A stretch of DNA of 64,000 nucleotides from an uncultured Fibrobacter sp. (GTDB lineage: Bacteria; Fibrobacterota; Fibrobacteria; Fibrobacterales; Fibrobacteraceae). The notes under the pieces were generated by a model, which ran no database searches, had not been told where the DNA came from, and saw nothing but the letters and a program-made list of their open reading frames with translations. How positions within the stretch are numbered: the stretch's first letter is position 1; each line of letters starts with the position of its first letter. The translations under genes were made by a program, and so were the position numbers. The DNA is taken from positions 1 through 64,000 of the forward strand of contig OMSO01000002.1 of assembly GCA_900313675.1 (NCBI GenBank). Reading direction: 5' to 3'. Shown in pieces: positions 1-64,000 of the stretch.

Positions 1-222
1 CACTTCGGAGTTACCCATGTCTTCGTTGGTCGGCATACCCACGGCGCGGCCGTGAGCCTTCAGAAGCACGTTCGGGTACATCTTGAAGAGGTTGTCGAGA
101 GTCGGGGTGCGGGCTGCCTTGATGGCGTTGCCTTCGACCTTATCGGTGATACCAAAACCATCCATCACGATGGTTACGACCGGGCCCTTGATGCCGGGGA
201 AATTGGAAAGTTTCTTGAGCAT
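1..222 (-). CDS. gpmI: 2,3-bisphosphoglycerate-independent phosphoglycerate mutase, N-terminal part
   Basis: This is the first 74 codons of a gene that runs off the left edge. Cofactor-independent phosphoglycerate mutase interconverts 3- and 2-phosphoglycerate in glycolysis in the cytoplasm. The translation has the metal-site strand VTIVMDGFGI (residues 16-25), then EGNAIKAARTPTLDNL and KAHGRAVGMP, and the stretch NEDMGNSEV with the serine that is phosphorylated in this alkaline-phosphatase-fold family. The ATG is preceded by GGAG seven bases upstream. Nothing looks damaged in the visible part. Confidence 0.93.
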   Translation of the reverse strand, partial: MLKKLSNFPGIKGPVVTIVMDGFGITDKVEGNAIKAARTPTLDNLFKMYPNVLLKAHGRAVGMPTNEDMGNSEV

Positions 223-311
223 AGTTTACTCCGTATTGTGCCCGCGCAGTCTGTGCAGGCGTGTTAAATTACGGGCGTAAATTTAGAAACTGGTGGAAAG
301 CTTGCCAACAC

Positions 312-340
312 AAAAAAAGAAAAGGCCCCTAACGGGGCCC
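312..340 (-). terminator. Rho-independent terminator after the lipoprotein gene
   Basis: Read on the minus strand, the stem GGCCCC / GGGGCC closes a TTAG-type loop and is followed by a T-rich run (TTTTCTTTTTTT). It lies about 20 bases past the stop codon of the lipoprotein gene. Confidence 0.8.
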
Positions 341-359
341 TTCAAAAAATACCGAAGTC

Positions 360-1370
360 CTATTTTTTCTTGAAATAGCTGATAGTCAAATCACCCCTGG
401 TGTCATCCAGAGCCATGAACTTGACAATCATGACCGGGTAGGTGCCGGAGGCGGTTTTCACGAGGTACCAGGCCATATTCTCCAAATCCATGGGGTTCCT
501 TTCGCCGTTATAGGCCTCCGTGAAACTTTCGAGGCATACCTTTCCTTCGGGAATGACTCCGGATTCCTGGGAGCCTTCCTCGATAATTTTCACATCTGCG
601 GAAGCGGTGAAGGACGGCATCCGGTCTTCGATAGTCATGGTCACGTCGGGGTTTTCGCTGGTACCTGTGGCAAAGTTGATGGCCGGCACGTCACTACCCA
701 GTTTGTTGGAAATGACGACATCCTTCACCAGTTCCATTTCAGTACAGACTTCTTCGCCGCTGGAGGAGGATTCGATGACTTTGCAGGGTAAGTTGAACTT
801 TATACCTTCATCACCATTAACACGAGCAGTGTACGCAAATTGCTTGGTGTCTTCGTCCTCACCGCTCATAAAGACGGTAATATACAGGGTGAAGTCTCCA
901 CAACCAATAGCATCTTGATTTAGGACGATTTCTCCATTGACCGCTGATATCAGGTTAATACCCCTGTCGGCATTATTCTTAAAAGCTCCGGTATCAATAG
1001 GTACTGGGAGATTTACTCTGTTGCCATCTTTATCTCCGATATCAAAATGAAGGCTATCAATATTGTAGTAAACCCGGTCTTCCCCTTTGTAACCATCAGT
1101 ATCAAACCCATCGTTGTCGGTTTTGATGGTACCTGAGAGTGTTAGTATGTAACCACCTTGTCCGTCGGCGGTTGCTGCGGCAACAACTTTAGAACCTGCA
1201 TCCAACGGAGACGTTTCCGATACAGAAGACAAGACCAGTTTTTCTGCTGAAGAAGAAGAGTCTCCCTCGTCGCTGGCGCTAGAACTGTCGTCGCCGCAGG
1301 CGGTGAGACCAATGGATCCCAGCGCGAAAACGGACCCCGCCAGGAAAGTTTTTAAGAACTTGAAATTCAT
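360..1370 (-). CDS. Secreted lipoprotein with serine-rich N-terminus, function unknown
   Basis: A 336-residue protein with a lipoprotein signal peptide (lipobox LTAC, Cys at about residue 25), then an acidic and serine-rich tether (DDSSSASDEGDSSSS). The mature part looks beta-rich, possibly two Ig- or jelly-roll-like domains separated near residue 200 by a second short serine run (ESSSSGEEVC). I recognise no enzyme motif. Serine-run tethers of this kind recur in this genome's surface lipoproteins. GAGGA lies eight bases upstream of the ATG. It is a single transcription unit with its own terminator. Confidence 0.8.
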   Translation of the reverse strand: MNFKFLKTFLAGSVFALGSIGLTACGDDSSSASDEGDSSSSAEKLVLSSVSETSPLDAGSKVVAAATADGQGGYILTLSGTIKTDNDGFDTDGYKGEDRVYYNIDSLHFDIGDKDGNRVNLPVPIDTGAFKNNADRGINLISAVNGEIVLNQDAIGCGDFTLYITVFMSGEDEDTKQFAYTARVNGDEGIKFNLPCKVIESSSSGEEVCTEMELVKDVVISNKLGSDVPAINFATGTSENPDVTMTIEDRMPSFTASADVKIIEEGSQESGVIPEGKVCLESFTEAYNGERNPMDLENMAWYLVKTASGTYPVMIVKFMALDDTRGDLTISYFKKK

Positions 1371-1469
1371 AGTTATTTCCTCGTAAAAAGATTTCTTCCC
1401 CTGAAAATAAACAAAAATGGCCGAAAAAGCAAACGAAAAAGCGAATTTTTCGTGAAAAACGGCTTATTT

Positions 1470-1609
1470 GGGCGTTCCCCGCCCCAAAGTTTGGTGCAAT
1501 TCATCACGAAGGGCGGGTCGGGCCATACTCGTCAGGGCATCCCGCCCTGCCTCACCGAGCCCGTCCGTTGTCCGGTCTCGTCCCCTTACGGGGTCACTGT
1601 CCCTAACGC
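1470..1609. repeat. Extragenic repeat with GGGCGTT...AACGC ends
   Basis: A GC-rich 140-bp block begins GGGCGTTCCCCGCCCC and ends CCCTAACGC, so its ends are inverted (GCGTT/AACGC), and it contains internal complementary stretches (GGGCGGG / CCCGCCC). I recall blocks with these termini from other bacterial genomes. Its right end covers the uvrB stop codon and last arginine codon, so the element sits exactly at the end of uvrB. Confidence 0.6.
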
Positions 1610-3861
1610 ATATTCCGGATAATGTCCCGCAGACGCGCCGCTTCCTCGAAATCGAGGCGCGCGGCGGCTTCCTTCATCTGGCGCTCCAGGTCTTCCAGCG
1701 AACTTGTCATCCCCGCGGAGGCGGGGATCTCCTTTCTTACATCGTGCCTCGAGCCTTTCTCTCGTCTCTTGTCTGTAGCTCGCTTGCGAGCGTTCTCTCG
1801 TCTAAACTTGGAGGGCTGCAGCGGTTCCATCGGACGAATGCCCGGTTCCCCATTTGTCATCCCCGCGACCTGTGGTGAGCGTAGCCGAACCAAGGCGGGG
1901 ATCTCCTCGTCCTCATCGACGGAATCGTCACCGTTGATTCCAAGGGGATCCGCAATCCGCAGGTCGTCTTCCAGCTTGCGGGTTACGGACTTCGGCGTGA
2001 TGCCGTGTTCCTTGTTGAATTCTTCCTGCAGGCTGCGACGGCGGGCGGTTTCGGTGATGGCCTTTTCTAGGCTGTCGGTCATGTTGTCTGCAAAGAGCAA
2101 TACGGTGCCGTTCACGTTACGGCTTGCGCGACCCATCGTCTGGATTAAGCTACGGTAGTTACGGAGGAACCCTTCCTTGTCGGCATCGAGAATCGCGACC
2201 ATACTCACTTCGGGCAGGTCGAGGCCTTCGCGCAGCAGGTTGATGCCCACCAGCACGTCGAATTCTCCGGTGCGGAGTCCGCGAATCAGTTCGTGGCGTT
2301 CCAGCGTCTTGATGTCGCTGTGCAGGTAACGCGCACGGATGCCCGCTTCCACAAAGAAATCGGTAAGGTCCTGCGCCATCTTCTTGGTGAGGGTCGTGAC
2401 CAGCACGCGGTCGCCGTTCTTGACGACTTCCTCGATGCGGTACAGAAGCACGTCCATCTGGCCCTTGATGGGGAACATCTCGATTTTCGGATCCAGAAGT
2501 CCGGTGGGTCTGTTAATTTGTTCGGTAACGACGCCGCCCGTCTTGGTAAGCTCGTAATCGCCGGGGGTGGCGCTCACGAAAAGCACCTGCTTCGGGTACA
2601 TGTACTCGAATTCGGCGAAGTTCATCGGGCGGTTGTCCAGCGCGCAGGGGAGGCGGAACCCGTACTGCACAAGCGTTGTCTTGCGGCTCTTATCGCCTTC
2701 GGCCATGCCGCCCACCTGCGGAATACTCACGTGGGATTCGTCCACCATCAAAAGCCAGTCATCGCCGAAGTAGTCGATGAGCGTGAACGGGCGCGTACCC
2801 GGCGCGCGGTTCTCGATAATGCGGGAATAGTTTTCGATGCCGCTGCACATGCCGGTCTCGCGAATCATTTCCATGTCGTAGCGGGTGCGGCTGCTGAGTC
2901 GGGCCGATTCCAGCACCTTGCCTTCCTTGTCCAGTTCCGCAAGGCGCTCGGTCAGTTCCACTTGCATGCGCTGCAAGATTCCCGCGCGGCCTTCTTCTTT
3001 GGTCACGAAGTGCTTTGCCGGAGCGATGGTCATCTCGTCCATTTCCTGCGTGACTTCGCCGGTAATGATGTTGAAGCGCACGAGCCTGTCGACTTCATCG
3101 CCGAACAGTTCGATGCGGAGTCCCTCTTCGTCGTAGCTCGGGTGGATTTCAATCACGTCGCCGTGCACGCGGAAGCTGCCACGTTCCAGACTAAAATCGT
3201 TTCGCGTATATTGAATGCGCACCAAATCGTGCAGAATCTTGTCCCGGTCGTAAACGTCACCCTTCTTGATACGCACCATCAAGTCAAAGTATTCGCTTGG
3301 GCTACCCAAACCGTAGATGCAGCTCACGGAAGCCACGATAATCACGTCCCTGCGGGTGAGCAAGTTCGCGGTGGCACGCAGGCGGAGCTTGTCAATCTCG
3401 TCGTTGATGCTGGCATCTTTCTCGATGAACGTGTCCGTGTGCGGAATATACGCTTCGGGCTGGAAGTAGTCGTAATAGCTCACGAAGTATTCCACCGCAT
3501 TGTGGGGGAAGAACGCCTTGAATTCCTGGTAGAGCTGCGCCGCCAGCGTCTTGTTGTGCGTCAAAATCAGCGTCGGCTTGCCCACGTTCTTGATGACGTT
3601 CGCCATCGTAAACGTCTTGCCGGAACCTGTGACGCCAAGGAGCGTCTGGAACTGTTCACCGTGCTTGAAACCTTCCGTCAGTTCTTCGATGGCCTTCGGC
3701 TGGTCGCCCGCTGCACCGTAGGGGCTCACGAGCTCGAAGTTCGCGCGTGTCGGCGACTGGAATTGCTTCAGCTTTCCCGGCAGGCTCTGCTCGGGCGGTA
3801 GCGGTTTCGCTATCGGTTTCGCATACGGGTCAGGTGTAATTGTCTTGCGTGCGCGGGCCAT
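1603..3861 (-). CDS. uvrB: UvrABC excision nuclease subunit B, with repeat-derived insertion
   Basis: UvrB is the DNA-damage verification helicase of nucleotide excision repair. It has Walker A GVTGSGKT (residues 76-83), the beta-hairpin [12 protein letters not shown], the DESH-type motif ([11 protein letters not shown]) and a C-terminal UVR domain (last 32 residues). At 752 residues it is about 80 longer than E. coli UvrB (673). The excess lies between the helicase core and the UVR domain, around residues 653-720, and is translated from two family A palindromes plus a third repeat type: [18 protein letters not shown], then a very basic stretch, then [11 protein letters not shown]. Core and UVR domain are intact, so the protein is probably functional. 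Confidence 0.97.
1704..1733. repeat. Family A stem-loop repeat inside uvrB
   Basis: GTCATCCCCGC and GCGGGGATCTCC form a near-perfect hairpin with a three-base loop. On the coding strand it is read in frame as EIPASAGMT. It matches the elements at 1855, 5913, 26342, 57285 and 63419 in its GTCAT...AT(C) frame. Confidence 0.85.
1741..1815. repeat. Arginine-coding repeat block inside uvrB
   Basis: The block contains repeated CTCGTCT / TCTCGTC words around a small inverted repeat (GCTCGC TT GCGAGC). In the uvrB frame it gives a strongly basic segment ([18 protein letters not shown]). It looks like another inserted repeat type, but I see only one copy here. Confidence 0.45.
1855..1907. repeat. Family A repeat with longer central loop, inside uvrB
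   Basis: It has the same ends as the element at 1704 (GTCATCCCCGC ... GCGGGGATCTCC) but a longer middle containing GGTGAGCGTAGCCGAACC. Translated in frame as [18 protein letters not shown]. Confidence 0.75.
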
Positions 3862-3864
3862 GGG

Positions 3865-3946
3865 ATTAGGATCTAGGGGTTAGGATTTAGGGGCTAGTTT
3901 CTGGCTTGTATTCACTAGATCCTAGCTCCTACCCCCTATCCCCTAA
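3865..3946. repeat. Intergenic inverted repeat of TAGGATCTAGGGG type
   Basis: The spacer between divergent uvrB and the next gene carries TTAGGATCTAGGGGTTAGG on the left and TAGATCCTAGCTCCTACC on the right, which are roughly inverted copies. The same words recur at 30950-30977, 44250-44284 and 63400-63480. Confidence 0.6.
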
Positions 3947-3965
3947 AAAATAGTAAATTTCCGCT

Positions 3966-4340
3966 ATGGATCACGAGTACAGCATTTCGGGTAGGCTTTG
4001 GGTCGATAACGCCAATTCGGTCCTGTTGAACCAGGATTGTCGGGAATACACTCTTGGCGACATTGTGTTCCTGCTTTCGACAACCACAGCCAAAGAAATC
4101 CAAATAATTCTCAAGGATAAATCCAAGGCAGTGTCAATTTCTGACGATAAAATTTCCACTTGCTGCGCTGAACTGTCCCGTAGGTTTGCGTGCCGTGTCC
4201 GTATGGAAAAGCTCCACGAAGAATACGGCAACGCCAACGTGTTCAACGGCGGATCGGACTACGAAGTGGTCTGCGCCGACAGCTTGGTCTGTGAATACGA
4301 TAATGGCAGGGAAATTGTTTTTAGAAAGCAATCAGTGTGA
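3966..4340 (+). CDS. Small hypothetical protein, 124 residues
   Basis: A soluble-looking 124-residue protein divergent from uvrB and convergent with mltG. It has no signal peptide, membrane segment or motif that I recognise. It carries four cysteines, two of them adjacent (STCCAEL, around residue 60). Codon use looks like that of its neighbours and the ATG is the first in frame. It overlaps the intergenic repeat block only upstream of the start. Confidence 0.6.
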   Translation: MDHEYSISGRLWVDNANSVLLNQDCREYTLGDIVFLLSTTTAKEIQIILKDKSKAVSISDDKISTCCAELSRRFACRVRMEKLHEEYGNANVFNGGSDYEVVCADSLVCEYDNGREIVFRKQSV

Positions 4341-4349
4341 ATGAAGTCC

Positions 4350-5357
4350 TCACTCCCCCCTATTCTTCGCCGCTACGTCCTTGTACTTGTTGTGGTCGGT
4401 GAGGGTGCTGCTGAAGAAGTGAGTGCCCGAGCCGTCGTCCTTTGCAACAAAGTAAAGAGCCTTGGTGTCGGCTGGGAATAGGGCTGCCTCTATGGCCTTG
4501 CGTCCCGGGTTCGAGATGGGGCCTGGCATCAGGCCCTTGAACTTGCGTGTGTTGTAGGGGCTGTCGCTGTTGAGCTGGCTCTTGTAGATAGGCCCGGTCA
4601 GGTTCCTGAAGATGAACCGCACTGTGGGGTCGGCCCCCAGGGGCATGCCAATTTCAAGCCTGTTGTGAAAAACGCCTGCAATCAAGAATCGTTCGTCGGG
4701 CTTGCCGGTTTCTTCTTCTACTACGCTAGCAAGGGTAAGCACCTTGTGCCAGTTGCCGAGAGTCGCCCACTTGGAGTTCGGCTTATCTTTCATCTCGTCC
4801 CGAAGTTTCAGGTTCGCCGCCACCATCTGTCTGATGATGGTCTCTTCGTTTGCATCGATGGCGAAGGGGTAGGTGTCGGGCAGCAGATAGCCTTCCAGGG
4901 AACTTGCATCTACGCCCAGGGACTGGGCGAACTTCGGGTCCTGGACCAACTTGTTCCAGCGGTCCTCGTTCAGGTCGGGAAACGCTTTTTTCAGGTAGGC
5001 GGGGATTTCCCAACTGGCCCGACCTTCGGGGATGGTCACCTTGCGTACGGCGTTCTTGCCGCTTGCAAGCAGGGCGAAAATCTGTTCCAGGGTCTGCCGT
5101 GGTGGGATTTCATACCATCCTGCCTTGAGGCTTGGCTTGTCCATTTTGTTCCGGACCTTGAATGCCAGTCCGTCCTTCCAGACCCCTTTTTCTTGTAAAA
5201 TTTGAGATACTTTGGCCGCCGAACTGCCCTTGGGAATCTCCAAAAGCACGGTTTCTTGGTTGTCGGATACCGCATTTATGCGTTTTTTTCCTTGAAAAAC
5301 GGCAAAAATCGCCAAAATGACCAGCAAAAGCACGAAAATGGTAAAAATCTTCTTCAT
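4350..5357 (-). CDS. mltG: Endolytic peptidoglycan transglycosylase MltG (YceG-like)
   Basis: MltG cuts nascent glycan strands at the inner membrane and is thought to end peptidoglycan polymerisation. An N-terminal membrane anchor (residues 4-22 from the chosen start) is followed by a LysM-like region (LLEIPKGSSAAKVSQIL) and the YceG catalytic domain. The catalytic Glu lies in LASVVEEETG, followed by the family signatures GVFHNRL and SPYNTRKFKGLMPGPISNPG. I chose the ATG at 5357; a TTG ten codons upstream is also possible. Length (335) is typical. Confidence 0.94.
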   Translation of the reverse strand: MKKIFTIFVLLLVILAIFAVFQGKKRINAVSDNQETVLLEIPKGSSAAKVSQILQEKGVWKDGLAFKVRNKMDKPSLKAGWYEIPPRQTLEQIFALLASGKNAVRKVTIPEGRASWEIPAYLKKAFPDLNEDRWNKLVQDPKFAQSLGVDASSLEGYLLPDTYPFAIDANEETIIRQMVAANLKLRDEMKDKPNSKWATLGNWHKVLTLASVVEEETGKPDERFLIAGVFHNRLEIGMPLGADPTVRFIFRNLTGPIYKSQLNSDSPYNTRKFKGLMPGPISNPGRKAIEAALFPADTKALYFVAKDDGSGTHFFSSTLTDHNKYKDVAAKNRGE

Positions 5358-5455
5358 ATCGTAAAAATTTAAAAGAAAATCTCCCAATTTGCCAAAATAA
5401 AAGGTATATTCCTACTGCATAGTTGTATATTTTACCATGTTTATTGAGGAATAAC

Positions 5456-5893
5456 ATGAAAAAGGTTTTATTTGTTGCTCTTTCCCTGATGGTGGCTGCT
5501 GCTTTTGCTGCACCGAACAAAGTGAAGTCCAAGCTGGGCGATATTGACTTGACCAAGGAAAAGGGCGGTGGATCTGTGGTTTGCACCGCAGGCTTTAACG
5601 ACGAACTTACCATCGTCAAGGACGGCGACACCGAAGTGCTGGTCAAGGGTAACTGCGGCCAGGGCTGGGTGGCCAAGTCCAAGGTGGAATATGTGGCTCA
5701 GGCCGCTGGCGACAAGTCCATGAAGTTGGAAGGCGTGGACGTGGTCGGCTGGCTCGACAACCCCAGCGCCGTGTTCGTGTTGGAAAACGATGACATCGAC
5801 TTCGACGGTGTGAACATCGACCGTGACTTCAAGGAATACCTGCAGCACACGATGGACCGCGAACAGATGGAAATGCACAACAACGAAAACTAA
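5456..5893 (+). CDS. Small exported protein, function unknown
   Basis: A 145-residue protein with an AxA signal peptide (MKKVLFVALSLMVAAAFA). The mature part includes GNCGQGWVAKSKVEYV, which loosely recalls SH3-like folds, and an acidic C-terminus. GAGGA at 5446-5450 supports the ATG at 5456 over an upstream start at 5423. It is transcribed divergently from mltG; TATATT and GTATATTTT boxes lie in the 65-bp spacer. I do not recognise a family. Confidence 0.8.
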   Translation: MKKVLFVALSLMVAAAFAAPNKVKSKLGDIDLTKEKGGGSVVCTAGFNDELTIVKDGDTEVLVKGNCGQGWVAKSKVEYVAQAAGDKSMKLEGVDVVGWLDNPSAVFVLENDDIDFDGVNIDRDFKEYLQHTMDREQMEMHNNEN

Positions 5894-5912
5894 GTTGTCT
5901 GTGTAGCAGCAT

Positions 5913-5940
5913 TGTCATCCTCGCAAAGGCGAGGATCCGT
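5913..5940. repeat. Family A stem-loop repeat (intergenic)
   Basis: TGTCATCCTCGC and GCGAGGATCCGT flank a three-base loop. Arms differ from the uvrB copies (CCTCGC instead of CCCCGC), but the pairing is kept. Confidence 0.8.
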
Positions 5941-5946
5941 CAGAGA

Positions 5947-5978
5947 TAACCCCGGTCTTGTGCTGGGGTGTTTTTTTA
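5947..5978 (+). terminator. Rho-independent terminator
   Basis: ACCCC ... GGGGT stem around GGTCTTGTGCT, followed by seven T residues, about 55 bases after the stop of the exported-protein gene. Confidence 0.75.
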
Positions 5979-6133
5979 TTAAAGAAGGTGCTCGATTGTG
6001 GTGCCCCAAGACAAGATAGAATGTGTCGTGTTTACATCAGCAACAGATTGTTACCATAATTTGACTTGAATAATGCTGTCTCTGAAATTATTTTTTAGAC
6101 GGTATATATCACAAATCTAGAGATGGGTATTGT

Positions 6134-9100
6134 ATGAAAAGGACACTTTTCCTTCTTCTGGCCTTGTGCCTTGTTTCCCTTTCCTTCGGGCGCGTGGGCC
6201 CGGTAAGCCAGTATGGCCAGCTGATGGCTGGCAAGGCCGGCAGCAAAGGCCAGATTTACGGCTCCTGTGAGGGCATTAAATCTGGTAAAGAAGTTGCCGT
6301 GCAGGGCATGAGCCTTTTCTGGGCCATCTCTAGCGACGTGGGTTCCCCCTTCTGGACATCCAGCATCGTGAGTGGCCTAGTAGAAAAGCAGAAATCCAGA
6401 TTATTCGTGCCCCCATGGGTGTAGATGAAAACTGGGGCTCTGGCAACTACTTCAGTGATATGAACAAGTACCAGAGTTTGATGAATGCGGTGGTGCAGGC
6501 GGCTATCGACAACGACATCTATGTGATTATCGACTACCATAGCCACAAGGCCAGCGACAATGTAAACAACGCAAAGACATTCTTTAGTTACATGGCCCAG
6601 AAGTGGGGCGGTTATGATAACGTGATTTTTGAGGTGTTCAACGAACCCACCAGCCAGTCCTGGGGCACTATCAAGACTTATGCTGAGTCTGTCATTGAGA
6701 CTATCCGTCAGTATTCCGACAACCTGGTGCTCGTGGGTAACCCTGATTGGGATCAGCACCCTGATTACGCCATTGGCAATACGGTTCGCGATTCCAAGAA
6801 CAACGTGGCCTATACATTCCATTTCTATGCGGGTTCCCACTCTGTGGGTGGCGAAGGCGCGAATGCCGACCGTGCCATGAATGCGGGCCTTTCCGTGTTC
6901 GTCTCCGAATGGGGTACGGTGAATGCCGACGGTGGTGGCGGAGTCAGCGGAAATTCTTCTTCTTGGCTCAATTGGATGAACAGCAATAAGCTTTCTGGTG
7001 CTAACTGGTCCGTCTCCAACAAGAATGAGGGCGCCTCTTACTTTAGCGGTAGCGCCTGGAACTATTCCAACAGTGGTCAGTGGGTAAACACCAACATTTT
7101 CTCCAAGCTCCCCAAGTCTTATTCGAAGTGCGGAAACGCTCCTTCTTCCAGCAACTCCAACCCCACGTCTTCGGCGAGCAATCCGAATTCTTCCGCTTCT
7201 CAGGGCGGTACCAACAAGCCCTTGCTGGTGGACAATTTTGAAGACGGAAACTACACCTCCCTTTGGAACAGCCCGTGGGGAATATATAATGATAATGACA
7301 AACAGGCAAATTCCACTATCGATACCACCATGGTTTCTGGAAACGGTTCCTCCAAGGCTGTCCAGATAACCTATCGTCTGGATAAAGGCACATACGAGTA
7401 TAGCCCGTTTGTGGGTTTGGTGGTTTCCGCCAATGCCGATGAAACGACCACCGAAGATCTGTCGGCCTGTACCGCCATCCAGTACGATTACAAGGGTGGC
7501 GCACACGACTTTAGGGTGGAATCTTCTGTCGATGTGGAATACAACTACCACAAGTCGGCGGCCCAGTCCAGCAACGGCTGGAAAACCCGGACGGTTTACT
7601 GGACGGACTTGGCCCAGGAAACGGGCTGGGGAAGAGTGGCTTCTATAGACGATGTCCAGAAGGCGGTACGCGCCTTCAGTTGGCAAATCCAGGGAACCTC
7701 AGGTACTACCGGCACCCTGCAGATAGACAACGTGAAGTGCCTGGGCCTTAAAGAGGCCAGTTCATCAAGTGTAGCCCAGTCTTCTTCTAGCGTGAAACCG
7801 TCTTCTAGTTCCGTACAGTCTTCTTCTAGTGTAAAACCATCTTCTAGCTCCGTAGCTTCTTCCAGCAGCGCCAAGCTGGTGATTACCGGAAACTTGACGC
7901 AGACGGTAACCCGTGGCGGATCTATAAGCCCCGTAATCTTTACAAATGTCAATAGTTTCCAGAGAAATTCTCAGAATGTCTATTACCTGAATATGACTCG
8001 TTCCGGCAATGTACTTACTTTGGACGCTGTTGTTCCCACAAGTGCGAACTTGGGAACCTTCCGTGAAAACTTTACGGTGAACGGAACGGCCTATACAATG
8101 GTGCTGACCGTAAACGACATCTCCAGTAGTTCTGTCCAGAGTTCGTCATCTGTCAGTTCTTCTTCGCAGACTCCTGCAAGCTCAGCTGCAGCAAGTTCCG
8201 CTTCCGTGAGCAACGATTGGCAGTCCAACACCCAGCTTACGGTCAATAGCAATGGTGACGCGGTTATTGGTCAGTCGAATGGATGGACTCCCGACCGCGT
8301 AGTAACTAAGGGATTGGGCGAGGTTGAAGCCAACAAGTCTTACACCTTGAGTTTTGATGCCTCTATCCAGCAGAACACCATGGACATGGCCGTTTCGTTG
8401 AGTTCCTATTGCAGTGGCACTGTGGAATTGGATGCAAGCGAAGGTGTTCAAGCCTATACTTGTACCTTCAAGGCTACCAAGAACGAAAACGTGGTGTTGA
8501 CCTTGACCATGCCAGGTTCCCGCTGGGAATCGGTGACAATTTCCAACCTTTCCCTGAAGTTGGCTGATGGTCACGAGGTGCTGTCCAGTTCTTCTGTAGC
8601 ACCTTCTAGTTCTTCAGCGGCAGTAGTAAAGTACGATATCAAGTTTGTCGTAAACGGAAAAGTTATCCAGACGATCAAGGTGGCAGAAGGTGAAATTCCC
8701 GAGGCTCCCACAAGCGTAGAACTGCCCAAGAATGATGCTCAGTACAGTTACAGCTTTGGCGGTTGGACTCCGGAGATTGTTGCCGTTACAGGCCCGGCCA
8801 CCTACACGGCCAATATCGTTCAGACAATCAATGCCTACAAGATTACCTTCCTCAATTACGACAATTCGGAATTGTGGTGGGCCGAAGTGAACTATGGAAA
8901 GGTTCCTGTGTATGGCGGACCTGAGCCGACTCGTGAACCTAGTAAGTCCTACCGTTATGAATTCAAGGGCTGGAATCCCGAACTGAAAAAAGTTGTGGGC
9001 AAGGCTTCTTACACTGCCACCTATAATGAAATCCCCTTGAGCGAAAGTTCTAGTTCTGTTCAGGTGTCCAGCAGCAGTACCGAAACGAGCAGTTCGTCTG

Positions 9101-9744
9101 TTGCTTCCAGCGCTTCTACTGGAGTCGTTGTCACCGGAGACCTTACGCAAAATGTGGTCAAGGGTGCTGAATTTGAGACGGTTACGTTTACGAATGTAAC
9201 TTCGTTTACCAAGGAGACGTACTACATTTGGTGGCTTTCTTATGATTACGTGGGCAATACACTCACCATCAGCAATTCTCAGTCGACACAGTGGTTGCAG
9301 GCAGGTGATTGGAACGAAAGGATAAATGTCAACGGGACCACGTATGAAATCCAGGTGACCGTGGTGGAGCCAGAATCCTCTGCGGCCTCTAGCTCCAGTT
9401 CTAGCACAAGCCGTCCGAGTTCTAGTTCTTGGGGCTCCGATGTTGCCTCCTGTAATAGTGGCGAGTATAGCTCCAGTGCCGTGACTCCAGCCTCCAGTGG
9501 TTCTTCGATGCTGGCCTTGCGCAGCGCTATGAAGTTCCCTGTTTCTGTGGTCGTGAATGGCCGTACGCTCCTGATTGAGGGCGGCCAGGCTACTGTTGAG
9601 GTGTTCGACCTTCAGGGCCGTCCGCTGGCTCGCTTCATCCAGGTATCCGGCGCCGTAGAGCTTACAAAGTTCAATGCCGGTAGCTATATCCTGCGGGTCA
9701 AGTCCGGCACTCGGGTGCAAAACCGCAAAATCACGCTAAATTAA
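6134..9744 (+). pseudogene. GH5 endoglucanase, multimodular, T9SS cargo, with one frameshift
   Basis: Two overlapping frames (6134-6424 and 6415-9744) together encode about 1200 residues. Order: signal peptide; GH5 domain (GPVSQYGQL, then VIFEVFNEP with the acid/base Glu and VFVSEWGTV with the nucleophile Glu); Ser-rich linkers; CBM11-like module starting LLVDNFEDGNY (about 7226-7742); two further beta-sandwich-like modules; two InlB-type repeats (about 8625-9030); a C-terminal sorting domain of T9SS type (VEVFDLQGRPLARF ... GSYILRVKSG). Between IVSGLVEKQ and IQIIRAPMG the frame slips by -1 near 6388-6394. The paralogue at 35660 reads MVSQQGIQVIRAAMAV without a break. The 3.3 kb downstream frame is open, so the mutation is recent, a sequencing error, or bypassed. 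Confidence 0.85.
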
Positions 9745-9768
9745 GCGTTTTTGCCTAAAAGATGTCGT

Positions 9769-9800
9769 TGCCCCTGGTCCTTGCGACTAGGGGCTTTTAC
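9769..9800 (+). terminator. Rho-independent terminator
   Basis: GCCCCT ... AGGGGC stem followed by CTTTT and, after a few bases, seven more T. It lies 25 bases after the stop of the GH5 gene. Confidence 0.8.
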
Positions 9801-9876
9801 ATTTTTTTACAAGGAAAAAAAGAGTTTTGAAACTATTTTTAATACAAATATACATGGGAAATACACGGGTGTTATT

Positions 9877-12800
9877 ATGAAGAAAGCTTTTGTATTGGCG
9901 ATGTCACTTCTTGCATCGCTTGCTTTCGCCGCCTTTGACGAAAGTCATTTCAATTATGGGCGGGAATGGCATGATTCGTTTAATGAAAATACCAGTTTTG
10001 CAGGTACGGGCCTTACTCACTTGACCATTTGGTTAGGGGATCATAGAAAAGATAGTTATGATCAGTGGTGGGAAGGAGCCATGGTGCGTGCATGTAGAAA
10101 AAATAATTTGACTCCGGTATTCTACGCTTATGTTATCGCAGAGTATGATAAGAAAAAAGGATATGAAGATTGTGACGTTGGTAATCCGAACCATTGTACG
10201 AATGGTGCGGAAACCATTCGTAATGAATGGGATAAAATTATTGCTCGTTATCGCTATTTAGCTCAAGGTGTAGCGAATGATTTCGGAACTTCCGGAACGA
10301 CTATTTGGCTGATAGAGCCTGACTTTTTCCAATATTCGGTTTCTGGTGATAACCATGAAACTCGCTTTAGTCAATTAAATGGGGGTATTCCCGATGCTGA
10401 GCTATGCGGAAACTATTTCAATGACATTGTGGCGACAATTAAGGCTGCTTTACCCAATGCTAAAATCGCAGTGGATATTTCTCCGTGGCTAAACGAGGGA
10501 ATTGTTACGTGGTATGCCAATTTTGACCAGAGCAAGGTAGACTACCTTTTTACCTCCGGCGGTCGAACCCAGGGCGGCCAGACCCGAATTCGTAGTGATA
10601 ACAATAACCTGTTGACCTGGGCCGGAGCCAGTGCTGCCATGGGAGGCAAGAAGATTATTGCAGACGATGGATACGGAGTTGGTGGAGGTGCCGAGGAAAA
10701 TTATGACGATTGGATGAACGTGGACAATCTGAATGCCCGCATTGCGGATGGCGTTATAGGGATATCGATCAAGGCTCCGGGTGATGCTTTTTACACCTTT
10801 GCGGCACAGCATCCCATTTCCCTTGGCGGTGGCGGAGGAAATTCTTCCAGTTCAACTGCACAGAGTTCTTCTAGTAGGCCGTCCAGTTCGTCGGCCAACA
10901 TTTCTCCAACTACGGATAAAACGCTATTAGTGGATAATTTTGAAGACGGGGATTATGTTTCCCTTTGGGGCGGTGAGTGGGGCACTTATAATGACAGTGA
11001 AAATGGTGGTGCCTCCACGATACAGATGTCAGTGTCTTCTGGAAACAATTCAGCTAAGGCTATTAAAGTTGATTATTCCTTGAATTCCGCAGGAGCCTTT
11101 GATTACAATCCCTTTGTTGGCCTTGTTGTGGATTTCAACGAAGATGGGTCTACGGAAAATTTAAACGCCTGTACATCTATTCAATATGATTACAAGGGCC
11201 CTGCACATAGATTTAGGGTGCAGTCAGATTTGAATGTTGGAGATAATTATCATGGTTTGGCCGTTTCGGCAAGTTCTAATTCCTGGAAAACCCAGATGGT
11301 GAATTGGAATAGTTTGACGCAGGAAACAGGATGGGGTACTGTTCAGTCTGTCGCTGATGTCCGTACACGAGCAAACGCCTTTAGCTGGCAGATACAATTG
11401 GCTTCGGGCTCTACGGGTTCTTTGCTGATTGACAATGTGAAGTGCTTGGGCCTCCCCGAAGCGGTATCCAGCAGTTCTTCGGCAAAGTCCAGTTCCAGCG
11501 TGTCATCCAGTTCTGCACGTTCCTCCTCAAGTGTTTCTTCCAGTTCGGTGACGTCTTCCAGCAGCGTTTCCTCCTCCAGTGTTTCGTCCAGTTCCGTCTC
11601 GTCTTCGAGCATGTCCAGCAGCTCGTCGGTGTCTTCTAGTTCCGTTGGGGAGGAATGGAATTCCAACACCGAGTTGACCATCAATAACAATGGTAGTGTG
11701 ACTATCGGTCAGTCCAACGAGTATGCTGCCGCCCGTGTTGTGACCAAGGGTCTGGGCAACGTTGTTTCCGGAGAATCTTACACGTTGTCCTTTGATGCTA
11801 CGGAGGGTTCAGGTGGCCAGGAAATGAATATGACGGTGGTTGTCGGGAGCTATTGCAACGATATTGCGACGATGACAGGTGGCAATACGACTCATGTTAC
11901 CTGTTCCTTTACCGCCAATGCTTCGGAGTACTTGGCGCTTACTCTTGGTATGCCCGGTAACCGTTGGGAACCGATAACTATCTCCAATTTCTCCTTTGTG
12001 GCCAACGTCGCGCCTGTCACATTTACCATTACCTTCAAGAACGGCAATGTCACATTGCAGACGGTAGAAGTGGAACAGGGTTCTATTCCTGAGTATACCG
12101 GGGCAGAACCGACAAAGACAGCAACGGCCCAGTACACCTATACGTTTAGCGGATGGGAACCTGCGCTGGCTGCAGCGACAGGAAATGCAACATATCAGGC
12201 TGTCTTTAATGAGGTGACAAATTACTACTCCATCAGGTTCCTGAATGACGGAGCGGTGTTGGCTACGCAATCTGTGGCCTACGGAACAATACCTGTATAT
12301 TCCGGTGCGACGCCCACCAAGGATGCGGATGCCGCTTACACTTACGCATTTGACGGTTGGAATCCGGAAATTGTCGCCGTTATGCAGGATAAGGATTATA
12401 CGGCCAAGTTCAAGGGAACTAAGAAAAAATATACTGTGATCTTCGTGAATGGTGACGGCACATCCAGCAGTAGCCAAATGGAGTACGGCGAAACGCCTGT
12501 CGCACCTGCGGGCAAGACTCCCGCCAACGATGCCCAGTACACCTATACCTTTGCGGGTTGGACTCCGGAAATTGTTGCTGTCACTGGTAATGCAACCTAC
12601 ACTGCGGTGGTGAATAGCACGGTGAACAAGTACACTGTAACTTTCGAGGACGAAGACGGCACGGTTTTGAAGGCTGCGGCAGAGTATGATTACGGTACGA
12701 GACCCGCTGACATCGAAAAGCCTTCCGATCCTACAAAGCAGGCCACGGCAGAATACACTTATACCTTTGCGGGTTGGAATCCTGAGATTGCTATGGTGAC

Positions 12801-14763
12801 GGGGGAGGCAACCTACACGGCCACGTACACTTCTACGAAGAACAAGTACACCATCACCTTTGTGAACGGTGACGGTACAGAGACCTCGGCGGAAATGGAG
12901 TATGGTACGGTGCCTGTGGCCCCCGAAAGCAAGACCCCGGCCAACACGGCCCAGTACACCTATGCGTTTGTAGGTTGGGATTCTGAAATTGCGGCTGTGA
13001 CAGGTGTGGCAACCTATACCGCCGTGGTGGACAGTTCGCTGAACAAGTACACTGTATCTTTCGAGGACGAAGACGGCACGGTGCTGCTGGCTGCGACAGA
13101 GTACGATTACGGCACGGCTCCTGCGGACATCGCAAAGCCCGCTGACCCTGTCAAACAGGGGACTGCGGGTGAGACCTTCGCCTTTGCGGGCTGGACTCCT
13201 GCCCTGGCTGCGGTAACGGAAGACGTCGTTTATACCGCCACCTATACCTCTTCTACTAATAGTTATACCGTGACTTTCGTGAAAGATGATGGCACGGTCA
13301 TTCAAACTGCTACGTATCCCTACGGTACCATCGCGGCCGACATTGTAAAGCCTCGGACCCCCGAAAAGCCCGCTACTGCGGAATACACCTATGAATTCAG
13401 CGGATGGAGCCCGAAGATTGCCGATGTTACGGGCAACGCCACGTATACCGCCACCTACAAGGAATTCAAGCGCAAATACACCATTACCTACCTGAATGAA
13501 GACGGATCAGTCTTTACGAAGGCGGAATACGAATATGGCACTCCGGCCAAGAGCCTTCAGCTTGCTGAAAATCCCACCAAGAAGGCCTCGGCCCAGTACA
13601 CCTACACCTTTACAGGTTGGACTCCGACTCTGACGCAGGTTACGGGAGAGACCACTTACACGGCGACCTTCAAAGCAACTGTGAATCAGTACACAGTGAC
13701 CTTCTTGAACTACGATAATTCTAAACTGCAAAGCTCCAAGGTGGCTTACGGCGAAATGCCTGAGTACATGGGTGAGACTCCGGTCAAACCCTCCACTGCT
13801 ACCTACAACTATTTCTTTGACTACTGGACTCCGGGCATAGAGTCTGTGACGGAAGATGTTTCTTATATGGCGGTGTTCCGCGAGGAAGCCGTTGTAATTC
13901 CTTCTAGCAGTTCTGTTGAGGAGTCTAGCAGTTCTGAAGAAGAGTCCTCCTCCAGCGAAGTTGTGGAGTCCAGTAGCTCTGAAGAAGAGTCCTCCTCCAG
14001 CGAAGTTGTGGAGTCCAGTAGCTCTGAAGAAGAGTCCTCCTCCAGCGAAACGGTTGAGGAGTCTAGCAGCTCCGAAGAGCAATCTTCTTCCAGCGAAGTT
14101 GTGGAGTCCAGCAGCTCCGAAGAACAGTCTTCCTCCAGCGAAGTGGTTGAGGAGTCTAGCAGCTCTGAAGCAGAGTCCTCCTCCAGCGAAGTGGTTGAAG
14201 AATCCAGCAGTTCCGAGGAAAGTTCAAGCAGCGGGGCAGAATCAAGTAGTTCTGTCGAAGAAAGCCCTTGCATTGCCTTTGTGAACGGTGTCGGGGGCTA
14301 TGCGGAACACTGCTATAATTCTGGTTTGAACAATATGACTGCGGAAACATGCTACACTATTTCCCCCACACGTCCAGGAAGTTTACAGTGGATGAATACG
14401 GATGCTTCAAATAGGGAATGGTGGGTGGAAACCTCTTGCCTTGACTTTGTTCCTCCCAGCTCCAGTTCTGCAACAACCATTGTGTCTAGCAGCTCTAGTG
14501 CAAGTAGCCCCGAAGCGTTCGTAGCGGAACTGCAGTCGCAATTAAAGGTTTCCTTCGCTCACAACAGCCTTGCGATTTATGCGCCTAGAGAATCTTTAGT
14601 TCGTGTGCAGGTGTTCGATATGTTGGGCAATCGTGTGAAGACTTTCCAGGAAACCTTCGTAGGGACCATGGAAATGTCGCTCCAGGGACTTCCGCAGGGT
14701 AGCTACATGGTTCGCGTTGTGACCGGAAGTTCTGCAAAGACCAGCCGTATCAACATACGGTAA
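9877..14763 (+). CDS. Giant secreted carbohydrate-active protein, unclassified N-terminal domain, T9SS cargo
   Basis: A 1628-residue protein starting at ATG 9877 with a signal peptide ending LASLAFA. The N-terminal domain (about residues 20-315; 9940-10830) reads like a secreted (beta/alpha)-barrel hydrolase: HLTIWLGDHR, TIWLIEPDFF, AKIAVDISPWL, KKIIADDGYG. I cannot place it in a GH family. It is followed by a CBM11-like module (LLVDNFEDGDY), a Ser linker, a beta-sandwich module shared with the preceding GH5 protein (TIGQSN ... VVTKGLG), nine InlB-type repeats (about 12010-13890), a 45-bp tandem Ser/Glu linker, a small four-Cys module (CIAFVNGVGGYAEHC) and a T9SS C-terminal domain (VQVFDMLGNRVKTF ... 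GSYMVRVV). The neighbouring cellulase suggests plant-wall breakdown. Confidence 0.85.
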   Translation: MKKAFVLAMSLLASLAFAAFDESHFNYGREWHDSFNENTSFAGTGLTHLTIWLGDHRKDSYDQWWEGAMVRACRKNNLTPVFYAYVIAEYDKKKGYEDCDVGNPNHCTNGAETIRNEWDKIIARYRYLAQGVANDFGTSGTTIWLIEPDFFQYSVSGDNHETRFSQLNGGIPDAELCGNYFNDIVATIKAALPNAKIAVDISPWLNEGIVTWYANFDQSKVDYLFTSGGRTQGGQTRIRSDNNNLLTWAGASAAMGGKKIIADDGYGVGGGAEENYDDWMNVDNLNARIADGVIGISIKAPGDAFYTFAAQHPISLGGGGGNSSSSTAQSSSSRPSSSSANISPTTDKTLLVDNFEDGDYVSLWGGEWGTYNDSENGGASTIQMSVSSGNNSAKAIKVDYSLNSAGAFDYNPFVGLVVDFNEDGSTENLNACTSIQYDYKGPAHRFRVQSDLNVGDNYHGLAVSASSNSWKTQMVNWNSLTQETGWGTVQSVADVRTRANAFSWQIQLASGSTGSLLIDNVKCLGLPEAVSSSSSAKSSSSVSSSSARSSSSVSSSSVTSSSSVSSSSVSSSSVSSSSMSSSSSVSSSSVGEEWNSNTELTINNNGSVTIGQSNEYAAARVVTKGLGNVVSGESYTLSFDATEGSGGQEMNMTVVVGSYCNDIATMTGGNTTHVTCSFTANASEYLALTLGMPGNRWEPITISNFSFVANVAPVTFTITFKNGNVTLQTVEVEQGSIPEYTGAEPTKTATAQYTYTFSGWEPALAAATGNATYQAVFNEVTNYYSIRFLNDGAVLATQSVAYGTIPVYSGATPTKDADAAYTYAFDGWNPEIVAVMQDKDYTAKFKGTKKKYTVIFVNGDGTSSSSQMEYGETPVAPAGKTPANDAQYTYTFAGWTPEIVAVTGNATYTAVVNSTVNKYTVTFEDEDGTVLKAAAEYDYGTRPADIEKPSDPTKQATAEYTYTFAGWNPEIAMVTGEATYTATYTSTKNKYTITFVNGDGTETSAEMEYGTVPVAPESKTPANTAQYTYAFVGWDSEIAAVTGVATYTAVVDSSLNKYTVSFEDEDGTVLLAATEYDYGTAPADIAKPADPVKQGTAGETFAFAGWTPALAAVTEDVVYTATYTSSTNSYTVTFVKDDGTVIQTATYPYGTIAADIVKPRTPEKPATAEYTYEFSGWSPKIADVTGNATYTATYKEFKRKYTITYLNEDGSVFTKAEYEYGTPAKSLQLAENPTKKASAQYTYTFTGWTPTLTQVTGETTYTATFKATVNQYTVTFLNYDNSKLQSSKVAYGEMPEYMGETPVKPSTATYNYFFDYWTPGIESVTEDVSYMAVFREEAVVIPSSSSVEESSSSEEESSSSEVVESSSSEEESSSSEVVESSSSEEESSSSETVEESSSSEEQSSSSEVVESSSSEEQSSSSEVVEESSSSEAESSSSEVVEESSSSEESSSSGAESSSSVEESPCIAFVNGVGGYAEHCYNSGLNNMTAETCYTISPTRPGSLQWMNTDASNREWWVETSCLDFVPPSSSSATTIVSSSSSASSPEAFVAELQSQLKVSFAHNSLAIYAPRESLVRVQVFDMLGNRVKTFQETFVGTMEMSLQGLPQGSYMVRVVTGSSAKTSRINIR
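12418..13251 (+). repeat. 417-bp tandem duplication of two InlB-type repeats
   Basis: Repeats 3 and 4 of the nine-repeat array recur as repeats 5 and 6, exactly 417 bp further on: TTCGAGGACGAAGACGGCAC occurs in both even copies. Odd copies share FVNGDGT, even copies share FEDEDGTVL and YDYGT.PADI.KP. Confidence 0.85.
13936..14070 (+). repeat. 45-bp tandem repeat coding for a Ser/Glu linker
   Basis: Starts of the unit GAAGAAGAGTCCTCC fall at 13936, 13981 and 14026. The first two units are nearly identical and the third diverges; weaker copies continue to about 14230. It encodes EEESSSSEVVESSS-type linker. Confidence 0.85.
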
Positions 14764-14782
14764 GCCTTTTGCTGACAGTACT

Positions 14783-15023
14783 TGGTGCTTAAAAGTGTGT
14801 AATGTGGAGTGTGTAGTGAGAAATGAATAATTCCCAATTTGTCATCTTACATTCCACATACCACATTAAATCCTCTTGTTTCTATCGGCCCTAACACCTA
14901 ATCGAAAAAATCTTAAGCGGATCCTCACTTTCGTGAGGATGACATTCCTCGTGCCCCGCACCCCACAACTCATAACTGACTACTCATTACTAATCTCACA
15001 TTCCACATTACCCTAACCACTAT
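14783..15023. repeat. Composite intergenic repeat block
   Basis: The spacer before azlC holds no gene. It carries GTAATGTGGAGTGTG near the left and its rough inverse CACATTCCACATTAC near the right, words such as ACTCATAACTGACTACTC, and a family A stem-loop at 14919-14945 (GGATCCTCAC TTTC GTGAGGATGACA). The same word families recur in other spacers of the window. Confidence 0.6.
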
Positions 15024-15041
15024 TTACTATCTTTGGCCCGT

Positions 15042-15740
15042 ATGTTTCTGAAGGGCGTGAAAGATGGGTTACCCATAGGCATCGGCTATTTTGCGGTGTC
15101 CTTCTCTTTTGGCATTGCTGGTTCCAAGTTTATGTCTTGGTTCTTGGTGACCTTCATCTCCATGACCAACTTGACTTCGGCGGGGCAGTTTGCGGGCCTT
15201 AACATCATGGTGGATGCCGCTGGCACTTTTTTGGAGATGGCTATCGCCACCTTCTTTATCAACCTGCGCTATTCCCTGATGGCCATCACCCTTTCCCAGA
15301 AGGTCTCGTCTGATTTTACGACACCTTACCGTCTGCTTTTGGCCACGGGAATCACCGATGAAATTTTTGCGGTTTCCATGTCCCAGCAAAACCGCGTGAC
15401 TCCCCGCTATTTCTTTGGCCTGATGGTGCTGCCCTATATCGGCTGGTCCCTGGGAACGCTCACGGGGGCCGTGTCTGGAGAGATTTTGCCCTCCTGGATT
15501 ACCAACGCCCTGGGAGTCGCCTTGTACGGCATGTTTGTGGCCATTGTGGTGCCCCCCTGCAAAAAACATCTGTCCACATTGATTGTGGTGCTGATGGCCA
15601 TCGCCTTGAGTCTTGCGTTCAAGTATGTCCCTGTGCTGCAGGGCGTCTCTTATGGCTTTTCCATCATCATCTGTGCGGTAGTGGCATCCCTCTTTGGGGC
15701 CATGTTCTTCCCGGTCAAGGAGTCAGACGATGAACCTTAG
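15042..15740 (+). CDS. azlC: AzlC-family branched-chain amino acid exporter, large subunit
   Basis: AzlC and AzlD form an inner-membrane exporter of branched-chain amino acids or their analogues. The protein (232 residues from ATG 15042; a TTG at 15033 is the alternative) starts with the family signature GVKDGLPIGIGYFAVSFSFG and has several hydrophobic helices, with FFINLRYSLMAITLS and ATGITDEIFAV as further typical segments. It overlaps azlD by 11 bases, so the two are co-translated. Substrate is inferred from family only. Confidence 0.9.
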   Translation: MFLKGVKDGLPIGIGYFAVSFSFGIAGSKFMSWFLVTFISMTNLTSAGQFAGLNIMVDAAGTFLEMAIATFFINLRYSLMAITLSQKVSSDFTTPYRLLLATGITDEIFAVSMSQQNRVTPRYFFGLMVLPYIGWSLGTLTGAVSGEILPSWITNALGVALYGMFVAIVVPPCKKHLSTLIVVLMAIALSLAFKYVPVLQGVSYGFSIIICAVVASLFGAMFFPVKESDDEP

Positions 15741-16050
15741 GGAATACTTTGCCTTCTTGATGGTTATGGCGGGGGTGACCTTCCTTTTGCGGGCAGTCCC
15801 CTTTGTGCTTTTGAAAGGGAAACTGAGCAATCCCTTTGTCAAGTCTTTCTTGGCCTACATCCCTTGCACGGTACTTGCCGCTATGACGGTGCCTGCCATC
15901 TTCTATTCTACGGATTCCATGCTGTCGGGCGTGCTTGCTCTTGTAACGGCCGTGGTGGCATCCCTGTTCCGTTTTGGGCTGGTGGGCGTTGCCCTGGTGG
16001 CCTGCTGCACGGTGCTTTTTATAGACGGCCTTTGGCCCATGTTCTTTTAA
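15730..16050 (+). CDS. azlD: AzlD-family exporter small subunit
   Basis: A 106-residue membrane protein, with about four hydrophobic segments and the AzlD features TFLLRAVPFVLL near the N-terminus and FVKSFLAYIPCTVLAAMTVPAIF. It starts inside the end of azlC and matches the usual size of the small subunit. The next gene starts 22 bases downstream, so a three-gene transcript with the ABC ATPase is possible. Confidence 0.88.
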   Translation: MNLREYFAFLMVMAGVTFLLRAVPFVLLKGKLSNPFVKSFLAYIPCTVLAAMTVPAIFYSTDSMLSGVLALVTAVVASLFRFGLVGVALVACCTVLFIDGLWPMFF

Positions 16051-16071
16051 TAATCTAGATTGGTGTGGCTT

Positions 16072-17475
16072 ATGGAATTCGGGCGTTTTGAAGCATTGAT
16101 TGAAAAGTTCCCTCAGGTGCAGATTTTTAGCACCGATGGTGCGGATCTGGACCGGGTCATTACCCATTTCTTGAACCAGCGCAAGAATGTCTCTACCATG
16201 TCCGAATCTATGCAGCGGAAAATCCAGCAGGCCTTGGCGCCATTTTGGCAGCAACGTTTTATCAGCTTGCACGATTCGGAGGCTCCGCTGGTCAAGAACC
16301 TGCTTTTGAACAAGAAGTTCTTTTTGCAGACGGACCGCTATATCGACGACGTGCCGTTTCCGGAAACGGATCCCGCGAAGCTTGACGAGGCCATGGTCAT
16401 CGCAGACTTGCCGATGGACATTCTGGAGAGAAAGCTCCTGAGCCTGTCTAACGGGGAACTCCGCCGGGTGTTGCTGGCCCGCATGTGGATGGAAAAACCG
16501 GAGTGGGTTTATTTCAACGACCTGTTCGGCGGTCTGGACCCGGAGTACCGCGTGCACTTGGCTGGCTGTGTGGCCGGTCTTGCCAAGCGGCAAAACTTGA
16601 ATGTGGTGGTACGCCTTGCCCGTGAAGACGAACTGATTCCGGAGATTCCCGCTTTTGTATTCGAGAACAAGGTGTTCAAGGAATACGCCGGTTCGTTGCC
16701 CGATGTGGCGGCCCAGCCGAAATTTCGCAAGGCTGAACTGACGGACTACGAGGTTGTTTGTCTTGCTAAACCCCAAAGCGAGCGTGCGAGCGACCTCATA
16801 CCTCATACCTCATCTCCCGAAGTCCTTTTCGATCTAAGAAATGTCAACGTCCGCTTCGGTGAAACGACGGTTATCAGGAATTTGAACTGGCAGGTCCGCA
16901 AGGGCGAACACTGGGTGGTCATGGGGGAGAACGGCGCAGGGAAAAGTACGCTGCTCGGGCTCTTGACGGCGGACCACCCCCAGATTTACGGAAACGACAT
17001 TACACTCCTGGGCGAGCGTCCGGGGCATGGCCTGAACATCTGGGACCACAAGGCGAAACTGGGGTTCTTCTCTCCAGAACTGGCGCTCCAGTACCGCGAA
17101 GACCTGAGCCTCTTGGAGGTGCTCTGCACAGGCTTTACGCCGAACCTCTGCAAGGCGGACAACACCACCTGGGAAGAACGGGCCAAGGCGAAGGAATGGC
17201 TTGCCTACCTGGGCTTTGAAGACCCCGAAGAAAATGTCCGCAAGCTTTCGCCCATAGACAAGCGGGTGATTCTTATGGCCCGAGCCGCTATCCGCCCGCC
17301 CCAGGTGCTTTTGCTGGATGAACCCTCCCAGGGGCTGGAGAAGGGCTATCGGGACAAGTTCTTCCACCTGCTGGACTTGCTCTCTAAAGAAACGACTATT
17401 ATTCTGGTGAGCCACTACGAAGAGGAATGGCCGCCTTGTATGACCCACCTTCTTCGCATGCCGAGATTTTCTTAG
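16072..17475 (+). CDS. Tandem ABC ATPase (ModF/PhrA-like) with repeat-derived insertion in the linker
   Basis: A soluble protein with two ABC ATPase halves and no membrane domain. The N-terminal half has a signature (LSLSNGELRRVLLARM) and a Walker B-like strand (WVYFNDLFGGLD), but I see no Walker A. The C-terminal half has Walker A GENGAGKST, Walker B VLLLDEPSQGLE and the H-loop LVSHYEEE, but a weak signature (LSPIDKRVILMARA). So the halves may complement each other. ModF-like proteins are linked to molybdate transport by neighbourhood only; no such genes are here. The linker (AKPQSERASDLIPHTSSP) is translated from a family C repeat. Start 16072 (ATG) preferred over TTG 16060. Confidence 0.85.
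   Translation: MEFGRFEALIEKFPQVQIFSTDGADLDRVITHFLNQRKNVSTMSESMQRKIQQALAPFWQQRFISLHDSEAPLVKNLLLNKKFFLQTDRYIDDVPFPETDPAKLDEAMVIADLPMDILERKLLSLSNGELRRVLLARMWMEKPEWVYFNDLFGGLDPEYRVHLAGCVAGLAKRQNLNVVVRLAREDELIPEIPAFVFENKVFKEYAGSLPDVAAQPKFRKAELTDYEVVCLAKPQSERASDLIPHTSSPEVLFDLRNVNVRFGETTVIRNLNWQVRKGEHWVVMGENGAGKSTLLGLLTADHPQIYGNDITLLGERPGHGLNIWDHKAKLGFFSPELALQYREDLSLLEVLCTGFTPNLCKADNTTWEERAKAKEWLAYLGFEDPEENVRKLSPIDKRVILMARAAIRPPQVLLLDEPSQGLEKGYRDKFFHLLDLLSKETTIILVSHYEEEWPPCMTHLLRMPRFS
16768..16816. repeat. Family C repeat inside the ABC ATPase gene
   Basis: CCCCAAAG, a G/C-rich core (GCGAGCGTGCGAGC), then CGACCTCATACC and two more CTCATACCTCAT words. Translated in the same frame as the rsmB copies, giving S.R.SDLIP. 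Confidence 0.75.
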
Positions 17476-17490
17476 ATGTGTAAATGATAC

Positions 17491-17579
17491 AAGTCATGCT
17501 GAGGAGTGTAGCGACGAAGCATCCAGGCTTGATTAATTCGGAACTGGATTCTTCGCCCCTGCTGGGCTCTGAATGACGT
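17491..17579. repeat. Intergenic repeat with inverted ends, GTCATGCTGAG / CTCTGAATGAC
   Basis: The 110-bp spacer is almost filled by a block starting AAGTCATGCTGAGGAGTG and ending GGGCTCTGAATGACG, with GAAGCATCCAG and CTGGATTCTTC forming an inner inverted pair. It looks like an extragenic hairpin element; only one copy is in the window. Confidence 0.6.
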
Positions 17580-17585
17580 TTAAAA

Positions 17586-18713
17586 ATGAAAGATATGCAG
17601 TTGAATGAACAAAATATTCTAAGCGCCCTCAAGGCCGTCCTGGATCCCGATCTGCACAAGAACATCGTGGAGCTGAACTTTGTACAGAATCTGAAAATCG
17701 AAGGGACCAAGGTTGCCTTTGACCTGGTGCTCACGACTCCGGCATGCCCCATCCGCGACCGTTTCAAGGATCAGTGCATTTCCATTGCGAAGGGTCTGGG
17801 CGCATCCGAAGTAGAGGTGACCCTTACCTCCAATGCCGGCCGCGTAGGCGATGCTCCCGAACAGCCCCAGGTTTCTTTCCTTGGCGAAGTTTCTCACATT
17901 GTAGGGGTGGCCTCTGGCAAGGGCGGGGTAGGCAAGTCCACGGTGACGGCGAATCTCGCCATGGCGCTGAGCCTCTCCGGCGCCCGTGTGGGGATTCTGG
18001 ACGCAGATATTTATGGCCCCAGCATGGGCCTCATGTTCGGTATCGACAAGGACCCCCAGGTTTTCGAAGACAATACCATCGCCCCGGTAGAAGCCAAGGG
18101 CGGCATTTCCATCGTGTCCATGTGCATGTTTGCCGGTTCCGAGAAGGCCACTATCTGGCGAGGCCCTATGGCAAGCCAGATGATCCAGCATTTCTTGAAC
18201 CGGGTGCGCTGGGGCAAGCTCGACTACCTGCTGGTGGATTTTCCTCCTGGAACGGGAGACATCCAGCTGACGCTGACCCAGAACTGCCCTATGGCAGGGG
18301 CCGTAGTGGTGACCACCCCGCAAGAGGTGGCTCTTGCCGACTGCCGCAAGGGACTTGCCATGTTTGATTCCGTCGGCGTGCCTGTAGTGGGTGTCGTGGA
18401 GAACATGAGTTATTTTATCTGCGATGGGTGCGGCAAGCACCACAACATTTTCCGTCAAGGCGGCGGTGAACGCATAGCCAAAAATTGGGGTGTGCCGTTA
18501 ATCGCAAAGATTCCTCTTGAACCTGCGGTTGCCGACTGCGGAGACGAAGGAACACCTGCGGTGCTTCGTTACCCGAATTCGGAATCGGCGAAGGCCTTTT
18601 TGCAGGCGGCAGATGCCGTTGTGCGTACCCTTTCGGTATTCAAGTCGGTCGGAGATGGCGTACTCAAGAACTTCAACTATGCCTTTGACGAACTTCCGGA
18701 GGAGGATGTATGA
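17586..18713 (+). CDS. mrp: Mrp/NBP35-family Fe-S cluster carrier ATPase
   Basis: Mrp (ApbC) ATPases bind and deliver [4Fe-4S] clusters to target enzymes in the cytosol. The protein has an N-terminal MIP18/DUF59 domain (residues about 8-85) and a P-loop domain with the deviant Walker A GKGGVGKST, DADIYGPS and a C-terminal CxxC pair (ICDGCGKHH) that bridges the cluster between two subunits. 375 residues, typical. Its stop overlaps the start of the DUF971 gene (ATGA), a common arrangement for these partners. The first ATG is used; ATG 17598 is also possible. Confidence 0.95.
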   Translation: MKDMQLNEQNILSALKAVLDPDLHKNIVELNFVQNLKIEGTKVAFDLVLTTPACPIRDRFKDQCISIAKGLGASEVEVTLTSNAGRVGDAPEQPQVSFLGEVSHIVGVASGKGGVGKSTVTANLAMALSLSGARVGILDADIYGPSMGLMFGIDKDPQVFEDNTIAPVEAKGGISIVSMCMFAGSEKATIWRGPMASQMIQHFLNRVRWGKLDYLLVDFPPGTGDIQLTLTQNCPMAGAVVVTTPQEVALADCRKGLAMFDSVGVPVVGVVENMSYFICDGCGKHHNIFRQGGGERIAKNWGVPLIAKIPLEPAVADCGDEGTPAVLRYPNSESAKAFLQAADAVVRTLSVFKSVGDGVLKNFNYAFDELPEEDV

Positions 18714-19006
18714 TCCAGCCCAAGAAAGTTTTCAGGACAAGAGATGGTAAGCTAGGCTTTGAGTGGAACGACGGAACACGAGGAGCATGTTCTGCCAGGG
18801 AACTTCGTCTCGCTTGCCCCTGTGCCCTGTGCGTAGATGAACATACCGGTGAAAAATTGCTTGACAATTCTACTGTTCCCGACGATATTAAACTGGAGAG
18901 GGTTCAATCCATCGGACGCTATGCCGCAGGCCTGTCCTTTAGCGATGGTCACCGTTCGGGAATTTACCCCTACGATAAACTGAAGGAATTGACGAAAAAC
19001 GCTTAA
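18710..19006 (+). CDS. DUF971-family protein, probable Mrp partner
   Basis: A 98-residue protein with the DUF971 pattern: RELRLACPCALCVDEHTGE with three clustered Cys, then IGRYAAGLSFSDGHRSGIYPYD. Homologous domains form the N-terminus of gamma-butyrobetaine hydroxylase, and free-standing ones are usually next to mrp; a role in Fe-S handling is inferred from that. It overlaps mrp by four bases and so is translationally coupled. Confidence 0.88.
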   Translation: MIQPKKVFRTRDGKLGFEWNDGTRGACSARELRLACPCALCVDEHTGEKLLDNSTVPDDIKLERVQSIGRYAAGLSFSDGHRSGIYPYDKLKELTKNA

Positions 19007-19041
19007 AAAACAATATTTACTCCGAATGTTTTGGAAAAATC

Positions 19042-19893
19042 ATGAGCGAGTTTAACGAATCACTTTATTTTCGCGACTTGAATCGTTACCCGACTCTTTC
19101 TCAACAAGAGGAAGAGGCCTTGTTGACGATTATCCGGACCGGCGAAACGGAGGAAATTCGTAAATCGGCCCTCCAACGGCTCATTCGGGGTAACCTTCGC
19201 TTTGTGGTCTCTGTCGCCCGCAAGTACCAGGGGCGAGGACTGGCCCTGCTGGATTTGATTAATGAAGGCAATATCGGTCTTTACAAGGCAGCCAAGCGTT
19301 TTGACATGAACAAGGATGTCAAGTTCATTTCCTATGCCGTTTGGTGGATCCGCCAGTCTATCCAGAAAGCCCTTTTTGAACAGGTGGGGTCTGTGCGTAT
19401 CCCGCCCAACAAGCTCGCTTTGGTGAATCGTTTCAAACGGGCTCTGATGCTGAACGGTGGCGATTACGCCAAGACCATGGCCATGGAAGAGTTTGCGCCC
19501 AATGAAAAGGACATCATCGAGGTCATGGAAAAGATTGTGGACATCTCCCTGGATGCCCCTATCGGTGATGATCCAGGCAGCAGTTCCGGTGCGGATTCTG
19601 TCAGCACCTTGATGGATGTTCTTGGCAACGACGGTAAGCAAGAAGAGGAAATGGAGCGAGAAGAGCGTCGCAAGATGATTGACGAAACCTTGGCCTCGCT
19701 CCCTCGTAGGGAAGAAGAAATCCTGAAGATGTTCTATGGCCTGGATACCACGGAAGACACCACTCTCAAGGATATCGGTGAAGATTTGCGTTTGAGTCGT
19801 GAAAGGGTGCGCCAGATTAAGAACAAGACCCTTAGGCGTTTGCAGAAAAGCAAGGAACACAAAGAAAAACTCTCCGACTTCCTGGAGTTGTAA
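19042..19893 (+). CDS. rpoD: Primary RNA polymerase sigma factor (short RpoD/SigA type)
   Basis: A 283-residue group 1-like sigma-70 lacking region 1.1. Region 1.2 starts at residue 8 (LYFRDLNRYPTLSQQEE), region 2 carries NLRFVVSVARKYQGRGL and the -10 recognition helix VWWIRQSI, region 3 follows, and region 4 holds the -35 recognition helix LRLSRERVRQIKNKTLRRL. Short primary sigmas of this form are usual in the Bacteroidetes-Chlorobi-Fibrobacteres group. An acidic, Ser-rich spacer with EEEMEREERR lies between regions 3 and 4. It overlaps the next gene by one base (TAATG). Confidence 0.93.
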   Translation: MSEFNESLYFRDLNRYPTLSQQEEEALLTIIRTGETEEIRKSALQRLIRGNLRFVVSVARKYQGRGLALLDLINEGNIGLYKAAKRFDMNKDVKFISYAVWWIRQSIQKALFEQVGSVRIPPNKLALVNRFKRALMLNGGDYAKTMAMEEFAPNEKDIIEVMEKIVDISLDAPIGDDPGSSSGADSVSTLMDVLGNDGKQEEEMEREERRKMIDETLASLPRREEEILKMFYGLDTTEDTTLKDIGEDLRLSRERVRQIKNKTLRRLQKSKEHKEKLSDFLEL

Positions 19894-21605
19894 TGCCTTT
19901 AGCGTCCGAGACATCGCGGAAAGCGGCATACTTATTCCTGATACTTTGCTGTCTGGCCGCTTTAGGCTTGGGCGGTTACCAGCTTTATTTGAATATGGCG
20001 CCTGCAAAGGTGGCGGTACCGGAAGTTCCTTTTGGAATCAAGGCCGGTACTGAATTTATGAAAGGCGATTCTCCCGACATGCGTGAGGAACTGGCATCAC
20101 TCCCTATCCAGACTCAAGGTGAAATCCGCCGGGCGACCGAACTGTTCCGTAGTGGGGCTTATGCCCAGGCAAACGAAATTTTCAATGCAGTGTCGCTGTT
20201 GTATCCTGAATCGGTGGTTTCCCTGTGGAACGAAACGAATACTTTGTTTGAAATGGATTCGTTGACTGATTTGGAAAGCAATCGGTTGAATTTACTGGTT
20301 GGAAAGTTGCAGGGCAAGTATCCGGAGTCTGGTCTTTCTAAGTATCTGGAAAGCCGCAAGACCTATAAGTCGGGCAACAAGACGGTGGCCCTTGAAATGG
20401 CAAAGATTGCCGTGGATCAGGCTCCAACCCTAGTGGAGGCTCGCTTGTGGTTTGCTCGCCTGTTGAAGGAGAACAATCGCTTGCCTCAGGCAATAGAAGA
20501 AGCTCGTACGTCTATAAGCCTTTCGGCAGGGAACGAACCTCGAGGTTATGAATTTTTAGCTCGTCTTTTCCATGATCAGGGGAATCTGGACAGCTGTTCG
20601 TCGCTACTGGATTATGGCTTGACTCAGTACCCCTTGGATGCGGAACTTATGCTTTTGCGGGGGTACCTGTGGGAGTACCAGGGTCGTTACGATGATGCAG
20701 AAAAGATTTACCAGCGAATTCTGGCCTTTAGGCCTGATTTCGAAGGGGCTGCACTTGCCCTTTCTACCGTTGGCGAAAAGACGGTTCCTGGAGCAGGTGG
20801 TGGTAAAATTTCTCCTATGGACCGCTCCCAGCTGGCACGGGAAATCCTTGAGCCCTTGGTTGAAAAGTATCCAGAAAACATGCCTTTGCGAGAGGCTCTT
20901 GGGCTTGCTTATTTGAAAGGTCGCGACTACGATCGTGCCCGTATGCAGTTCCGCGAGATACAGAACAGGGATCCGGAGTATCCGGATATCCAACAGCGCA
21001 TTCAGGAATGCAATGTGACTCGTCCGTCGCTCCCTACACAGGGGACAGGACTTGCGGCAGACTTGAATCGGGCCGTGGATAGCTTGCGAGAGTCCGTTGC
21101 TCCTTCATCAACCCACGATTTTTCCACAATGCTCGGCCATTACCTTGTTCGTTACGGTGCGTCTCCTGCTGAGTTTTTCAAGAAATACGACATCAAGAAT
21201 TTTAGGCCTGTGAAGAAAAATGTTTGGCAGGAATCCTTCTACGACGCTCCCTACAAGCACACCTATACGGTGGTGTTCGATTCCTTGAATCGTTTTCGTG
21301 AGGTTCATGTGGTCGTTTACGATTCTTCCAACACGTCTAATCACTTGGGGCTTGCTCCAGAGGTTTTCACCAGGTTCCTCAAACAGAATTCAAGGATTTC
21401 TGGTATCGGAAACAGTACCGGTGAGACGGATTGCGGGGAAGACCTGGTGATTGATGCTGCGGTCTGGGAAACTCAAGATAATTTTGAAATTCTTGCTCGA
21501 TTTGTCGGGACGCCTAAAGAAATCCGCATGGTCCGTTTCGACAAGTCCGTTCTCCCGGCTGGCCTCAAACTCTGTGACTACAGCACGTACCTGAAAGAGT
21601 TCTGA
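19893..21605 (+). CDS. Membrane-anchored TPR protein
   Basis: A 570-residue protein with one N-terminal membrane segment (residues 10-33) and the rest outside the cytoplasm or periplasmic. TPR-like helices occupy roughly residues 75-345 (for example RATELFRSGAYAQANEIF, LREALGLAYLKGRDYDRARMQF). The C-terminal 180 residues are mixed alpha/beta and unrecognised. It begins at the stop of the sigma factor gene, so its expression is coupled to a core gene. A scaffold role in the envelope is likely; the partner is unknown. Confidence 0.8.
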   Translation: MPLASETSRKAAYLFLILCCLAALGLGGYQLYLNMAPAKVAVPEVPFGIKAGTEFMKGDSPDMREELASLPIQTQGEIRRATELFRSGAYAQANEIFNAVSLLYPESVVSLWNETNTLFEMDSLTDLESNRLNLLVGKLQGKYPESGLSKYLESRKTYKSGNKTVALEMAKIAVDQAPTLVEARLWFARLLKENNRLPQAIEEARTSISLSAGNEPRGYEFLARLFHDQGNLDSCSSLLDYGLTQYPLDAELMLLRGYLWEYQGRYDDAEKIYQRILAFRPDFEGAALALSTVGEKTVPGAGGGKISPMDRSQLAREILEPLVEKYPENMPLREALGLAYLKGRDYDRARMQFREIQNRDPEYPDIQQRIQECNVTRPSLPTQGTGLAADLNRAVDSLRESVAPSSTHDFSTMLGHYLVRYGASPAEFFKKYDIKNFRPVKKNVWQESFYDAPYKHTYTVVFDSLNRFREVHVVVYDSSNTSNHLGLAPEVFTRFLKQNSRISGIGNSTGETDCGEDLVIDAAVWETQDNFEILARFVGTPKEIRMVRFDKSVLPAGLKLCDYSTYLKEF

Positions 21606-21650
21606 GTTGTGAGTTCTGAGTTGCGGGTAATGAGACATTAGACTGATAAC
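21604..21650. repeat. GAGTTGTGAGTT-type intergenic repeat words
   Basis: GAGTTGTGAGTTCTGAGTTGC and following words match the style of the repeats at 30827-30860 (GAGTTGTGAGTAATGAGTTG) and 44182-44215. Confidence 0.45.
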
Positions 21651-21698
21651 TAGCCAGTTTTCCCCCTTCTTCTCGTCTATTTTTGTATCTTTAGTCCT

Positions 21699-23609
21699 AT
21701 GCTTCGCTTCCGCTACATGGCATTAGTCTTGCTCGCCCTTTTCCTCGAGGGCTGCACCTGCTGTGCTTACTTGAACCACATGTTCAATGCGGAACGCTTG
21801 TATGATGAGGCGGGTGAACTTCGGGAAGCTCGGCTAGACAGCATTCCCGATGAAACGGCGTCTAGCCCTGGAGCTGAAGAACGCCAGAAATACGACAAGA
21901 TTATCGAGAAAGGTTCCAGAGTTTTGGAACGCTTCCCCAACAACAAGAAGCGTACGGCCGAAGCGGTTTTCTTGATAGGCGAGTCTTTTCGTCACAAGGG
22001 AGAATGGGGAAAGGCCATAGTCAAGTACGATGAGTACGAGCGGTATTTTGCCGATTACGACTCCATGCGGGCTGTTGAATACCAACGGGCCTACTGCCTT
22101 TATCGCAATCACGAATACAATATCAGCCGTTTTGCTCTGGAACCGGTGATTGCAAGTAAGAACCACCCGTACTATTTTCAGGGCTTGAACCTGCTTTCGC
22201 TTTTAGACGAACAGTCGGAATTTCCGGATCAGGCCATTGCCGCTCTGGAAGCAGTTCTTGCAGATACGGCAGGAACACCCTTTATGCGGGGTAAGGCCCA
22301 TTTCCGTCTGGCCGGTCTTTATTTCAAGAAAGAAGATTGGGCAAAATCCAGGGAACACTATACGGCCAAGGAAATTCAGGAACTGAATGTTCGGGAACGG
22401 CAGACTGCCGGTGAGCAGGCGGCGGAGTGCTTAGTAAACCAGAAAGAATACCTGAAGGCCGCCGACGAATACAAGGCTCTTTTCAAGAATCCCGATTACG
22501 AGCAGAAACAGCCGGAGTACTTAGTCCGCCTGGGGGAGGTGACCCTGATGGCGGAGCGCTACCCCGACGCCTTCATTATATTGCGCAAGGTAAATTCGGA
22601 TTATCCCAAAACGCAGTATGCGGCCCGTAGCTACTACAATATGGGTGATTACGAGCAACAGAAAACCTTGAATTATGAGCAGGCCGTTATTTATTACGAC
22701 AGCAGTTATAGTTCCCTGAATTACTGTGATTGGGCACAAAAAAGTCGGACTTTAAGCGAAGCGCTTAAGCGCTTGATTGCCATGCGAAATATGAACGATT
22801 CGCTGAAGAAGGATTCTGTTCCTAATGTGGAAAATTTCTTTGGAACGGAATTCCAGATAGCGGAACTGTTCTTATTTAAGCTTGACCAAGTGGATAGTGC
22901 GGTAAATAGGCTGACGGGTATCATTGAGAATTCCAATGACTCCGCGCGGGTGATGCTTGCCACGTATGCTCGGGCATTTATTTACGACGAGTACAAGGGT
23001 GACGAAGATACCGCCGAAGAACTTTACAAGGAAATCATCGAAAAATATCCGGGTACGGAATATGCCAAGCAAGCTCAGGCGAACCTGGGTATGCGGGTGA
23101 CCATCAAGACCCGTGACGACGAGGCAAAGGAACGGTATTTGCAGGCGGAAAGCCTATGGACGGTGGCGTCGGAAGTGCCGCTGGACCAGATGGAACAGGT
23201 GGATTCGGCATACGCTACGGCCTTTACCGCGTTTGACAGCTTGTACAGGGATTATCCCGATACCGAATCGGGTGTTCAGGCCCTTTATATGAAGTTCGTG
23301 TATTTCCAGATGGATCCGGAGCGAGGAGACAGTGTCGGAGTTGTCTTGAATGAATTGCGTTCAAAACACAGGGATACCCCTTGGGGAAAATACGCCGCCA
23401 AGGTTCTGGACCATAGGCTTGCCATTACCGATTCCGAAATAGAACGGCTTCGCAGGCGTGTTCAACAGAGCATAGAACACATTGACCAGATGTCTGCCCA
23501 GTATCACGAGTCAATTAACAAGAAGCCCGAAGAAAAGAAGGCTGAGGTCAAGAGCAAGGAAGATGAAATCCTTGAGAACACCTACAACAGCATGTATGAC
23601 TTCGAGTAA
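21699..23609 (+). CDS. TPR lipoprotein, BamD/tol-pal-like repeats
   Basis: A 636-residue lipoprotein (lipobox LEGC, Cys 19) built of many TPR units. Early ones read like the outer-membrane lipoprotein repeats of BamD and YbgF type (VLERFPNNKKRTAEAVFLIGESFRHKGEWGKA; LYKEIIEKYPGTEYAKQAQANLG). A charged coiled-coil stretch closes the protein. It is followed, with 14 bases of overlap, by rlpA. A role in outer-membrane or cell-wall assembly is likely from repeat type and neighbour; it is too long to be BamD itself. Confidence 0.82.
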   Translation: MLRFRYMALVLLALFLEGCTCCAYLNHMFNAERLYDEAGELREARLDSIPDETASSPGAEERQKYDKIIEKGSRVLERFPNNKKRTAEAVFLIGESFRHKGEWGKAIVKYDEYERYFADYDSMRAVEYQRAYCLYRNHEYNISRFALEPVIASKNHPYYFQGLNLLSLLDEQSEFPDQAIAALEAVLADTAGTPFMRGKAHFRLAGLYFKKEDWAKSREHYTAKEIQELNVRERQTAGEQAAECLVNQKEYLKAADEYKALFKNPDYEQKQPEYLVRLGEVTLMAERYPDAFIILRKVNSDYPKTQYAARSYYNMGDYEQQKTLNYEQAVIYYDSSYSSLNYCDWAQKSRTLSEALKRLIAMRNMNDSLKKDSVPNVENFFGTEFQIAELFLFKLDQVDSAVNRLTGIIENSNDSARVMLATYARAFIYDEYKGDEDTAEELYKEIIEKYPGTEYAKQAQANLGMRVTIKTRDDEAKERYLQAESLWTVASEVPLDQMEQVDSAYATAFTAFDSLYRDYPDTESGVQALYMKFVYFQMDPERGDSVGVVLNELRSKHRDTPWGKYAAKVLDHRLAITDSEIERLRRRVQQSIEHIDQMSAQYHESINKKPEEKKAEVKSKEDEILENTYNSMYDFE

Positions 23610-24060
23610 GTTGGGTGTGCGGTTACGGCTGTCGCTGTGGGCTTTGTGCGTCGGACTTGCATTTGTTTTGTCGGGCTGTGCGGCTGCCAATGCGAAAATT
23701 GCTTCCCGAAAGGGTTATGTGCGTTTTCCTGAAAAACATTACGCCTCTAAGGAAAAAGCGGAAATCGGAACCAAACTTCAAGGCGAAGCTAGCTATTACG
23801 GCCCGGGATTCCATGGAAAAAAGACTGCCAGCGGCGAAATTTTTAACCAGAACGATTACACTTGTGCCCACAAGTCCCTGCCCTTCGGCACAAAACTGAA
23901 GGTGGTTCGGGACGATACGGGGGCTTCGGTGGTGGTACGGGTCAATGACCGTGGGCCCTATGTGGACGGTCGAATTTTAGACTTGAGTGTGGCCGCCGGC
24001 AAGGATATCGGCCTTGACAAGGTGGGTCACGCCAAGGTTACTGCCACGGTGATTGAATAA
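23596..24060 (+). CDS. rlpA: RlpA-like septal lytic transglycosylase lipoprotein
   Basis: RlpA cleaves denuded peptidoglycan glycan strands and acts at the division septum. The protein (154 residues from ATG 23596) has a lipobox (LSGC) and a complete double-psi beta-barrel: GEASYYGPGFHGKKTASGE, AHKSLPFGTKLKV, VVRVNDRGPYVDGRILDLS, with the conserved His and Asp of the active site. No SPOR domain follows, so it is a short form. The start inside the end of the TPR gene is chosen because the signal peptide begins there. Confidence 0.92.
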   Translation: MTSSKLGVRLRLSLWALCVGLAFVLSGCAAANAKIASRKGYVRFPEKHYASKEKAEIGTKLQGEASYYGPGFHGKKTASGEIFNQNDYTCAHKSLPFGTKLKVVRDDTGASVVVRVNDRGPYVDGRILDLSVAAGKDIGLDKVGHAKVTATVIE

Positions 24061-24114
24061 AAATACGCAAAATGTCACTTTTTGACATACTGCAGATTCT
24101 ATATTTACCTGCAC

Positions 24115-24146
24115 AGAAAGACACTTTCTTGTTTGTGTGTCTTTCT
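24115..24146. terminator. Hairpin after rlpA, possible terminator
   Basis: AGAAAGACAC and GTGTCTTTCT form a perfect ten-pair stem with a 12-base loop. It is followed by TAAAGG rather than a T-run, so termination is uncertain. A TGTCA...TGACA pair at 24073-24087 lies just upstream. Confidence 0.45.
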
Positions 24147-24152
24147 AAAGGG

Positions 24153-24306
24153 CACCTCTAAAAAATGCTTTGGTTAAGAAAATTTGAGCGAAACCGAGTG
24201 CAGGCAGGAACGAAAAGTGGCGAATACTGGAGGTCTTTGCCACTTTGAGTGACGAAACTGCACGATGTGTTGTAGCCAAATTTTTGAAAATGAATTTTTA
24301 GAGGTG
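24153..24306. mobile_element. MITE-like palindromic element, 154 bp
   Basis: The ends are perfect inverted repeats of 12 bp (CACCTCTAAAAA / TTTTTAGAGGTG), with AAAATTTG matched further in (24178 and inverted near 24280). The middle also pairs: GTGCAG with CTGCAC and AAAGTGGC with GCCACTTT around a loop near 24230. The element could therefore fold as one long hairpin, as non-autonomous transposon derivatives do. It encodes no protein and I see no clear target-site duplication. Confidence 0.65.
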
Positions 24307-24326
24307 ACCAAAAAAAAGAGGTCAGT

Positions 24327-24554
24327 ATGAATCGTAAGTATCGTGGTGAAAATAAAGCCCACTCCGTTGAACTCCCTGAAAAATCCCCCTGGGATTCCGG
24401 TTTTTCCATATTCCGGCGCCGTATCAACGAACAGCTCCAGCTGGGCGGGGTAGATAGCAGTTTTGTAGATGACGATATGCTTTTGCCCTTTTACCGTGCC
24501 GGCGAAAGCGAAATCTATGTGCTGGGCGCTCTCGGCTGCCCTGTAGGGGTGTGA
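24327..24554 (+). CDS. Small hypothetical protein, 75 residues
   Basis: A 75-residue protein (SPWDSGFSIFRRRINEQLQLGG in the middle) with no signal peptide or recognised family. The start is well supported by AGAGGT seven bases upstream, and it begins 20 bases after the MITE-like element, whose end may therefore supply part of its leader. It ends exactly where the convergent gene ends. Confidence 0.6.
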   Translation: MNRKYRGENKAHSVELPEKSPWDSGFSIFRRRINEQLQLGGVDSSFVDDDMLLPFYRAGESEIYVLGALGCPVGV

Positions 24555-25394
24555 TTACTTACGGTTTACGCGGAACAGCAGCTGGAATGAATTCATCACG
24601 TGGTTGTGATGGTAGTAATCCTCGTAGTCTTCTTCGCCTTCCATGTCATCGCCAGAAGCAATAGCAAGGATTTGCCATTTCAGGGCTAGCCCGACGTAGG
24701 TCCTTTCCGAAACCTTCCAGTCCTTTCCGATTTCGAGATTCATGGCGAAGGCGAACCAGTCCTTGCTTTGGCTATTGTCGCGAATGTCAAAGTAGTAAGG
24801 GTCGTCCAGTAAAATGATTCCCATCAGTAGGTCGGCATTGATGAATGTCCCGCCCATAAAGGAATCTGGCTTGCTGTGCAGCCAAGGGAAGAACGTGATT
24901 CCTGCGCCACCCATGATGGTTGTTGTTTCAAAGTCGTTACCAAAGGCGTCGTTGTCGTTTCCGCTTTTCTGGTAATATCCGCCGTTGAGTACGGGCCGCT
25001 CCCGAATCCCGTTTTCCAAATCGTACTCTCCGTTGGTTATGGAAAAGTCGAAAATTCCATGGACGGCGATAAGCTCCTTGAAGAGAAAGCCTAACGAAAG
25101 TTCCCCTGCGATACCCGCCCCGGTACCGTCATACTGGGTGTGTTCGTCGTAATAGCGGTGGTCGTAATAGATGTAGGAGTAATCAAATCCTAAACCGCCG
25201 TTCAGGTAGAAACTGCTCCGCCTTTTGGGGCGTTTTTCTTTTGCAGATTGGTCGGGTTTGTCCTGGGCTTGCAGAGCCTCCGCCTGCGCAGGAGTCACCA
25301 CCTGAATCACATAAACGGTGTCCTGGGCAAAAGCAGTACCGCCGGCGAGAAATATCGCCATAGCAAAAAGAATTGTATACCAAATCTTTCTCAT
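24555..25394 (-). CDS. Outer-membrane beta-barrel-like protein
   Basis: A 279-residue exported protein with signal peptide ending GTAFA. A basic, Pro/Gln-rich linker (residues 35-60) precedes alternating aromatic strands typical of an OmpA- or OmpW-like barrel (FYLNGGLGFDYSYIYY ... GIAGELSLGFLF ... FAFAMNLEIG), ending LLFRVNRK. A cluster of Asp/Glu/Tyr/His lies near residues 250-265. Function unknown. Confidence 0.75.
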   Translation of the reverse strand: MRKIWYTILFAMAIFLAGGTAFAQDTVYVIQVVTPAQAEALQAQDKPDQSAKEKRPKRRSSFYLNGGLGFDYSYIYYDHRYYDEHTQYDGTGAGIAGELSLGFLFKELIAVHGIFDFSITNGEYDLENGIRERPVLNGGYYQKSGNDNDAFGNDFETTTIMGGAGITFFPWLHSKPDSFMGGTFINADLLMGIILLDDPYYFDIRDNSQSKDWFAFAMNLEIGKDWKVSERTYVGLALKWQILAIASGDDMEGEEDYEDYYHHNHVMNSFQLLFRVNRK

Positions 25395-25430
25395 GTACCC
25401 CTACACTTCCTGGAAAGATAGAACAAAAAT

Positions 25431-26336
25431 CTATTTGGCCTTGTAGCTTACAAAACGAATGTTGTCGCAATAATCCTTGTGGGCGCCCGTAAATTCCAGC
25501 CAGGGGTAGTTTGCGGCTTCGTTTTTCAGGACGTCGGCCTGTTCCGAACCGATTTCCAGAAGAATGCTTGCGCCAGTGTTCATCTTGCCTTCGGTCTGGG
25601 AAAGCAGCTTGCGCACCAGGTCAAGTCCGTCGGGCCCGCCGTACAGCGCCAGCGCCGGGTCGAACTTGTCCACCTCTGGCTGGAGCTTGCCCTTTTCTCC
25701 GTCGGGGATGTAGGGGAGGTTCGCTATCAGGCAGTCTATCTTTGTGGAGGCTTCGCCGAACACATCGCCGGTGGCCTTCTTGATTGCCTCGAGTGTAACG
25801 GCGTCCAGCAGGTCGCCTTTGGCAAAGTTGAGCGTGTCGTCTAGTCCGTTGGCCTGTGCGTTTTCACGGGCCAGGGCCAGGGCGTCATCGGAAATGTCGG
25901 TGGCAAGAACCTTTGCGCCTTCGATTTCTTTAGCGCAGGCGATGGCGATGGCCCCTGTGCCAGTCCCGATTTCCACGACAAAAGGATTCTCGATTCCTTT
26001 CAGGGCGTCTTTCGCCATATCTACCAGGGATTCGGTCTCCGGGCGTGGAATCAGGGCCCGAGGGTCACACTTGATGACAAACCCGCGAAAACTGGTATCG
26101 CCGATAATGTGCTGTAAGGGTTCCCGATTTCCACGGCGGGCCACCAGCGGGCGCAAAGTATCCAGTTCTGCAGGGGTCAGGGGCTTCTCGAAATTCAGGT
26201 ACAGGTCCATACGGTTCTTCATCTTGAGACCGTGGCTGATGATGTACTGGGCGTCCAGCAGCGGGTCGGGCACACCCTTCTTTTCGAAGAATACCTTGGT
26301 GCGGTTCAAGATTTCAAGCACTGTCATCTGCGGCAT
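25431..26336 (-). CDS. prmC: Release factor glutamine methyltransferase PrmC
   Basis: PrmC methylates the glutamine of the GGQ loop in peptide release factors and sits directly after prfA here. It has the SAM-binding loop VEIGTGTGAIAIACA and the family motif as ANLPYIP; most members have NPPY, so the first proline is replaced by leucine. GGPDGLDLVRKLL follows. The start is unclear: ATG 26336 and ATG 26327 are ordinary choices, but the frame is open back to ATG 26372, which overlaps the prfA stop (TAATG) and would add a leader translated from a family A palindrome (EMPGQAGHDN). Confidence 0.93.
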   Translation of the reverse strand: MPQMTVLEILNRTKVFFEKKGVPDPLLDAQYIISHGLKMKNRMDLYLNFEKPLTPAELDTLRPLVARRGNREPLQHIIGDTSFRGFVIKCDPRALIPRPETESLVDMAKDALKGIENPFVVEIGTGTGAIAIACAKEIEGAKVLATDISDDALALARENAQANGLDDTLNFAKGDLLDAVTLEAIKKATGDVFGEASTKIDCLIANLPYIPDGEKGKLQPEVDKFDPALALYGGPDGLDLVRKLLSQTEGKMNTGASILLEIGSEQADVLKNEAANYPWLEFTGAHKDYCDNIRFVSYKAK

Positions 26337-26341
26337 TTTAT

Positions 26342-26370
26342 TGTCATGCCCGGCTTGACCGGGCATCTCC
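26342..26370. repeat. Family A stem-loop at the prfA-prmC junction
   Basis: TGTCATGCCCGG and CCGGGCATCTCC enclose a short loop (CTTGA). The arms differ from those in uvrB but pair perfectly. It lies exactly between the prfA stop and the likely prmC start. Confidence 0.85.
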
Positions 26371-26371
26371 A

Positions 26372-27439
26372 TTACGCGTTAAACTTCCCCAGTTTCTCTT
26401 GGGCGTTGGCCATCTGGAGTCCGTTGATGATTTCGTCCAGGTCGCCGGTGATGACCTTGTCCAGGTTGTACAGCGTGAGGCCAATGCGGTGGTCGGTGAC
26501 GCGGTTCTGCGGAAAATTGTAGGTGCGGATTTTGGCACTGCGGTCGCCGGTACCCACCAGGGCCTTGCGGCTGGCCGCTTCTTCTTGTTCCTTCTTCGCG
26601 ATCACGGCGTCTAGAATCTTGGAACGGAGCATTTCCATGGCGTGAAGTCTGTTCTGCAACTGGCTGCGTTCCGTCTGGCAGCTCACCACCACGCCGGTGG
26701 GAATGTGGGTGAGGCGGACGGCGGAGTCCGTCTTGTTGATGTACTGACCGCCAGCACCCGAAGAGCGGTAGGTGTCCATGTGGATGTCCGCTTCGCGGAT
26801 TTCTACATCTACTTCTTCGGCTTCGGGGAGAATAGCTACCGTCGCAGCAGAGGTATGCACGCGTCCCTGGGCTTCGGTTTCGGGCACGCGCTGCACGCGG
26901 TGCACGCCGCTTTCGAATTTCAAGGTCCCATAGACGCTGTCGCCTTCGATGAACACCCGGATTTCCTTGTAGCCGCCCACGGTACCTTCGCTGGCGTCCT
27001 GGATGGTCATTTTCCAGCCCATGCGGCTGCAATAGCCTTGGTACATGCGGAACAGGTCGCCAGCAAAGAGGGCCGACTCGTCACCGCCGGTACCGCCACG
27101 GATTTCGAGAGTGGCGTTGCGGTAGTCCCAGGGGTCCTTGGGGACCATCAGAATCTGCAGTTCGTCGGTGACGCCGGGCAGTTTCTTTTCGATGTCCGAA
27201 AGTTCGGACTTGGCCAGGGCCACCATTTCGGGGTCGGAATCGCCAAGAGCCGCTTTCCATTCTTCTTGGTCATTAAGCATCTGCAGGTATTCCTTGGCCT
27301 TTGCCACGGCCTTTTCGATACCCTTGTACTGCTTGTGGATCTTGTTATAACGGGCCTGGTCGGCTAGAACCTCTGGGTTCCCCAGTTCCGATTCCAGTTC
27401 CTCGTACTTTTCAATCAGTTTTTTTGCCTTGTCTTTCAT
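26372..27439 (-). CDS. prfA: Peptide chain release factor 1
   Basis: RF1 reads UAA and UAG stop codons. The protein (355 residues from ATG 27439; a TTG three codons upstream is possible) has the stop-codon-reading PxT motif as PET in VHRVQRVPETEAQGR and the catalytic GGQ in SSGAGGQYINKTDSA, which marks it as RF1 rather than RF2. The C-terminal domain (NFPQNRVTDHRIGLT) is complete. It heads a two-gene unit with prmC, which modifies this GGQ glutamine. Confidence 0.97.
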   Translation of the reverse strand: MKDKAKKLIEKYEELESELGNPEVLADQARYNKIHKQYKGIEKAVAKAKEYLQMLNDQEEWKAALGDSDPEMVALAKSELSDIEKKLPGVTDELQILMVPKDPWDYRNATLEIRGGTGGDESALFAGDLFRMYQGYCSRMGWKMTIQDASEGTVGGYKEIRVFIEGDSVYGTLKFESGVHRVQRVPETEAQGRVHTSAATVAILPEAEEVDVEIREADIHMDTYRSSGAGGQYINKTDSAVRLTHIPTGVVVSCQTERSQLQNRLHAMEMLRSKILDAVIAKKEQEEAASRKALVGTGDRSAKIRTYNFPQNRVTDHRIGLTLYNLDKVITGDLDEIINGLQMANAQEKLGKFNA

Positions 27440-27486
27440 CGGGCACAAATGTAGAAAAAAGGACGGTAAATTCTATATTGTCCTCT

Positions 27487-28299
27487 ATGCAGGTGACCCC
27501 AATCGGCACATTCTACGGTGATGCAGTTTACAAGTACGACGCTCCTCGGCAGGGGAGGCTCTTTGTGGGGCATCCGGGCCGTATCGAACTGAAGCCGGGG
27601 CAGAACTTTGAGATGGCGCTCCGTGACCTGGACGGCTTTGAACGCATCTGGGTCATATTCCAGTTTCACGAGAACGAGGGCTGGCGTCCGACGACGCGCC
27701 CGCCGGTGCCGCCCAAGGGCAAGGACCGCGTAGGGACATTCGCCAGTCGCAGTCCTTACCGCCCGAACCCCATCGGGCTTAGTTGCGTGCGACTTCTGAA
27801 AGTCGATGGACTTACTTTGTATGTGGACGAAGCGGACCTGCTGAATGGTACTCCGGTGCTGGACATCAAACCCTACATCCCTATGGCGGATGCCTTTCCC
27901 GATGCCAAGGCGGGCTGGGTGGAGGAACAGGAGGGCGACTTGTGGACTGTCGAAATGTCCGAAACATTTGCAGCCCAGTCCCGTTGGATTGCGGAACACA
28001 GTGACTTTGATTTGGAAAGTTTTGCCCGAGTGCAACTTTCTCGCGGGAATTTCTCCAAAGATGTTTTTGACAGCTCGCGCCGCCGCCTGACCATCAATGA
28101 AATTGAAAAAAACGGTGTGCTTGCCTACCGCACCTTCCGAATTCATTTTTGCTATGACGAAGCCGCCAACAAGGTTGTTTTACAACAAATTAGCAGTGGC
28201 TATACGGACGAAGAACTGAAAATTGGGGCCGAAGATAAGTACGGGGATAAGCAGATTCATCGAGAATTTCTATCTGCTAAGATTCAGCCTTTTGTGTAA
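27487..28299 (+). CDS. trmO: tRNA (adenine37-N6)-methyltransferase, TrmO/TsaA family
   Basis: TrmO adds a methyl group to t6A at position 37 of tRNA-Thr. The TsaA-like beta-barrel covers the first 150 residues: VTPIGTF, DGFERIWVIFQFHEN, VGTFASRSPYRPNPIGLSCVRLL and LDIKPYIP are the family's SAM and tRNA contacts. A C-terminal extension (residues 170-270) matches the longer E. coli type. ATG 27487 is chosen because the family start MxxxxIG lies there. It diverges from prfA across 47 bases. Confidence 0.92.
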   Translation: MQVTPIGTFYGDAVYKYDAPRQGRLFVGHPGRIELKPGQNFEMALRDLDGFERIWVIFQFHENEGWRPTTRPPVPPKGKDRVGTFASRSPYRPNPIGLSCVRLLKVDGLTLYVDEADLLNGTPVLDIKPYIPMADAFPDAKAGWVEEQEGDLWTVEMSETFAAQSRWIAEHSDFDLESFARVQLSRGNFSKDVFDSSRRRLTINEIEKNGVLAYRTFRIHFCYDEAANKVVLQQISSGYTDEELKIGAEDKYGDKQIHREFLSAKIQPFV

Positions 28300-28456
28300 A
28301 TAAAAAATTACACTGACTAAAATTCCTTGGAAAGTGTTCTCTAAACGTTCCCTAATTGCATTTGTTTCTTTTGTTAGAAAAAAATATATTGTGTCTTGGT
28401 TTGTTTTGCGCATTTTTTATTATTTTTAAGGCAACTAAAAACCAAAGGAGTTCTCT

Positions 28457-29776
28457 ATGAATTTGAAATCCGCTTTCGCTTTGCTCGCCGCTGGCACCTT
28501 CCTGGCTGCTTGCGGTGCTGACGAAGTTGTCAACATTAACGACGAAGCCAAGGACAAGGCGACCATCACCCTGAAAGTGATGGACAACCACGATGGTTCC
28601 GCCATCGAGGGTGCCACCGTCTATTCCGTCGTAGACGACGAATCCGTGAAGTCCGACGAGCTTGGCCTATCTATCTGGGAAAAGCAGGTGCTTGGCACTC
28701 ACGCCTTCCAGATTTCCAAGGAAGGTTACGCCACCATTCTTACGGCGGTGACTTTGAACGAACAGGGACAGGGCAACGTGGCCCGCGTCGGTGACGAAAT
28801 TGTTCCGGTGGAAATGTACAAGACTGGCGTGACTGCCAGCGGCACGGTCCTCTACACGGATGACAAGGGAAATAGGGTCGCGGCCAAGGAAGTGACGGTG
28901 TATGCCTCCCTGCCTTCCTCCTTTGTTCCTTCCGAACTTTCTACCAAGACTGACAAGAATGGCGAGTACAAGTTCGAAAACCTCCCTGAAGGTGTTGAAA
29001 TCGACATTTCGGTGGGCCAGGCTTCCTTTGACAAGAAGAATTATGCTGTCGTGGGTGAAACCACTGTCGGGGGTTCTACTTACAGGGCTGGCGATGCCAT
29101 TAAGATTCCTCTAATCAGCATGAGCAAGGTGGCCGGTCAGCTGGTGCTTGTTTCCAGCAACTTGGACAAGATTGATTCCAACTCTTCTGTCACCCTGACA
29201 TTCTCCGCAGAACTGGTTGCGGACTCTGTGAAGACCAGCAAGTGGAGCGTTGAAGATGGAAACGGCCGCGACCAGATGGTGTCCGTGTCCCTGGGTTCCG
29301 ACAAGAAGTCCATTACCATCAAGTTGATTGATGGCTTCTGGAGCAAGACCTCCACCTACTATGTTGAAGGCTATGCCTATTCTACCGAAGGTGCTTCTGT
29401 AGAAGTGGATAAGAATTTCAAAGTCGGAGCCTCCGGAGCTGGCGCTGTTCCTGAAAATGTTACATTGAAGGCTGCAGCCGATGAAGATTATCCCGAGACT
29501 CGGGTTGTCTTGACATGGACTGCTCCTAAAGGCGCTGTGAGCGGTTATACCTTGTGGTACAAGAATGTCACTCAGAAAATGAGTGCCTATGAGGTTGTCA
29601 ATTCTAGTTATTATACCTTGAGCACTCTTGATTCGAAGGTGACTGTTCGCTTGACTAATCTTGGAGAGGAAGGAGACAAACTTTCTTTCAAGCTGATTCC
29701 TTACAACACCAATGGCACTGCCGATGTGACCAAGGCCAAGGCTGTGGAATACACCATCCCCACATCGGAGTTGTAG
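28457..29776 (+). CDS. Surface lipoprotein with carboxypeptidase-regulatory and Ig/FN3-like domains
   Basis: A 439-residue lipoprotein (lipobox LAAC) with a strong ribosome-binding site (AAAGGAGTTCTCTATG). Two CarboxypepD_reg-like beta-sandwiches follow (GSAIEGATVYSVVDDE and TKTDKNGEYKFENLPEG), then an Ig-like domain resembling Big_5 (LDKIDSNSSVTLTFSAEL) and a fibronectin type III-like domain near the end (TRVVLTWTAPKGAVSGYTLW). It looks like a surface adhesin or binding protein; ligand unknown. The AT-rich 155-bp spacer upstream probably carries the promoter. Confidence 0.82.
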   Translation: MNLKSAFALLAAGTFLAACGADEVVNINDEAKDKATITLKVMDNHDGSAIEGATVYSVVDDESVKSDELGLSIWEKQVLGTHAFQISKEGYATILTAVTLNEQGQGNVARVGDEIVPVEMYKTGVTASGTVLYTDDKGNRVAAKEVTVYASLPSSFVPSELSTKTDKNGEYKFENLPEGVEIDISVGQASFDKKNYAVVGETTVGGSTYRAGDAIKIPLISMSKVAGQLVLVSSNLDKIDSNSSVTLTFSAELVADSVKTSKWSVEDGNGRDQMVSVSLGSDKKSITIKLIDGFWSKTSTYYVEGYAYSTEGASVEVDKNFKVGASGAGAVPENVTLKAAADEDYPETRVVLTWTAPKGAVSGYTLWYKNVTQKMSAYEVVNSSYYTLSTLDSKVTVRLTNLGEEGDKLSFKLIPYNTNGTADVTKAKAVEYTIPTSEL

Positions 29777-29835
29777 TACCCCTCGATTGAGTTCAATGAA
29801 GATTCCAGCATTGTTGGAACTATAGTTGAAATTTG

Positions 29836-29866
29836 GCTCCAGGCCTTGTGCCTGGGCCTTTTTGTT
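29836..29866 (+). terminator. Rho-independent terminator
   Basis: CCAGGC CTTGT GCCTGG stem followed by GCCTTTTTG, 60 bases after the lipoprotein stop codon. Confidence 0.85.
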
Positions 29867-29968
29867 GTCCTAGTCCCTGTGTGCTTTTGACCTTCGAGGT
29901 GATTGAACCGATGAAAATAGGGGTGTCACCTAACTTTGTAAGGCCTTGTAAAAAAGTATATTTATCGT

Positions 29969-30826
29969 ATGAGTACCAGATTGATGTCTTGGCTTGGTTT
30001 GTTACTGCTTTGCTTATCATTTCTTCTGCAGGCCTGCGCCGGCTCCGAGAATGGAGGTGGCGAGGGCGGCGCTTCGGGTGATTCTGGCATGGGCGATGCC
30101 CCTTGCACCGAATGCGGGGAACGGGGCGAAATCAAGCTGAAAATTTCAAAGGAAAAGTTTTATCGGGAGTGGAACGAAGCCGCCTACGGTCGCTTGGATT
30201 CCACAGCCGTGGTTGGCGTGTTGCCCACCTTGAAGGTGACGGCTGGCCGTCCGGAAACTTGCCGCATGTGTCACAGCTATAGTGCAGACGCCCTGGACTT
30301 TGACCTGGCCCGTATCGAAGATTCCCTGTTCGTGAAGGCTTTCCCGAAGATGCGTCGGGAGCTGTTGCTGCCCGGCATGCGCCTGCCGGAATCGGACACC
30401 CTGTACATGGACAGCCTTTCGGCTTTGCTTTTGCAGACGGAATTTACCGACGGCAAAAAGCTGGAAGATTTTACGCCCTGGCAGGAGCGGGATAGCGTGG
30501 AGCAGAAGCTGGTCCGCGAGCCGCCCCTGGCCCTGCGGAACTTGCTGAACGAACTGGCCAGCCGGTACGAACTGCGTTACGTCTCTATGCCGGTGCGGCT
30601 GGACGTGTATATGGATCCGGACCTGGGAAGCAGTGGCGGTTACACCTGGAAGATCCTCTGGAGTCTTTGGGACGCTCGTTATGGAGAGTTGGTGTTCTTG
30701 GTGTATTCTGAATTTACCGCTGAGACAACCAGCCGCGTAGCTCCCGAAAAGGAGTGGGCCGTACCCTTCGCCCCCCGCCTCTGGAAGATGTTTTCTACGA
30801 ATTTGAAAAGTATAGAGAATCATTAA
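29969..30826 (+). CDS. Lipoprotein with one CxxCH motif, function unknown
   Basis: A 285-residue lipoprotein (lipobox LQAC, Cys at about 19) with a Gly/Ser/Glu-rich tether and a CxxC (CTECG). A single CRMCHS at about residue 93 fits the haem-c attachment pattern CxxCH, but nothing else resembles a cytochrome. The remainder is charged and helical, closing with aromatic strands (YTWKILWSLWDARYGELVFLVY). Not recognised. Confidence 0.7.
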   Translation: MSTRLMSWLGLLLLCLSFLLQACAGSENGGGEGGASGDSGMGDAPCTECGERGEIKLKISKEKFYREWNEAAYGRLDSTAVVGVLPTLKVTAGRPETCRMCHSYSADALDFDLARIEDSLFVKAFPKMRRELLLPGMRLPESDTLYMDSLSALLLQTEFTDGKKLEDFTPWQERDSVEQKLVREPPLALRNLLNELASRYELRYVSMPVRLDVYMDPDLGSSGGYTWKILWSLWDARYGELVFLVYSEFTAETTSRVAPEKEWAVPFAPRLWKMFSTNLKSIENH

Positions 30827-30977
30827 GTCGTGAGTTGTGAGTAATGAGTTGTGAGTTGTGGGTTGCGAGGCACTAGCCACTCGCATCTCATACCCCAAAG
30901 GGCCGCAGGCCCGACCTCACTCCTCAAAGCGAAGCGACCTCAAACCCCTAACCCCTAAATCCTAGCCCCGATCCCCT
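30827..30977. repeat. Composite intergenic repeat block with two family C stem-loops
   Basis: The whole spacer before psd is repeat. GAGTTGTGAGTAATGAG words come first, then two family C units: CCCCAAAG-GGGCCGCAGGCCC-GACCTCA (30893-30919) and CCTCAAAG-CGAAG-CGACCTCA (30922-30942), then TAACCCCTAAATCCTAGCCC. In the first unit the arms GGGCC and GGCCC pair. Confidence 0.7.
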
Positions 30978-30980
30978 AAA

Positions 30981-31832
30981 ATGAACACTCCCTTCTACAT
31001 TTTCATGAAACTCTTGCCGAAGAATGCCGCTAGCCGTGCATTCGGCGCCTTGACCCGCCTCCGTCTGCCTGTGATTTCGAAGGTGGCCCGCAATGCCTTT
31101 GCCGCCTATTACAAGCTGAACATGGAAGAGGCCGAATATCCGCTGGAGCATTACGCCAACATCGGAGAGCTGTTTATCCGGCACTTGAAACCCGGTGCCC
31201 GCCCGATTGCGGACTCTGAAATTGTTTCTCCAGTAGATGGTGTGCTTTCCCAGACGGCCACATTCGACGAAAAGCAGGAACTGATTCAGGCGAAAGGCAA
31301 GACTTACACGTTGAAGGACCTCCTCCGCGATGACGAAATGGCCAAGCGGTTTGAGGGCGGTGCTTTTGCGACGATTTATCTGGCGCCTTTCAACTACCAC
31401 CGCATTCACAGTCCTGTTGCAGGAACGGTGGTGGGTGCCAGTTACTGCCCTGGGACACTCTGGCCGGTAAATGTGGGCAGTGTTGAGCGAGTAGAAGGGC
31501 TGTTCTGCATTAACGAACGCCTTACCAGCCATATCCGCCTGGACGACGGCTCCGAGATGCTTGTGGTCAAGGTCGGGGCTACCAATGTGGGCCGTATCGG
31601 TGTGGCCTACACCGATGAGCTTCTGGTAAATGCGGGCAAGCTCCCTAGGGACTGCAAGCGTTACGACTGGAAACCCTCCAAAGAAATCCGTGTGGAAAAA
31701 GGCGGGGAGCTGGGACGCTTCGAGATGGGCAGCACCGTTATTCTCGTGGTGGACAAGAAGATCCGGGAACGCCATCCGGACCTGTTCAAGTCCAGGCTGG
31801 GCTCTGCCGTCAAGATGGGCGAGGCGCTTTAA
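30981..31832 (+). CDS. psd: Phosphatidylserine decarboxylase proenzyme
   Basis: Psd turns phosphatidylserine into phosphatidylethanolamine at the inner membrane. The 283-residue proenzyme carries IVSPVDGVLSQ, APFNYHRIHSPVAGTVV with the conserved His, and the self-cleavage site as MGST (usually LGST) in GRFEMGSTVILVV, where the Ser becomes the pyruvoyl group. Length is that of the E. coli-type enzyme. It may start an operon with the next two genes, which follow closely. Confidence 0.95.
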   Translation: MNTPFYIFMKLLPKNAASRAFGALTRLRLPVISKVARNAFAAYYKLNMEEAEYPLEHYANIGELFIRHLKPGARPIADSEIVSPVDGVLSQTATFDEKQELIQAKGKTYTLKDLLRDDEMAKRFEGGAFATIYLAPFNYHRIHSPVAGTVVGASYCPGTLWPVNVGSVERVEGLFCINERLTSHIRLDDGSEMLVVKVGATNVGRIGVAYTDELLVNAGKLPRDCKRYDWKPSKEIRVEKGGELGRFEMGSTVILVVDKKIRERHPDLFKSRLGSAVKMGEAL

Positions 31833-31857
31833 GGCCTGAATCGTTGGTGACGCCCCT

Positions 31858-32691
31858 ATGGTCTCTGCAAAACGATTTCTGCAAGACGAACCTGTCCTTG
31901 GCAGGGCGCTTCGCCTGTTTGTAGAACGCTTTGCCAATCTGGACGACCCGGTTTTGCAGGTGTCGGCTCATGCAAAAACAGACGACGAAAAAATCGCCTG
32001 GACTCTGCTTGGAACGGCCCTGTATCAGGACCTGCGTATGGACGAAATTGCCGCACTGCTTGTGGCGCTTTGTCGCAAGTTCCCCGGAGACAAACTCTGG
32101 ACTTTGCCTGTGCCCAAGGGTGGCGATATCGAGGCAGTTGTGGAGTTCGCCCTTGGAAACCGGGACTGGTCTTTGTTCAAGAACGTGGCGGGAATCTTTT
32201 GGAGCGTGGGCTTTTTTGTCCGCCGGCATGGAGACTTGAAAAACTGGATTGCAAGTTCCACTCCCGAAGAGATGTGGCGAGACCTGGGAGAGATTTATTT
32301 TATGGGAAAGCGTGGCGCGCGGCCTAAGGCCTGTGCCGCCATTTACCGCCTGTGCGGAAAGTCTCCCGCTGGTCTTGGCTATGGGGTGGGGCGAGGGCTC
32401 AAGCGTTTCCGTTGGCCGGACCTGCCTTTGACCATGGGGGCGAGACGATTCCTCTCTATCATGGGGCCTGCCCGGGAAGGCGGTTTTGCAGACCTTTCGC
32501 CTGAGCAGAAGCAGAAAATGCTGAATGATTTTTGCGTGGCCCTGTTGCCAGAAAATCCCTATGCCGTGGCTCATTCGCTTCAGTTCTACCTGGAAGAAGG
32601 GGAAGAATCCTTTATGTGCCGTGAGTGTCAGGCGAGTTGTGCCAACTGCCCGATTTTCGAGTTCTGTGATTACGGGGTGAAAGAATCATGA
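31858..32691 (+). CDS. Divergent endonuclease III-like protein with Fe-S loop
   Basis: A 277-residue, mostly helical protein whose C-terminus has five cysteines. Cys254, Cys261, Cys264 and Cys270 fit exactly the C-x6-C-x2-C-x5-C loop of the [4Fe-4S] cluster in endonuclease III and MutY (SCANCPIFEFC; this window's MutY has DCANCPLQNAC). I do not see the LPGVG helix-hairpin-helix or catalytic Lys/Asp of that superfamily, so it may bind DNA without being a glycosylase. It overlaps the next gene by four bases. Confidence 0.65.
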   Translation: MVSAKRFLQDEPVLGRALRLFVERFANLDDPVLQVSAHAKTDDEKIAWTLLGTALYQDLRMDEIAALLVALCRKFPGDKLWTLPVPKGGDIEAVVEFALGNRDWSLFKNVAGIFWSVGFFVRRHGDLKNWIASSTPEEMWRDLGEIYFMGKRGARPKACAAIYRLCGKSPAGLGYGVGRGLKRFRWPDLPLTMGARRFLSIMGPAREGGFADLSPEQKQKMLNDFCVALLPENPYAVAHSLQFYLEEGEESFMCRECQASCANCPIFEFCDYGVKES

Positions 32692-33500
32692 TCCGTTTTT
32701 TTCTCGCAATAGCCTTGTTTGCATTATGGGGTTGCTCCGAAGAGCATGTCAAGGTGGATTATTCCAAGCTCCGGTTCGAAGGCCGTAAACCTATGCGTGT
32801 TTCGGTGGATTCCGCCAAGGTGCAGGGGAACGGCTTTGTGCGTGAGGTGGACTTGCGCTATGCAACCCAGTGGGGCGATACGCTGAATGTCTCCGTGCTA
32901 GAATTTAAGGGCGACGTCTATGCGTTGGACTATTACACCAACAGCGGGCGGTTCCAGGGGTCCCATTCCATTTTGCGCGGAAAATATCTGGAGCAGAGCA
33001 TTCGCGCCGACTACCGGATTTTCGTATTCCGGCATGACAGTTTCAGGCGTTACGAACGGCGCACCCTGGAAAACTTCGTCCGTTCGGTGCCGGGGGTGCG
33101 CATCGGCTTCCCTCAGGAGTTCCTGAGTCTGCCCTTCGAACATCGGGAGACGGGTAGGACTACCATCCAGACCAAAAATTTCTTGGGTGTCAAGTCCTTT
33201 TTCCCTGTGCTGGAGCAGAGCTATTCCGACGACAATCTGGCCTGGAACGTGGCCCGCAGTTGGGACTTGGTAGAGGAATCCCGCTACCTGGAGTGGGTAA
33301 AGCAGTTGAAGCGGGCGATTCCCCGGAATATCGAACCGGACGAAGATGTCTGCTATTTCACGGCTGGAGATGGTGCCCGGGGGATGGCGACCCAGCTCTC
33401 CGGTGGACGCGTGGTGGTGGTTTGGGGCTACATGGACTGGCCCGACCTGAACCAAAAGTTCCTGGTGGCAGGCGACCGGATTTTCGAAGCACGATATTAG
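32688..33500 (+). CDS. Lipoprotein, function unknown
   Basis: A 270-residue lipoprotein (lipobox LWGC) translationally coupled to the Fe-S protein gene (ATGA overlap). It is rich in aromatic and charged residues, with beta strands such as VREVDLRYATQWGDTLNVSV, and ends with GGRVVVVWGYMDWPDLN. No family recognised. Confidence 0.75.
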   Translation: MIRFFLAIALFALWGCSEEHVKVDYSKLRFEGRKPMRVSVDSAKVQGNGFVREVDLRYATQWGDTLNVSVLEFKGDVYALDYYTNSGRFQGSHSILRGKYLEQSIRADYRIFVFRHDSFRRYERRTLENFVRSVPGVRIGFPQEFLSLPFEHRETGRTTIQTKNFLGVKSFFPVLEQSYSDDNLAWNVARSWDLVEESRYLEWVKQLKRAIPRNIEPDEDVCYFTAGDGARGMATQLSGGRVVVVWGYMDWPDLNQKFLVAGDRIFEARY

Positions 33501-33503
33501 CGG

Positions 33504-33642
33504 TTGTGAGCTCGGCACGATGTGCCTTTGAGGAATGGGCTCGCCTTGCTTAGCAAGGCTTTGAGGTTAGTTAGGCGCCTTTGGCGCGATTATTTTTGCT
33601 CATAGCTCAAAGGTGCAAAGCACCGACCTCATACCCCATACC
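33504..33642. repeat. Composite intergenic repeat block with three family C stem-loops
   Basis: On the minus strand: CCTCAAAG-GCAC ATC GTGC-CGAGCTCA (33508-33534) and CCTCAAAG-CCTTGC TAA GCAAGG-CGAG (33538-33566). On the plus strand: GCTCAAAG-GTGC AAA GCAC-CGACCTCATACC (33605-33634). Each copy has a different but self-complementary core between the same flanks. GGCGCCTTTGGCGC at 33570-33590 is a further hairpin. No gene lies here. Confidence 0.75.
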
Positions 33643-33663
33643 TGTTTTTATTATATTAAAACT

Positions 33664-33999
33664 ATGGCTATTGAAAAACTTGCAGAAACTCTTTTGGAAA
33701 AACTCCGCTTTATTACCCAGGCGGAAACAGTCATCGGAAAACCTATCCAGGCGGGCGAATCTACGGTGGTTCCCGTGAGCCGCGTGTCCGTGGGTTTCGG
33801 CTTTGGCGGTCATGCCGGCAAGGGCGATACCTCTGCCTCTGGCGGTGGGGCTTCTGTTGAACCGGTAGCGTTCTTGGTCATCAAGGGCGACGACGTGCGC
33901 GTAATGCCCATTAGCAAGGATAGCTCACTGGTGTCCAAGGTCATGGACATTGTTCCCGACGTAGTGAACAAGTTCAGCAAAAAGACTGATGCTGAATAA
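33664..33999 (+). CDS. GerW/YtfJ-family protein
   Basis: A 111-residue protein with the GerW pattern: LRFITQAETVIGKPIQAGESTVVPVSRVSVGFGFGGH, a Gly/Ser-rich loop, then EPVAFLVIKGDDVRVMPI. In Bacillus the family is needed for spore germination or cortex, but it is widespread in non-sporulating bacteria, where its role is not settled. ATG 33664 is chosen; the open frame upstream is repeat sequence. Confidence 0.87.
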   Translation: MAIEKLAETLLEKLRFITQAETVIGKPIQAGESTVVPVSRVSVGFGFGGHAGKGDTSASGGGASVEPVAFLVIKGDDVRVMPISKDSSLVSKVMDIVPDVVNKFSKKTDAE

Positions 34000-34006
34000 A
34001 TTTATC

Positions 34007-34028
34007 CGCATACGCCAAAGGCGTATGC
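34007..34028. repeat. GCATACGCC hairpin repeat
   Basis: GCATACGCC AAA GGCGTATGC is a perfect nine-pair hairpin. A shorter relative (GCATACGC TT GCGTATGC) is at 42956-42975. Confidence 0.7.
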
Positions 34029-34032
34029 CCAC

Positions 34033-34085
34033 AAAAATAACCCGCCAACCAGAGAACAAAACTCAAAGTTAAGCGGGTTATTTTG
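34033..34085. terminator. Bidirectional terminator between the gerW-like gene and serC
   Basis: AAAATAACCCGC and GCGGGTTATTTT form a twelve-pair stem with A-rich and T-rich outer ends, so it can work for both convergent genes. Confidence 0.75.
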
Positions 34086-34097
34086 TGTAAGGTAGGT

Positions 34098-34123
34098 TTT
34101 AGGGAGGGCGGAAGCCTTCCCTA
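34098..34123. repeat. TTAGGGAGGGC hairpin repeat
   Basis: TTTAGGGAGGGC and GCCTTCCCTAA pair around GGAA. A related copy is at 43049-43082. Confidence 0.55.
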
Positions 34124-34182
34124 ATCTATATTACCCCTTGAACATTGGACTTTCGCTGTCGCTCAAGTCCAAGTTCTTGGCT

Positions 34183-35289
34183 TTAGCCAAGAACTTTCTT
34201 CTCGAAGTCGCCGAGGCAGTCCACGAGAGCCTGCACGCCTTCCACCGGCATCGCGTTGTAGATGGATGCGCGGAAGCCGCCCACGGAGCGGTGACCCTTG
34301 AGCTGCTGCAGGCCGCGGGCCTTGGCGAATTCGAGGAATTCCTTGGCGAGATCATCGGCCTTGTCGGCGGCCACAACATCCTTGTTGAACACGAAGGGCA
34401 CGTTCATGATGGAGCGGTCTTCCTTGGCTGCGGTACCGACGAACACCTTGGAGTTGTCGAGAGCGCTGTAAAGGAGAGCGGCCTTGGAACGGTTCACCTT
34501 TTCGATGGCTTCCACGCCGCCGAATTCCTTGAGCCACTTGAGGGTGCGGTTCATCACGTACACGGCAAATACCGGCGGAGTGTTGAACATGTTCTTCGCG
34601 TCGATGTGGGTCTGGAAGTTCAGCATGGTGGGGATTGTGCGGTTCACCTTGCCCAGCAGGTCCTTGCGGATGATGGTCACGGTCACGCCTGCGCAGCTGA
34701 TGTTCTTCTGGGCGCCGCCGTACACAACGCCGAAGTCAGACACGTTGATCTTACGGGCGAGGAAGTCGGAGCTCACGTCGGCCATGAGGAACCCGGACTT
34801 CGGCTTCGGGATGTTGTGCCATTCCGTACCGTAGATGGTGTTGTTGGCGGTGATGTGCAGGTAGGTGGCGTTGTCGCTCATCTTCAGGTTCTTGTCAATG
34901 CGGCTGTAAGTTTCGGACTTGGTGTCGCAGGCCACGTTCACGTTACCGAACAGCTTGGCTTCTTTACAGGCCTTGTTGGCCCACACGCCGGTCAGCGCGT
35001 AGTCGGCGGTGGCATTCTGGTCCAAGAAGTTCATGGGGAGCATGCAGAACAGCAGGGAGCATCCGCCGCCCAGGAACACGATGTCGTAGTTCTCGGGAAT
35101 GCCCATGAGGTCGCGGAGGAACTGTTCGGTTTCTTCGAACATGCTTTCGATGGGCTTTGAACGGTGACTCATGGAAAGGATACTGATGCCGCTGTTGGCG
35201 TAATCGATGCAGGCAGCCGAGGCTTCCTTGAGTGCTTGTTCGGGCAGGACAGAAGGCCCTGCGCTAAAGTTATAGACTTTGTTTGCCAT
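34183..35289 (-). CDS. serC: Phosphoserine aminotransferase
   Basis: SerC makes 3-phosphoserine from 3-phosphohydroxypyruvate and glutamate in serine synthesis, using PLP. The 368-residue protein begins with NFSAGPSVLPEQAL, has SHRSKPIE, and the PLP lysine in VVYGGAQKNISCAG; GHRSVGGFRASIYNAMP is the C-terminal substrate-binding signature. The stop codon lies in the loop of a hairpin (AAGTTCTTGGC TAAA GCCAAGAACTT), which may influence the message end. Upstream, AAGGAACG lies near the ATG. Confidence 0.96.
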   Translation of the reverse strand: MANKVYNFSAGPSVLPEQALKEASAACIDYANSGISILSMSHRSKPIESMFEETEQFLRDLMGIPENYDIVFLGGGCSLLFCMLPMNFLDQNATADYALTGVWANKACKEAKLFGNVNVACDTKSETYSRIDKNLKMSDNATYLHITANNTIYGTEWHNIPKPKSGFLMADVSSDFLARKINVSDFGVVYGGAQKNISCAGVTVTIIRKDLLGKVNRTIPTMLNFQTHIDAKNMFNTPPVFAVYVMNRTLKWLKEFGGVEAIEKVNRSKAALLYSALDNSKVFVGTAAKEDRSIMNVPFVFNKDVVAADKADDLAKEFLEFAKARGLQQLKGHRSVGGFRASIYNAMPVEGVQALVDCLGDFEKKVLG

Positions 35290-35468
35290 GATTCGTTCCT
35301 TTTTTGAGGGTGGTCCCTATAGATTTTTGCGTTGCCAAATCTAGAAAAATGAAGGCTTATTCGGGGGCATTCCGAGTGGAACGAAGTGGAGTGATAAACA
35401 AAATCGATAATTGAAGCCTCTTATAGGGGTGATTTCGTTGCGTATGATTCGGGACCCGCAGATTGATT

Positions 35469-35483
35469 ATTCCAAATTGGAAT
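35469..35483. promoter_or_regulatory. Palindrome ATTCCAAATTGGAAT, candidate operator
   Basis: Perfect seven-base inverted repeat around a central A. An identical 15-mer occurs at 41598-41612, and both are followed by an AT-rich leader with GAAAA and AAATTTAC words at similar distance. Confidence 0.55.
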
Positions 35484-35558
35484 TGTCGGCCGCCGAAATT
35501 ATGGGAAAAGGCTTAACAGCATATTGTGTAAAAACAAATTTACAAAAAAAACGAAACG

Positions 35559-35600
35559 TAGTTTGTTCTAAATTATACATTTAGTTTGTTTTAGATTATA
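35559..35600 (+). promoter_or_regulatory. Two 19-bp direct repeats, candidate activator sites
   Basis: TAGTTTGTTCTAAATTATA (35559) and TAGTTTGTTTTAGATTATA (35582) start 23 bp apart, about two helical turns, some 60-100 bases before the cellulase start codon. Confidence 0.5.
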
Positions 35601-35659
35601 TTTATAAATTAACTTACCGTTTAAATTTCCTTTTTTGCAATCAGCGAAAGTGAGGCCCT

Positions 35660-38600
35660 ATGCTACAATTCCGCTTCCCCAAACTCCTTGCCCTAGGCGC
35701 CCTGACCCTTGGCTTCTTCTCTACTGCATTTGCGCAGGAGTTTACACCCAAACGCGTAGGTCCCGTGAGCCAGTACGGCCAGCTGCAGGCGGGCAAGAAT
35801 GCTCAAAACGAGGGCCGAATCTACGGAAGCTGTGCGGCCTACAGTACCAGCGGCAACGAAGTCCAGGTAAAGGGCATGAGCCTGTTCTGGAGCAATGAAA
35901 AAAGCCAGAACCGCTTTTGGAGAAATGATGTCATTACGGGAATGGTAAGCCAGCAGGGCATCCAGGTAATCCGAGCCGCCATGGCGGTAGACGACCAGGG
36001 CTGGGGAAATGGACATTACTTTATTAATGGCAAGACTGAATATTATCAGGACTTGCTGGACGAAACGGTCCAGGCGGCTATTGAGCAAGATATTTACGTG
36101 ATTATCGACTATCACTCCCACACGGCGGTGGACAATGTAGGTCGTGCCAAGGAATTCTTCAAGATTCAGGCGAAAAAATGGGGCTCTTATCCCAATGTGA
36201 TTTTTGAAATTTACAATGAACCCATATGCAAGGCGGGTCAGGGCCATGGCAACAGTTCCAATTGCACGATGATTACTTGGCCAGAAATCAAGGCGTACGC
36301 CAACGAGGTGATTCCCATTATCCGCCGCTATTCCAACAACCTGATTGTGGTGGGAACTCCCAGTTGGTCTGGAAATCCCGGTGCGGTCGTTGGAAATGCG
36401 ATTACCGGTTATGATAATATTGCCTATACGTTCCATTACTATGCGGGTAAGAACGATGGCACTGACGCTCATGATTTTAATTCGATGTCGGCCGACGTGA
36501 ACAGCGCGCTTGGGGCCGGACTTTCCGTGTTTGTGACAGAATGGGGAACTGTGGGTTATGGCGGCGATGGTGCTCCCAGCATGGCGAACAATCCCCAGTG
36601 GCAAACCTGGATGAACTTGAAGAAACTTTCATCGGCTAACTGGAACGCAGGCAGGAATATGACCAAGGATGGGGCCGAAAATAGCGAGTACTTTGCCGAC
36701 TTCGACGTAGATAACACATCTCCTGCTAACTGGACCTATTCTGCCAGTGGTGAGTGGGTAAATGCCAATGTCTTTAACGGACTTTCTGCTATGACATATT
36801 CCCAGTGCGCAAGCTATGTGGACCTGCCCGCTGTTCCGGCTGACGATCCCGATTTTGACGATTCTGGTGATGACTTTGGTGACAATATCTATGAAGACGA
36901 GGTTATCAGTCATGATTACGTGATTGACGACTTTGATGGACACAACAGCGCTAATGAATACCACTACTTCTTTGAAAGTGGTGACAAGGGCGATTGGACC
37001 AACGGCAACGGGGGCGAGAGCACGTTCTTCGTTGACGGTTCTAACGTCGGTGGCGTCGTGGGCGTGGTTACTGGCAACAACGGCTGGGCCGGCTATGGCG
37101 TCCATGTAGAAACCCTGAAGGGCTGTGAGGAGTTCTCTTACAAGTTTAGGGGGCTTGCCCATAGTTTTACGATTGGGGACAAGGTTTCGCAATCTGTTTC
37201 AGGTAGCGGAGGCTGGACTACAATGACCTTTGACCTGACCGGCATAGGTGCTGATGACCTTGACGCGCCGTTTTCTATCCAGTGGCAGGTGACTGGTCCA
37301 TCCAGTGGTGACAGCCTCCTTATTGACGACGTGAAGTGCGGAAATCCGATTATTCCTGTTGATCCTAACGGTAACACCCAGGCCATGGCGTATTTGATTG
37401 ACGACTTTGACGGTAATGGTCGTGCAACTTATGATGAAAGCGGTAACGATGGGTATGACTTTGTCAACAAGACAGGGGTGTGGACTATTGGTAATGAATG
37501 GCATCAACCGGACTGGTGCAAGGATGAAACATGCTGGGAATATAAGAAAACCGTTTATGATGATGCTCAGGGTGGCCTAGTCGCCGGAGTTTGGGGCGTT
37601 GTCTCTGACGGAGATGGTGGGGACGCCCACATAGGCGTTCATGTGCCCGATTTGGAAGGCTGTGCAACCATTCAGTACAAGTACAAGGGCTTGCCCCATA
37701 AATTTAAAATCTACAATGCCCCCGGTGGAGCCAATTATTCGGAAACGTCCGTGCTTCCCGAAGCGACTGTGTGGACAACGGTAAGGTATGATGTAGATGA
37801 TGCTACCGCTGCAGGCCTGGATTTGAGTTCTGTGGTGGAAATCCAGTGGTCTGTTGTGGGCCCTGCCTATGGAGAAGGCTTCTATGTTGACGACGTGAGA
37901 TGCGTGACAGACGATGAACCCGTTGTTTCTTACGAGGCCTATCTGGTTGCCGACTTTGACGGTAATGGAACATCGCCCTATGGATACCTCTATGCGTATG
38001 GAAAATCTTCCATCGGTAATGAGTGGGACGCCAGTTGCGATAATGGTAATGGATGCTATGTTATGGAAATGGCTTCTGCCGCCAACTCGGGAGCCCTTGG
38101 GGTAGGTATGGTGGGGATTACTTCGACGGACCCCTATGGTGATTCTGGGGAGGGCGCAGCGGTCCTAGATGTGCATGTTCCCAACTTGACGGGCTGTTAC
38201 AACTTGAAGTATCGTTTTCAGGGTGCCGCTCATGAAGTTATCCTATATGACCAGGCTGGCGATAATGCGAACTGGGTAGGCGGGTTCTCGTCAAGGACAG
38301 GGTGGAAAACGGCTATGGTTTCGCTTGGGGGTCAAAACCTTGACGATGTTACCGACATTCGTTTTACGGTTGCGGGACAACCTGAACCGAACTACCTCTA
38401 CATCGACGATGTGGAATGCGTGCTGGAAGCCATCTCTCCTCTGGATGACCCGGAAGACCCCACCACCAACACGGAACTGGTGGATGACTTCGAGGATGGC
38501 GATATGTTCCCGCTGTGGAGTGTCGGAAATTACTGGGCTGAATCTGATAGGGGCGACAATGGAGGAAATACGACTGCGCAATTGGATGTTGTGCCAGGAA

Positions 38601-41365
38601 ACGGCGGAAAAGTTCTCCAGTTGACCTATGCCTATGACGTGGGTAAATATGCGTATAATCCGTTTGCTACCATATCTACCAACGACTTTGGCAATCTGAA
38701 TCTTTCGCAGTGCAGCGCCATCCAGTATGACTACAAGGGTTCCGCCCATAAGTTCCGCATAAAAGTGAGCGAAAATGTCAACAACTTGCTCGAGATGGGA
38801 TGGGGCTTCCATACCTACACGGTAGACCATCCCAGCGCTACATGGCAGACCGTTTCCATTCCCTTGGCCTCCCTGCGGCAAGAATGGGGCAAGGAAGTGC
38901 CAATCGAAATAGCCATGCAATATGCGAACGGCTTTGACTGGCGTGTCGAAGCGGAAGACAGGATGTCCACAGAAACAGGAACCCTTTCCATTGATAACAT
39001 CCGTTGCATAGGTCTTGCCGAAACCCGGTACTATACGGTGACTTTCAAGAATGGCGAAGAAACCCTCTTGGAAAAGAGTTGGGCAGAAGGTTCCAACACG
39101 TATGATCCTGGACTTACTCCTGTGAGGGCTCCTGACCCGCAGTTTACCTACACGTTCACCGGGTGGACCCCCTCCCTATTGGACATGTATTGGGAACCTG
39201 TGAAGGTTACGGCAAATGCGGTTTATCAGGCCGAATTTGACTCCGAGATCCGTACCTATACAGTCACCTTCCTGATGGACGACGGGGAAACGGAGTATGC
39301 GACTGCGAATGCAGAATACGATACTCCTGTTCAGGACATTTTGCCGGAGAACCCCGCTAAGGATGCTACCGACGAATATACCTATACGTTTAACAGTTGG
39401 AGCCCATCCGTGACGGATGCCGTTGTTACGGGCGACATGTTCTACGTGGCCTCCTTTGGAGCAACCAAGAAACAGTATTCCATCGCCTTTGTGGATGTCG
39501 ATGACGAGACCGTGTTAAAGGCTGCTACGCTTTATGATTACGGTACCCCGTTTGACGAAATCGATGCTCCTACCGTTTCTGACAATGGTGGATGGAGGTT
39601 TGCCGGATGGACCCCGAACCCTGCAACCGTTACAGAAGATGTGACCTACAGAGCCACCTATACCCAAAAGTTTATCATTACCTGGAAGGATGACGATGGC
39701 TCCGTGTTGAGGTATGACTACCACGATGCCGGCGAAATTCCCGATTATGGGGAAGACCCCACCAAGCCTGCAACGGCACAGTATTCCTATGACTTTACGG
39801 GCTGGACACCTGCCGTAACCGACGTGACAGGGGATGCCGTATATACGGCGACCTATAGTGCGGCGGTAAACGCCTATGAAGTTGCTTTCATGGATGATCA
39901 GGGAGAAGAAATAATCGCTACTTCGTCATATCCCTATGGAACCCAGGTCCAGACAATCGCTCCCAACCTTTCTGCTGGAGATGCTGTCTGGTCAACTGCT
40001 GGAGAATCCTGCCTCTTTACCGGCTGGAACCCCGTAATCTTGGGTGAAGCGGTTGTGACTGGAGACAAGGCCTATACGGCCCAGTGCACGGTGGTCCCGA
40101 ACAAGTACAGCATCACCTTCGTGATGGATGACGGGACCACACTTGTTGCCACGGTGACTAGGGACTATGGAACCTTGATAAACGATATGCTTCCCGATGA
40201 ACCGACCAAGACTGCAACGAATGCAAAGACATTTGAATTCGCCCGTTGGGTAACGCTTGACGGACAATCCATTGCCGAAGATGCAGAATTGGAGGGAAAT
40301 ACGACCCTCAAGGCTGTGTTCAACGAGTTTGACCGTATGTATGCTGTTGCATTCGTAGACTACGACAATACGGTGCTCAAGCCTGCCACGTTCTATACCT
40401 ACGGCGCGACGGTCGAGGTCCCGGATGATCCCACTAGGGATCCTGCGGGAGTATACACCTACGAATTCAGTGGCTGGAGCCCCCTGGTTACGCAAGTGAC
40501 CCAGGAGCAGGTCTATACGGCGACCTACGACTCTACGGCCCACTATGGTGCCATTGCAGTTAGCGTCATTGACGGGAAGAAGACGGCCACTATCGAGGGT
40601 TCTTATACGGATGGGGATGTAGTGAATATCCCGGCGTCTATAGACGTCGATACCGTAGTCTTCAACCGCACCTTCTCGGCCAGTGGATATTCTACCATCA
40701 CGCTGCCCTTCAGCATTAACAGAAATGCTATTGAAGGGGTATCGAAGGTCCTGACGTTCACTGGCATTGGTTACGATGAGAACGGGAAGAAACAGGTCGA
40801 GATGGAAGAGGTTAACGGTGAACTCAGTGCCTATAAGCCCTACATGGTGGAACTGAGTAGCGAAGGAAGCCTCGTGTTCCATGGCAACTCCATGGTAATC
40901 CAGCCGACGGAGGGGGCCAATACCGTTGTCCAGGGTGATGACGGCTGGGAATTCCGTGGAACACTCAGCAAGATAGTCTGGGATGAGAAGCATCCTGACC
41001 TGGGCCGTGTCTATGGATTCTCTGCCAAGGAGGCGAATAATGTGCGTATAGGCCAGTTTGTAAAGGCTGGCAAGGGTGCTTGGATTAATCCGTTCAGGGC
41101 CTACATGATATACAATGAAGGCAACTCCGCTGGTAAGTCTGCCGGCCATGCTTATGTCAGTGCCGAACCGCTTCCCGATTACATGGATGTGGTGGTCGTG
41201 AGCCGTGGCGCCACAGGTGAGGAGAGCAAGACGGTTATCGGCGGCATCAATACCCGCACCGGCGAGTTCAAGATGATGCAGGACTACGACCTGAAGGGCC
41301 GCAAGCTTAACGGTAAGCCCACCGCTCGCGGTGTCTACTATGGCAAGAAAAAGATTATTAAATAG
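35660..41365 (+). CDS. Giant GH5 endoglucanase with four CBM11-like modules and InlB-type repeats
   Basis: A 1901-residue secreted cellulase. Signal peptide (1-26, ending AFA); GH5 domain, residues about 33-390, with acid/base Glu187 in IFEIYNEP and nucleophile Glu294 in VFVTEWGTV; four modules beginning VIDDFDGHN, LIDDFDGNG, LVADFDGNG and LVDDFEDGD (about 36910-39010), which resemble CBM11 and may bind beta-glucan; seven InlB-type repeats (39030-40530); a C-terminal beta domain (AVSVIDGKKTATI onward) ending DLKGRKLNGKPTARGVYYGKKK, similar to sorting tails of secreted proteins in this phylum but not a textbook T9SS domain. A paralogue of the gene at 6134, whose first 80 residues align well. 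A 46-codon gene follows 11 bases downstream. Confidence 0.92.
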   Translation: MLQFRFPKLLALGALTLGFFSTAFAQEFTPKRVGPVSQYGQLQAGKNAQNEGRIYGSCAAYSTSGNEVQVKGMSLFWSNEKSQNRFWRNDVITGMVSQQGIQVIRAAMAVDDQGWGNGHYFINGKTEYYQDLLDETVQAAIEQDIYVIIDYHSHTAVDNVGRAKEFFKIQAKKWGSYPNVIFEIYNEPICKAGQGHGNSSNCTMITWPEIKAYANEVIPIIRRYSNNLIVVGTPSWSGNPGAVVGNAITGYDNIAYTFHYYAGKNDGTDAHDFNSMSADVNSALGAGLSVFVTEWGTVGYGGDGAPSMANNPQWQTWMNLKKLSSANWNAGRNMTKDGAENSEYFADFDVDNTSPANWTYSASGEWVNANVFNGLSAMTYSQCASYVDLPAVPADDPDFDDSGDDFGDNIYEDEVISHDYVIDDFDGHNSANEYHYFFESGDKGDWTNGNGGESTFFVDGSNVGGVVGVVTGNNGWAGYGVHVETLKGCEEFSYKFRGLAHSFTIGDKVSQSVSGSGGWTTMTFDLTGIGADDLDAPFSIQWQVTGPSSGDSLLIDDVKCGNPIIPVDPNGNTQAMAYLIDDFDGNGRATYDESGNDGYDFVNKTGVWTIGNEWHQPDWCKDETCWEYKKTVYDDAQGGLVAGVWGVVSDGDGGDAHIGVHVPDLEGCATIQYKYKGLPHKFKIYNAPGGANYSETSVLPEATVWTTVRYDVDDATAAGLDLSSVVEIQWSVVGPAYGEGFYVDDVRCVTDDEPVVSYEAYLVADFDGNGTSPYGYLYAYGKSSIGNEWDASCDNGNGCYVMEMASAANSGALGVGMVGITSTDPYGDSGEGAAVLDVHVPNLTGCYNLKYRFQGAAHEVILYDQAGDNANWVGGFSSRTGWKTAMVSLGGQNLDDVTDIRFTVAGQPEPNYLYIDDVECVLEAISPLDDPEDPTTNTELVDDFEDGDMFPLWSVGNYWAESDRGDNGGNTTAQLDVVPGNGGKVLQLTYAYDVGKYAYNPFATISTNDFGNLNLSQCSAIQYDYKGSAHKFRIKVSENVNNLLEMGWGFHTYTVDHPSATWQTVSIPLASLRQEWGKEVPIEIAMQYANGFDWRVEAEDRMSTETGTLSIDNIRCIGLAETRYYTVTFKNGEETLLEKSWAEGSNTYDPGLTPVRAPDPQFTYTFTGWTPSLLDMYWEPVKVTANAVYQAEFDSEIRTYTVTFLMDDGETEYATANAEYDTPVQDILPENPAKDATDEYTYTFNSWSPSVTDAVVTGDMFYVASFGATKKQYSIAFVDVDDETVLKAATLYDYGTPFDEIDAPTVSDNGGWRFAGWTPNPATVTEDVTYRATYTQKFIITWKDDDGSVLRYDYHDAGEIPDYGEDPTKPATAQYSYDFTGWTPAVTDVTGDAVYTATYSAAVNAYEVAFMDDQGEEIIATSSYPYGTQVQTIAPNLSAGDAVWSTAGESCLFTGWNPVILGEAVVTGDKAYTAQCTVVPNKYSITFVMDDGTTLVATVTRDYGTLINDMLPDEPTKTATNAKTFEFARWVTLDGQSIAEDAELEGNTTLKAVFNEFDRMYAVAFVDYDNTVLKPATFYTYGATVEVPDDPTRDPAGVYTYEFSGWSPLVTQVTQEQVYTATYDSTAHYGAIAVSVIDGKKTATIEGSYTDGDVVNIPASIDVDTVVFNRTFSASGYSTITLPFSINRNAIEGVSKVLTFTGIGYDENGKKQVEMEEVNGELSAYKPYMVELSSEGSLVFHGNSMVIQPTEGANTVVQGDDGWEFRGTLSKIVWDEKHPDLGRVYGFSAKEANNVRIGQFVKAGKGAWINPFRAYMIYNEGNSAGKSAGHAYVSAEPLPDYMDVVVVSRGATGEESKTVIGGINTRTGEFKMMQDYDLKGRKLNGKPTARGVYYGKKKIIK

Positions 41366-41376
41366 GAGAAAAACTC

Positions 41377-41517
41377 ATGAATATCGAAATGACACAGAAG
41401 AAGGACTATGTAACGCCCGAGATGGAGGAGGTGGAACTCTTTTGTAGGGGAAATTTACTGCAGGAGGCTAGTCTCGGCGGGGAAGACTGTGACCCTACAG
41501 ATGGCTGCTTCAGCTAG
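41377..41517 (+). CDS. 46-residue peptide, precursor-like (leader plus Cys-rich core)
   Basis: A short gene missed by length cut-offs. Its ATG is eight bases after AGGAG, which overlaps the cellulase stop, so the two are likely co-transcribed. The peptide has no signal sequence: residues 1-22 are charged (KKDYVTPEMEEVELF), then a Cys, GNLLQEASLGG, and an acidic tail with two Cys (EDCDPTDGCFS). The pattern Y..P..E.VEL...LL..S, followed by a small variable tail, recurs in short hypothetical peptides of Bacteroidetes and Fibrobacteres, and the GG looks like a leader-cleavage site. No maturase or transporter is next to it. A terminator follows at 41567. Confidence 0.7.
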   Translation: MNIEMTQKKDYVTPEMEEVELFCRGNLLQEASLGGEDCDPTDGCFS

Positions 41518-41566
41518 GTCTTTGTTCAAATGTATTCTTCCTGAACGGGTTCTTCTCTTGAGAAAA

Positions 41567-41596
41567 AATCCCGAGCCTTACGACTCGGGATTTTCC
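41567..41596 (+). terminator. Rho-independent terminator after the peptide gene
   Basis: AATCCCGAG CCTTACGA CTCGGGATT followed by TTCC, 50 bases after the stop codon. Confidence 0.8.
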
Positions 41597-41597
41597 T

Positions 41598-41612
41598 ATT
41601 CCAAATTGGAAT
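41598..41612. promoter_or_regulatory. Second copy of palindrome ATTCCAAATTGGAAT
   Basis: Identical to the site at 35469. Downstream, GGAAAACGGC, AACAGAAATTTACGCAGAAAA and TTTTAGTTTATTTTC resemble the cellulase leader, so this looks like a duplicated promoter. Confidence 0.55.
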
Positions 41613-41723
41613 GCTTATGCCATTAATTTATCGGAAAACGGCATTCCTGTTTTTACTATAAACAGAAATTTACGCAGAAAAGGGTAAATGGGTAACGTTT
41701 TAGTTTATTTTCATAGTTTAGGC

Positions 41724-41768
41724 ATGTTACAACCAAAATGTGATATTGAAGTTATAGAAGGAAACTAG
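41724..41768 (+). other. 14-codon open frame, possible remnant of a second peptide gene
   Basis: MLQPKCDIEVIEGN then TAG. Its first three codons match the cellulase start (MLQ) and its remainder fits the P..E.V...GN part of the 46-residue peptide. It may be a decayed leader or chance; there is no good ribosome site. Confidence 0.25.
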
Positions 41769-41822
41769 GCTTTCTGTATCCGCCAATTCACCAAACCAAA
41801 CAGATTCAACAGCCTTGAAAAC

Positions 41823-41852
41823 AAATCCCGACCTGCATGGGCCGGGATTTTT
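41823..41852 (+). terminator. Terminator just before the broken M23 gene
   Basis: AAATCCCG ... CGGGATTT stem followed by TTTTATTTT, ending 14 bases before ATG 41866. With the promoter-like region upstream it bounds a possible 130-base RNA or attenuated leader. Confidence 0.7.
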
Positions 41853-41865
41853 TTATTTTGCGGGT

Positions 41866-42612
41866 ATGAAGTTGTTTTGGCAAGCCGCGTTATCCCTTTT
41901 GTTGGTCCTTTCCCTTTCGGCATGTAACGAAGAGGAGATCACCCAGAGCCTAAAAATGGAAAGGAATGGTTTGCAGAGCCAGATAGATTCCCTGAATGCC
42001 CAAATTGCCCGCTCTGAGGCTCTCGTCAAAGATGTCCGTGTCATTCGGGATACGGTCCGCGCAGGGGAAGGCCCCTTCCACTTGTTCACAAGGCTCAAGG
42101 CCCAGGTGAGCCACGGCGAAGAAGACCTAGGCCGTGTCTATGCCGCCATGCAGGATAGCGTGGAATTCAAGCTCCGCGTCGGTGAAATCTTTTATGTTTC
42201 CGTAGACTCTACTAACAGGGTACAGCGTTTCCGCTATGCGCCCAACCCCATAACCGTCCACTTGGTAAGCAAGACGGACACCGGCTTTACCTATCAGCTT
42301 ATCGAAAAGCCTGTAGTCAAGAAACAGTCTTTTTACGAGGGCATGCTCGAAGAAAACAGCACTCTGAACGGTATCCTCTTCAAGGTGGGAATCCCTGGTC
42401 GCATGGTGGGGATCGAGAGTGGCGTGCTGCAGTGCAAGGTCATCTACGCTGAATTTGACGGAAGAAATGTGGGGCACCACGAGGCGTTCCGCTATGAGGA
42501 TGAAGATCCCAAGAGTTCCTATAACGCCCACTATACTGAAGCGGGCGATGCCCTGGTCTTTGATGGGCTGCGCTACCCGCTGGAGACCACGTGGTATCCC
42601 TCAGGCACCTGA
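41866..42612 (+). pseudogene. Truncated M23-type peptidase lipoprotein, catalytic domain missing
   Basis: A 248-residue lipoprotein (lipobox LSAC, Cys 20) with a coiled-coil (SLKMERNGLQSQIDSLNAQ) and the non-catalytic N-terminal domains typical of secreted M23 murein endopeptidases (GEIFYVSVDSTNRVQRFRYAPNP; ENSTLNGILFKVGIPG; IYAEFDGRNVGHHEAFRYED; NAHYTEAGDALVFDGLRYPL). Homology should continue into the zinc domain (HPV..G....H.GVD), but the frame ends 14 residues later and a fragment of an unrelated gene follows. There may also be a deletion inside, where LQCKV runs straight into IYAEF. Possibly still expressed as a lipoprotein. Confidence 0.7.
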
Positions 42613-42683
42613 ACAAGGGCGTGTACATTGTCCGGGTGGCAAGCGGGAGCGCCGTGAAGACCCAACGGATAATGATAAAGTAG
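42570..42683 (+). pseudogene. C-terminal fragment of a T9SS cargo gene
   Basis: In a different frame from the M23 remnant, 37 codons read ALPAGDHVVSLRHLNKGVY then IVRVASGSAVKTQRIMIK and a stop. This is the last part of a T9SS sorting domain, like GSYMVRVVTGSSAKTSRINI at the end of the 9877 gene. It lacks everything upstream. The overlap with the M23 frame (CGCTACCCGCTGGAGACC) marks the fusion point. Confidence 0.75.
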
Positions 42684-42709
42684 GGTTTGGTTTTCTACAC
42701 CTCCAAACA

Positions 42710-42737
42710 AAGTCCCAGTCGCAAGGCTGGGACTTTT
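42710..42737 (+). terminator. Rho-independent terminator after the T9SS tail fragment
   Basis: AAGTCCCAG TCGCAAGG CTGGGACTT followed by TTCC. It probably belonged to the lost cargo gene. Confidence 0.75.
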
Positions 42738-42778
42738 CCGTAAGGGGCCTCATATTCAATTTTTTTTCAAAAATCCCC

Positions 42779-42807
42779 TTGACAGCGGCACTACCCTTTT
42801 CTATAAT
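42779..42807 (+). promoter_or_regulatory. Consensus sigma-70 promoter of tRNA-Lys
   Basis: TTGACA at 42779-42784, 17-base spacer, TATAAT at 42802-42807, 22 bases before the tRNA 5' end. Confidence 0.9.
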
Positions 42808-42828
42808 TGACCCCGTCCAAGCGACAAT

Positions 42829-42901
<73 letters not shown>

Positions 42902-42903
42902 CG

Positions 42904-42938
42904 AAATGCCGAAATTCGCAAGATTTCGGCATTTTTTT
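42904..42938 (+). terminator. Rho-independent terminator of tRNA-Lys
   Basis: AAATGCCGAAAT TCGCAAG ATTTCGGCATTT followed by TTTT, starting three bases after the tRNA. Confidence 0.92.
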
Positions 42939-42955
42939 GTGTTTTATCGCCTATT

Positions 42956-42975
42956 CGCATACGCTTGCGTATGCG
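42956..42975. repeat. GCATACGC hairpin repeat
   Basis: CGCATACGCTTGCGTATGCG is a perfect palindrome related to the hairpin at 34007. Confidence 0.65.
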
Positions 42976-43048
42976 CTCACGCTCATAATTGCCTTCCGGA
43001 AAACCCAAACCCAAGGATATGGCAAATATGAGCGTGCCGGGAGGGTCT

Positions 43049-43082
43049 TAGGGAGGGCTCCGCCCTCCCTAGTCTTTTTTTC
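43049..43082 (+). repeat. TTAGGGAGGGC hairpin with T-run, may act as terminator
   Basis: AGGGAGGGC TCC GCCCTCCCT followed by AGTCTTTTTTT. The stem resembles that at 34098. Confidence 0.6.
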
Positions 43083-43136
43083 AACTTGGGGTGAGGTCTA
43101 TTTCTCCTTTTTTATGTATATTTTTCTTATATGCAC

Positions 43137-43165
43137 CTTTGCCGCTGACCGCGGCAAAGTTTTTG
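43137..43165 (+). terminator. Terminator-like hairpin in the leader of the nucleotidyltransferase gene
   Basis: CTTTGCCGC TGACC GCGGCAAAG followed by TTTTTGTGT, ending 15 bases before the start codon, with TTATGTATA and TATAT boxes upstream. It could attenuate expression. Confidence 0.6.
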
Positions 43166-43180
43166 TGTCAAGGATTTTTT

Positions 43181-44104
43181 ATGAAGATTGTACTGCCGGT
43201 TGCCGGTAGCGGAGTGAGGCTCCGTCCATATACCGAAGACCGCCCCAAGTGTTTGCTGCCCGTCGCGGGCAAGACGATTATAGACTGGATTGTAGAGGAC
43301 TCCCTCCCGCTGGAGCCCTCCGAGACAATTTTTATTACGGGCTACAAGGCCGACCAGATGGACGCCTTCCTCAAGGATAGGGAATGCTGGGGCAAGACCC
43401 GCACCGTCCGTCAGGAGAACCCCCAGGGCCTGGGCGAGGCTATCTCCCTGGCGCTGCCTTTCGTGAACGACGACGAGCCCATGCTGATCATCTTGGGCGA
43501 TACGCTGTTCGAGGCGGACCTGTCTATTCTGAAGAACGAGACGGAAAACGTGCTGTACACCTTCAAGGTGAAGGATCCCTCCCGCTTTGGCGTGGCCGTG
43601 ACCGACGGAACCGGCTCTATCCAGAAACTGGTGGAAAAGCCCCAGGAGTTCGTCTCCGACGAGGCCATTGTGGGCATTTACTTTATCAAGGACGTGAAGG
43701 TCCTGAAGGAATCCCTGAAGTACCTGATGGACAACAACGTCCGTACCAAGGACGAGTTCCAGCTGACCGACGCCCTGGAAATGATGCTCCAGAAGGGCTG
43801 CAAGTTCCATACGGCTCCGGTCAAGAAGTGGCTGGACTGCGGCCTGATTGAAACGCTCCTGGCGACCAATGCCGACATTTTGAACAGGAACGACAACTCC
43901 AAGGATGCCTCTTTCCCGGGAACCACAGTCGAAGGTCCTTGCCATATCGGAAAAGACGTGGTCATCGAGAACTGCAAGATCGGGCCCAACGTGGCCGTAG
44001 GCGATGGCTGCGTGCTGAAGAACTGCTCCATCAAGAACGCCATCCTGTGGGACCGCGTCCAGGTGAAGTACGGCTCCATCCAAGATACCATACTCCATAG
44101 ATAG
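43181..44104 (+). CDS. Sugar-phosphate nucleotidyltransferase with left-handed beta-helix
   Basis: The protein (307 residues) makes an NDP-sugar from NTP and a sugar 1-phosphate. The nucleotide loop is VLPVAGSGVRLRPYTEDRPKCLLPV (residues 4-28); ILGDTLFEADL carries the metal Asp; KWLDCG follows. From about residue 240, hexapeptide repeats (IGKDVVIENCKIGPNVAVGDGCVLKN) form a beta-helix. Specificity (dTDP-glucose, GDP-mannose or other) cannot be told. GlgB lies convergent downstream, but the sequence does not look like GlgC. ATG 43181 chosen because the motif starts there. Confidence 0.88.
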   Translation: MKIVLPVAGSGVRLRPYTEDRPKCLLPVAGKTIIDWIVEDSLPLEPSETIFITGYKADQMDAFLKDRECWGKTRTVRQENPQGLGEAISLALPFVNDDEPMLIILGDTLFEADLSILKNETENVLYTFKVKDPSRFGVAVTDGTGSIQKLVEKPQEFVSDEAIVGIYFIKDVKVLKESLKYLMDNNVRTKDEFQLTDALEMMLQKGCKFHTAPVKKWLDCGLIETLLATNADILNRNDNSKDASFPGTTVEGPCHIGKDVVIENCKIGPNVAVGDGCVLKNCSIKNAILWDRVQVKYGSIQDTILHR

Positions 44105-44157
44105 AGACGAGCCGCCCCCGACGAACGAAGGGGTGGAGAGCAACGAAGTGCGAACCA

Positions 44158-44177
44158 GGGGAAGGCTTTCCCCTTTT
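44158..44177 (+). terminator. Rho-independent terminator
   Basis: GGGGAAGG CTTTCCCC stem followed by TTTT, 54 bases after the nucleotidyltransferase stop. Confidence 0.65.
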
Positions 44178-44181
44178 AGTC

Positions 44182-44284
44182 ATCAGTAATCAGTTATGAG
44201 TTTTCAGTAACGGAATGATGCATCCCGCGCCCCGAACCTCTTGTGTCCAGCAGCCCTAAATCCTAGATCCTAGCCCCTAAATCC
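44182..44284. repeat. Intergenic repeat words before the glgB end
   Basis: ATCAGTAATCAGTTATGAG, then near the right AATCCTAGATCCTAGCCCC and TAAATCCTA. The same words fill 3865-3946 and 30950-30977. Confidence 0.55.
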
Positions 44285-44286
44285 TA

Positions 44287-46503
44287 CTATCTCTCCAGCC
44301 TAAAGAACACCGCGGCCAGGGGCGGGAGCTTGATGTTGAGGCTCCACTGGCGGTTCTGCCAGGGGATGTCCTGGGTCCAGACTTCGCCCAGGTTACCCAC
44401 GTTGGAGCCGCCGAACATTTCGGCATCGGTGTTGAAGATTTCTTTCCAGGCTCCGCGGGTGGGGGCGCCCAGGCGGTAGTCGTTGCGGACCACCGGCGTG
44501 AAGTTGAACACGCAGAGAATTTGATTCCCGTGGTCGTCCTTGCGGACAAAGGAAACGATGGAGTTGTCGGCGTCGTCGCACCAGATCCATTCGAAACCGG
44601 TGTGGTAGTGGTCGATTTCCCAGAAGGGCGAGTTTTCCTTGTACAGGTGGTTCAGCACCTTCACCATCTGCAGCAGTTTTCCGTGGCTGTCCCAGGTAAT
44701 CAGGTGCCAGTCCAGGGACTGCTTCTCGTTCCATTCCCGGAACTGCCCGAACTCGTTGCCCATAAAGTTCAGCACCTTGCCCGGGTGGGCGTACTGGAAG
44801 GCGTAGGTGAGGCGGAGGTTCGCGAACTTCTGCCAGTTGTCGCCGGGCATCTTGCCAAGCATTGAACCCTTGCCGTGTACCACCTCGTCGTGGCTGAACA
44901 CCTGGATGAAGTTTTCGCTGTAGGCGTACACCATGCTGAAGGTGAGCTGGTTGTGGTGGTACTTGCGGTGGATGGGCTCGTGCTGGATGTAACTCAGGAA
45001 GTCGTTCATCCAGCCCATGTTCCACTTGTAGTGGAAGCCGAGGCCGCCCTGCTCCGGCGGGCGGGTGATGCTGGGGAAGCTGGTGGATTCTTCGGCGATG
45101 AGGATGGCGTGAGGCGTGAGGCGGCCCATGATGCTGTTCAGGTGCTTCAGGAACTCGATGGTGTCGTAGTTGATGTTGCCGCCGTCCTTGTTGGGCACCC
45201 ATTCGCCGGGGCCCTTGCCGTAGTCCAGGTAGAGCATGGAGGCCACTGCATCTACGCGGAGGCCGTCGCAGTGGAATTCCTTGAGCCAGTACATGGCGTT
45301 CGCGATGAGGAAGTTCTTGACCTCGTTGCGGCCCAGGTTGAAGATGTAGGTGCCCCAGTGGGGGTGCTCGCCTTGGCGGGGGTCGGCGTGCTCGTAGCAG
45401 GCGGTGCCGTCAAAGCGGCCGAGCGCGTGGGCGTCTTTGGGGAAGTGGGCCGGAACCCAGTCCAGAATCACGCCGATTTCGTTCTGGTGGCACAGGTCCA
45501 CAAAGTGGCGGAACTGGTCGGGCGTGCCGTAGCGGCTGGTGGGGGAGTAGTAGCCCGTCACCTGGTAGCCCCAGGATTCGTCCAGCGGGTGTTCCGCCAG
45601 CGGCAAAAATTCCACGTGGGTGTAGCCCATCTCTTTGAGGTAGGGGATGAGGCGTTCGGAAAGTTCGTCCCAGTTGAGGAAGCGGTCGGGGTTCGCCGGG
45701 TCGCGCCTCCAGGAGCCGGCATGCACCTCGTAGATGTTCATGGGCGAACCGAAGACCTTGGTGGCCCAGTGCGTCTTCATGTAGAGTTCGTCGCCCCATT
45801 CGTAGCCGTCCAGGTGGGTGGTGATGGAGGCGGTGGCCGGGCGCACTTCGGAGAGTTTTGCCAGCGGGTCCACCTTCACGTGGAGGTTGCCGTCGGCGCC
45901 GTGGATTTCGAAGCGGTAGAGTTCGTTTTCGCCGATGGTCGGGATGAAGATTTCCCAGATGCCGGAGCTGCCCAGCATGCGCATCTGGTGGCGGCGTCCG
46001 TCCCAGCTGTTGAAACTGCCTACCACGGAGACGGCGCGGGCGTTGGGGGCCCAGACGGCGAACTGCACGCCCTTGAATCCCTGGTGTTCCACCAGGTTTG
46101 CGCCCAGCTTGCGGTAGAGTTCGTAGTGGGTGCCGGTCGAAATCAGGTGCCGGTCGAATTCGGAGAGCACCGGCTGGAAGGCGTAGGGGTCGGTGAGGGT
46201 GTATTCGTTGCCGTCGGCCTGCTTGATAATCAGGTTGTAGAAGAAGGGCTCGAATTCCATGTCAAGGATGGCTTCGTAAAAACCGGTGTCGCCCAGCTTG
46301 ACGAAGTCGAATTCCACCTCGCCGTCGCAGGACTCGCCCCGCACAAAGGACGCCTGGGGCTGGTAGGTGCGGATGACCGTCTTGATACCCTTGTCGGTTT
46401 CCAGCGGGTGGATGCCCAGCACCGAGAAGGGGTCACTGCAGTAAAAATCCCAAATGGGCAGCATCTGGTCGCGGGTCAGCGTGGTAAAATCATTCCAATC
46501 CAT
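44287..46503 (-). CDS. glgB: 1,4-alpha-glucan branching enzyme
   Basis: GlgB makes the alpha-1,6 branches of glycogen, the storage polymer of Fibrobacter. The 738-residue protein has an N-terminal CBM48 (HQGFKGVQFAVWAPNARAVSVVG), the GH13 barrel with nucleophile Asp in DGLRVDAVASMLYLDY, acid Glu in ILIAEESTS, and the third acid in FSHDEVVHGKGSM, and a C-terminal all-beta domain. AAAGGAG lies just upstream of ATG 46503; an in-frame extension to 46566 is unlikely to be used. The 263-bp AT-rich spacer to fmt holds divergent promoters and I see no other feature there. Confidence 0.97.
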   Translation of the reverse strand: MDWNDFTTLTRDQMLPIWDFYCSDPFSVLGIHPLETDKGIKTVIRTYQPQASFVRGESCDGEVEFDFVKLGDTGFYEAILDMEFEPFFYNLIIKQADGNEYTLTDPYAFQPVLSEFDRHLISTGTHYELYRKLGANLVEHQGFKGVQFAVWAPNARAVSVVGSFNSWDGRRHQMRMLGSSGIWEIFIPTIGENELYRFEIHGADGNLHVKVDPLAKLSEVRPATASITTHLDGYEWGDELYMKTHWATKVFGSPMNIYEVHAGSWRRDPANPDRFLNWDELSERLIPYLKEMGYTHVEFLPLAEHPLDESWGYQVTGYYSPTSRYGTPDQFRHFVDLCHQNEIGVILDWVPAHFPKDAHALGRFDGTACYEHADPRQGEHPHWGTYIFNLGRNEVKNFLIANAMYWLKEFHCDGLRVDAVASMLYLDYGKGPGEWVPNKDGGNINYDTIEFLKHLNSIMGRLTPHAILIAEESTSFPSITRPPEQGGLGFHYKWNMGWMNDFLSYIQHEPIHRKYHHNQLTFSMVYAYSENFIQVFSHDEVVHGKGSMLGKMPGDNWQKFANLRLTYAFQYAHPGKVLNFMGNEFGQFREWNEKQSLDWHLITWDSHGKLLQMVKVLNHLYKENSPFWEIDHYHTGFEWIWCDDADNSIVSFVRKDDHGNQILCVFNFTPVVRNDYRLGAPTRGAWKEIFNTDAEMFGGSNVGNLGEVWTQDIPWQNRQWSLNIKLPPLAAVFFRLER

Positions 46504-46766
46504 AAAAACTCCTTTTATTCGTTGTAAATATAAATTCTGGACGAAAAAAAAGAGTTTTTGTGCCAAAATTGAGGCGTTTTAGACTTGATTGTTTAAAATT
46601 CGGCGGATAAAAGTCAGAAAACATCTGTTTGATTGGCTGGAAATTAATTTGTTTGTGAAATGACAGCCAAGCGTTTTTTTCGATTTGGTATGTTTTTTGT
46701 CGAAAACAATCCCATTCTTTTTTGGGGTTGAAGAAGAAAAAAACTTGAATTTTTACATTTAACCCC

Positions 46767-47693
46767 ATGAAAGTCGTATTTATGGGAACGCCGGAATTTG
46801 CGGCCTGTTTTTTGAAGCATCTCAAGGAATGTGATTTTGCGGACGTGGTGGCTGTGGTGACACAGCCGGACCGGCCGGCAGGGCGTGGGCGCGTGCTAAC
46901 GCCGCCGCCAGTGAAACAACTAGCCCTCGAATTCGGGCTCCCTGTGCTGCAACCCACCGACCTGAAGGCCCCCGAATTCGAGGACGCCCTGCGGGCTTAC
47001 GGTGCGGACCTTTTCGTGGTGGTGGCCTACTCGATTTTGCCGAAGAACATTTTGGCCGTAGCGAAGTTCGGCGCCGTGAACGTTCACGGAAGTCTTTTGC
47101 CCAAGTACCGCGGTGCCGCCCCGGTGCAGCGGGCCATTGCTGACGGCCTTAAAGAAACGGGCGTGACGGTTTTCCGCCTGGACGAGAAGATGGACCACGG
47201 CCCGATTCTCGCCCAGCGTACGGTGGCCATTGACCATCAGGACACCACGGCGAGCCTGCTGGAAAAGATGGTGGCCCCCGGCTGTGAAGCCCTGGACGAT
47301 GCCATCCATCAGTTGCTGGAAGGTCGCGAGAAGGACCTGACGCAGGATCACGCACAGGCCAGCGGCGCTCCGAAACTGAAAAAGGAAGAAGGCCTGATTG
47401 ATTTTAATCTGCCTGCTGCCGTAATCCACAACAGGATCCGGGCCTTCAACCCCTGGCCCGGCGGATACGGAAAGCTGGGTGGCCGCATGGTTTATCTCCG
47501 CAAGACGGATACTCCGGAGAATGGCCCAAAACTATCCCCCGGTGCGGTGGAATTCAAGGATAACCGCTTTTACGTAGGTACGGGCGATGGCCTGCTAGAA
47601 GTTCTCGAGATTCAGGCCGAAGGCAAGAAGCCCATGCCGGTAGCCGACTTTATGTGGGGAATCCAGAACCGCGAAGGACTTTGCTTTTGCTAG
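46767..47693 (+). CDS. fmt: Methionyl-tRNA formyltransferase
   Basis: Fmt formylates initiator Met-tRNA. The 308-residue protein has KVVFMGTPEFAA at the start, the catalytic stretch NVHGSLLPKYRGAAPVQRAI, then GVTVFRLDEKMDHGPIL, and the C-terminal OB-fold domain (IHNRIRAFNPWPGGYG). It is followed by rsmB, a common fmt neighbour, whose reading frame opens inside fmt. Confidence 0.97.
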   Translation: MKVVFMGTPEFAACFLKHLKECDFADVVAVVTQPDRPAGRGRVLTPPPVKQLALEFGLPVLQPTDLKAPEFEDALRAYGADLFVVVAYSILPKNILAVAKFGAVNVHGSLLPKYRGAAPVQRAIADGLKETGVTVFRLDEKMDHGPILAQRTVAIDHQDTTASLLEKMVAPGCEALDDAIHQLLEGREKDLTQDHAQASGAPKLKKEEGLIDFNLPAAVIHNRIRAFNPWPGGYGKLGGRMVYLRKTDTPENGPKLSPGAVEFKDNRFYVGTGDGLLEVLEIQAEGKKPMPVADFMWGIQNREGLCFC

Positions 47694-47713
47694 AGGATTC
47701 CTTGATAGAGCGC

Positions 47714-49123
47714 ATGGACGCGTACCGGGTCCTTTTGTTGTGGCAAAAGGAAGGGACTTTTATCAAGGAAAGCGGGCTTTCGCCTTTTGCGATGGAACTT
47801 GCCCTGGGCGTGTGCCGCAGGCACCTGTACTTGCAGTATTTCATCAAGTCGCTGGTCAAAAAGAAGCCCTCCCTGGAAGTCTGCACCATTCTCGAAATGG
47901 GATTTTTCCAGATGTTCTTTATGGAGGTGCCGGACCACGCCGCCGTTTCGACAAGCGTGGAACTTTCAAAGGCGGCGAACCTTCAAGAAGGTTCCGCGCG
48001 GCTCGTGAACGCCGTGCTGCATGCCGCGCGCAGGTCCGGCTTGCCGCAGCTTCCTCCCCAGCGGGTGCGTCGCGTTTCCGTGGAAAATTCCGTTCCCGAA
48101 AGTCTGGTGCGCCGGTGGTTCGATATTTACGGAGCGGACCGTGCCGAAGCCCTTGCGAAGGCTACTCTGGAGCGCCCCTCCGAATGGCTCCGGGTGAACT
48201 TGCAGAAGACGACTGTAGAGAGTCTTGTGACAAAACTATTTGTCACCCTGGAGGGGTGTAACCCCGATAGGGTCCAAGAAGCGTTAGCCTCTGAATCCTC
48301 AAAGCGAAGCGACCTCATGCCTCAAAGCGCCGAAGGTGCGACCTCATACCTCTATGACCGTTACATCCAGGTTCCCGAAGGTGCAAAACTCAAGTCCATT
48401 CTGGAATTGGAATCTTTTGCTAACGGCGAATTCAGCCTGCAGAATCCTGCCGCCTATGAGGTGGTGAAACTGCTGGACCTGAAACCCGGCCAAAAAGTCT
48501 GGGACGCCTGTGCCGCCCCCGGAGGAAAGTCCGCGCTGATGGCCGAGATGGAACCGACTTTGGATATTCTGGCCAGTGATGTTTCGGAGTTCCGCGTAGA
48601 AAAGATGCAGGACTTGCTGGACCGTCTGGGCCTTGTGAACGTGCATCTCGAATGCATCGACGCGCTTTCGCCTCAATTGCCTGTCACCCTGGAGGAGCAA
48701 CGCTCCGATAGGGTCCAAGAAGCGCTAGCCTCTGAATCCTCAAAGCGAAGCGACCTCATACCCCAAAGCACCGAAGGTGCGACCTCAAACCTATTTGACC
48801 GCATCCTCCTGGACGTCCCTTGCAGCAATATGGGGGTCATCGCCCGCCGTCCGGAATCGAAATACCGCATTACGCCGGAGTCCGTGAAGGAACTTGCGGA
48901 ACTGCAGTCCAGGTTGCTTGCCTCGGCGTCGCAGGCGCTGAAGGTGGGTGGCATTCTGGTCTATGCCACCTGCAGCCCCGACCCCATGGAAACGACCCAG
49001 GTGGTGAACCGCTTTGTCAAGGAACATCCTGAATTCGAGAAGGTGGGGGAGCCGGTGTACCCCGGTGCAGAGGATTCCCGCCTGGACGGATTTTTTGCCC
49101 AGGCCCTGAGGCGAAAGGGGTAG
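47714..49123 (+). CDS. rsmB: 16S rRNA m5C967 methyltransferase RsmB, with two 35-residue repeat insertions
   Basis: RsmB methylates C967 of 16S rRNA. It has the NusB-like N-terminal domain, the SAM loop DACAAPGGKSAL, motif IV as DVPCSNMG (usually DAPCSGTG) and YATCSPDPMET. Two inserts, residues 177-211 and 324-358 from this start, are 35 residues each and identical at 29 positions (VTLE....DRVQEALASESS ... KRSDL.PQS.EGATS). They are translated from family B plus family C repeats. The first sits before the N-terminal part of the catalytic domain, the second just before FDRILLDVPCS, so both fall in loops. Start: ATG 47714 is preferred; the frame is open further upstream. Confidence 0.94.
   Translation: MDAYRVLLLWQKEGTFIKESGLSPFAMELALGVCRRHLYLQYFIKSLVKKKPSLEVCTILEMGFFQMFFMEVPDHAAVSTSVELSKAANLQEGSARLVNAVLHAARRSGLPQLPPQRVRRVSVENSVPESLVRRWFDIYGADRAEALAKATLERPSEWLRVNLQKTTVESLVTKLFVTLEGCNPDRVQEALASESSKRSDLMPQSAEGATSYLYDRYIQVPEGAKLKSILELESFANGEFSLQNPAAYEVVKLLDLKPGQKVWDACAAPGGKSALMAEMEPTLDILASDVSEFRVEKMQDLLDRLGLVNVHLECIDALSPQLPVTLEEQRSDRVQEALASESSKRSDLIPQSTEGATSNLFDRILLDVPCSNMGVIARRPESKYRITPESVKELAELQSRLLASASQALKVGGILVYATCSPDPMETTQVVNRFVKEHPEFEKVGEPVYPGAEDSRLDGFFAQALRRKG
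48241..48350. repeat. Family B plus two family C stem-loops, first copy in rsmB
   Basis: Family B: GTCACCCTGGAG-GGGT GTA ACCCC-GATAGGGTCC. Then family C twice: CCTCAAAG-CGAAG-CGACCTCAT and CCTCAAAG-CGCCGAAGGTG-CGACCTCATACC. 110 bp, length compatible with the frame. Confidence 0.85.
48682..48790. repeat. Family B plus two family C stem-loops, second copy in rsmB
   Basis: The same order as the first copy, but the family B core is GAGC AAC GCTC and the second family C core is GCACC GAA GGTGC. The changed arms still pair. Confidence 0.85.
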
Positions 49124-49126
49124 CGA

Positions 49127-49765
49127 ATGTTTGTTTGGATGAAAACCATAGTCCTGGTTCTTGCGGTTGCCGGTTTTGCCTTGGCACAGTCCTTGCCTGA
49201 TTCGTCAAATGTTCAGCCCTTGCCCGATTCAACAAAAACTCAGGACGTGGCCTTTTCCAACCTCTACGTTTCTATCGAAGGTGGTGAGAAATACCCCTTT
49301 GGCGACTTGGTGGACGCAGTCAACAATACTTTTTATGCGGGTCTGGGAATTCGTTATACCTACTGGGAGGATTTTGACGGAATCGTTCTTTTCCAGTACG
49401 CCTATTTTGAACCTCACGGAAAAATTCCTCGCATTAACGGCGTTCACGAGGCCAGCGGAAAACTGGGGCTGGATTACCGTTGGCGCCTGATTTCGCCCAT
49501 CGCTTTTGGAGCCGGGTTTCTTTGCAATTGGACCCGGGCCGATTATGAAGGCGACAAGGAAGACTTTGATTTTGGTCATGACCCTGGGGCGACATTGACG
49601 GACAACGAAACAGAATTCGGTTGGTTTGCCCGCCTAAATTTGCCGGTTTTCACATTGAATAATTACCGTGCGGGCTTGAACGTGCTTTGGGAGCAGGTAT
49701 GGACCCTGCCGGAGCGCTCCAACATGCTGTCCGTTGGACTCTACGTCGAAAGGAGGATTTGGTAA
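49127..49765 (+). CDS. Outer-membrane beta-barrel-like protein, 212 residues
   Basis: An exported protein (signal peptide ending GFALA) with a short Pro/Asp/Ser linker and then barrel-like strands (FYAGLGIRYTYWEDFDGIVLFQYAYF; GKLGLDYRWRLISPIAFGAGF), ending NMLSVGLYVERRIW. GGGG seven bases upstream supports ATG 49127. Its stop overlaps the next start (TAATG), so the two are a pair. Confidence 0.75.
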   Translation: MFVWMKTIVLVLAVAGFALAQSLPDSSNVQPLPDSTKTQDVAFSNLYVSIEGGEKYPFGDLVDAVNNTFYAGLGIRYTYWEDFDGIVLFQYAYFEPHGKIPRINGVHEASGKLGLDYRWRLISPIAFGAGFLCNWTRADYEGDKEDFDFGHDPGATLTDNETEFGWFARLNLPVFTLNNYRAGLNVLWEQVWTLPERSNMLSVGLYVERRIW

Positions 49766-51477
49766 TGTTCTCCTTTGTAAGCAGAGCCACTTTGATGAAA
49801 ATTGCTAGTGCGGTTATGTTCTGCGCTATTGCCACCGTTGCTGCCGTCGATGCCGAAATGGAAGGCATGGAAGTGGATCAACGGGACGACGGAACGTTCC
49901 TGGTCGGTAGCCCCACCTTCTATTTTGACCGTGCCCTCGGCAGTGGTGGACTCCATTCCGAAAGTGAACTATGGAGTCCTTCAAAAATCAGGCAGCGCCT
50001 GTTGTTCAGCCGCCTGTCCGTCTTGCCCAGTTGGGACGTGTTGCCGCCATTGGTCTGGCTCAAGACCGGAAACGAACTGGGTGACCTGATTTACCAGGAT
50101 TTTATCACCACCGAAGATAGACCCAAGAACAGGACCCCTATTTTGGAAGGTGGTTTCCGTAGCCCCAGTTTCAAGGGATTCTGGGTGACGGCCCGGGGTT
50201 TCCAGGACGACCATTTTTCTACAAGGACATTTTCTTATCGAAAAAAAATGGTAGATAGCGAGTTCGCCCTTTTCGGCGAGAACTATCCCATGTTCAGCTC
50301 CGTGTATGCGGGGGCAGGTTATACAGGTTCCCAGTTGAACGTGTCCGCCCTGGCAGGGGAGGAATACCTGTGGCTCTTCTACGAAAGTTCCCGCTGGATT
50401 CCCGTGCATTACAAGCCGAGGGTGGAAACCCGCCTGGACTATGGAAAGTTGGCCGCTACCGTCGTTTACGAGGATGCCGAGTATCAGAACAAGAAAAAGA
50501 AGGAGACGGGCAGCCGTAAGGAATGGAACGGTTCCTTGCGCTACGGCTGCGGGGATGCCTGCCGCAAGGGATTCTTGCATCTTTCCGCAGGAGTGGCCTT
50601 CCGGGCAGTCGATGACGACGGCACGGTTTACAGTTCCCTGGAAGATGACCGTGTGCTGCTCCCCTTTATGGAAATGCAGTTCAGGGTAGGGAACCGCTTT
50701 GCGGCCCGCGCTTCCTTCGCGGTAAACGACAGGGACTGGCTGGTGCAGGACAGCATAGAGTTCAGTCCTGCCGTTCCCTCGAAATCGGGAATAACCCTGG
50801 GCGTGAAAAACATTTCGGGAACCCGCCTGAACCCTATGGCAGATACCAGGGAGTTCTTTGACGGCGACACCATCTCCTTGACGGCGGACGGCCGGATGGA
50901 CTTGGTGCAGGGATATGCAGCCTTCACGGATACCGTGGGCAATCTGGAAATGGGTGGTCGCGGGAGTTTCTGGGCGGAATACGGTGCAGAAACTTTCGAC
51001 GTAGAGAAATACGTGGTGGACGACATCATGGTTTATCGCCATGGCGACATAGGCCGTATCAACGATTGGATCAAGGGCGTGACCGGGGAACTCTGGATGA
51101 GCATTTGGTACAAGGAAATGTTCGTTTTCAAGGCGCTGGGCGGTTTCGAGCGGATCGACGGCGAAGAAAAACGTTTCGAGGTAACTCCTGCGGAATATTT
51201 TGCGTCGTTCTCAGCGGACTGGCTCTTGCGAAAGAGCTTCAGGATTTCCCATTCCTTGCGCTACAGGAGTGACGCCCAATGGAACTTGCGGAGCCGCGAC
51301 CCGATGGTCATCAAGGGCGACTGGTTCTGGGACGCCACTTTCGAACAGCAATTCCCCAAACAGGGACTTTACCTGACAGGAACATTGCTTCACGTGATTG
51401 GCGACGAAGTGGTGGAAACGCCTAACGGCGCCGAAAACCACCTACGGTTTGTCTGTACGGTGAAGAAGACGTTCTAG
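49765..51477 (+). CDS. Large outer-membrane protein, function unknown
   Basis: A 570-residue exported protein with signal peptide, rich in aromatic alternating strands (FWVTARGFQDDHFSTRTFSY; LEMGGRGSFWAEYG; HLRFVCTVKKTF at the end), so probably a beta-barrel of 16 or more strands. AGGAGG precedes ATG 49765. Coupled to the preceding smaller barrel gene. The decayed mutY fragment begins four bases after its stop codon. Confidence 0.75.
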   Translation: MFSFVSRATLMKIASAVMFCAIATVAAVDAEMEGMEVDQRDDGTFLVGSPTFYFDRALGSGGLHSESELWSPSKIRQRLLFSRLSVLPSWDVLPPLVWLKTGNELGDLIYQDFITTEDRPKNRTPILEGGFRSPSFKGFWVTARGFQDDHFSTRTFSYRKKMVDSEFALFGENYPMFSSVYAGAGYTGSQLNVSALAGEEYLWLFYESSRWIPVHYKPRVETRLDYGKLAATVVYEDAEYQNKKKKETGSRKEWNGSLRYGCGDACRKGFLHLSAGVAFRAVDDDGTVYSSLEDDRVLLPFMEMQFRVGNRFAARASFAVNDRDWLVQDSIEFSPAVPSKSGITLGVKNISGTRLNPMADTREFFDGDTISLTADGRMDLVQGYAAFTDTVGNLEMGGRGSFWAEYGAETFDVEKYVVDDIMVYRHGDIGRINDWIKGVTGELWMSIWYKEMFVFKALGGFERIDGEEKRFEVTPAEYFASFSADWLLRKSFRISHSLRYRSDAQWNLRSRDPMVIKGDWFWDATFEQQFPKQGLYLTGTLLHVIGDEVVETPNGAENHLRFVCTVKKTF

Positions 51478-51480
51478 CGC

Positions 51481-51757
51481 TTTCAAACTAAAGCTGTTGG
51501 CGAAAAATTCTTTTGCCTTTTCTAACGTAACTCACCGAATGTCTGGTGCCGTGCGCTTGGGGGCTTTTGTACTGAGCAAAATGTAGAGCACGTCGCATTC
51601 CATCTTGTGGACGGTAATGCTGTGACGGAACTTGCCGATGTTCTCGACGGACAGGACCTTGTCGGCATCGATGTAGCGTTCCGCCTGGGCGGGGAGGCCG
51701 GCGGTGGCGTTTCGCGGGCTTTCAAAGTGTGGGAGGGTGAACTGGTTCTTGAAGAAT
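51481..51757 (-). pseudogene. Decayed 3' end of mutY
   Basis: On the minus strand this reads FFKNQFTLPHFESPRNATAG ... LPAQAERYIDADKVLSVENI ... GKFRHSITVHKMECDVLYIL, nearly the same as residues about 280-355 of the intact MutY at 56692. The stretch 51590-51756 differs from 56820-56985 at only a few bases. Beyond it the two diverge, and codon TGA at 51532-51534 replaces the expected tryptophan, after which VTLEKAKEFFANSFSLKAL still continues in frame. Similarity stops abruptly at GAAGAA (51756). Confidence 0.85.
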
Positions 51758-51826
51758 TGTCTATATTTGGCGTACCTCTAATTCTGCTTAACTGCACTGA
51801 AAGAACATATTGTAAAGAATCTGAAA

Positions 51827-54800
51827 ATGAATAAAATCTTTTTATTTGCTTTTGTGGCTTTTTCCATTGTATCTGCTGAAGTTGATTACGACAATGCGAT
51901 AAAGATGTACAAAAATCTTCCTGAAGAAGCCGAGGATCTTGATAGTTATCTAAAATGGTTGGAACCTTATGACCAGTCATATCTACCTTATGAAAAATGT
52001 AGTGAGGTGACGAATTTAAAAGTCGTAAAAATAGAGGAAAAGGTAAAATACTATTACGATCACAAAGATGGTATATTGGATACAAGACATTATTACGCCC
52101 TTGTTAGCATTGTTCGAATAACTTATAATGTTACATGTTTGAATAAATTATCTTATGAGGGTGTTCAATATCTTTTTAGTGATCCCAAAAAGATAGATGG
52201 CTCTATTGCTCAAGACGATGATGTTTTAAAACGTTTTAAAGCCCATGTCCATGATTTTGAAGATAAAACATTGGATTGTTTGAATGAGAAAGGTGTTTTC
52301 TACGATAAAACTAGGGAGTATCGATTTAACAATTATGATGTCTTTGATAGGTCGGCGCTAATTGAATATTGGAAAAATTTGAATGTTCCCTACCCCCATT
52401 GGGTGTATATCCCGGGTCCAAGTAGGTTGTCCCGCCCCGTTGTATTTGTTCACGGATTGAATGACGATTATACAACCTGGGGCGTCGAACCTTTGGTTGA
52501 TAAGGGTGAAAAAGGTGTAAATAAGAGTGACGAAAAATTCCAAAATGGATTGGTGAAATCATACGATAATGGTTCTGCACCTGATATTTTAGCTAGATAC
52601 TTAAATATTGATAATGGAGAAAAAAGCATTAATCATAACGGGATATATTTTTTTCAGGCTCCGGGAAATGTTGAAAACGGTAAATGGAGAGATGCCAAAC
52701 CACATTGGAACGGGGCAAATGGAGATAATTCCCAGTCTAGCAAGCTGTATCAGCGCTTGATAGAAGTGTTGGACGATTTTTATGCTGATTCAAATCTAGA
52801 ATGGCGAAAACGCCCTGAATTAGTCGTTGACATTGTTGCACACAGTCAGGGCGGCCTTGTCGTCCGCGAAATGTTACGGGGACTCCGGGCAGAAGGTGTA
52901 GATACGTCATGTAGCAATCCTGCCAATCACATACGAAAACTCGTTACTGTCGATACTCCACATTTAGGGGCGGCTACGGCTGCAAGGAGTTCTGAAGACA
53001 TTAGAACAGAATATCCGGGCTTGGGCAAGTTGATTGACGACTTGAACGACTATGCTTCTGGAGACCCCACAAACCACCCGTTGATGAATATTAAGATAGG
53101 GGTGGACTATCTTAGCCCGATGATTCCTTTGATTTCCGGTGCGGCTGCAGGGGTTGTGGGTGGTGCATTGGGCTTTTTGGGCATAGCTGTGCCTGTTGCT
53201 TCAAGTGTGCCTACAGTGACAGCCACTGCTGGAGCTGCAGGTGCTGTTGTAGTTACTGCCGCTGCTACTGGTGTTGCTACCGCATCTGTATTCGAATATA
53301 ATATTTATACAGTAGGACCTTTTTTAGGACCTTATAAAATAGGGCTCAACATGGACCCGCTTGGACCGGGAAGTTTTGATGTTCCATATTCCATAGAACT
53401 AGACCCCTTGGATGATTATCGCAACATGGCAACTGAAAATAGAATCTTGGGTGATTATTTATATAATAAGGATAAATTTATAACAGATTTGAATTATGGG
53501 TCAAACGGAGAATCTTATCCAAGATTGCCCAATGGAAAGAGGCTGGTTATCTTGCCGTTATATTCAGGCGATGTTTCCATGGTGGTTGTAGAAATGCTGA
53601 AACAGTACGACGAGGCTTTAAAAATAAAGTGTCCCGAAGTGTCTAAAGATGAACAGGAAGCCTGCGTCGCATTGGATGTGTATCTACAGACTATGGCCGA
53701 TAGAATTTCAAGGGCTTATACCCGCAAAACAATAGACGTAGAAATAGATCCAAACGATACCCTATTGACCATATTGAACGACATTCGGGAAACCTGGCTT
53801 ACGAATAGCGACCTGATTGTAGAAGTTGAAAGTCAAAAGTATGAAAGTAAAAGTTTAGGCATATCACATAAAGATATTCCTGAATTGGAAGAAAGCCGTT
53901 CCTACTTGCTTCACGACGCCTTGGCGCCCGATGAACCTGTTGCCCATTTAAGTATTCCTGGAGCGGTGCCCGCAACCCGTCAGGGATTGGATATTGCCTG
54001 TGCCTTGGATTTATGTTGTGATTCCCTGCTCGCGGAAAAAGCCGGTGTGAAGATGATTTATTTGAATAATGGAAGTGTCGGCATGACGGGAGACTTCGAT
54101 GTTGCACCGATTTTCTTGAGTAAAGGAGTGCAGGGCATACGGGTGTCGGATGGAGCGAATTTGTTAGAGGCCATATATGAGCCGGGCGTTGGCTCCTATG
54201 TAAACTACACCGACAAGGATGGTAATTTACAACATGATATGATACTTCAAGCGAATATTTCCACTAATCCTCGGTTACAAAGGGTTGGCCAAAGTATTTC
54301 GGCGAAATTTATAAATTATTCGGGAAAAGTCTTCTCCAAAGATTATACGATGTCGGGAATAAATTCCAATGTCACTCTCTCCATTATAGGGGAAGAAGGA
54401 GCGTCTTTGCCCGCAGTGATGCCTGGTGTAGGGAATGTCAGTGATTTAAATACACAGGTTGCTCCAACTTCTTCAAAATCTTGGGAAACGAAGAAAAATG
54501 TTTTTGTAATGCACCGAGAAGCGAGGGGCGATTATGAAAGTAATACATCCCGACCAAGATTTCTTGTTGCAAACGTTTCTGACAAGAATATAGAAGGTTT
54601 TAAGGTGGCATACTACTTTACGGCGGACCCTGCAAGGAACCCTAAAGTTGTGATTGACTATCCCAAGATTCCTGTGACTCTAGAGAATTTGGGCGGCGAC
54701 CAATGGCGGTTTGTGCTTGACGCAAGCGATTCCGTCTTGAACGCGATGTCCGTGTCTCCCAGTTTAGACGGCTGGCAAATACGACTCTACTACGAAAGAG

Positions 54801-55411
54801 ATTGGAGCGACTTCAATTATTTGGATGATTGGTCTGCCGACTATAACATCGGTGTTCCCAGGATGAATTCCAAAATTGTCGTTTACGGAGTTGACGGTCA
54901 GATTCTGTGGGGGCAGGAACCAGAACCGTTCAGGAGTTCCGATGACGGCCTGATTCCGGCACCCAAGGGAATCATTTCCTGGTCGGATGTCGCTCCTTGG
55001 GAGAACAATATGTTCAAACCCCAGGTCACCGTGAAAAATACTGGCTCCGTCGCGTTGAAGGACTATCATGCCAAATTGTGGTTCCGTGTCCCGGAGGGCA
55101 AGGAACTCTATATTCCCGTAGATGACTGGTATACGCCTTATTCTAGGCCTACGCTTCGAAATAATGGAGAAAACGTATGGGAACTAGACTTGTCCTTCAA
55201 TGAGTATATTCTTTATCCTGGAGATTCCGTGATAGAAGGGAATGTCGGTGTTCATCTGAAAGATTGGAGCGCGTTTGACAAGACCGTTTGCGGTATTGCC
55301 CTGATGGACTCGGACGGGAATGTCGTTTATGGAAATATACCTTCCGTAAGTGAGTGTAAGTCCTATGACACTCCGAGTCTTTTGCAACCCTTGTATGTGT
55401 GGAGGTTCTAG
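51827..55411 (+). CDS. Large secreted alpha/beta-hydrolase (lipase/esterase-like)
   Basis: A 1194-residue protein with a signal peptide (MNKIFLFAFVAFSIVSA). The hydrolase core lies at about residues 195-400: RPVVFVHGLNDDYTTWG gives the oxyanion loop, and DIVAHSQGGLVVREML the nucleophilic Ser in GHSxG-like form (AHSQG). LVTVDTPHLGAATA follows, as in PGAP1- and LipA-like lipases. A Gly/Ala/Val-rich stretch of about 60 residues (about 430-490) could enter membranes. The C-terminal 250 residues hold two beta domains with a CBM3-like look (EGFKVAYYFTADPA; TGSVALKDYHAKLWFRVPEG). Substrate unknown. The following lipoprotein gene starts one base after its stop. Confidence 0.8.
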   Translation: MNKIFLFAFVAFSIVSAEVDYDNAIKMYKNLPEEAEDLDSYLKWLEPYDQSYLPYEKCSEVTNLKVVKIEEKVKYYYDHKDGILDTRHYYALVSIVRITYNVTCLNKLSYEGVQYLFSDPKKIDGSIAQDDDVLKRFKAHVHDFEDKTLDCLNEKGVFYDKTREYRFNNYDVFDRSALIEYWKNLNVPYPHWVYIPGPSRLSRPVVFVHGLNDDYTTWGVEPLVDKGEKGVNKSDEKFQNGLVKSYDNGSAPDILARYLNIDNGEKSINHNGIYFFQAPGNVENGKWRDAKPHWNGANGDNSQSSKLYQRLIEVLDDFYADSNLEWRKRPELVVDIVAHSQGGLVVREMLRGLRAEGVDTSCSNPANHIRKLVTVDTPHLGAATAARSSEDIRTEYPGLGKLIDDLNDYASGDPTNHPLMNIKIGVDYLSPMIPLISGAAAGVVGGALGFLGIAVPVASSVPTVTATAGAAGAVVVTAAATGVATASVFEYNIYTVGPFLGPYKIGLNMDPLGPGSFDVPYSIELDPLDDYRNMATENRILGDYLYNKDKFITDLNYGSNGESYPRLPNGKRLVILPLYSGDVSMVVVEMLKQYDEALKIKCPEVSKDEQEACVALDVYLQTMADRISRAYTRKTIDVEIDPNDTLLTILNDIRETWLTNSDLIVEVESQKYESKSLGISHKDIPELEESRSYLLHDALAPDEPVAHLSIPGAVPATRQGLDIACALDLCCDSLLAEKAGVKMIYLNNGSVGMTGDFDVAPIFLSKGVQGIRVSDGANLLEAIYEPGVGSYVNYTDKDGNLQHDMILQANISTNPRLQRVGQSISAKFINYSGKVFSKDYTMSGINSNVTLSIIGEEGASLPAVMPGVGNVSDLNTQVAPTSSKSWETKKNVFVMHREARGDYESNTSRPRFLVANVSDKNIEGFKVAYYFTADPARNPKVVIDYPKIPVTLENLGGDQWRFVLDASDSVLNAMSVSPSLDGWQIRLYYERDWSDFNYLDDWSADYNIGVPRMNSKIVVYGVDGQILWGQEPEPFRSSDDGLIPAPKGIISWSDVAPWENNMFKPQVTVKNTGSVALKDYHAKLWFRVPEGKELYIPVDDWYTPYSRPTLRNNGENVWELDLSFNEYILYPGDSVIEGNVGVHLKDWSAFDKTVCGIALMDSDGNVVYGNIPSVSECKSYDTPSLLQPLYVWRF

Positions 55412-55412
55412 T

Positions 55413-56687
55413 GTGAGGTTGATATTAGCAATACTTGCTGCATTTATTTTGGAAGCCTGCACAGACCGTTCATCTACAGGGCCGAATGATTACAATGATG
55501 ATAGAGTCTTCGGCTGGAGATGGGATGATTTCAAGCCCATTCCGCATGATTCAAAAATGTATGGAGGATTGCGCGAAATTTATAATGTGGGTGAATGGCT
55601 TGTACTGATGGACGACTATTATTCAAGTAACGAATATACTTCACCAGGAAAAATAACAACCACTCCAAGGGTATTTGCTTCAAAAATAGGTTCTACGCAA
55701 TGGGATACTCTTTCCAGTTCCGAATGGATTCGGTATATCTATGGAGATTCAACCGGCCTCTATGCTGGAACGCAGCTTAGCGGCAAAGTGCTGAAATATG
55801 ATTTTGAAAAGAAATCCTGGGTTGATTTATACACGCTTCCGTTTGACCCTAAAGGTGCCTTTGATATTTATGGAATTACGACATATAGGGGAAGGCCTGT
55901 TGTCTGCATTGCCGGCTATGCTGATAATGCGGACAGGCGGGACGACAATATTGTGCTTTTCATGAAAATGCAGACCGATACGGGCTGGGTAGATATTACT
56001 TATGATTACGATTCGTCCAAGGAATATCCCTTCCAATTTCACAAGGGAGTGGAACTGAATGGTAAATTGTATGCCATTAGCGGGGCCCGCGGGGTTTGGC
56101 GTTATGATGGAAGTTGGAAAAGGCTTGCTCGAATTCCCCATCCAAGTTGGGCAACCTGGGTTCCTGCAAATGATACTAACGACACTGCAATGGATATCAT
56201 AGTACATAAAGGAAAATTATATGTGATAGGTGAAAAATTTTCGACCAATGTCCTTGAATATGACGAGGCTCTTGATCAATGGATTCCCATAGATAGCGTT
56301 ATTGCGACTTATGATGAATCCATAGACCCTAACGATCCTTTGGCGGATCCTAATAGAGGTTATAGAACTTTTCACAATACTCCTTATAGGCGGTACACCC
56401 TTGCTTCTGATGGAAATCATCTCCTTGTCGCAGGAGACGATCCATCTCTCCCAGCGGTGTATATGGGTGACTATGGCTCGCCATACGGAAACGAGGAAAA
56501 AGGATGGCGACTCGTAAATGGAAATTGGTGCGATGACTGGAAATGTATCGCAAATGACGGCACCTACGACATGATTGCCGTAGGTGACACCCTGTACCTC
56601 GCCAACTGGGAGGGTGTCCTGAAATTTCCACTTGTTGATTTAGATAGCGCAATATCCAAGGAAAAATCTTACCCTACGGCGTATTAA
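55413..56687 (+). CDS. Lipoprotein with beta-propeller-like repeats
   Basis: A 424-residue protein starting at GTG 55413, eight bases after GGAGG; the lipobox LEAC confirms this frame start (MRLILAILAAFILEAC). The mature part has kelch-like blades (GLYAGTQLSGKVLKYDFEKK; GKLYAISGARGVWRYDGSW; GKLYVIGEKFSTNVLEYDEA). It is directly downstream of the secreted hydrolase and shares the segment with it, so it may anchor, help fold or inhibit that enzyme. That is inference. Confidence 0.75.
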   Translation: MRLILAILAAFILEACTDRSSTGPNDYNDDRVFGWRWDDFKPIPHDSKMYGGLREIYNVGEWLVLMDDYYSSNEYTSPGKITTTPRVFASKIGSTQWDTLSSSEWIRYIYGDSTGLYAGTQLSGKVLKYDFEKKSWVDLYTLPFDPKGAFDIYGITTYRGRPVVCIAGYADNADRRDDNIVLFMKMQTDTGWVDITYDYDSSKEYPFQFHKGVELNGKLYAISGARGVWRYDGSWKRLARIPHPSWATWVPANDTNDTAMDIIVHKGKLYVIGEKFSTNVLEYDEALDQWIPIDSVIATYDESIDPNDPLADPNRGYRTFHNTPYRRYTLASDGNHLLVAGDDPSLPAVYMGDYGSPYGNEEKGWRLVNGNWCDDWKCIANDGTYDMIAVGDTLYLANWEGVLKFPLVDLDSAISKEKSYPTAY

Positions 56688-56691
56688 AGGG

Positions 56692-57828
56692 TTACACAAA
56701 TTTTAGCGCCTTCAAACAGAAACTGCTGGCGAAAAAGTCCCGTGCCGACTCGCGCCTGACCCACTTGATTTCAGAAGACGCAGGCGCTGGGGCCTTGCCG
56801 TTTAGTCGTATGTACAGCACGTCGCATTCCATCTTGTAGACGGTGATGCTGTGACGGAACTTGCCGATGTTCTCGACGGACAGGACCTTGTCGGCATCGA
56901 TGTACCGTTCTGCCTGGGCGGGGAACCCGGCGGTGGCGTTTCGCGGGCTTTCAAAGTGGGGGAGGGTAAACTGGTTCTTGAAGAACTTTTGCCCGCCGTG
57001 GATAGCTAGAATTTTATGATCGGCGCTTTCCACAATCAAGACCGTGCCGTGCCAGTCTTTTTGCATGTGCTTTTTGCTGGGCGGAAATTCGTCGCTCCGG
57101 TTTTCCAGATGTGCCCGGCAGGCATTTTGTAGCGGGCAATTGGCGCAGTCGGGGTTCTTGACTTTGCACACGGTGCGGCCCAGTTCCATCAGGGCCTCGT
57201 TGTGCATGTAGGCCTTGGGGCTGTTCGCCACATCCCTTGCGTAATCCCAGTAAATTTCCGACGCACTTTGGATTTGCTTATTGGTTGTCATGCCCGATTT
57301 AGTCGGGCATCTCCTTTTTTCCAGCTTGTCCGTCGGTAAAAAGTCCAACGCATTCAATCTCGAAAAAATCCGCACCAGGTTGCCATCCAAAATCGCTTCC
57401 CGCTGGTGGTAGGCGAGGCTTAAAATCGCCCCTGCGGTGTAAGCCCCGATTCCCGGCAGTGCTTCCAGTTCCCTGCGGGTGACCGGAAGAGTCTTCTTAT
57501 GGACCCTATCGGAGCTTCGCTCCTCCAGGGTGACAGCCTTTGCCGTCTTCAAAATGTTCCTTGCCCTGCTGTAATACCCAAGCCCTTGCCAATACTTGAA
57601 TACTTCTTCTTCACTTGCCTTGGCTAGTGTTTCAACATCGGGAAACCGTTTCATCCAGCGGATAAAATACTCCCGCACGGTTGCAACCTGGGTCTGCTGC
57701 AGCATGGTCTCGCTAATCCATACGGCGTATGGGTCCCGCGGTGCGTCCAGATCAGCAGGCCGCCAGGGCAATTCTGCGGCGTTTTTACGGAACCAATCCC
57801 GTAACTTTTTTAGAGTTGTAACATCCAT
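56692..57828 (-). CDS. mutY: A/G-specific adenine glycosylase, with two repeat-derived insertions
   Basis: MutY removes adenine opposite 8-oxoguanine. Glu40 in SETMLQQTQ and Asp148 in ILDGNLVRIF are the catalytic residues, LPGIGAYTAGAI is the helix-hairpin-helix, Cys221, 228, 231 and 237 bind the Fe-S cluster, and a C-terminal NUDIX-like domain follows. Residues about 99-111 (VTLEERSSDRVHK) come from a family B repeat, and about 172-183 (RRCPTKSGMTTN) from a family A repeat. The start overlaps the stop of the lipoprotein gene upstream (TAATG). Confidence 0.96.
   Translation of the reverse strand: MDVTTLKKLRDWFRKNAAELPWRPADLDAPRDPYAVWISETMLQQTQVATVREYFIRWMKRFPDVETLAKASEEEVFKYWQGLGYYSRARNILKTAKAVTLEERSSDRVHKKTLPVTRRELEALPGIGAYTAGAILSLAYHQREAILDGNLVRIFSRLNALDFLPTDKLEKRRCPTKSGMTTNKQIQSASEIYWDYARDVANSPKAYMHNEALMELGRTVCKVKNPDCANCPLQNACRAHLENRSDEFPPSKKHMQKDWHGTVLIVESADHKILAIHGGQKFFKNQFTLPHFESPRNATAGFPAQAERYIDADKVLSVENIGKFRHSITVYKMECDVLYIRLNGKAPAPASSEIKWVRRESARDFFASSFCLKALKFV
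57285..57314. repeat. Family A stem-loop inside mutY
   Basis: TTGTCATGCCCGA and TCGGGCATCTCC pair around TTTAG. Read in frame as RCPTKSGMT on the coding strand. Confidence 0.85.
57501..57534. repeat. Family B stem-loop inside mutY
   Basis: On the minus strand GTCACCCTGGAG-GAGC GAA GCTC-CGATAGGGTCC. The flanks match the rsmB copies; the loop differs. Read as VTLEERSSDRV, the same frame as in rsmB. Confidence 0.85.
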
Positions 57829-58874
57829 TATGGGCAGCTGCCGTAGGTTCCTATGGACGTTATCTCAAAAGGAATTGAAAGTGTCTGCGAAGATGTCCAG
57901 TAGATTTTGATGGCGGCGACCTGGGATAAAAATTCGTCCCGTTCAAGGGAAATCAGTCCTTCTTTTTGTTCTTGGACAAAATTATTCCAACTGATGTTTG
58001 CAGAAGTTTCCGTTGGCTCAAAATGTACGACAAACGGAGCAATTATGTCTCCTTGCTGATGGACAAGCTCTATGGTTGTTTCAATATGAATTTTACTGGT
58101 CATGCAGATTCCTCCCCAAGATGAAATGTTCGCGCCGTCGCGTTTTTCATTGACCAGATTAAAATAAAATCCGGCATAGGGCGTGCTGTAACTGGAGTTG
58201 TCAAGGAGAACATCTCCGCAGATCCCTGGACAAATTTTTTTGTCTTCCATCAGGCTGATTTCCGATGTTCCGCCTATTTCGTAATCGCCAAAAATATTCC
58301 ATATGCCAGATGTCTTGGAGCCATCGTCAAAATCGGTGTTCACTCTTTCGTCGTGGTCTGGACCGCACCAAAGATTGCCACATTGAGAATTAGAGGATCC
58401 TGCAGATGAAGAACTGTTCCCGTTAGAATCGCTGCTTCCGCCCGATCCTTTCCCGCTATTGTTTGCTTTGTAATCGCTGCAATTGGAAAACTCCGGGTGT
58501 ATTTCCCAGGTAGCTCCGTTGACCGTCTCTTCGCAAACAAATATCATGTTGAAGTTTTCTTCAAACAGTGTCTTGCCAACCCTAGAGGAGTTACAGTTGA
58601 AATCTTCTACAAGACCGTGGTCGTCGCAGTCTTCGTGGTTCGTATACCGTCCATTGTTGGAATTGTTGCCATTGAAGTCTTGGTTATTTTCGTGGTTATC
58701 TCCATGATCCTTGTCGTCGTTGTTTTCTTCGTCTTCCCCCTCGCAACTACCGGCAAAACATTCCAGGGCAGAAATGTCGTTTTCTGCACCGCTGCACCCG
58801 CAGAGCGTAATCGAACACAGCAAAGCCAAACCGGCTGCGCATCCCGTAAAGAATTTTAGGTTGGTTGTATTCAT
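57828..58874 (-). CDS. Lipoprotein with CBM11-like C-terminal domain
   Basis: A 348-residue lipoprotein (lipobox LCGC) with a long Asn/Asp/His-rich spacer (residues 48-85), a small Cys-containing domain, a second Ser/Gly/Asn linker and a C-terminal beta-sandwich starting NTDFDDGSKTSGIW. The last domain resembles the DNFEDG-type CBM11 modules of the cellulases here. Three genes (outer-membrane protein, this lipoprotein, mutY) are packed in one direction. Confidence 0.78.
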   Translation of the reverse strand: MNTTNLKFFTGCAAGLALLCSITLCGCSGAENDISALECFAGSCEGEDEENNDDKDHGDNHENNQDFNGNNSNNGRYTNHEDCDDHGLVEDFNCNSSRVGKTLFEENFNMIFVCEETVNGATWEIHPEFSNCSDYKANNSGKGSGGSSDSNGNSSSSAGSSNSQCGNLWCGPDHDERVNTDFDDGSKTSGIWNIFGDYEIGGTSEISLMEDKKICPGICGDVLLDNSSYSTPYAGFYFNLVNEKRDGANISSWGGICMTSKIHIETTIELVHQQGDIIAPFVVHFEPTETSANISWNNFVQEQKEGLISLERDEFLSQVAAIKIYWTSSQTLSIPFEITSIGTYGSCP

Positions 58875-58892
58875 TTGGCACCTCTCTATTCT

Positions 58893-60065
58893 TTAGAATG
58901 CGAAGAATATGCCTATGCGAGGCACAATGTTCAAACCGGTGGTATTGTACAAGAAAAACCTGATGTCGTCACCTTCGCTAAAAGCCTCCAGTTCTTTTAT
59001 TTCGTCAGAATAGTTTGAATATTGAGACGACGCCATGGCTCTTGCGCTATCTTCAAGTCCGTCGGGGGCATCAGAGCTGGACATCAACGCGCCTACGCCA
59101 ATCATGTTGGTGGTAATGTCGACTCCGGCCAGCAAGCCAAAGCTTTTGGTGAATTGGTAACCTATGACCAAGTCGCCTCCAAGTTCCAGATCCAGGTTGT
59201 GCGCTGTATATTTCAATTCAAGGTTGGTTCTGGATATTTCGTTGGGCATATCAAGGTTTTGGAACATCTGGAAGTCGCCAAGCTTCTTTTTGAACACGGC
59301 CTTTTGCATCTTGTAGTCAAAGGCGAAAATCATGTGGATGGCCAATATGAAACGGTCCATAAGTGGAGATATGCCAAAGCCAAATTTGAAGTTGGCGTCA
59401 AGCCCGTTGAACTCGATGTTCTTTTTTCCGCCACCGTCCCATTCGCTCATGATGTAGCTGATGCCAAGGCCCACCACCGAGGAATACAGGCTCTCTTCTA
59501 CGCGAACACGGTTCCAGTTGATGCCAAATCCAAAGTGGCTGGCGTCCACGTCGAAATCGGGGCTTTTTAGGCCGTAAGTTTCGGACTGGATGAGAATGGA
59601 AAAGTTAAAGCTTTGCAGACTCTTGTAGTCCTTTTTCTCCTCTTTTTTTGCCGTACTGTCGGCTTCTTTGCAGCAGCATCCGGCATTTGAATTCTCTGCA
59701 GGGGGAGCATAGCCAAAATAGCCGTAGAATCCCTCGGGGGGCTTGCCGTAGCCCTGCACATACATCTGCTGGGGAGGTTCGTAGGCGGGGGCCGGTTCCA
59801 CGTAAGGCTGCACGGGTGCTTCCTGGGCGGAGTTCTGTTGCTGTGCGGCGACAGGAGTCTGCTCGACATAAACTGGCTGGGATTCAACAGCAGCGGGCTG
59901 TTCGGCGGCAATCGTGGACTGTTCAACAACAGGCTCGCTTGCAGAAGTCTGCTCAACGATTGCCGGTTGCTGCTCTGTAACATCTGCTTCGTTTACTTGT
60001 CCAAAGGCAGCACTGGAAAACGACAAGATGGCCGTTAATAGGAACAGAACTTTTTGTTTGGACAT
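58893..60065 (-). CDS. Outer-membrane protein with Pro/Gln/Glu-rich periplasmic or surface stretch
   Basis: A 390-residue exported protein. A 110-residue low-complexity region (EQQPAIVEQTSASEPVVEQ and similar) follows the signal peptide, then a three-Cys run (GCCCKEAD), a short Lys/Glu stretch and a beta-barrel (FNFSILIQSETYG ... LKYTAHNLDLELGGDLVIGY ... LNIVPRIGIFFAF). The final Phe fits a barrel recognised by BAM. Function unknown. Confidence 0.78.
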   Translation of the reverse strand: MSKQKVLFLLTAILSFSSAAFGQVNEADVTEQQPAIVEQTSASEPVVEQSTIAAEQPAAVESQPVYVEQTPVAAQQQNSAQEAPVQPYVEPAPAYEPPQQMYVQGYGKPPEGFYGYFGYAPPAENSNAGCCCKEADSTAKKEEKKDYKSLQSFNFSILIQSETYGLKSPDFDVDASHFGFGINWNRVRVEESLYSSVVGLGISYIMSEWDGGGKKNIEFNGLDANFKFGFGISPLMDRFILAIHMIFAFDYKMQKAVFKKKLGDFQMFQNLDMPNEISRTNLELKYTAHNLDLELGGDLVIGYQFTKSFGLLAGVDITTNMIGVGALMSSSDAPDGLEDSARAMASSQYSNYSDEIKELEAFSEGDDIRFFLYNTTGLNIVPRIGIFFAF

Positions 60066-60168
60066 AGGCGCTCCCAGGGCGTTTGTATCTTGGATAAAAT
60101 AAATTAATTGGTAGCTTTTCGGAAAGGAAAAAGTCCCGTAGGCGTTCCAACCTGGAATACTTGCGAGT

Positions 60169-61602
60169 CTACAGCCCGTAAGCTTCCTTTTTCAGCTTGC
60201 GGAAGTATTCGAACTGGGCCTTGGTGGAACTTTCCATGGTGTACTTGAGGCTGCGTTCGTGGGCAACCTCGCGCATCTTGTTGTATGCTTCGGGCTGTTC
60301 CAAGAACAGAGTGCGGCATTCTTCCAGGGCGTTCAGCCAGGCGTCTTCGTCGATGGGGAGGATTCGGCCTGCGGCCTCGTCCATAACGATGTCGTGAGGT
60401 CCGCCGTAGTCGCTGACCAGCGCAGGGGTGCCTGTGGACATGGCCTCTACCACTACGTTTCCGAAGGTGTCGGTAGTGCTCGGGAACAAGAAGAAGTCGG
60501 AATCGGCGTAAAGACCTGCGAGAGTCTCTCCGCCCTGCTCTCCTGCAAAGTGCACGCTGTCGTCGCCCTCGTAGAACTTCTTGATTTCTTCAAGATACCA
60601 GCCGTAGCCTACATACATGAGTTCCACATCATCATGCAGGGTGGCAAACTTTTTCCACACCCGGTTCAAGAATTCCAGGTTCTTTTCCTTGGAAATGCGA
60701 CCGATAAATGAGAAGCGGACCTTGCGCGCGTTCCCGACCTGCGTTGAGTACTTTTCCCACACGCCCTTGCCCCGCATGTCGGGGGAGAACTTTTCCAAGG
60801 GGAGCCCCCGGGGCAGAATCTGCACCTTGTTCTCGGGAACCTTCAGCTGCGAGGTAAGGATTTTTGCGTAGTCCTTGCAGGGGCTTACCACGGGCCTTGT
60901 CATGCCGTAGAAAATCTGCATGAGCCATAGCACATACTTGTGCATCCACTTCGCCTTCACCAGGGTCTTGGTGTAGGTGGGCACGTCGGTGCGGTAGTGG
61001 CTGAACACCTTGATTCCTGCCACCTTGGCGCAGAAACATACCAGCCAGGCGCCGGGGCTCGGCGTTTCGAATTCTATCAGGTCAACGGGGTAGCGCTTGA
61101 GCAGCCTGAGTACCGGGCCAATTCTGGGGATGGCCAGTTCGCTGTTGGCGTACCCCAGCTGTTCCATGCTGAAAATGCGGGGGAGCAGCAGGCAGTACCC
61201 GTTTTCCACCACGCCGCAGGGGCGGGTGTTGAAGGCGTTTCCGGCGAGGAATGCCTTCATGCCGTGGGCCCGCATGTAGGGGATCACGTTCCTGAGGTTG
61301 TTGGCGATTCCGTTGGTCTCGTCCAGGTTGTCGGAGTAGAACAGGATGCGCACGTCGTCGGCGGGGCGGGACTGCCTCTCCTTTTTCAGGTAGAAACGGA
61401 GTTTCAGGAGCATGGGCAGGTTGAGAATCAACGTGCCAAACACCACCGGAGGAATCATGCAGGTCCGCAGGTTTCCCGGGGGCTGGTGCCTAAAGCTGAA
61501 CATCTTCCTGAACGTGCTGGTGACGTTGCGTCCGAAAATTTCAGGACGGCTGTCCAGCGTGTCGGTCGGCCTAAGCTTTGTTGAACTTGACGCAGTCGTC
61601 AT
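60169..61602 (-). CDS. GT4-family glycosyltransferase
   Basis: A 477-residue retaining glycosyltransferase of GT-B fold. The N-terminal domain has FYSDNLDETNGIANNLRNVIPY and LIEFETPSPGAWLVCFCAK. The C-terminal donor domain has FSFIGRISKEKNLEFL and the sugar-nucleotide motif PSTTDTFGNVVVEAMSTGTPAL. Similar to mannosyl- or glucosyltransferases that make glycolipids or surface polysaccharide; donor and acceptor unknown. The start at 61602 lies inside the end of hisA but is well supported by AGGAG six bases upstream. A residue 50-70 hydrophobic patch (VVFGTLILNLPMLLKL) may bind the membrane. Confidence 0.87.
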   Translation of the reverse strand: MTTASSSTKLRPTDTLDSRPEIFGRNVTSTFRKMFSFRHQPPGNLRTCMIPPVVFGTLILNLPMLLKLRFYLKKERQSRPADDVRILFYSDNLDETNGIANNLRNVIPYMRAHGMKAFLAGNAFNTRPCGVVENGYCLLLPRIFSMEQLGYANSELAIPRIGPVLRLLKRYPVDLIEFETPSPGAWLVCFCAKVAGIKVFSHYRTDVPTYTKTLVKAKWMHKYVLWLMQIFYGMTRPVVSPCKDYAKILTSQLKVPENKVQILPRGLPLEKFSPDMRGKGVWEKYSTQVGNARKVRFSFIGRISKEKNLEFLNRVWKKFATLHDDVELMYVGYGWYLEEIKKFYEGDDSVHFAGEQGGETLAGLYADSDFFLFPSTTDTFGNVVVEAMSTGTPALVSDYGGPHDIVMDEAAGRILPIDEDAWLNALEECRTLFLEQPEAYNKMREVAHERSLKYTMESSTKAQFEYFRKLKKEAYGL

Positions 61603-62332
61603 ATTTCACTCCTGTTCCACCGAAAAGGTCCAGCGCCGATCCGATGGTAAGGTCAATCTTTCCGTTTGAAATTTCTTTGCAGTGTTCCAAGTCGGCAAGG
61701 GCCCGCGCGCCTCCTGCGTAGGTGCAGGGGATGGGGCTGTGTTTCGACAGGAACACGATAAGTTCGTCGTCCATGCCTTGCTGCTTGCCTTCCACATCGG
61801 CGGCATGAATCAGGAACTCGTCGCAGTAGTTCGAAAGGTCTGCAAGGTTCTCGGCATTAATCTCGATGTCAATCAGGGTCTGCCAGCGGTTCACGGCGAT
61901 TTTCCAGCCCTTATCAACTCGCTTGCAGCTCAAATCCAGCACCAGGTGTTCCTTGCCCACGGTTTTGGACAGGCGTTCCAGACGCTCCCGATCCAGGCGA
62001 CCCTCGGGGAAAATCCAGCTGGTCACGATCACGTGGCTTGCTCCTGCGTCCAGGTATTCCTTCGCGTTGTCGGCGGTAATGCCCCCGCCTACTTGCAGGC
62101 CGCCGGGGTAGGCGGCCAAAGCGGCCTTTGCTGCTTCGGTGTTGCCTTTGCCCAGCATAATTACGTGTCCGCCCCTGATGCCGTCTTTCTTGTAGAGCTC
62201 GGCAAACCAGGCGGGGGAGCGGTCCGTCTCGAAATTGGTCTTGAGGCCTGCGCCGCTGTCGCTGAGGGAACTTCCCACAATCTGTTTGACGCGGCCGTCG
62301 TGCAAATCTATGCAGGGGCGAAACTTGGTCAT
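61571..62332 (-). CDS. hisA: ProFAR isomerase HisA, eukaryotic (HIS6) type
   Basis: Catalyses the Amadori isomerisation of ProFAR to PRFAR in histidine synthesis. The 253-residue barrel matches the yeast HIS6 form more than the usual bacterial HisA: CIDLHDGRVKQIVG, GGHVIMLGKGN, LQVGGGI, SHVIVTSWIFPEGRL, LVLDLSCKRVDKGWKIAVN, EFLIHAADVEG, TYAGGARALADL, DLTIGSALDLFGG. Insertions and order of motifs agree with that subfamily. The rest of the his pathway is not in the window. It is coupled to the gene before it by TGATG and to the gene after it by overlap. Confidence 0.93.
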   Translation of the reverse strand: MTKFRPCIDLHDGRVKQIVGSSLSDSGAGLKTNFETDRSPAWFAELYKKDGIRGGHVIMLGKGNTEAAKAALAAYPGGLQVGGGITADNAKEYLDAGASHVIVTSWIFPEGRLDRERLERLSKTVGKEHLVLDLSCKRVDKGWKIAVNRWQTLIDIEINAENLADLSNYCDEFLIHAADVEGKQQGMDDELIVFLSKHSPIPCTYAGGARALADLEHCKEISNGKIDLTIGSALDLFGGTGVKYDDCVKFNKA

Positions 62333-63381
62333 CAGTCCTTGACCCCCGTTACGGCCCAGTCGATTTTTTTGGCTTGGGGCCCTTCGGAACGGCCCCTGTA
62401 AAAGAGAATCTCGCCGCCGGCGGCAAGCTTCATGGCCTGCCTTGCCACCCAGCTGTCAATCTTGTCCAGCAGGGAGGCCTTCTGGTAAGTCTTGTTCACG
62501 GCGAAGGTGAGGGCAGGGACGCCATCTGTCCACTGGATTTCAAGAGCTTCTTTCGGGAATCTTTTGCCGTCGTAATCGCTGCTGCCGTCCTTGAGGCTTG
62601 TGGGCCTGGCCACCTTCGCCCCTTCGGGGCCGTTGTAGATGACATATCCCATCAGCTCGCCCTTTGTGCTTAGCGATACACGCCCGGCGTACATGGGGTT
62701 TCGCGCGTTGGTGCTGAAGTTGATGGTCCGGCGGACCATGTCGGTAGCCTGTGCGGATTGCCAGATCTGGTCCATGTAGGCGTAGCCCTTTACGGTAAGG
62801 GTGTCGTTGTTGTATGCGATTTTGCCCGACACGCGACCGTAGGGAATGTGGATGTATTGGCCAAGCTTTTCCTTGCTCACGTTCCACACGCCGTTGCCGA
62901 TGACCTTGCCCGTCTCGGCGCTTTCAAAAGTCACGTCCAGCAAGAATTTTCCGCCCTTGTCGGCGGTAAAGTACACCCGGTGGCCCTTGCCTGGCTTGTT
63001 TTCCATCTTGTATTCGCCCTTGATGTCGATGGTACCCGAATTCTTGTCGGCTTTCAGGCGTTCTGGCGGATACTGGCGGCCAACCGTATAGGTCTTGCCC
63101 TTGAAATTCCAGAAGGTCATGTCGCAGGTCACCTTCTGCCCGGATGCCGGCACCTGCAGCAGGGCGTAGTTCACGAAGGCACGGGTGCCGTTGTCGAACA
63201 CGAACTGGTAACTCCAGGTCTCGTTAAAGTCCTTGCCCACGTTCGGGTGGGGCATAAAGTCGCCTACGGTCAGGTTGCGCACGGCACCCTGCGGGGGAGT
63301 AACCTCGCCGGCACTTGCAAAAACCGTCATAACGGCCAAAAGCCACACGGCCCGAACTAGGATGTGCGTCTGCAGAGTCAT
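62332..63381 (-). CDS. Exported CrtC/AttH-like lipocalin-fold protein
   Basis: A 349-residue protein with signal peptide (VWLLAVMTVFASAGE). The order of strands (WSYQFVFDNGTRAFVNYALL; GHRVYFTADKG; VKGYAYMDQIWQS) recalls the two-lipocalin AttH/hydroxyneurosporene synthase fold, where a GxGYxDHxWG-like motif lies in the middle; here it is GYAYMDQIWQS, so catalytic function as a hydratase is doubtful. It leads a unit with hisA and the glycosyltransferase. ATG 63381 is chosen, as the signal peptide begins there. Confidence 0.6.
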   Translation of the reverse strand: MTLQTHILVRAVWLLAVMTVFASAGEVTPPQGAVRNLTVGDFMPHPNVGKDFNETWSYQFVFDNGTRAFVNYALLQVPASGQKVTCDMTFWNFKGKTYTVGRQYPPERLKADKNSGTIDIKGEYKMENKPGKGHRVYFTADKGGKFLLDVTFESAETGKVIGNGVWNVSKEKLGQYIHIPYGRVSGKIAYNNDTLTVKGYAYMDQIWQSAQATDMVRRTINFSTNARNPMYAGRVSLSTKGELMGYVIYNGPEGAKVARPTSLKDGSSDYDGKRFPKEALEIQWTDGVPALTFAVNKTYQKASLLDKIDSWVARQAMKLAAGGEILFYRGRSEGPQAKKIDWAVTGVKD

Positions 63382-63389
63382 GTTGTAAA

Positions 63390-63482
63390 TGTAGTAAATA
63401 GGGGGGGTAGGGGCTAGGATTGTCATCCTCGCGAAGGCGAGGATCCGTTTGAGGTTAGGATTTAGTGGTTAGTGGTTAGGGA
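63390..63482. repeat. Intergenic repeat block with a family A stem-loop
   Basis: GTAGGGGCTAGGATT, then TGTCATCCTCGC GAA GGCGAGGATCCGT (63421-63448), then GAGGTTAGGATTTAGTGG. It fills much of the spacer; GTGGAATGTGAAGTGTAG words follow up to 63510. Confidence 0.7.
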
Positions 63483-63529
63483 AATGTGGAATGTGAAGTG
63501 TAGAATGTGGGTTTTCGATGCTCGAGGAA

Positions 63530-63558
63530 AAAGAAAAACCCGCAGGGGCCTGCGGGTC
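63530..63558 (-). terminator. Rho-independent terminator of the Fib_succ_major gene
   Basis: Minus strand: ACCCGCAG GCCC CTGCGGGT followed by TTTTCTTTTT, 30 bases past the stop codon. Confidence 0.9.
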
Positions 63559-63586
63559 TTGTGTTTAGTTGAAATGCTGCGAGGTG

Positions 63587-64000
63587 TTAGTCTTCGCCAG
63601 CAGTGTCCTTGATGCAACGGACAGAGCGAGCAAAAGTGGTAGTTGTCCACGTATACATGTTTGCGTCACTACGACCTTGGGTTGAAAGAAAATACGTATA
63701 AGTACCATCCGTGACCACAAGATAGGCTGTTTTTCCCAGGTTTTCATATTTTCCATTCATACGGTCACCCGCGGGCTTTAAGTTAAAGCCGTATTGATTA
63801 TTACCATTAACATCTGAACCATCGTATTTATTCCAACCAGTGGTTGATCTAAGCATGTAGTTTGTTAGATCACTACCCGAATCATTTTTGATATAAGTCA
63901 ATAAGGTATTGAAGTCACTTGCAGAAGGAACCTTCCAACCAGTCGGGCAAACAGGGGACGTGGTGTTGACTGCTACATCCCAATCATAGAGACGGCCATA
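63587..64000 (-). CDS. Fib_succ_major-domain secreted protein, C-terminal part
   Basis: The last 137 codons of a gene entering from the right edge. The reading frame is open to position 64000. The sequence YGRLYDWDVAV ... CPTGWKVPSASDFNTLLTYI ... GFNLKPAGDRM ... TTTFARSVRCIKD is the end of the Fib_succ_major paralogous domain (TIGR02145), a fold related to C-type lectin/FGE-like proteins and numerous on Fibrobacter surfaces. The two Cys (CPTGW and RCIKD) likely pair. Binding partner unknown. Confidence 0.9.
   Translation of the reverse strand, partial: YGRLYDWDVAVNTTSPVCPTGWKVPSASDFNTLLTYIKNDSGSDLTNYMLRSTTGWNKYDGSDVNGNNQYGFNLKPAGDRMNGKYENLGKTAYLVVTDGTYTYFLSTQGRSDANMYTWTTTTFARSVRCIKDTAGED

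Follow-up and report, generated by a model that had tools for sequence, protein, structure and literature searches.

A low-GC hydrolase/lipoprotein gene pair between two allelic copies of the mutY 3′ end in Fibrobacter suggests integrase-independent, one-sided recombination

Many variable loci of bacteria carry no mobile-element genes, and their mode of growth is often obscure. Insertion at the 3′ end of a gene, with restoration of that gene, is typical of integrative elements, and the Tle/Tli pairs of type VI secretion systems (T6SS) combine a lipase effector with a lipoprotein immunity protein. For the T6SS effector/immunity arrays of Vibrio cholerae, homology-facilitated illegitimate recombination has been proposed (Kirchberger et al. 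2017, PMC5361080), and the same paper discusses the orphan 3′ modules of Rhs/CDI systems, in which strings of displaced 3′ ends occur together with immunity genes. Judged by analogy, the V. cholerae process appears to be the closest published analogue of the locus described here. Shared features are a homology anchor at one end, what looks like a non-homologous joint at the opposite end, displaced 3′ ends, orphan immunity-like genes downstream and stacking of modules. In Fibrobacter, however, the anchor is the 3′ end of a housekeeping gene (mutY or an acyl-CoA dehydrogenase gene, ACAD) outside any secretion-system locus, and since gene and cargo are convergent, insertion rebuilds the anchor instead of destroying it, unlike in the V. 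cholerae arrays. Rhs/CDI loci likewise string together displaced 3′ ends and immunity genes and recombine through a conserved part, but what is displaced there is the end of the toxin itself, whereas in Fibrobacter it is mainly that of an unrelated core gene. Our literature search returned no precedent for scars of housekeeping genes.

The window, the whole 64,000-nucleotide stretch that was analyzed, lies on contig C47 of a draft, apparently metagenomic assembly (2.4 Mb, 78 contigs, 81% complete) whose relatives are Fibrobacter. A first-pass annotation had reported that about 280 bp of the mutY 3′ end occurs twice in the same orientation, almost identical in the inner part, around a secreted hydrolase gene and a lipoprotein gene that are richer in A+T. 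Alignment of both copies and examination of the genes between them bore out each of these points (Table 1). The last ~285 bp of mutY flank a 4.9-kb, low-GC, two-gene segment as a direct repeat. The distal copy, beginning at 51472 or 51474 depending on the alignment, is 82% identical to the working copy over 287 bp (E 2e-76) and is collinear with mutY. Identity reaches 95% over the inner 176 bp (51581–51756 in the distal copy) and drops to about 50–75% over the outer ~105 bp. Only one other direct repeat was found in the surrounding 13 kb, within an rsmB-like gene. The hydrolase and lipoprotein genes have a GC content of 0.43–0.44; their GC3 values (0.41 and 0.40) are the two lowest among the 37 open reading frames (ORFs) of the window (mean 0.64, s.d. 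0.09), and their codon use is the most atypical of that set. Composition thus supports a foreign origin of the 4.9-kb segment.

Table 1 Features of the mutY locus, in window coordinates
Feature	Coordinates	Strand	Basis or remark
Convergent neighbor of mutY, conserved; other edge of the empty site	49762..51477	+	No Pfam family
Displaced mutY 3′ end (scar), native, type A, TGG to TGA	51474..51758	-	Adjoins native neighbor
Apparently non-homologous junction of scar and cargo	51758..51759	.	Located by locus comparison
Secreted alpha/beta-hydrolase, serine-esterase/lipase-like; effector-like partner	51827..55411	+	PF05057 over cut-off; GHSQGG motif
Lipoprotein, putative immunity or partner protein	55413..56687	+	Beta-propeller model
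mutY working copy (adenine glycosylase)	56692..57828	-	PF00730 and PF00633; 378 aa, intact
Outer mutY tail, type B, presumably imported	56692..56809	-	Tail comparison with relatives
Inner part (176 bp) of the working mutY tail	56810..56985	-	95% identical to scar copy

The mutY region was then compared across the genus. mutY is present in 79 of the 80 genomes searched, the window's own included, and its surroundings were compared in all 78 relatives that have it. The site is empty in 73 of these 78: mutY faces the same convergent neighbor as in the window, across a gap of at most 250 bp and often with the two ORFs abutting or overlapping. None of the 78 has the window's gene pair behind mutY, and the five closest species (G007, G015, G048, G055 and G073) lack the pair. 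The five exceptions comprise one contig end (G069), three genomes with other synteny (G027, G029 and G074) and a second filled site, in G066. There, 2.5 kb separate mutY from the neighbor and encode a secreted DUF6345 protein, one further protein and a small lipoprotein-like protein; the terminal 70 bp of mutY, including the stop codon, recur with 100% identity just before the neighbor. G066 and the window therefore have the same architecture with different cargo, in different species. The suggestion that relatives might offer empty sites, and filled ones with other cargo, was thus borne out, and segment and duplicate are far from common to all relatives. Insertion of the hydrolase/lipoprotein pair behind mutY is found in a single draft genome, and in such an apparently metagenomic assembly, with two mutY tail alleles present in the clade, a chimera of two strains comes to mind. 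We regard this as extremely unlikely, since joining two strains at the shared 176 bp could not have created the joint between hydrolase and mutY at position 51758, a point on the border of the shared sequence where mutY gives way to cargo, and since the same architecture occurs in independent assemblies.

The outer parts of the two copies correspond to two mutY 3′-end alleles that segregate in the closest clade, type A (G015 and G055, the two nearest species carrying it) and type B (G007, G048, G073 and others). Apart from its nonsense codon, the scar tail matches the functional tails of G015 and G055 with 97–100% identity in its terminal ~105 bp. That codon is genuine (TGG to TGA, in ..DIR*VTLEK..) and encodes Trp in relatives. 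The scar still adjoins the neighbor gene found at all empty sites, just as the type A tails of G015 and G055 abut it. The working copy has a native-like body, and its last ~110 bp, ending in ..LKALKFV*, are of type B: this tail is about 90–92% identical in parts to those of G048 and G007, compared with about 48–50% to G015 and G055 over the divergent 60 columns, and it runs directly into the lipoprotein gene. By these comparisons, the outer copy is the native tail, hardly decayed, its divergence being an allelic difference. The first-pass description of this copy as diverged and carrying a nonsense codon therefore stands, but "decayed" was too strong a word for a tail so close to functional ones. 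The incoming DNA would then have brought a new mutY tail along with both cargo genes, and the native tail would have been displaced. No donor with a type-B mutY next to the lipoprotein gene was found in the genus genomes searched, and we therefore infer the import from the alleles themselves.

Because the two copies carry different tail alleles, simple duplication of one sequence cannot yield them, while recombination with DNA of the other allele can. A more elaborate version, in which the native mutY end was duplicated locally when a break was repaired by insertion of foreign DNA (in effect a very long target-site duplication) and the working tail was later exchanged for type B, is distinctly improbable. 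The nearly identical copies in G066 (70 bp, 100%) and G036 (645 bp, 99%) would suit it, plain local duplication also giving such identity. In the window, though, the working tail is of type B right up to the cargo, and type-B strains with empty sites have no cargo and could not have supplied homology on that side of an exchange.

We consider it probable that the 4.9-kb module, foreign and effector/immunity-like, was acquired by one-sided homologous recombination anchored in the mutY 3′ end, that is, by homology-facilitated illegitimate recombination. The DNA bringing in the module would also bear a 3′ end from a related mutY allele. Within mutY, homologous recombination would join the native 5′ body to the donor tail, so that mutY is kept whole. 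At its other end, the incoming DNA would be joined, without detectable homology, inside the native mutY 3′ part; the type A tail would thereby be duplicated and remain beyond the insert as a scar beside the old neighbor. A homologous anchor is indeed seen on one side only, where the mutY body continues into the donor-type tail and the cargo. At the compared loci the far end of the cargo is not homologous to anything in relatives, the 68 bp that precede the hydrolase gene have no match in the other loci searched, and no homology was detected at the junction 51758/51759 against these loci. A crossover between the two copies would give back the empty site or set free a circular molecule. What these comparisons leave to inference is the donor, the route by which recombination took place, the sequence of events and the function of the pair as effector and immunity protein. 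Of the two origins that the first-pass annotation had left open, foreign DNA recombining at the mutY 3′ end is the one that fits the 73 of 78 empty sites, the foreign composition, the two allelic tails with the native one outermost and the absence of the pair from the closest species.

The other origin, an element that inserts at the 3′ end and restores the gene with its own copy, did not hold up. Like integrase-borne islands and integrative conjugative elements, the segment sits at a gene's 3′ end with the gene restored, a general hallmark of such elements, but unlike them it comes without an integrase or a common core, and no relatives were found among vectors. The first-pass observation that no integrase is present extends to the whole contig: the genome's three PF00589 matches lie on C29, C67 and C68 only. 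No tRNA lies near the insertion, and no common attachment core is seen in the filled sites, whose repeats measure 70, 121, 285, 645 and 722 bp at different genes. Terminal inverted repeats at the segment ends, a transposase and a short target duplication were all missing, and a transposon was rejected. The lipoprotein has no match in IMG/VR or PLSDB and the hydrolase none in INPHARED; a phage or plasmid carrier was discarded on these grounds. A remnant of a site-specific element at a mutY attachment site, its integrase since lost, is accordingly very unlikely.

The filled site could also have formed in another strain and been moved whole by a double crossover between mutY and the neighbor, the duplication recording the donor's history. 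We think this unlikely, and it would alter the place of the event only, not the underlying mechanism. In its favor, the flanks have a mosaic makeup, the gene upstream of mutY (57828–58874) being 98% identical to that of G055 and mostly 28–59% identical to those of others, and recombination in the clade looks frequent. Against this, scar and neighbor closely match the local clade, and no such donor is seen among the 80 genomes.

Comparable scars lie at other genes among the individually compared loci. In G050, the same hydrolase/lipoprotein pair lies between two 121-bp copies that are 82% identical to each other, of a sequence that is single copy in the empty sites of G014, G049, G056 and G068. 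At the ACAD site of G036, the pair and a PDZ gene lie between an intact ACAD and a 645-bp, 99% identical copy of its 3′ end. At this site in G034, several 3′-end copies lie 2–7 kb apart with different cargo between them, the pair included, and in G012 the hydrolase with another lipoprotein faces an ACAD 3′ end. Displaced ACAD ends are stacked in G034, G036, G038 and G012, with toxin–antitoxin, restriction-related and hydrolase/lipoprotein modules between such ends; among the genes carried are AbiEi/AbiEii, a PIN/UPF0175 pair, a GmrSD-type endonuclease accompanied by an EcoRI-type methylase, and RhuM. G011 and G038 offer a clean before-and-after comparison. In G011, ACAD leads straight to AbiEi, and the stretch that begins at ACAD nt 988 and ends 816 bp beyond the stop codon aligns to the displaced copy in G038 with 94.5% identity over 1542 bp; in G038, a new ~6-kb module comes after the intact ACAD and its ~100-bp trailer. 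By this alignment, the new module entered between ACAD and its old neighbor, and the old 3′ end remained beside that neighbor. Of the loci compared, mutY and ACAD are those with displaced 3′ ends; the rest of the mutY-flank sequence shows little that resembles them.

Several ACAD scars begin directly behind REP-like hairpins (GAGGGGG..CCCCC or GAGGCGTAAGCCGAACGGTC). A shared motif at the scar edges as a required site was rejected, because the hairpins also occur inside ACAD copies and are missing from both mutY scars. At most the hairpins are portable homology, and dispersed repeats may supply a second crossover at ACAD. These loci suggest that Fibrobacteraceae repeatedly stack competition and defense genes in this way without a dedicated integrase. 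A broader and more tentative extrapolation, which we hold to be possible rather than probable, is a general integrase-free accretion in the family: effector/immunity and defense modules would stack behind convergent housekeeping genes, each rebuilding the 3′ end and leaving a scar, and the direct repeats, with REP-like hairpins at some scar edges, would make the modules cassettes that are excised, circularized and re-inserted by homologous recombination alone. The scars show direction and order, since the gene end beside the old neighbor is the older one. If the process is general, displaced 3′ ends of core genes would provide a simple computational signature for hidden competition and defense modules, with no need to recognize the cargo.

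The pair itself is probably an antagonistic effector with its immunity protein, as judged from gene order and distribution. The hydrolase (1194 aa) has an N-terminal signal-like sequence, a conserved GHSQGG motif with the putative active-site Ser340, and a CBM3-like domain at residues 886–1031, found by sequence profile search and further supported by a second analysis; its AlphaFold model is of low confidence (pLDDT 59, pTM 0.35) and gave sensible matches for the CBM3-like part only. The lipoprotein, which most likely starts at GTG 55413, has no Pfam match over cut-off and is predicted to be a beta-propeller (pLDDT 71.5). PADLOC matched neither protein. As in Tle/Tli pairs, a GxSxG alpha/beta-hydrolase adjoins a lipoprotein partner, but the signal-like sequence and C-terminal CBM3-like domain of the hydrolase, and the predicted fold of a lipoprotein outside Pfam, set the Fibrobacter pair apart. 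The CBM3-like domain would fit a polysaccharide-associated enzyme as well, with a role in polymer degradation instead of a toxin.

The family is patchily distributed (25 of 111 Fibrobacteraceae genomes), and the two genes abut in nine species, at differing chromosomal places. All 11 hydrolase genes, one of them with an internal stop (G005), have a lipoprotein gene directly downstream, in two cases a different one. The lipoprotein gene occurs 18 times across the genus; among the 16 occurrences uncut by a contig edge, a full hydrolase gene lies upstream in nine, and none or only a short C-terminal stub in seven. Fibrobacter sp. UBA4223, for example, has a lone lipoprotein, 95% identical, at the site filled in G050, after the last 19 nt of a hydrolase gene, and F. 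intestinalis ATCC 43854 has a 106-aa hydrolase with an internal deletion next to an intact lipoprotein. Retention of the lipoprotein without the hydrolase is the pattern of an orphan immunity gene, which is suggestive and not proof; part of this bias is to be expected, the hydrolase gene being 2.7 times longer and hence hit more often. On this evidence, the family is a candidate for a new antagonism system in a main fiber-degrading gut genus. C-terminal hydrolase stubs beside intact lipoprotein genes also recall the arrangement of Rhs/CDI loci.

The lipoprotein-like gene upstream of mutY, 98% identical to its counterpart in the relative G055, mostly 28–59% identical in other relatives and without a counterpart in many, is a further recombining allele beside mutY. 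At a second filled mutY site, in G066, the cargo consists of a secreted DUF6345 protein, a 333-aa protein and a 185-aa lipoprotein-like protein. In other species, a PDZ-domain protein gene often stands third, downstream of the lipoprotein gene (loci L089, L091, L094, L095 and L222); the window's hydrolase/lipoprotein pair has no such third gene. Two tandem units, each a hydrolase C-terminal stub with an intact lipoprotein gene, share a 243-bp repeat (92%) and look like a small orphan immunity array.

The islands behind acyl-CoA dehydrogenase (ACAD) in G034, which carries two full ACAD genes, and G038 contain stacked displaced 3′ ends, AbiE toxin–antitoxin, restriction-related genes and lipoproteins. 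The edges of many ACAD fragments coincide exactly with GC-rich REP-like hairpins of the types GAGGGGG..CCCCC and GAGGCGTAAGCCGAACGGTC (L190–L194, L195, L196, L198, L205 and L206), and the broken ACAD of G058 contains such hairpins internally.

Palindromic repeat units also lie within mutY and the rsmB-like gene, where the reading frame is preserved across them (encoded segments include SDRVHKK and SDRVQEALASESSKRSD). Their presence varies among species, and they are reminiscent of Rickettsia palindromic elements.

Coordinates of the variable and repeat-bearing features
Feature	Source	Positions	Loci
Second filled mutY site	G066	5079-7450	L123
Variable island behind ACAD	G034 C1	255000-295000	L190, L191
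Variable island behind ACAD	G038 C2	230000-262000	L193, L194
Two tandem stub/lipoprotein units		8225-11257	L216
Palindromic units in mutY	window	57280-57330, 57498-57536	
Palindromic units in rsmB-like gene	window	48241-48371, 48682-48812	
Lipoprotein-like gene upstream of mutY	window	57828-58874
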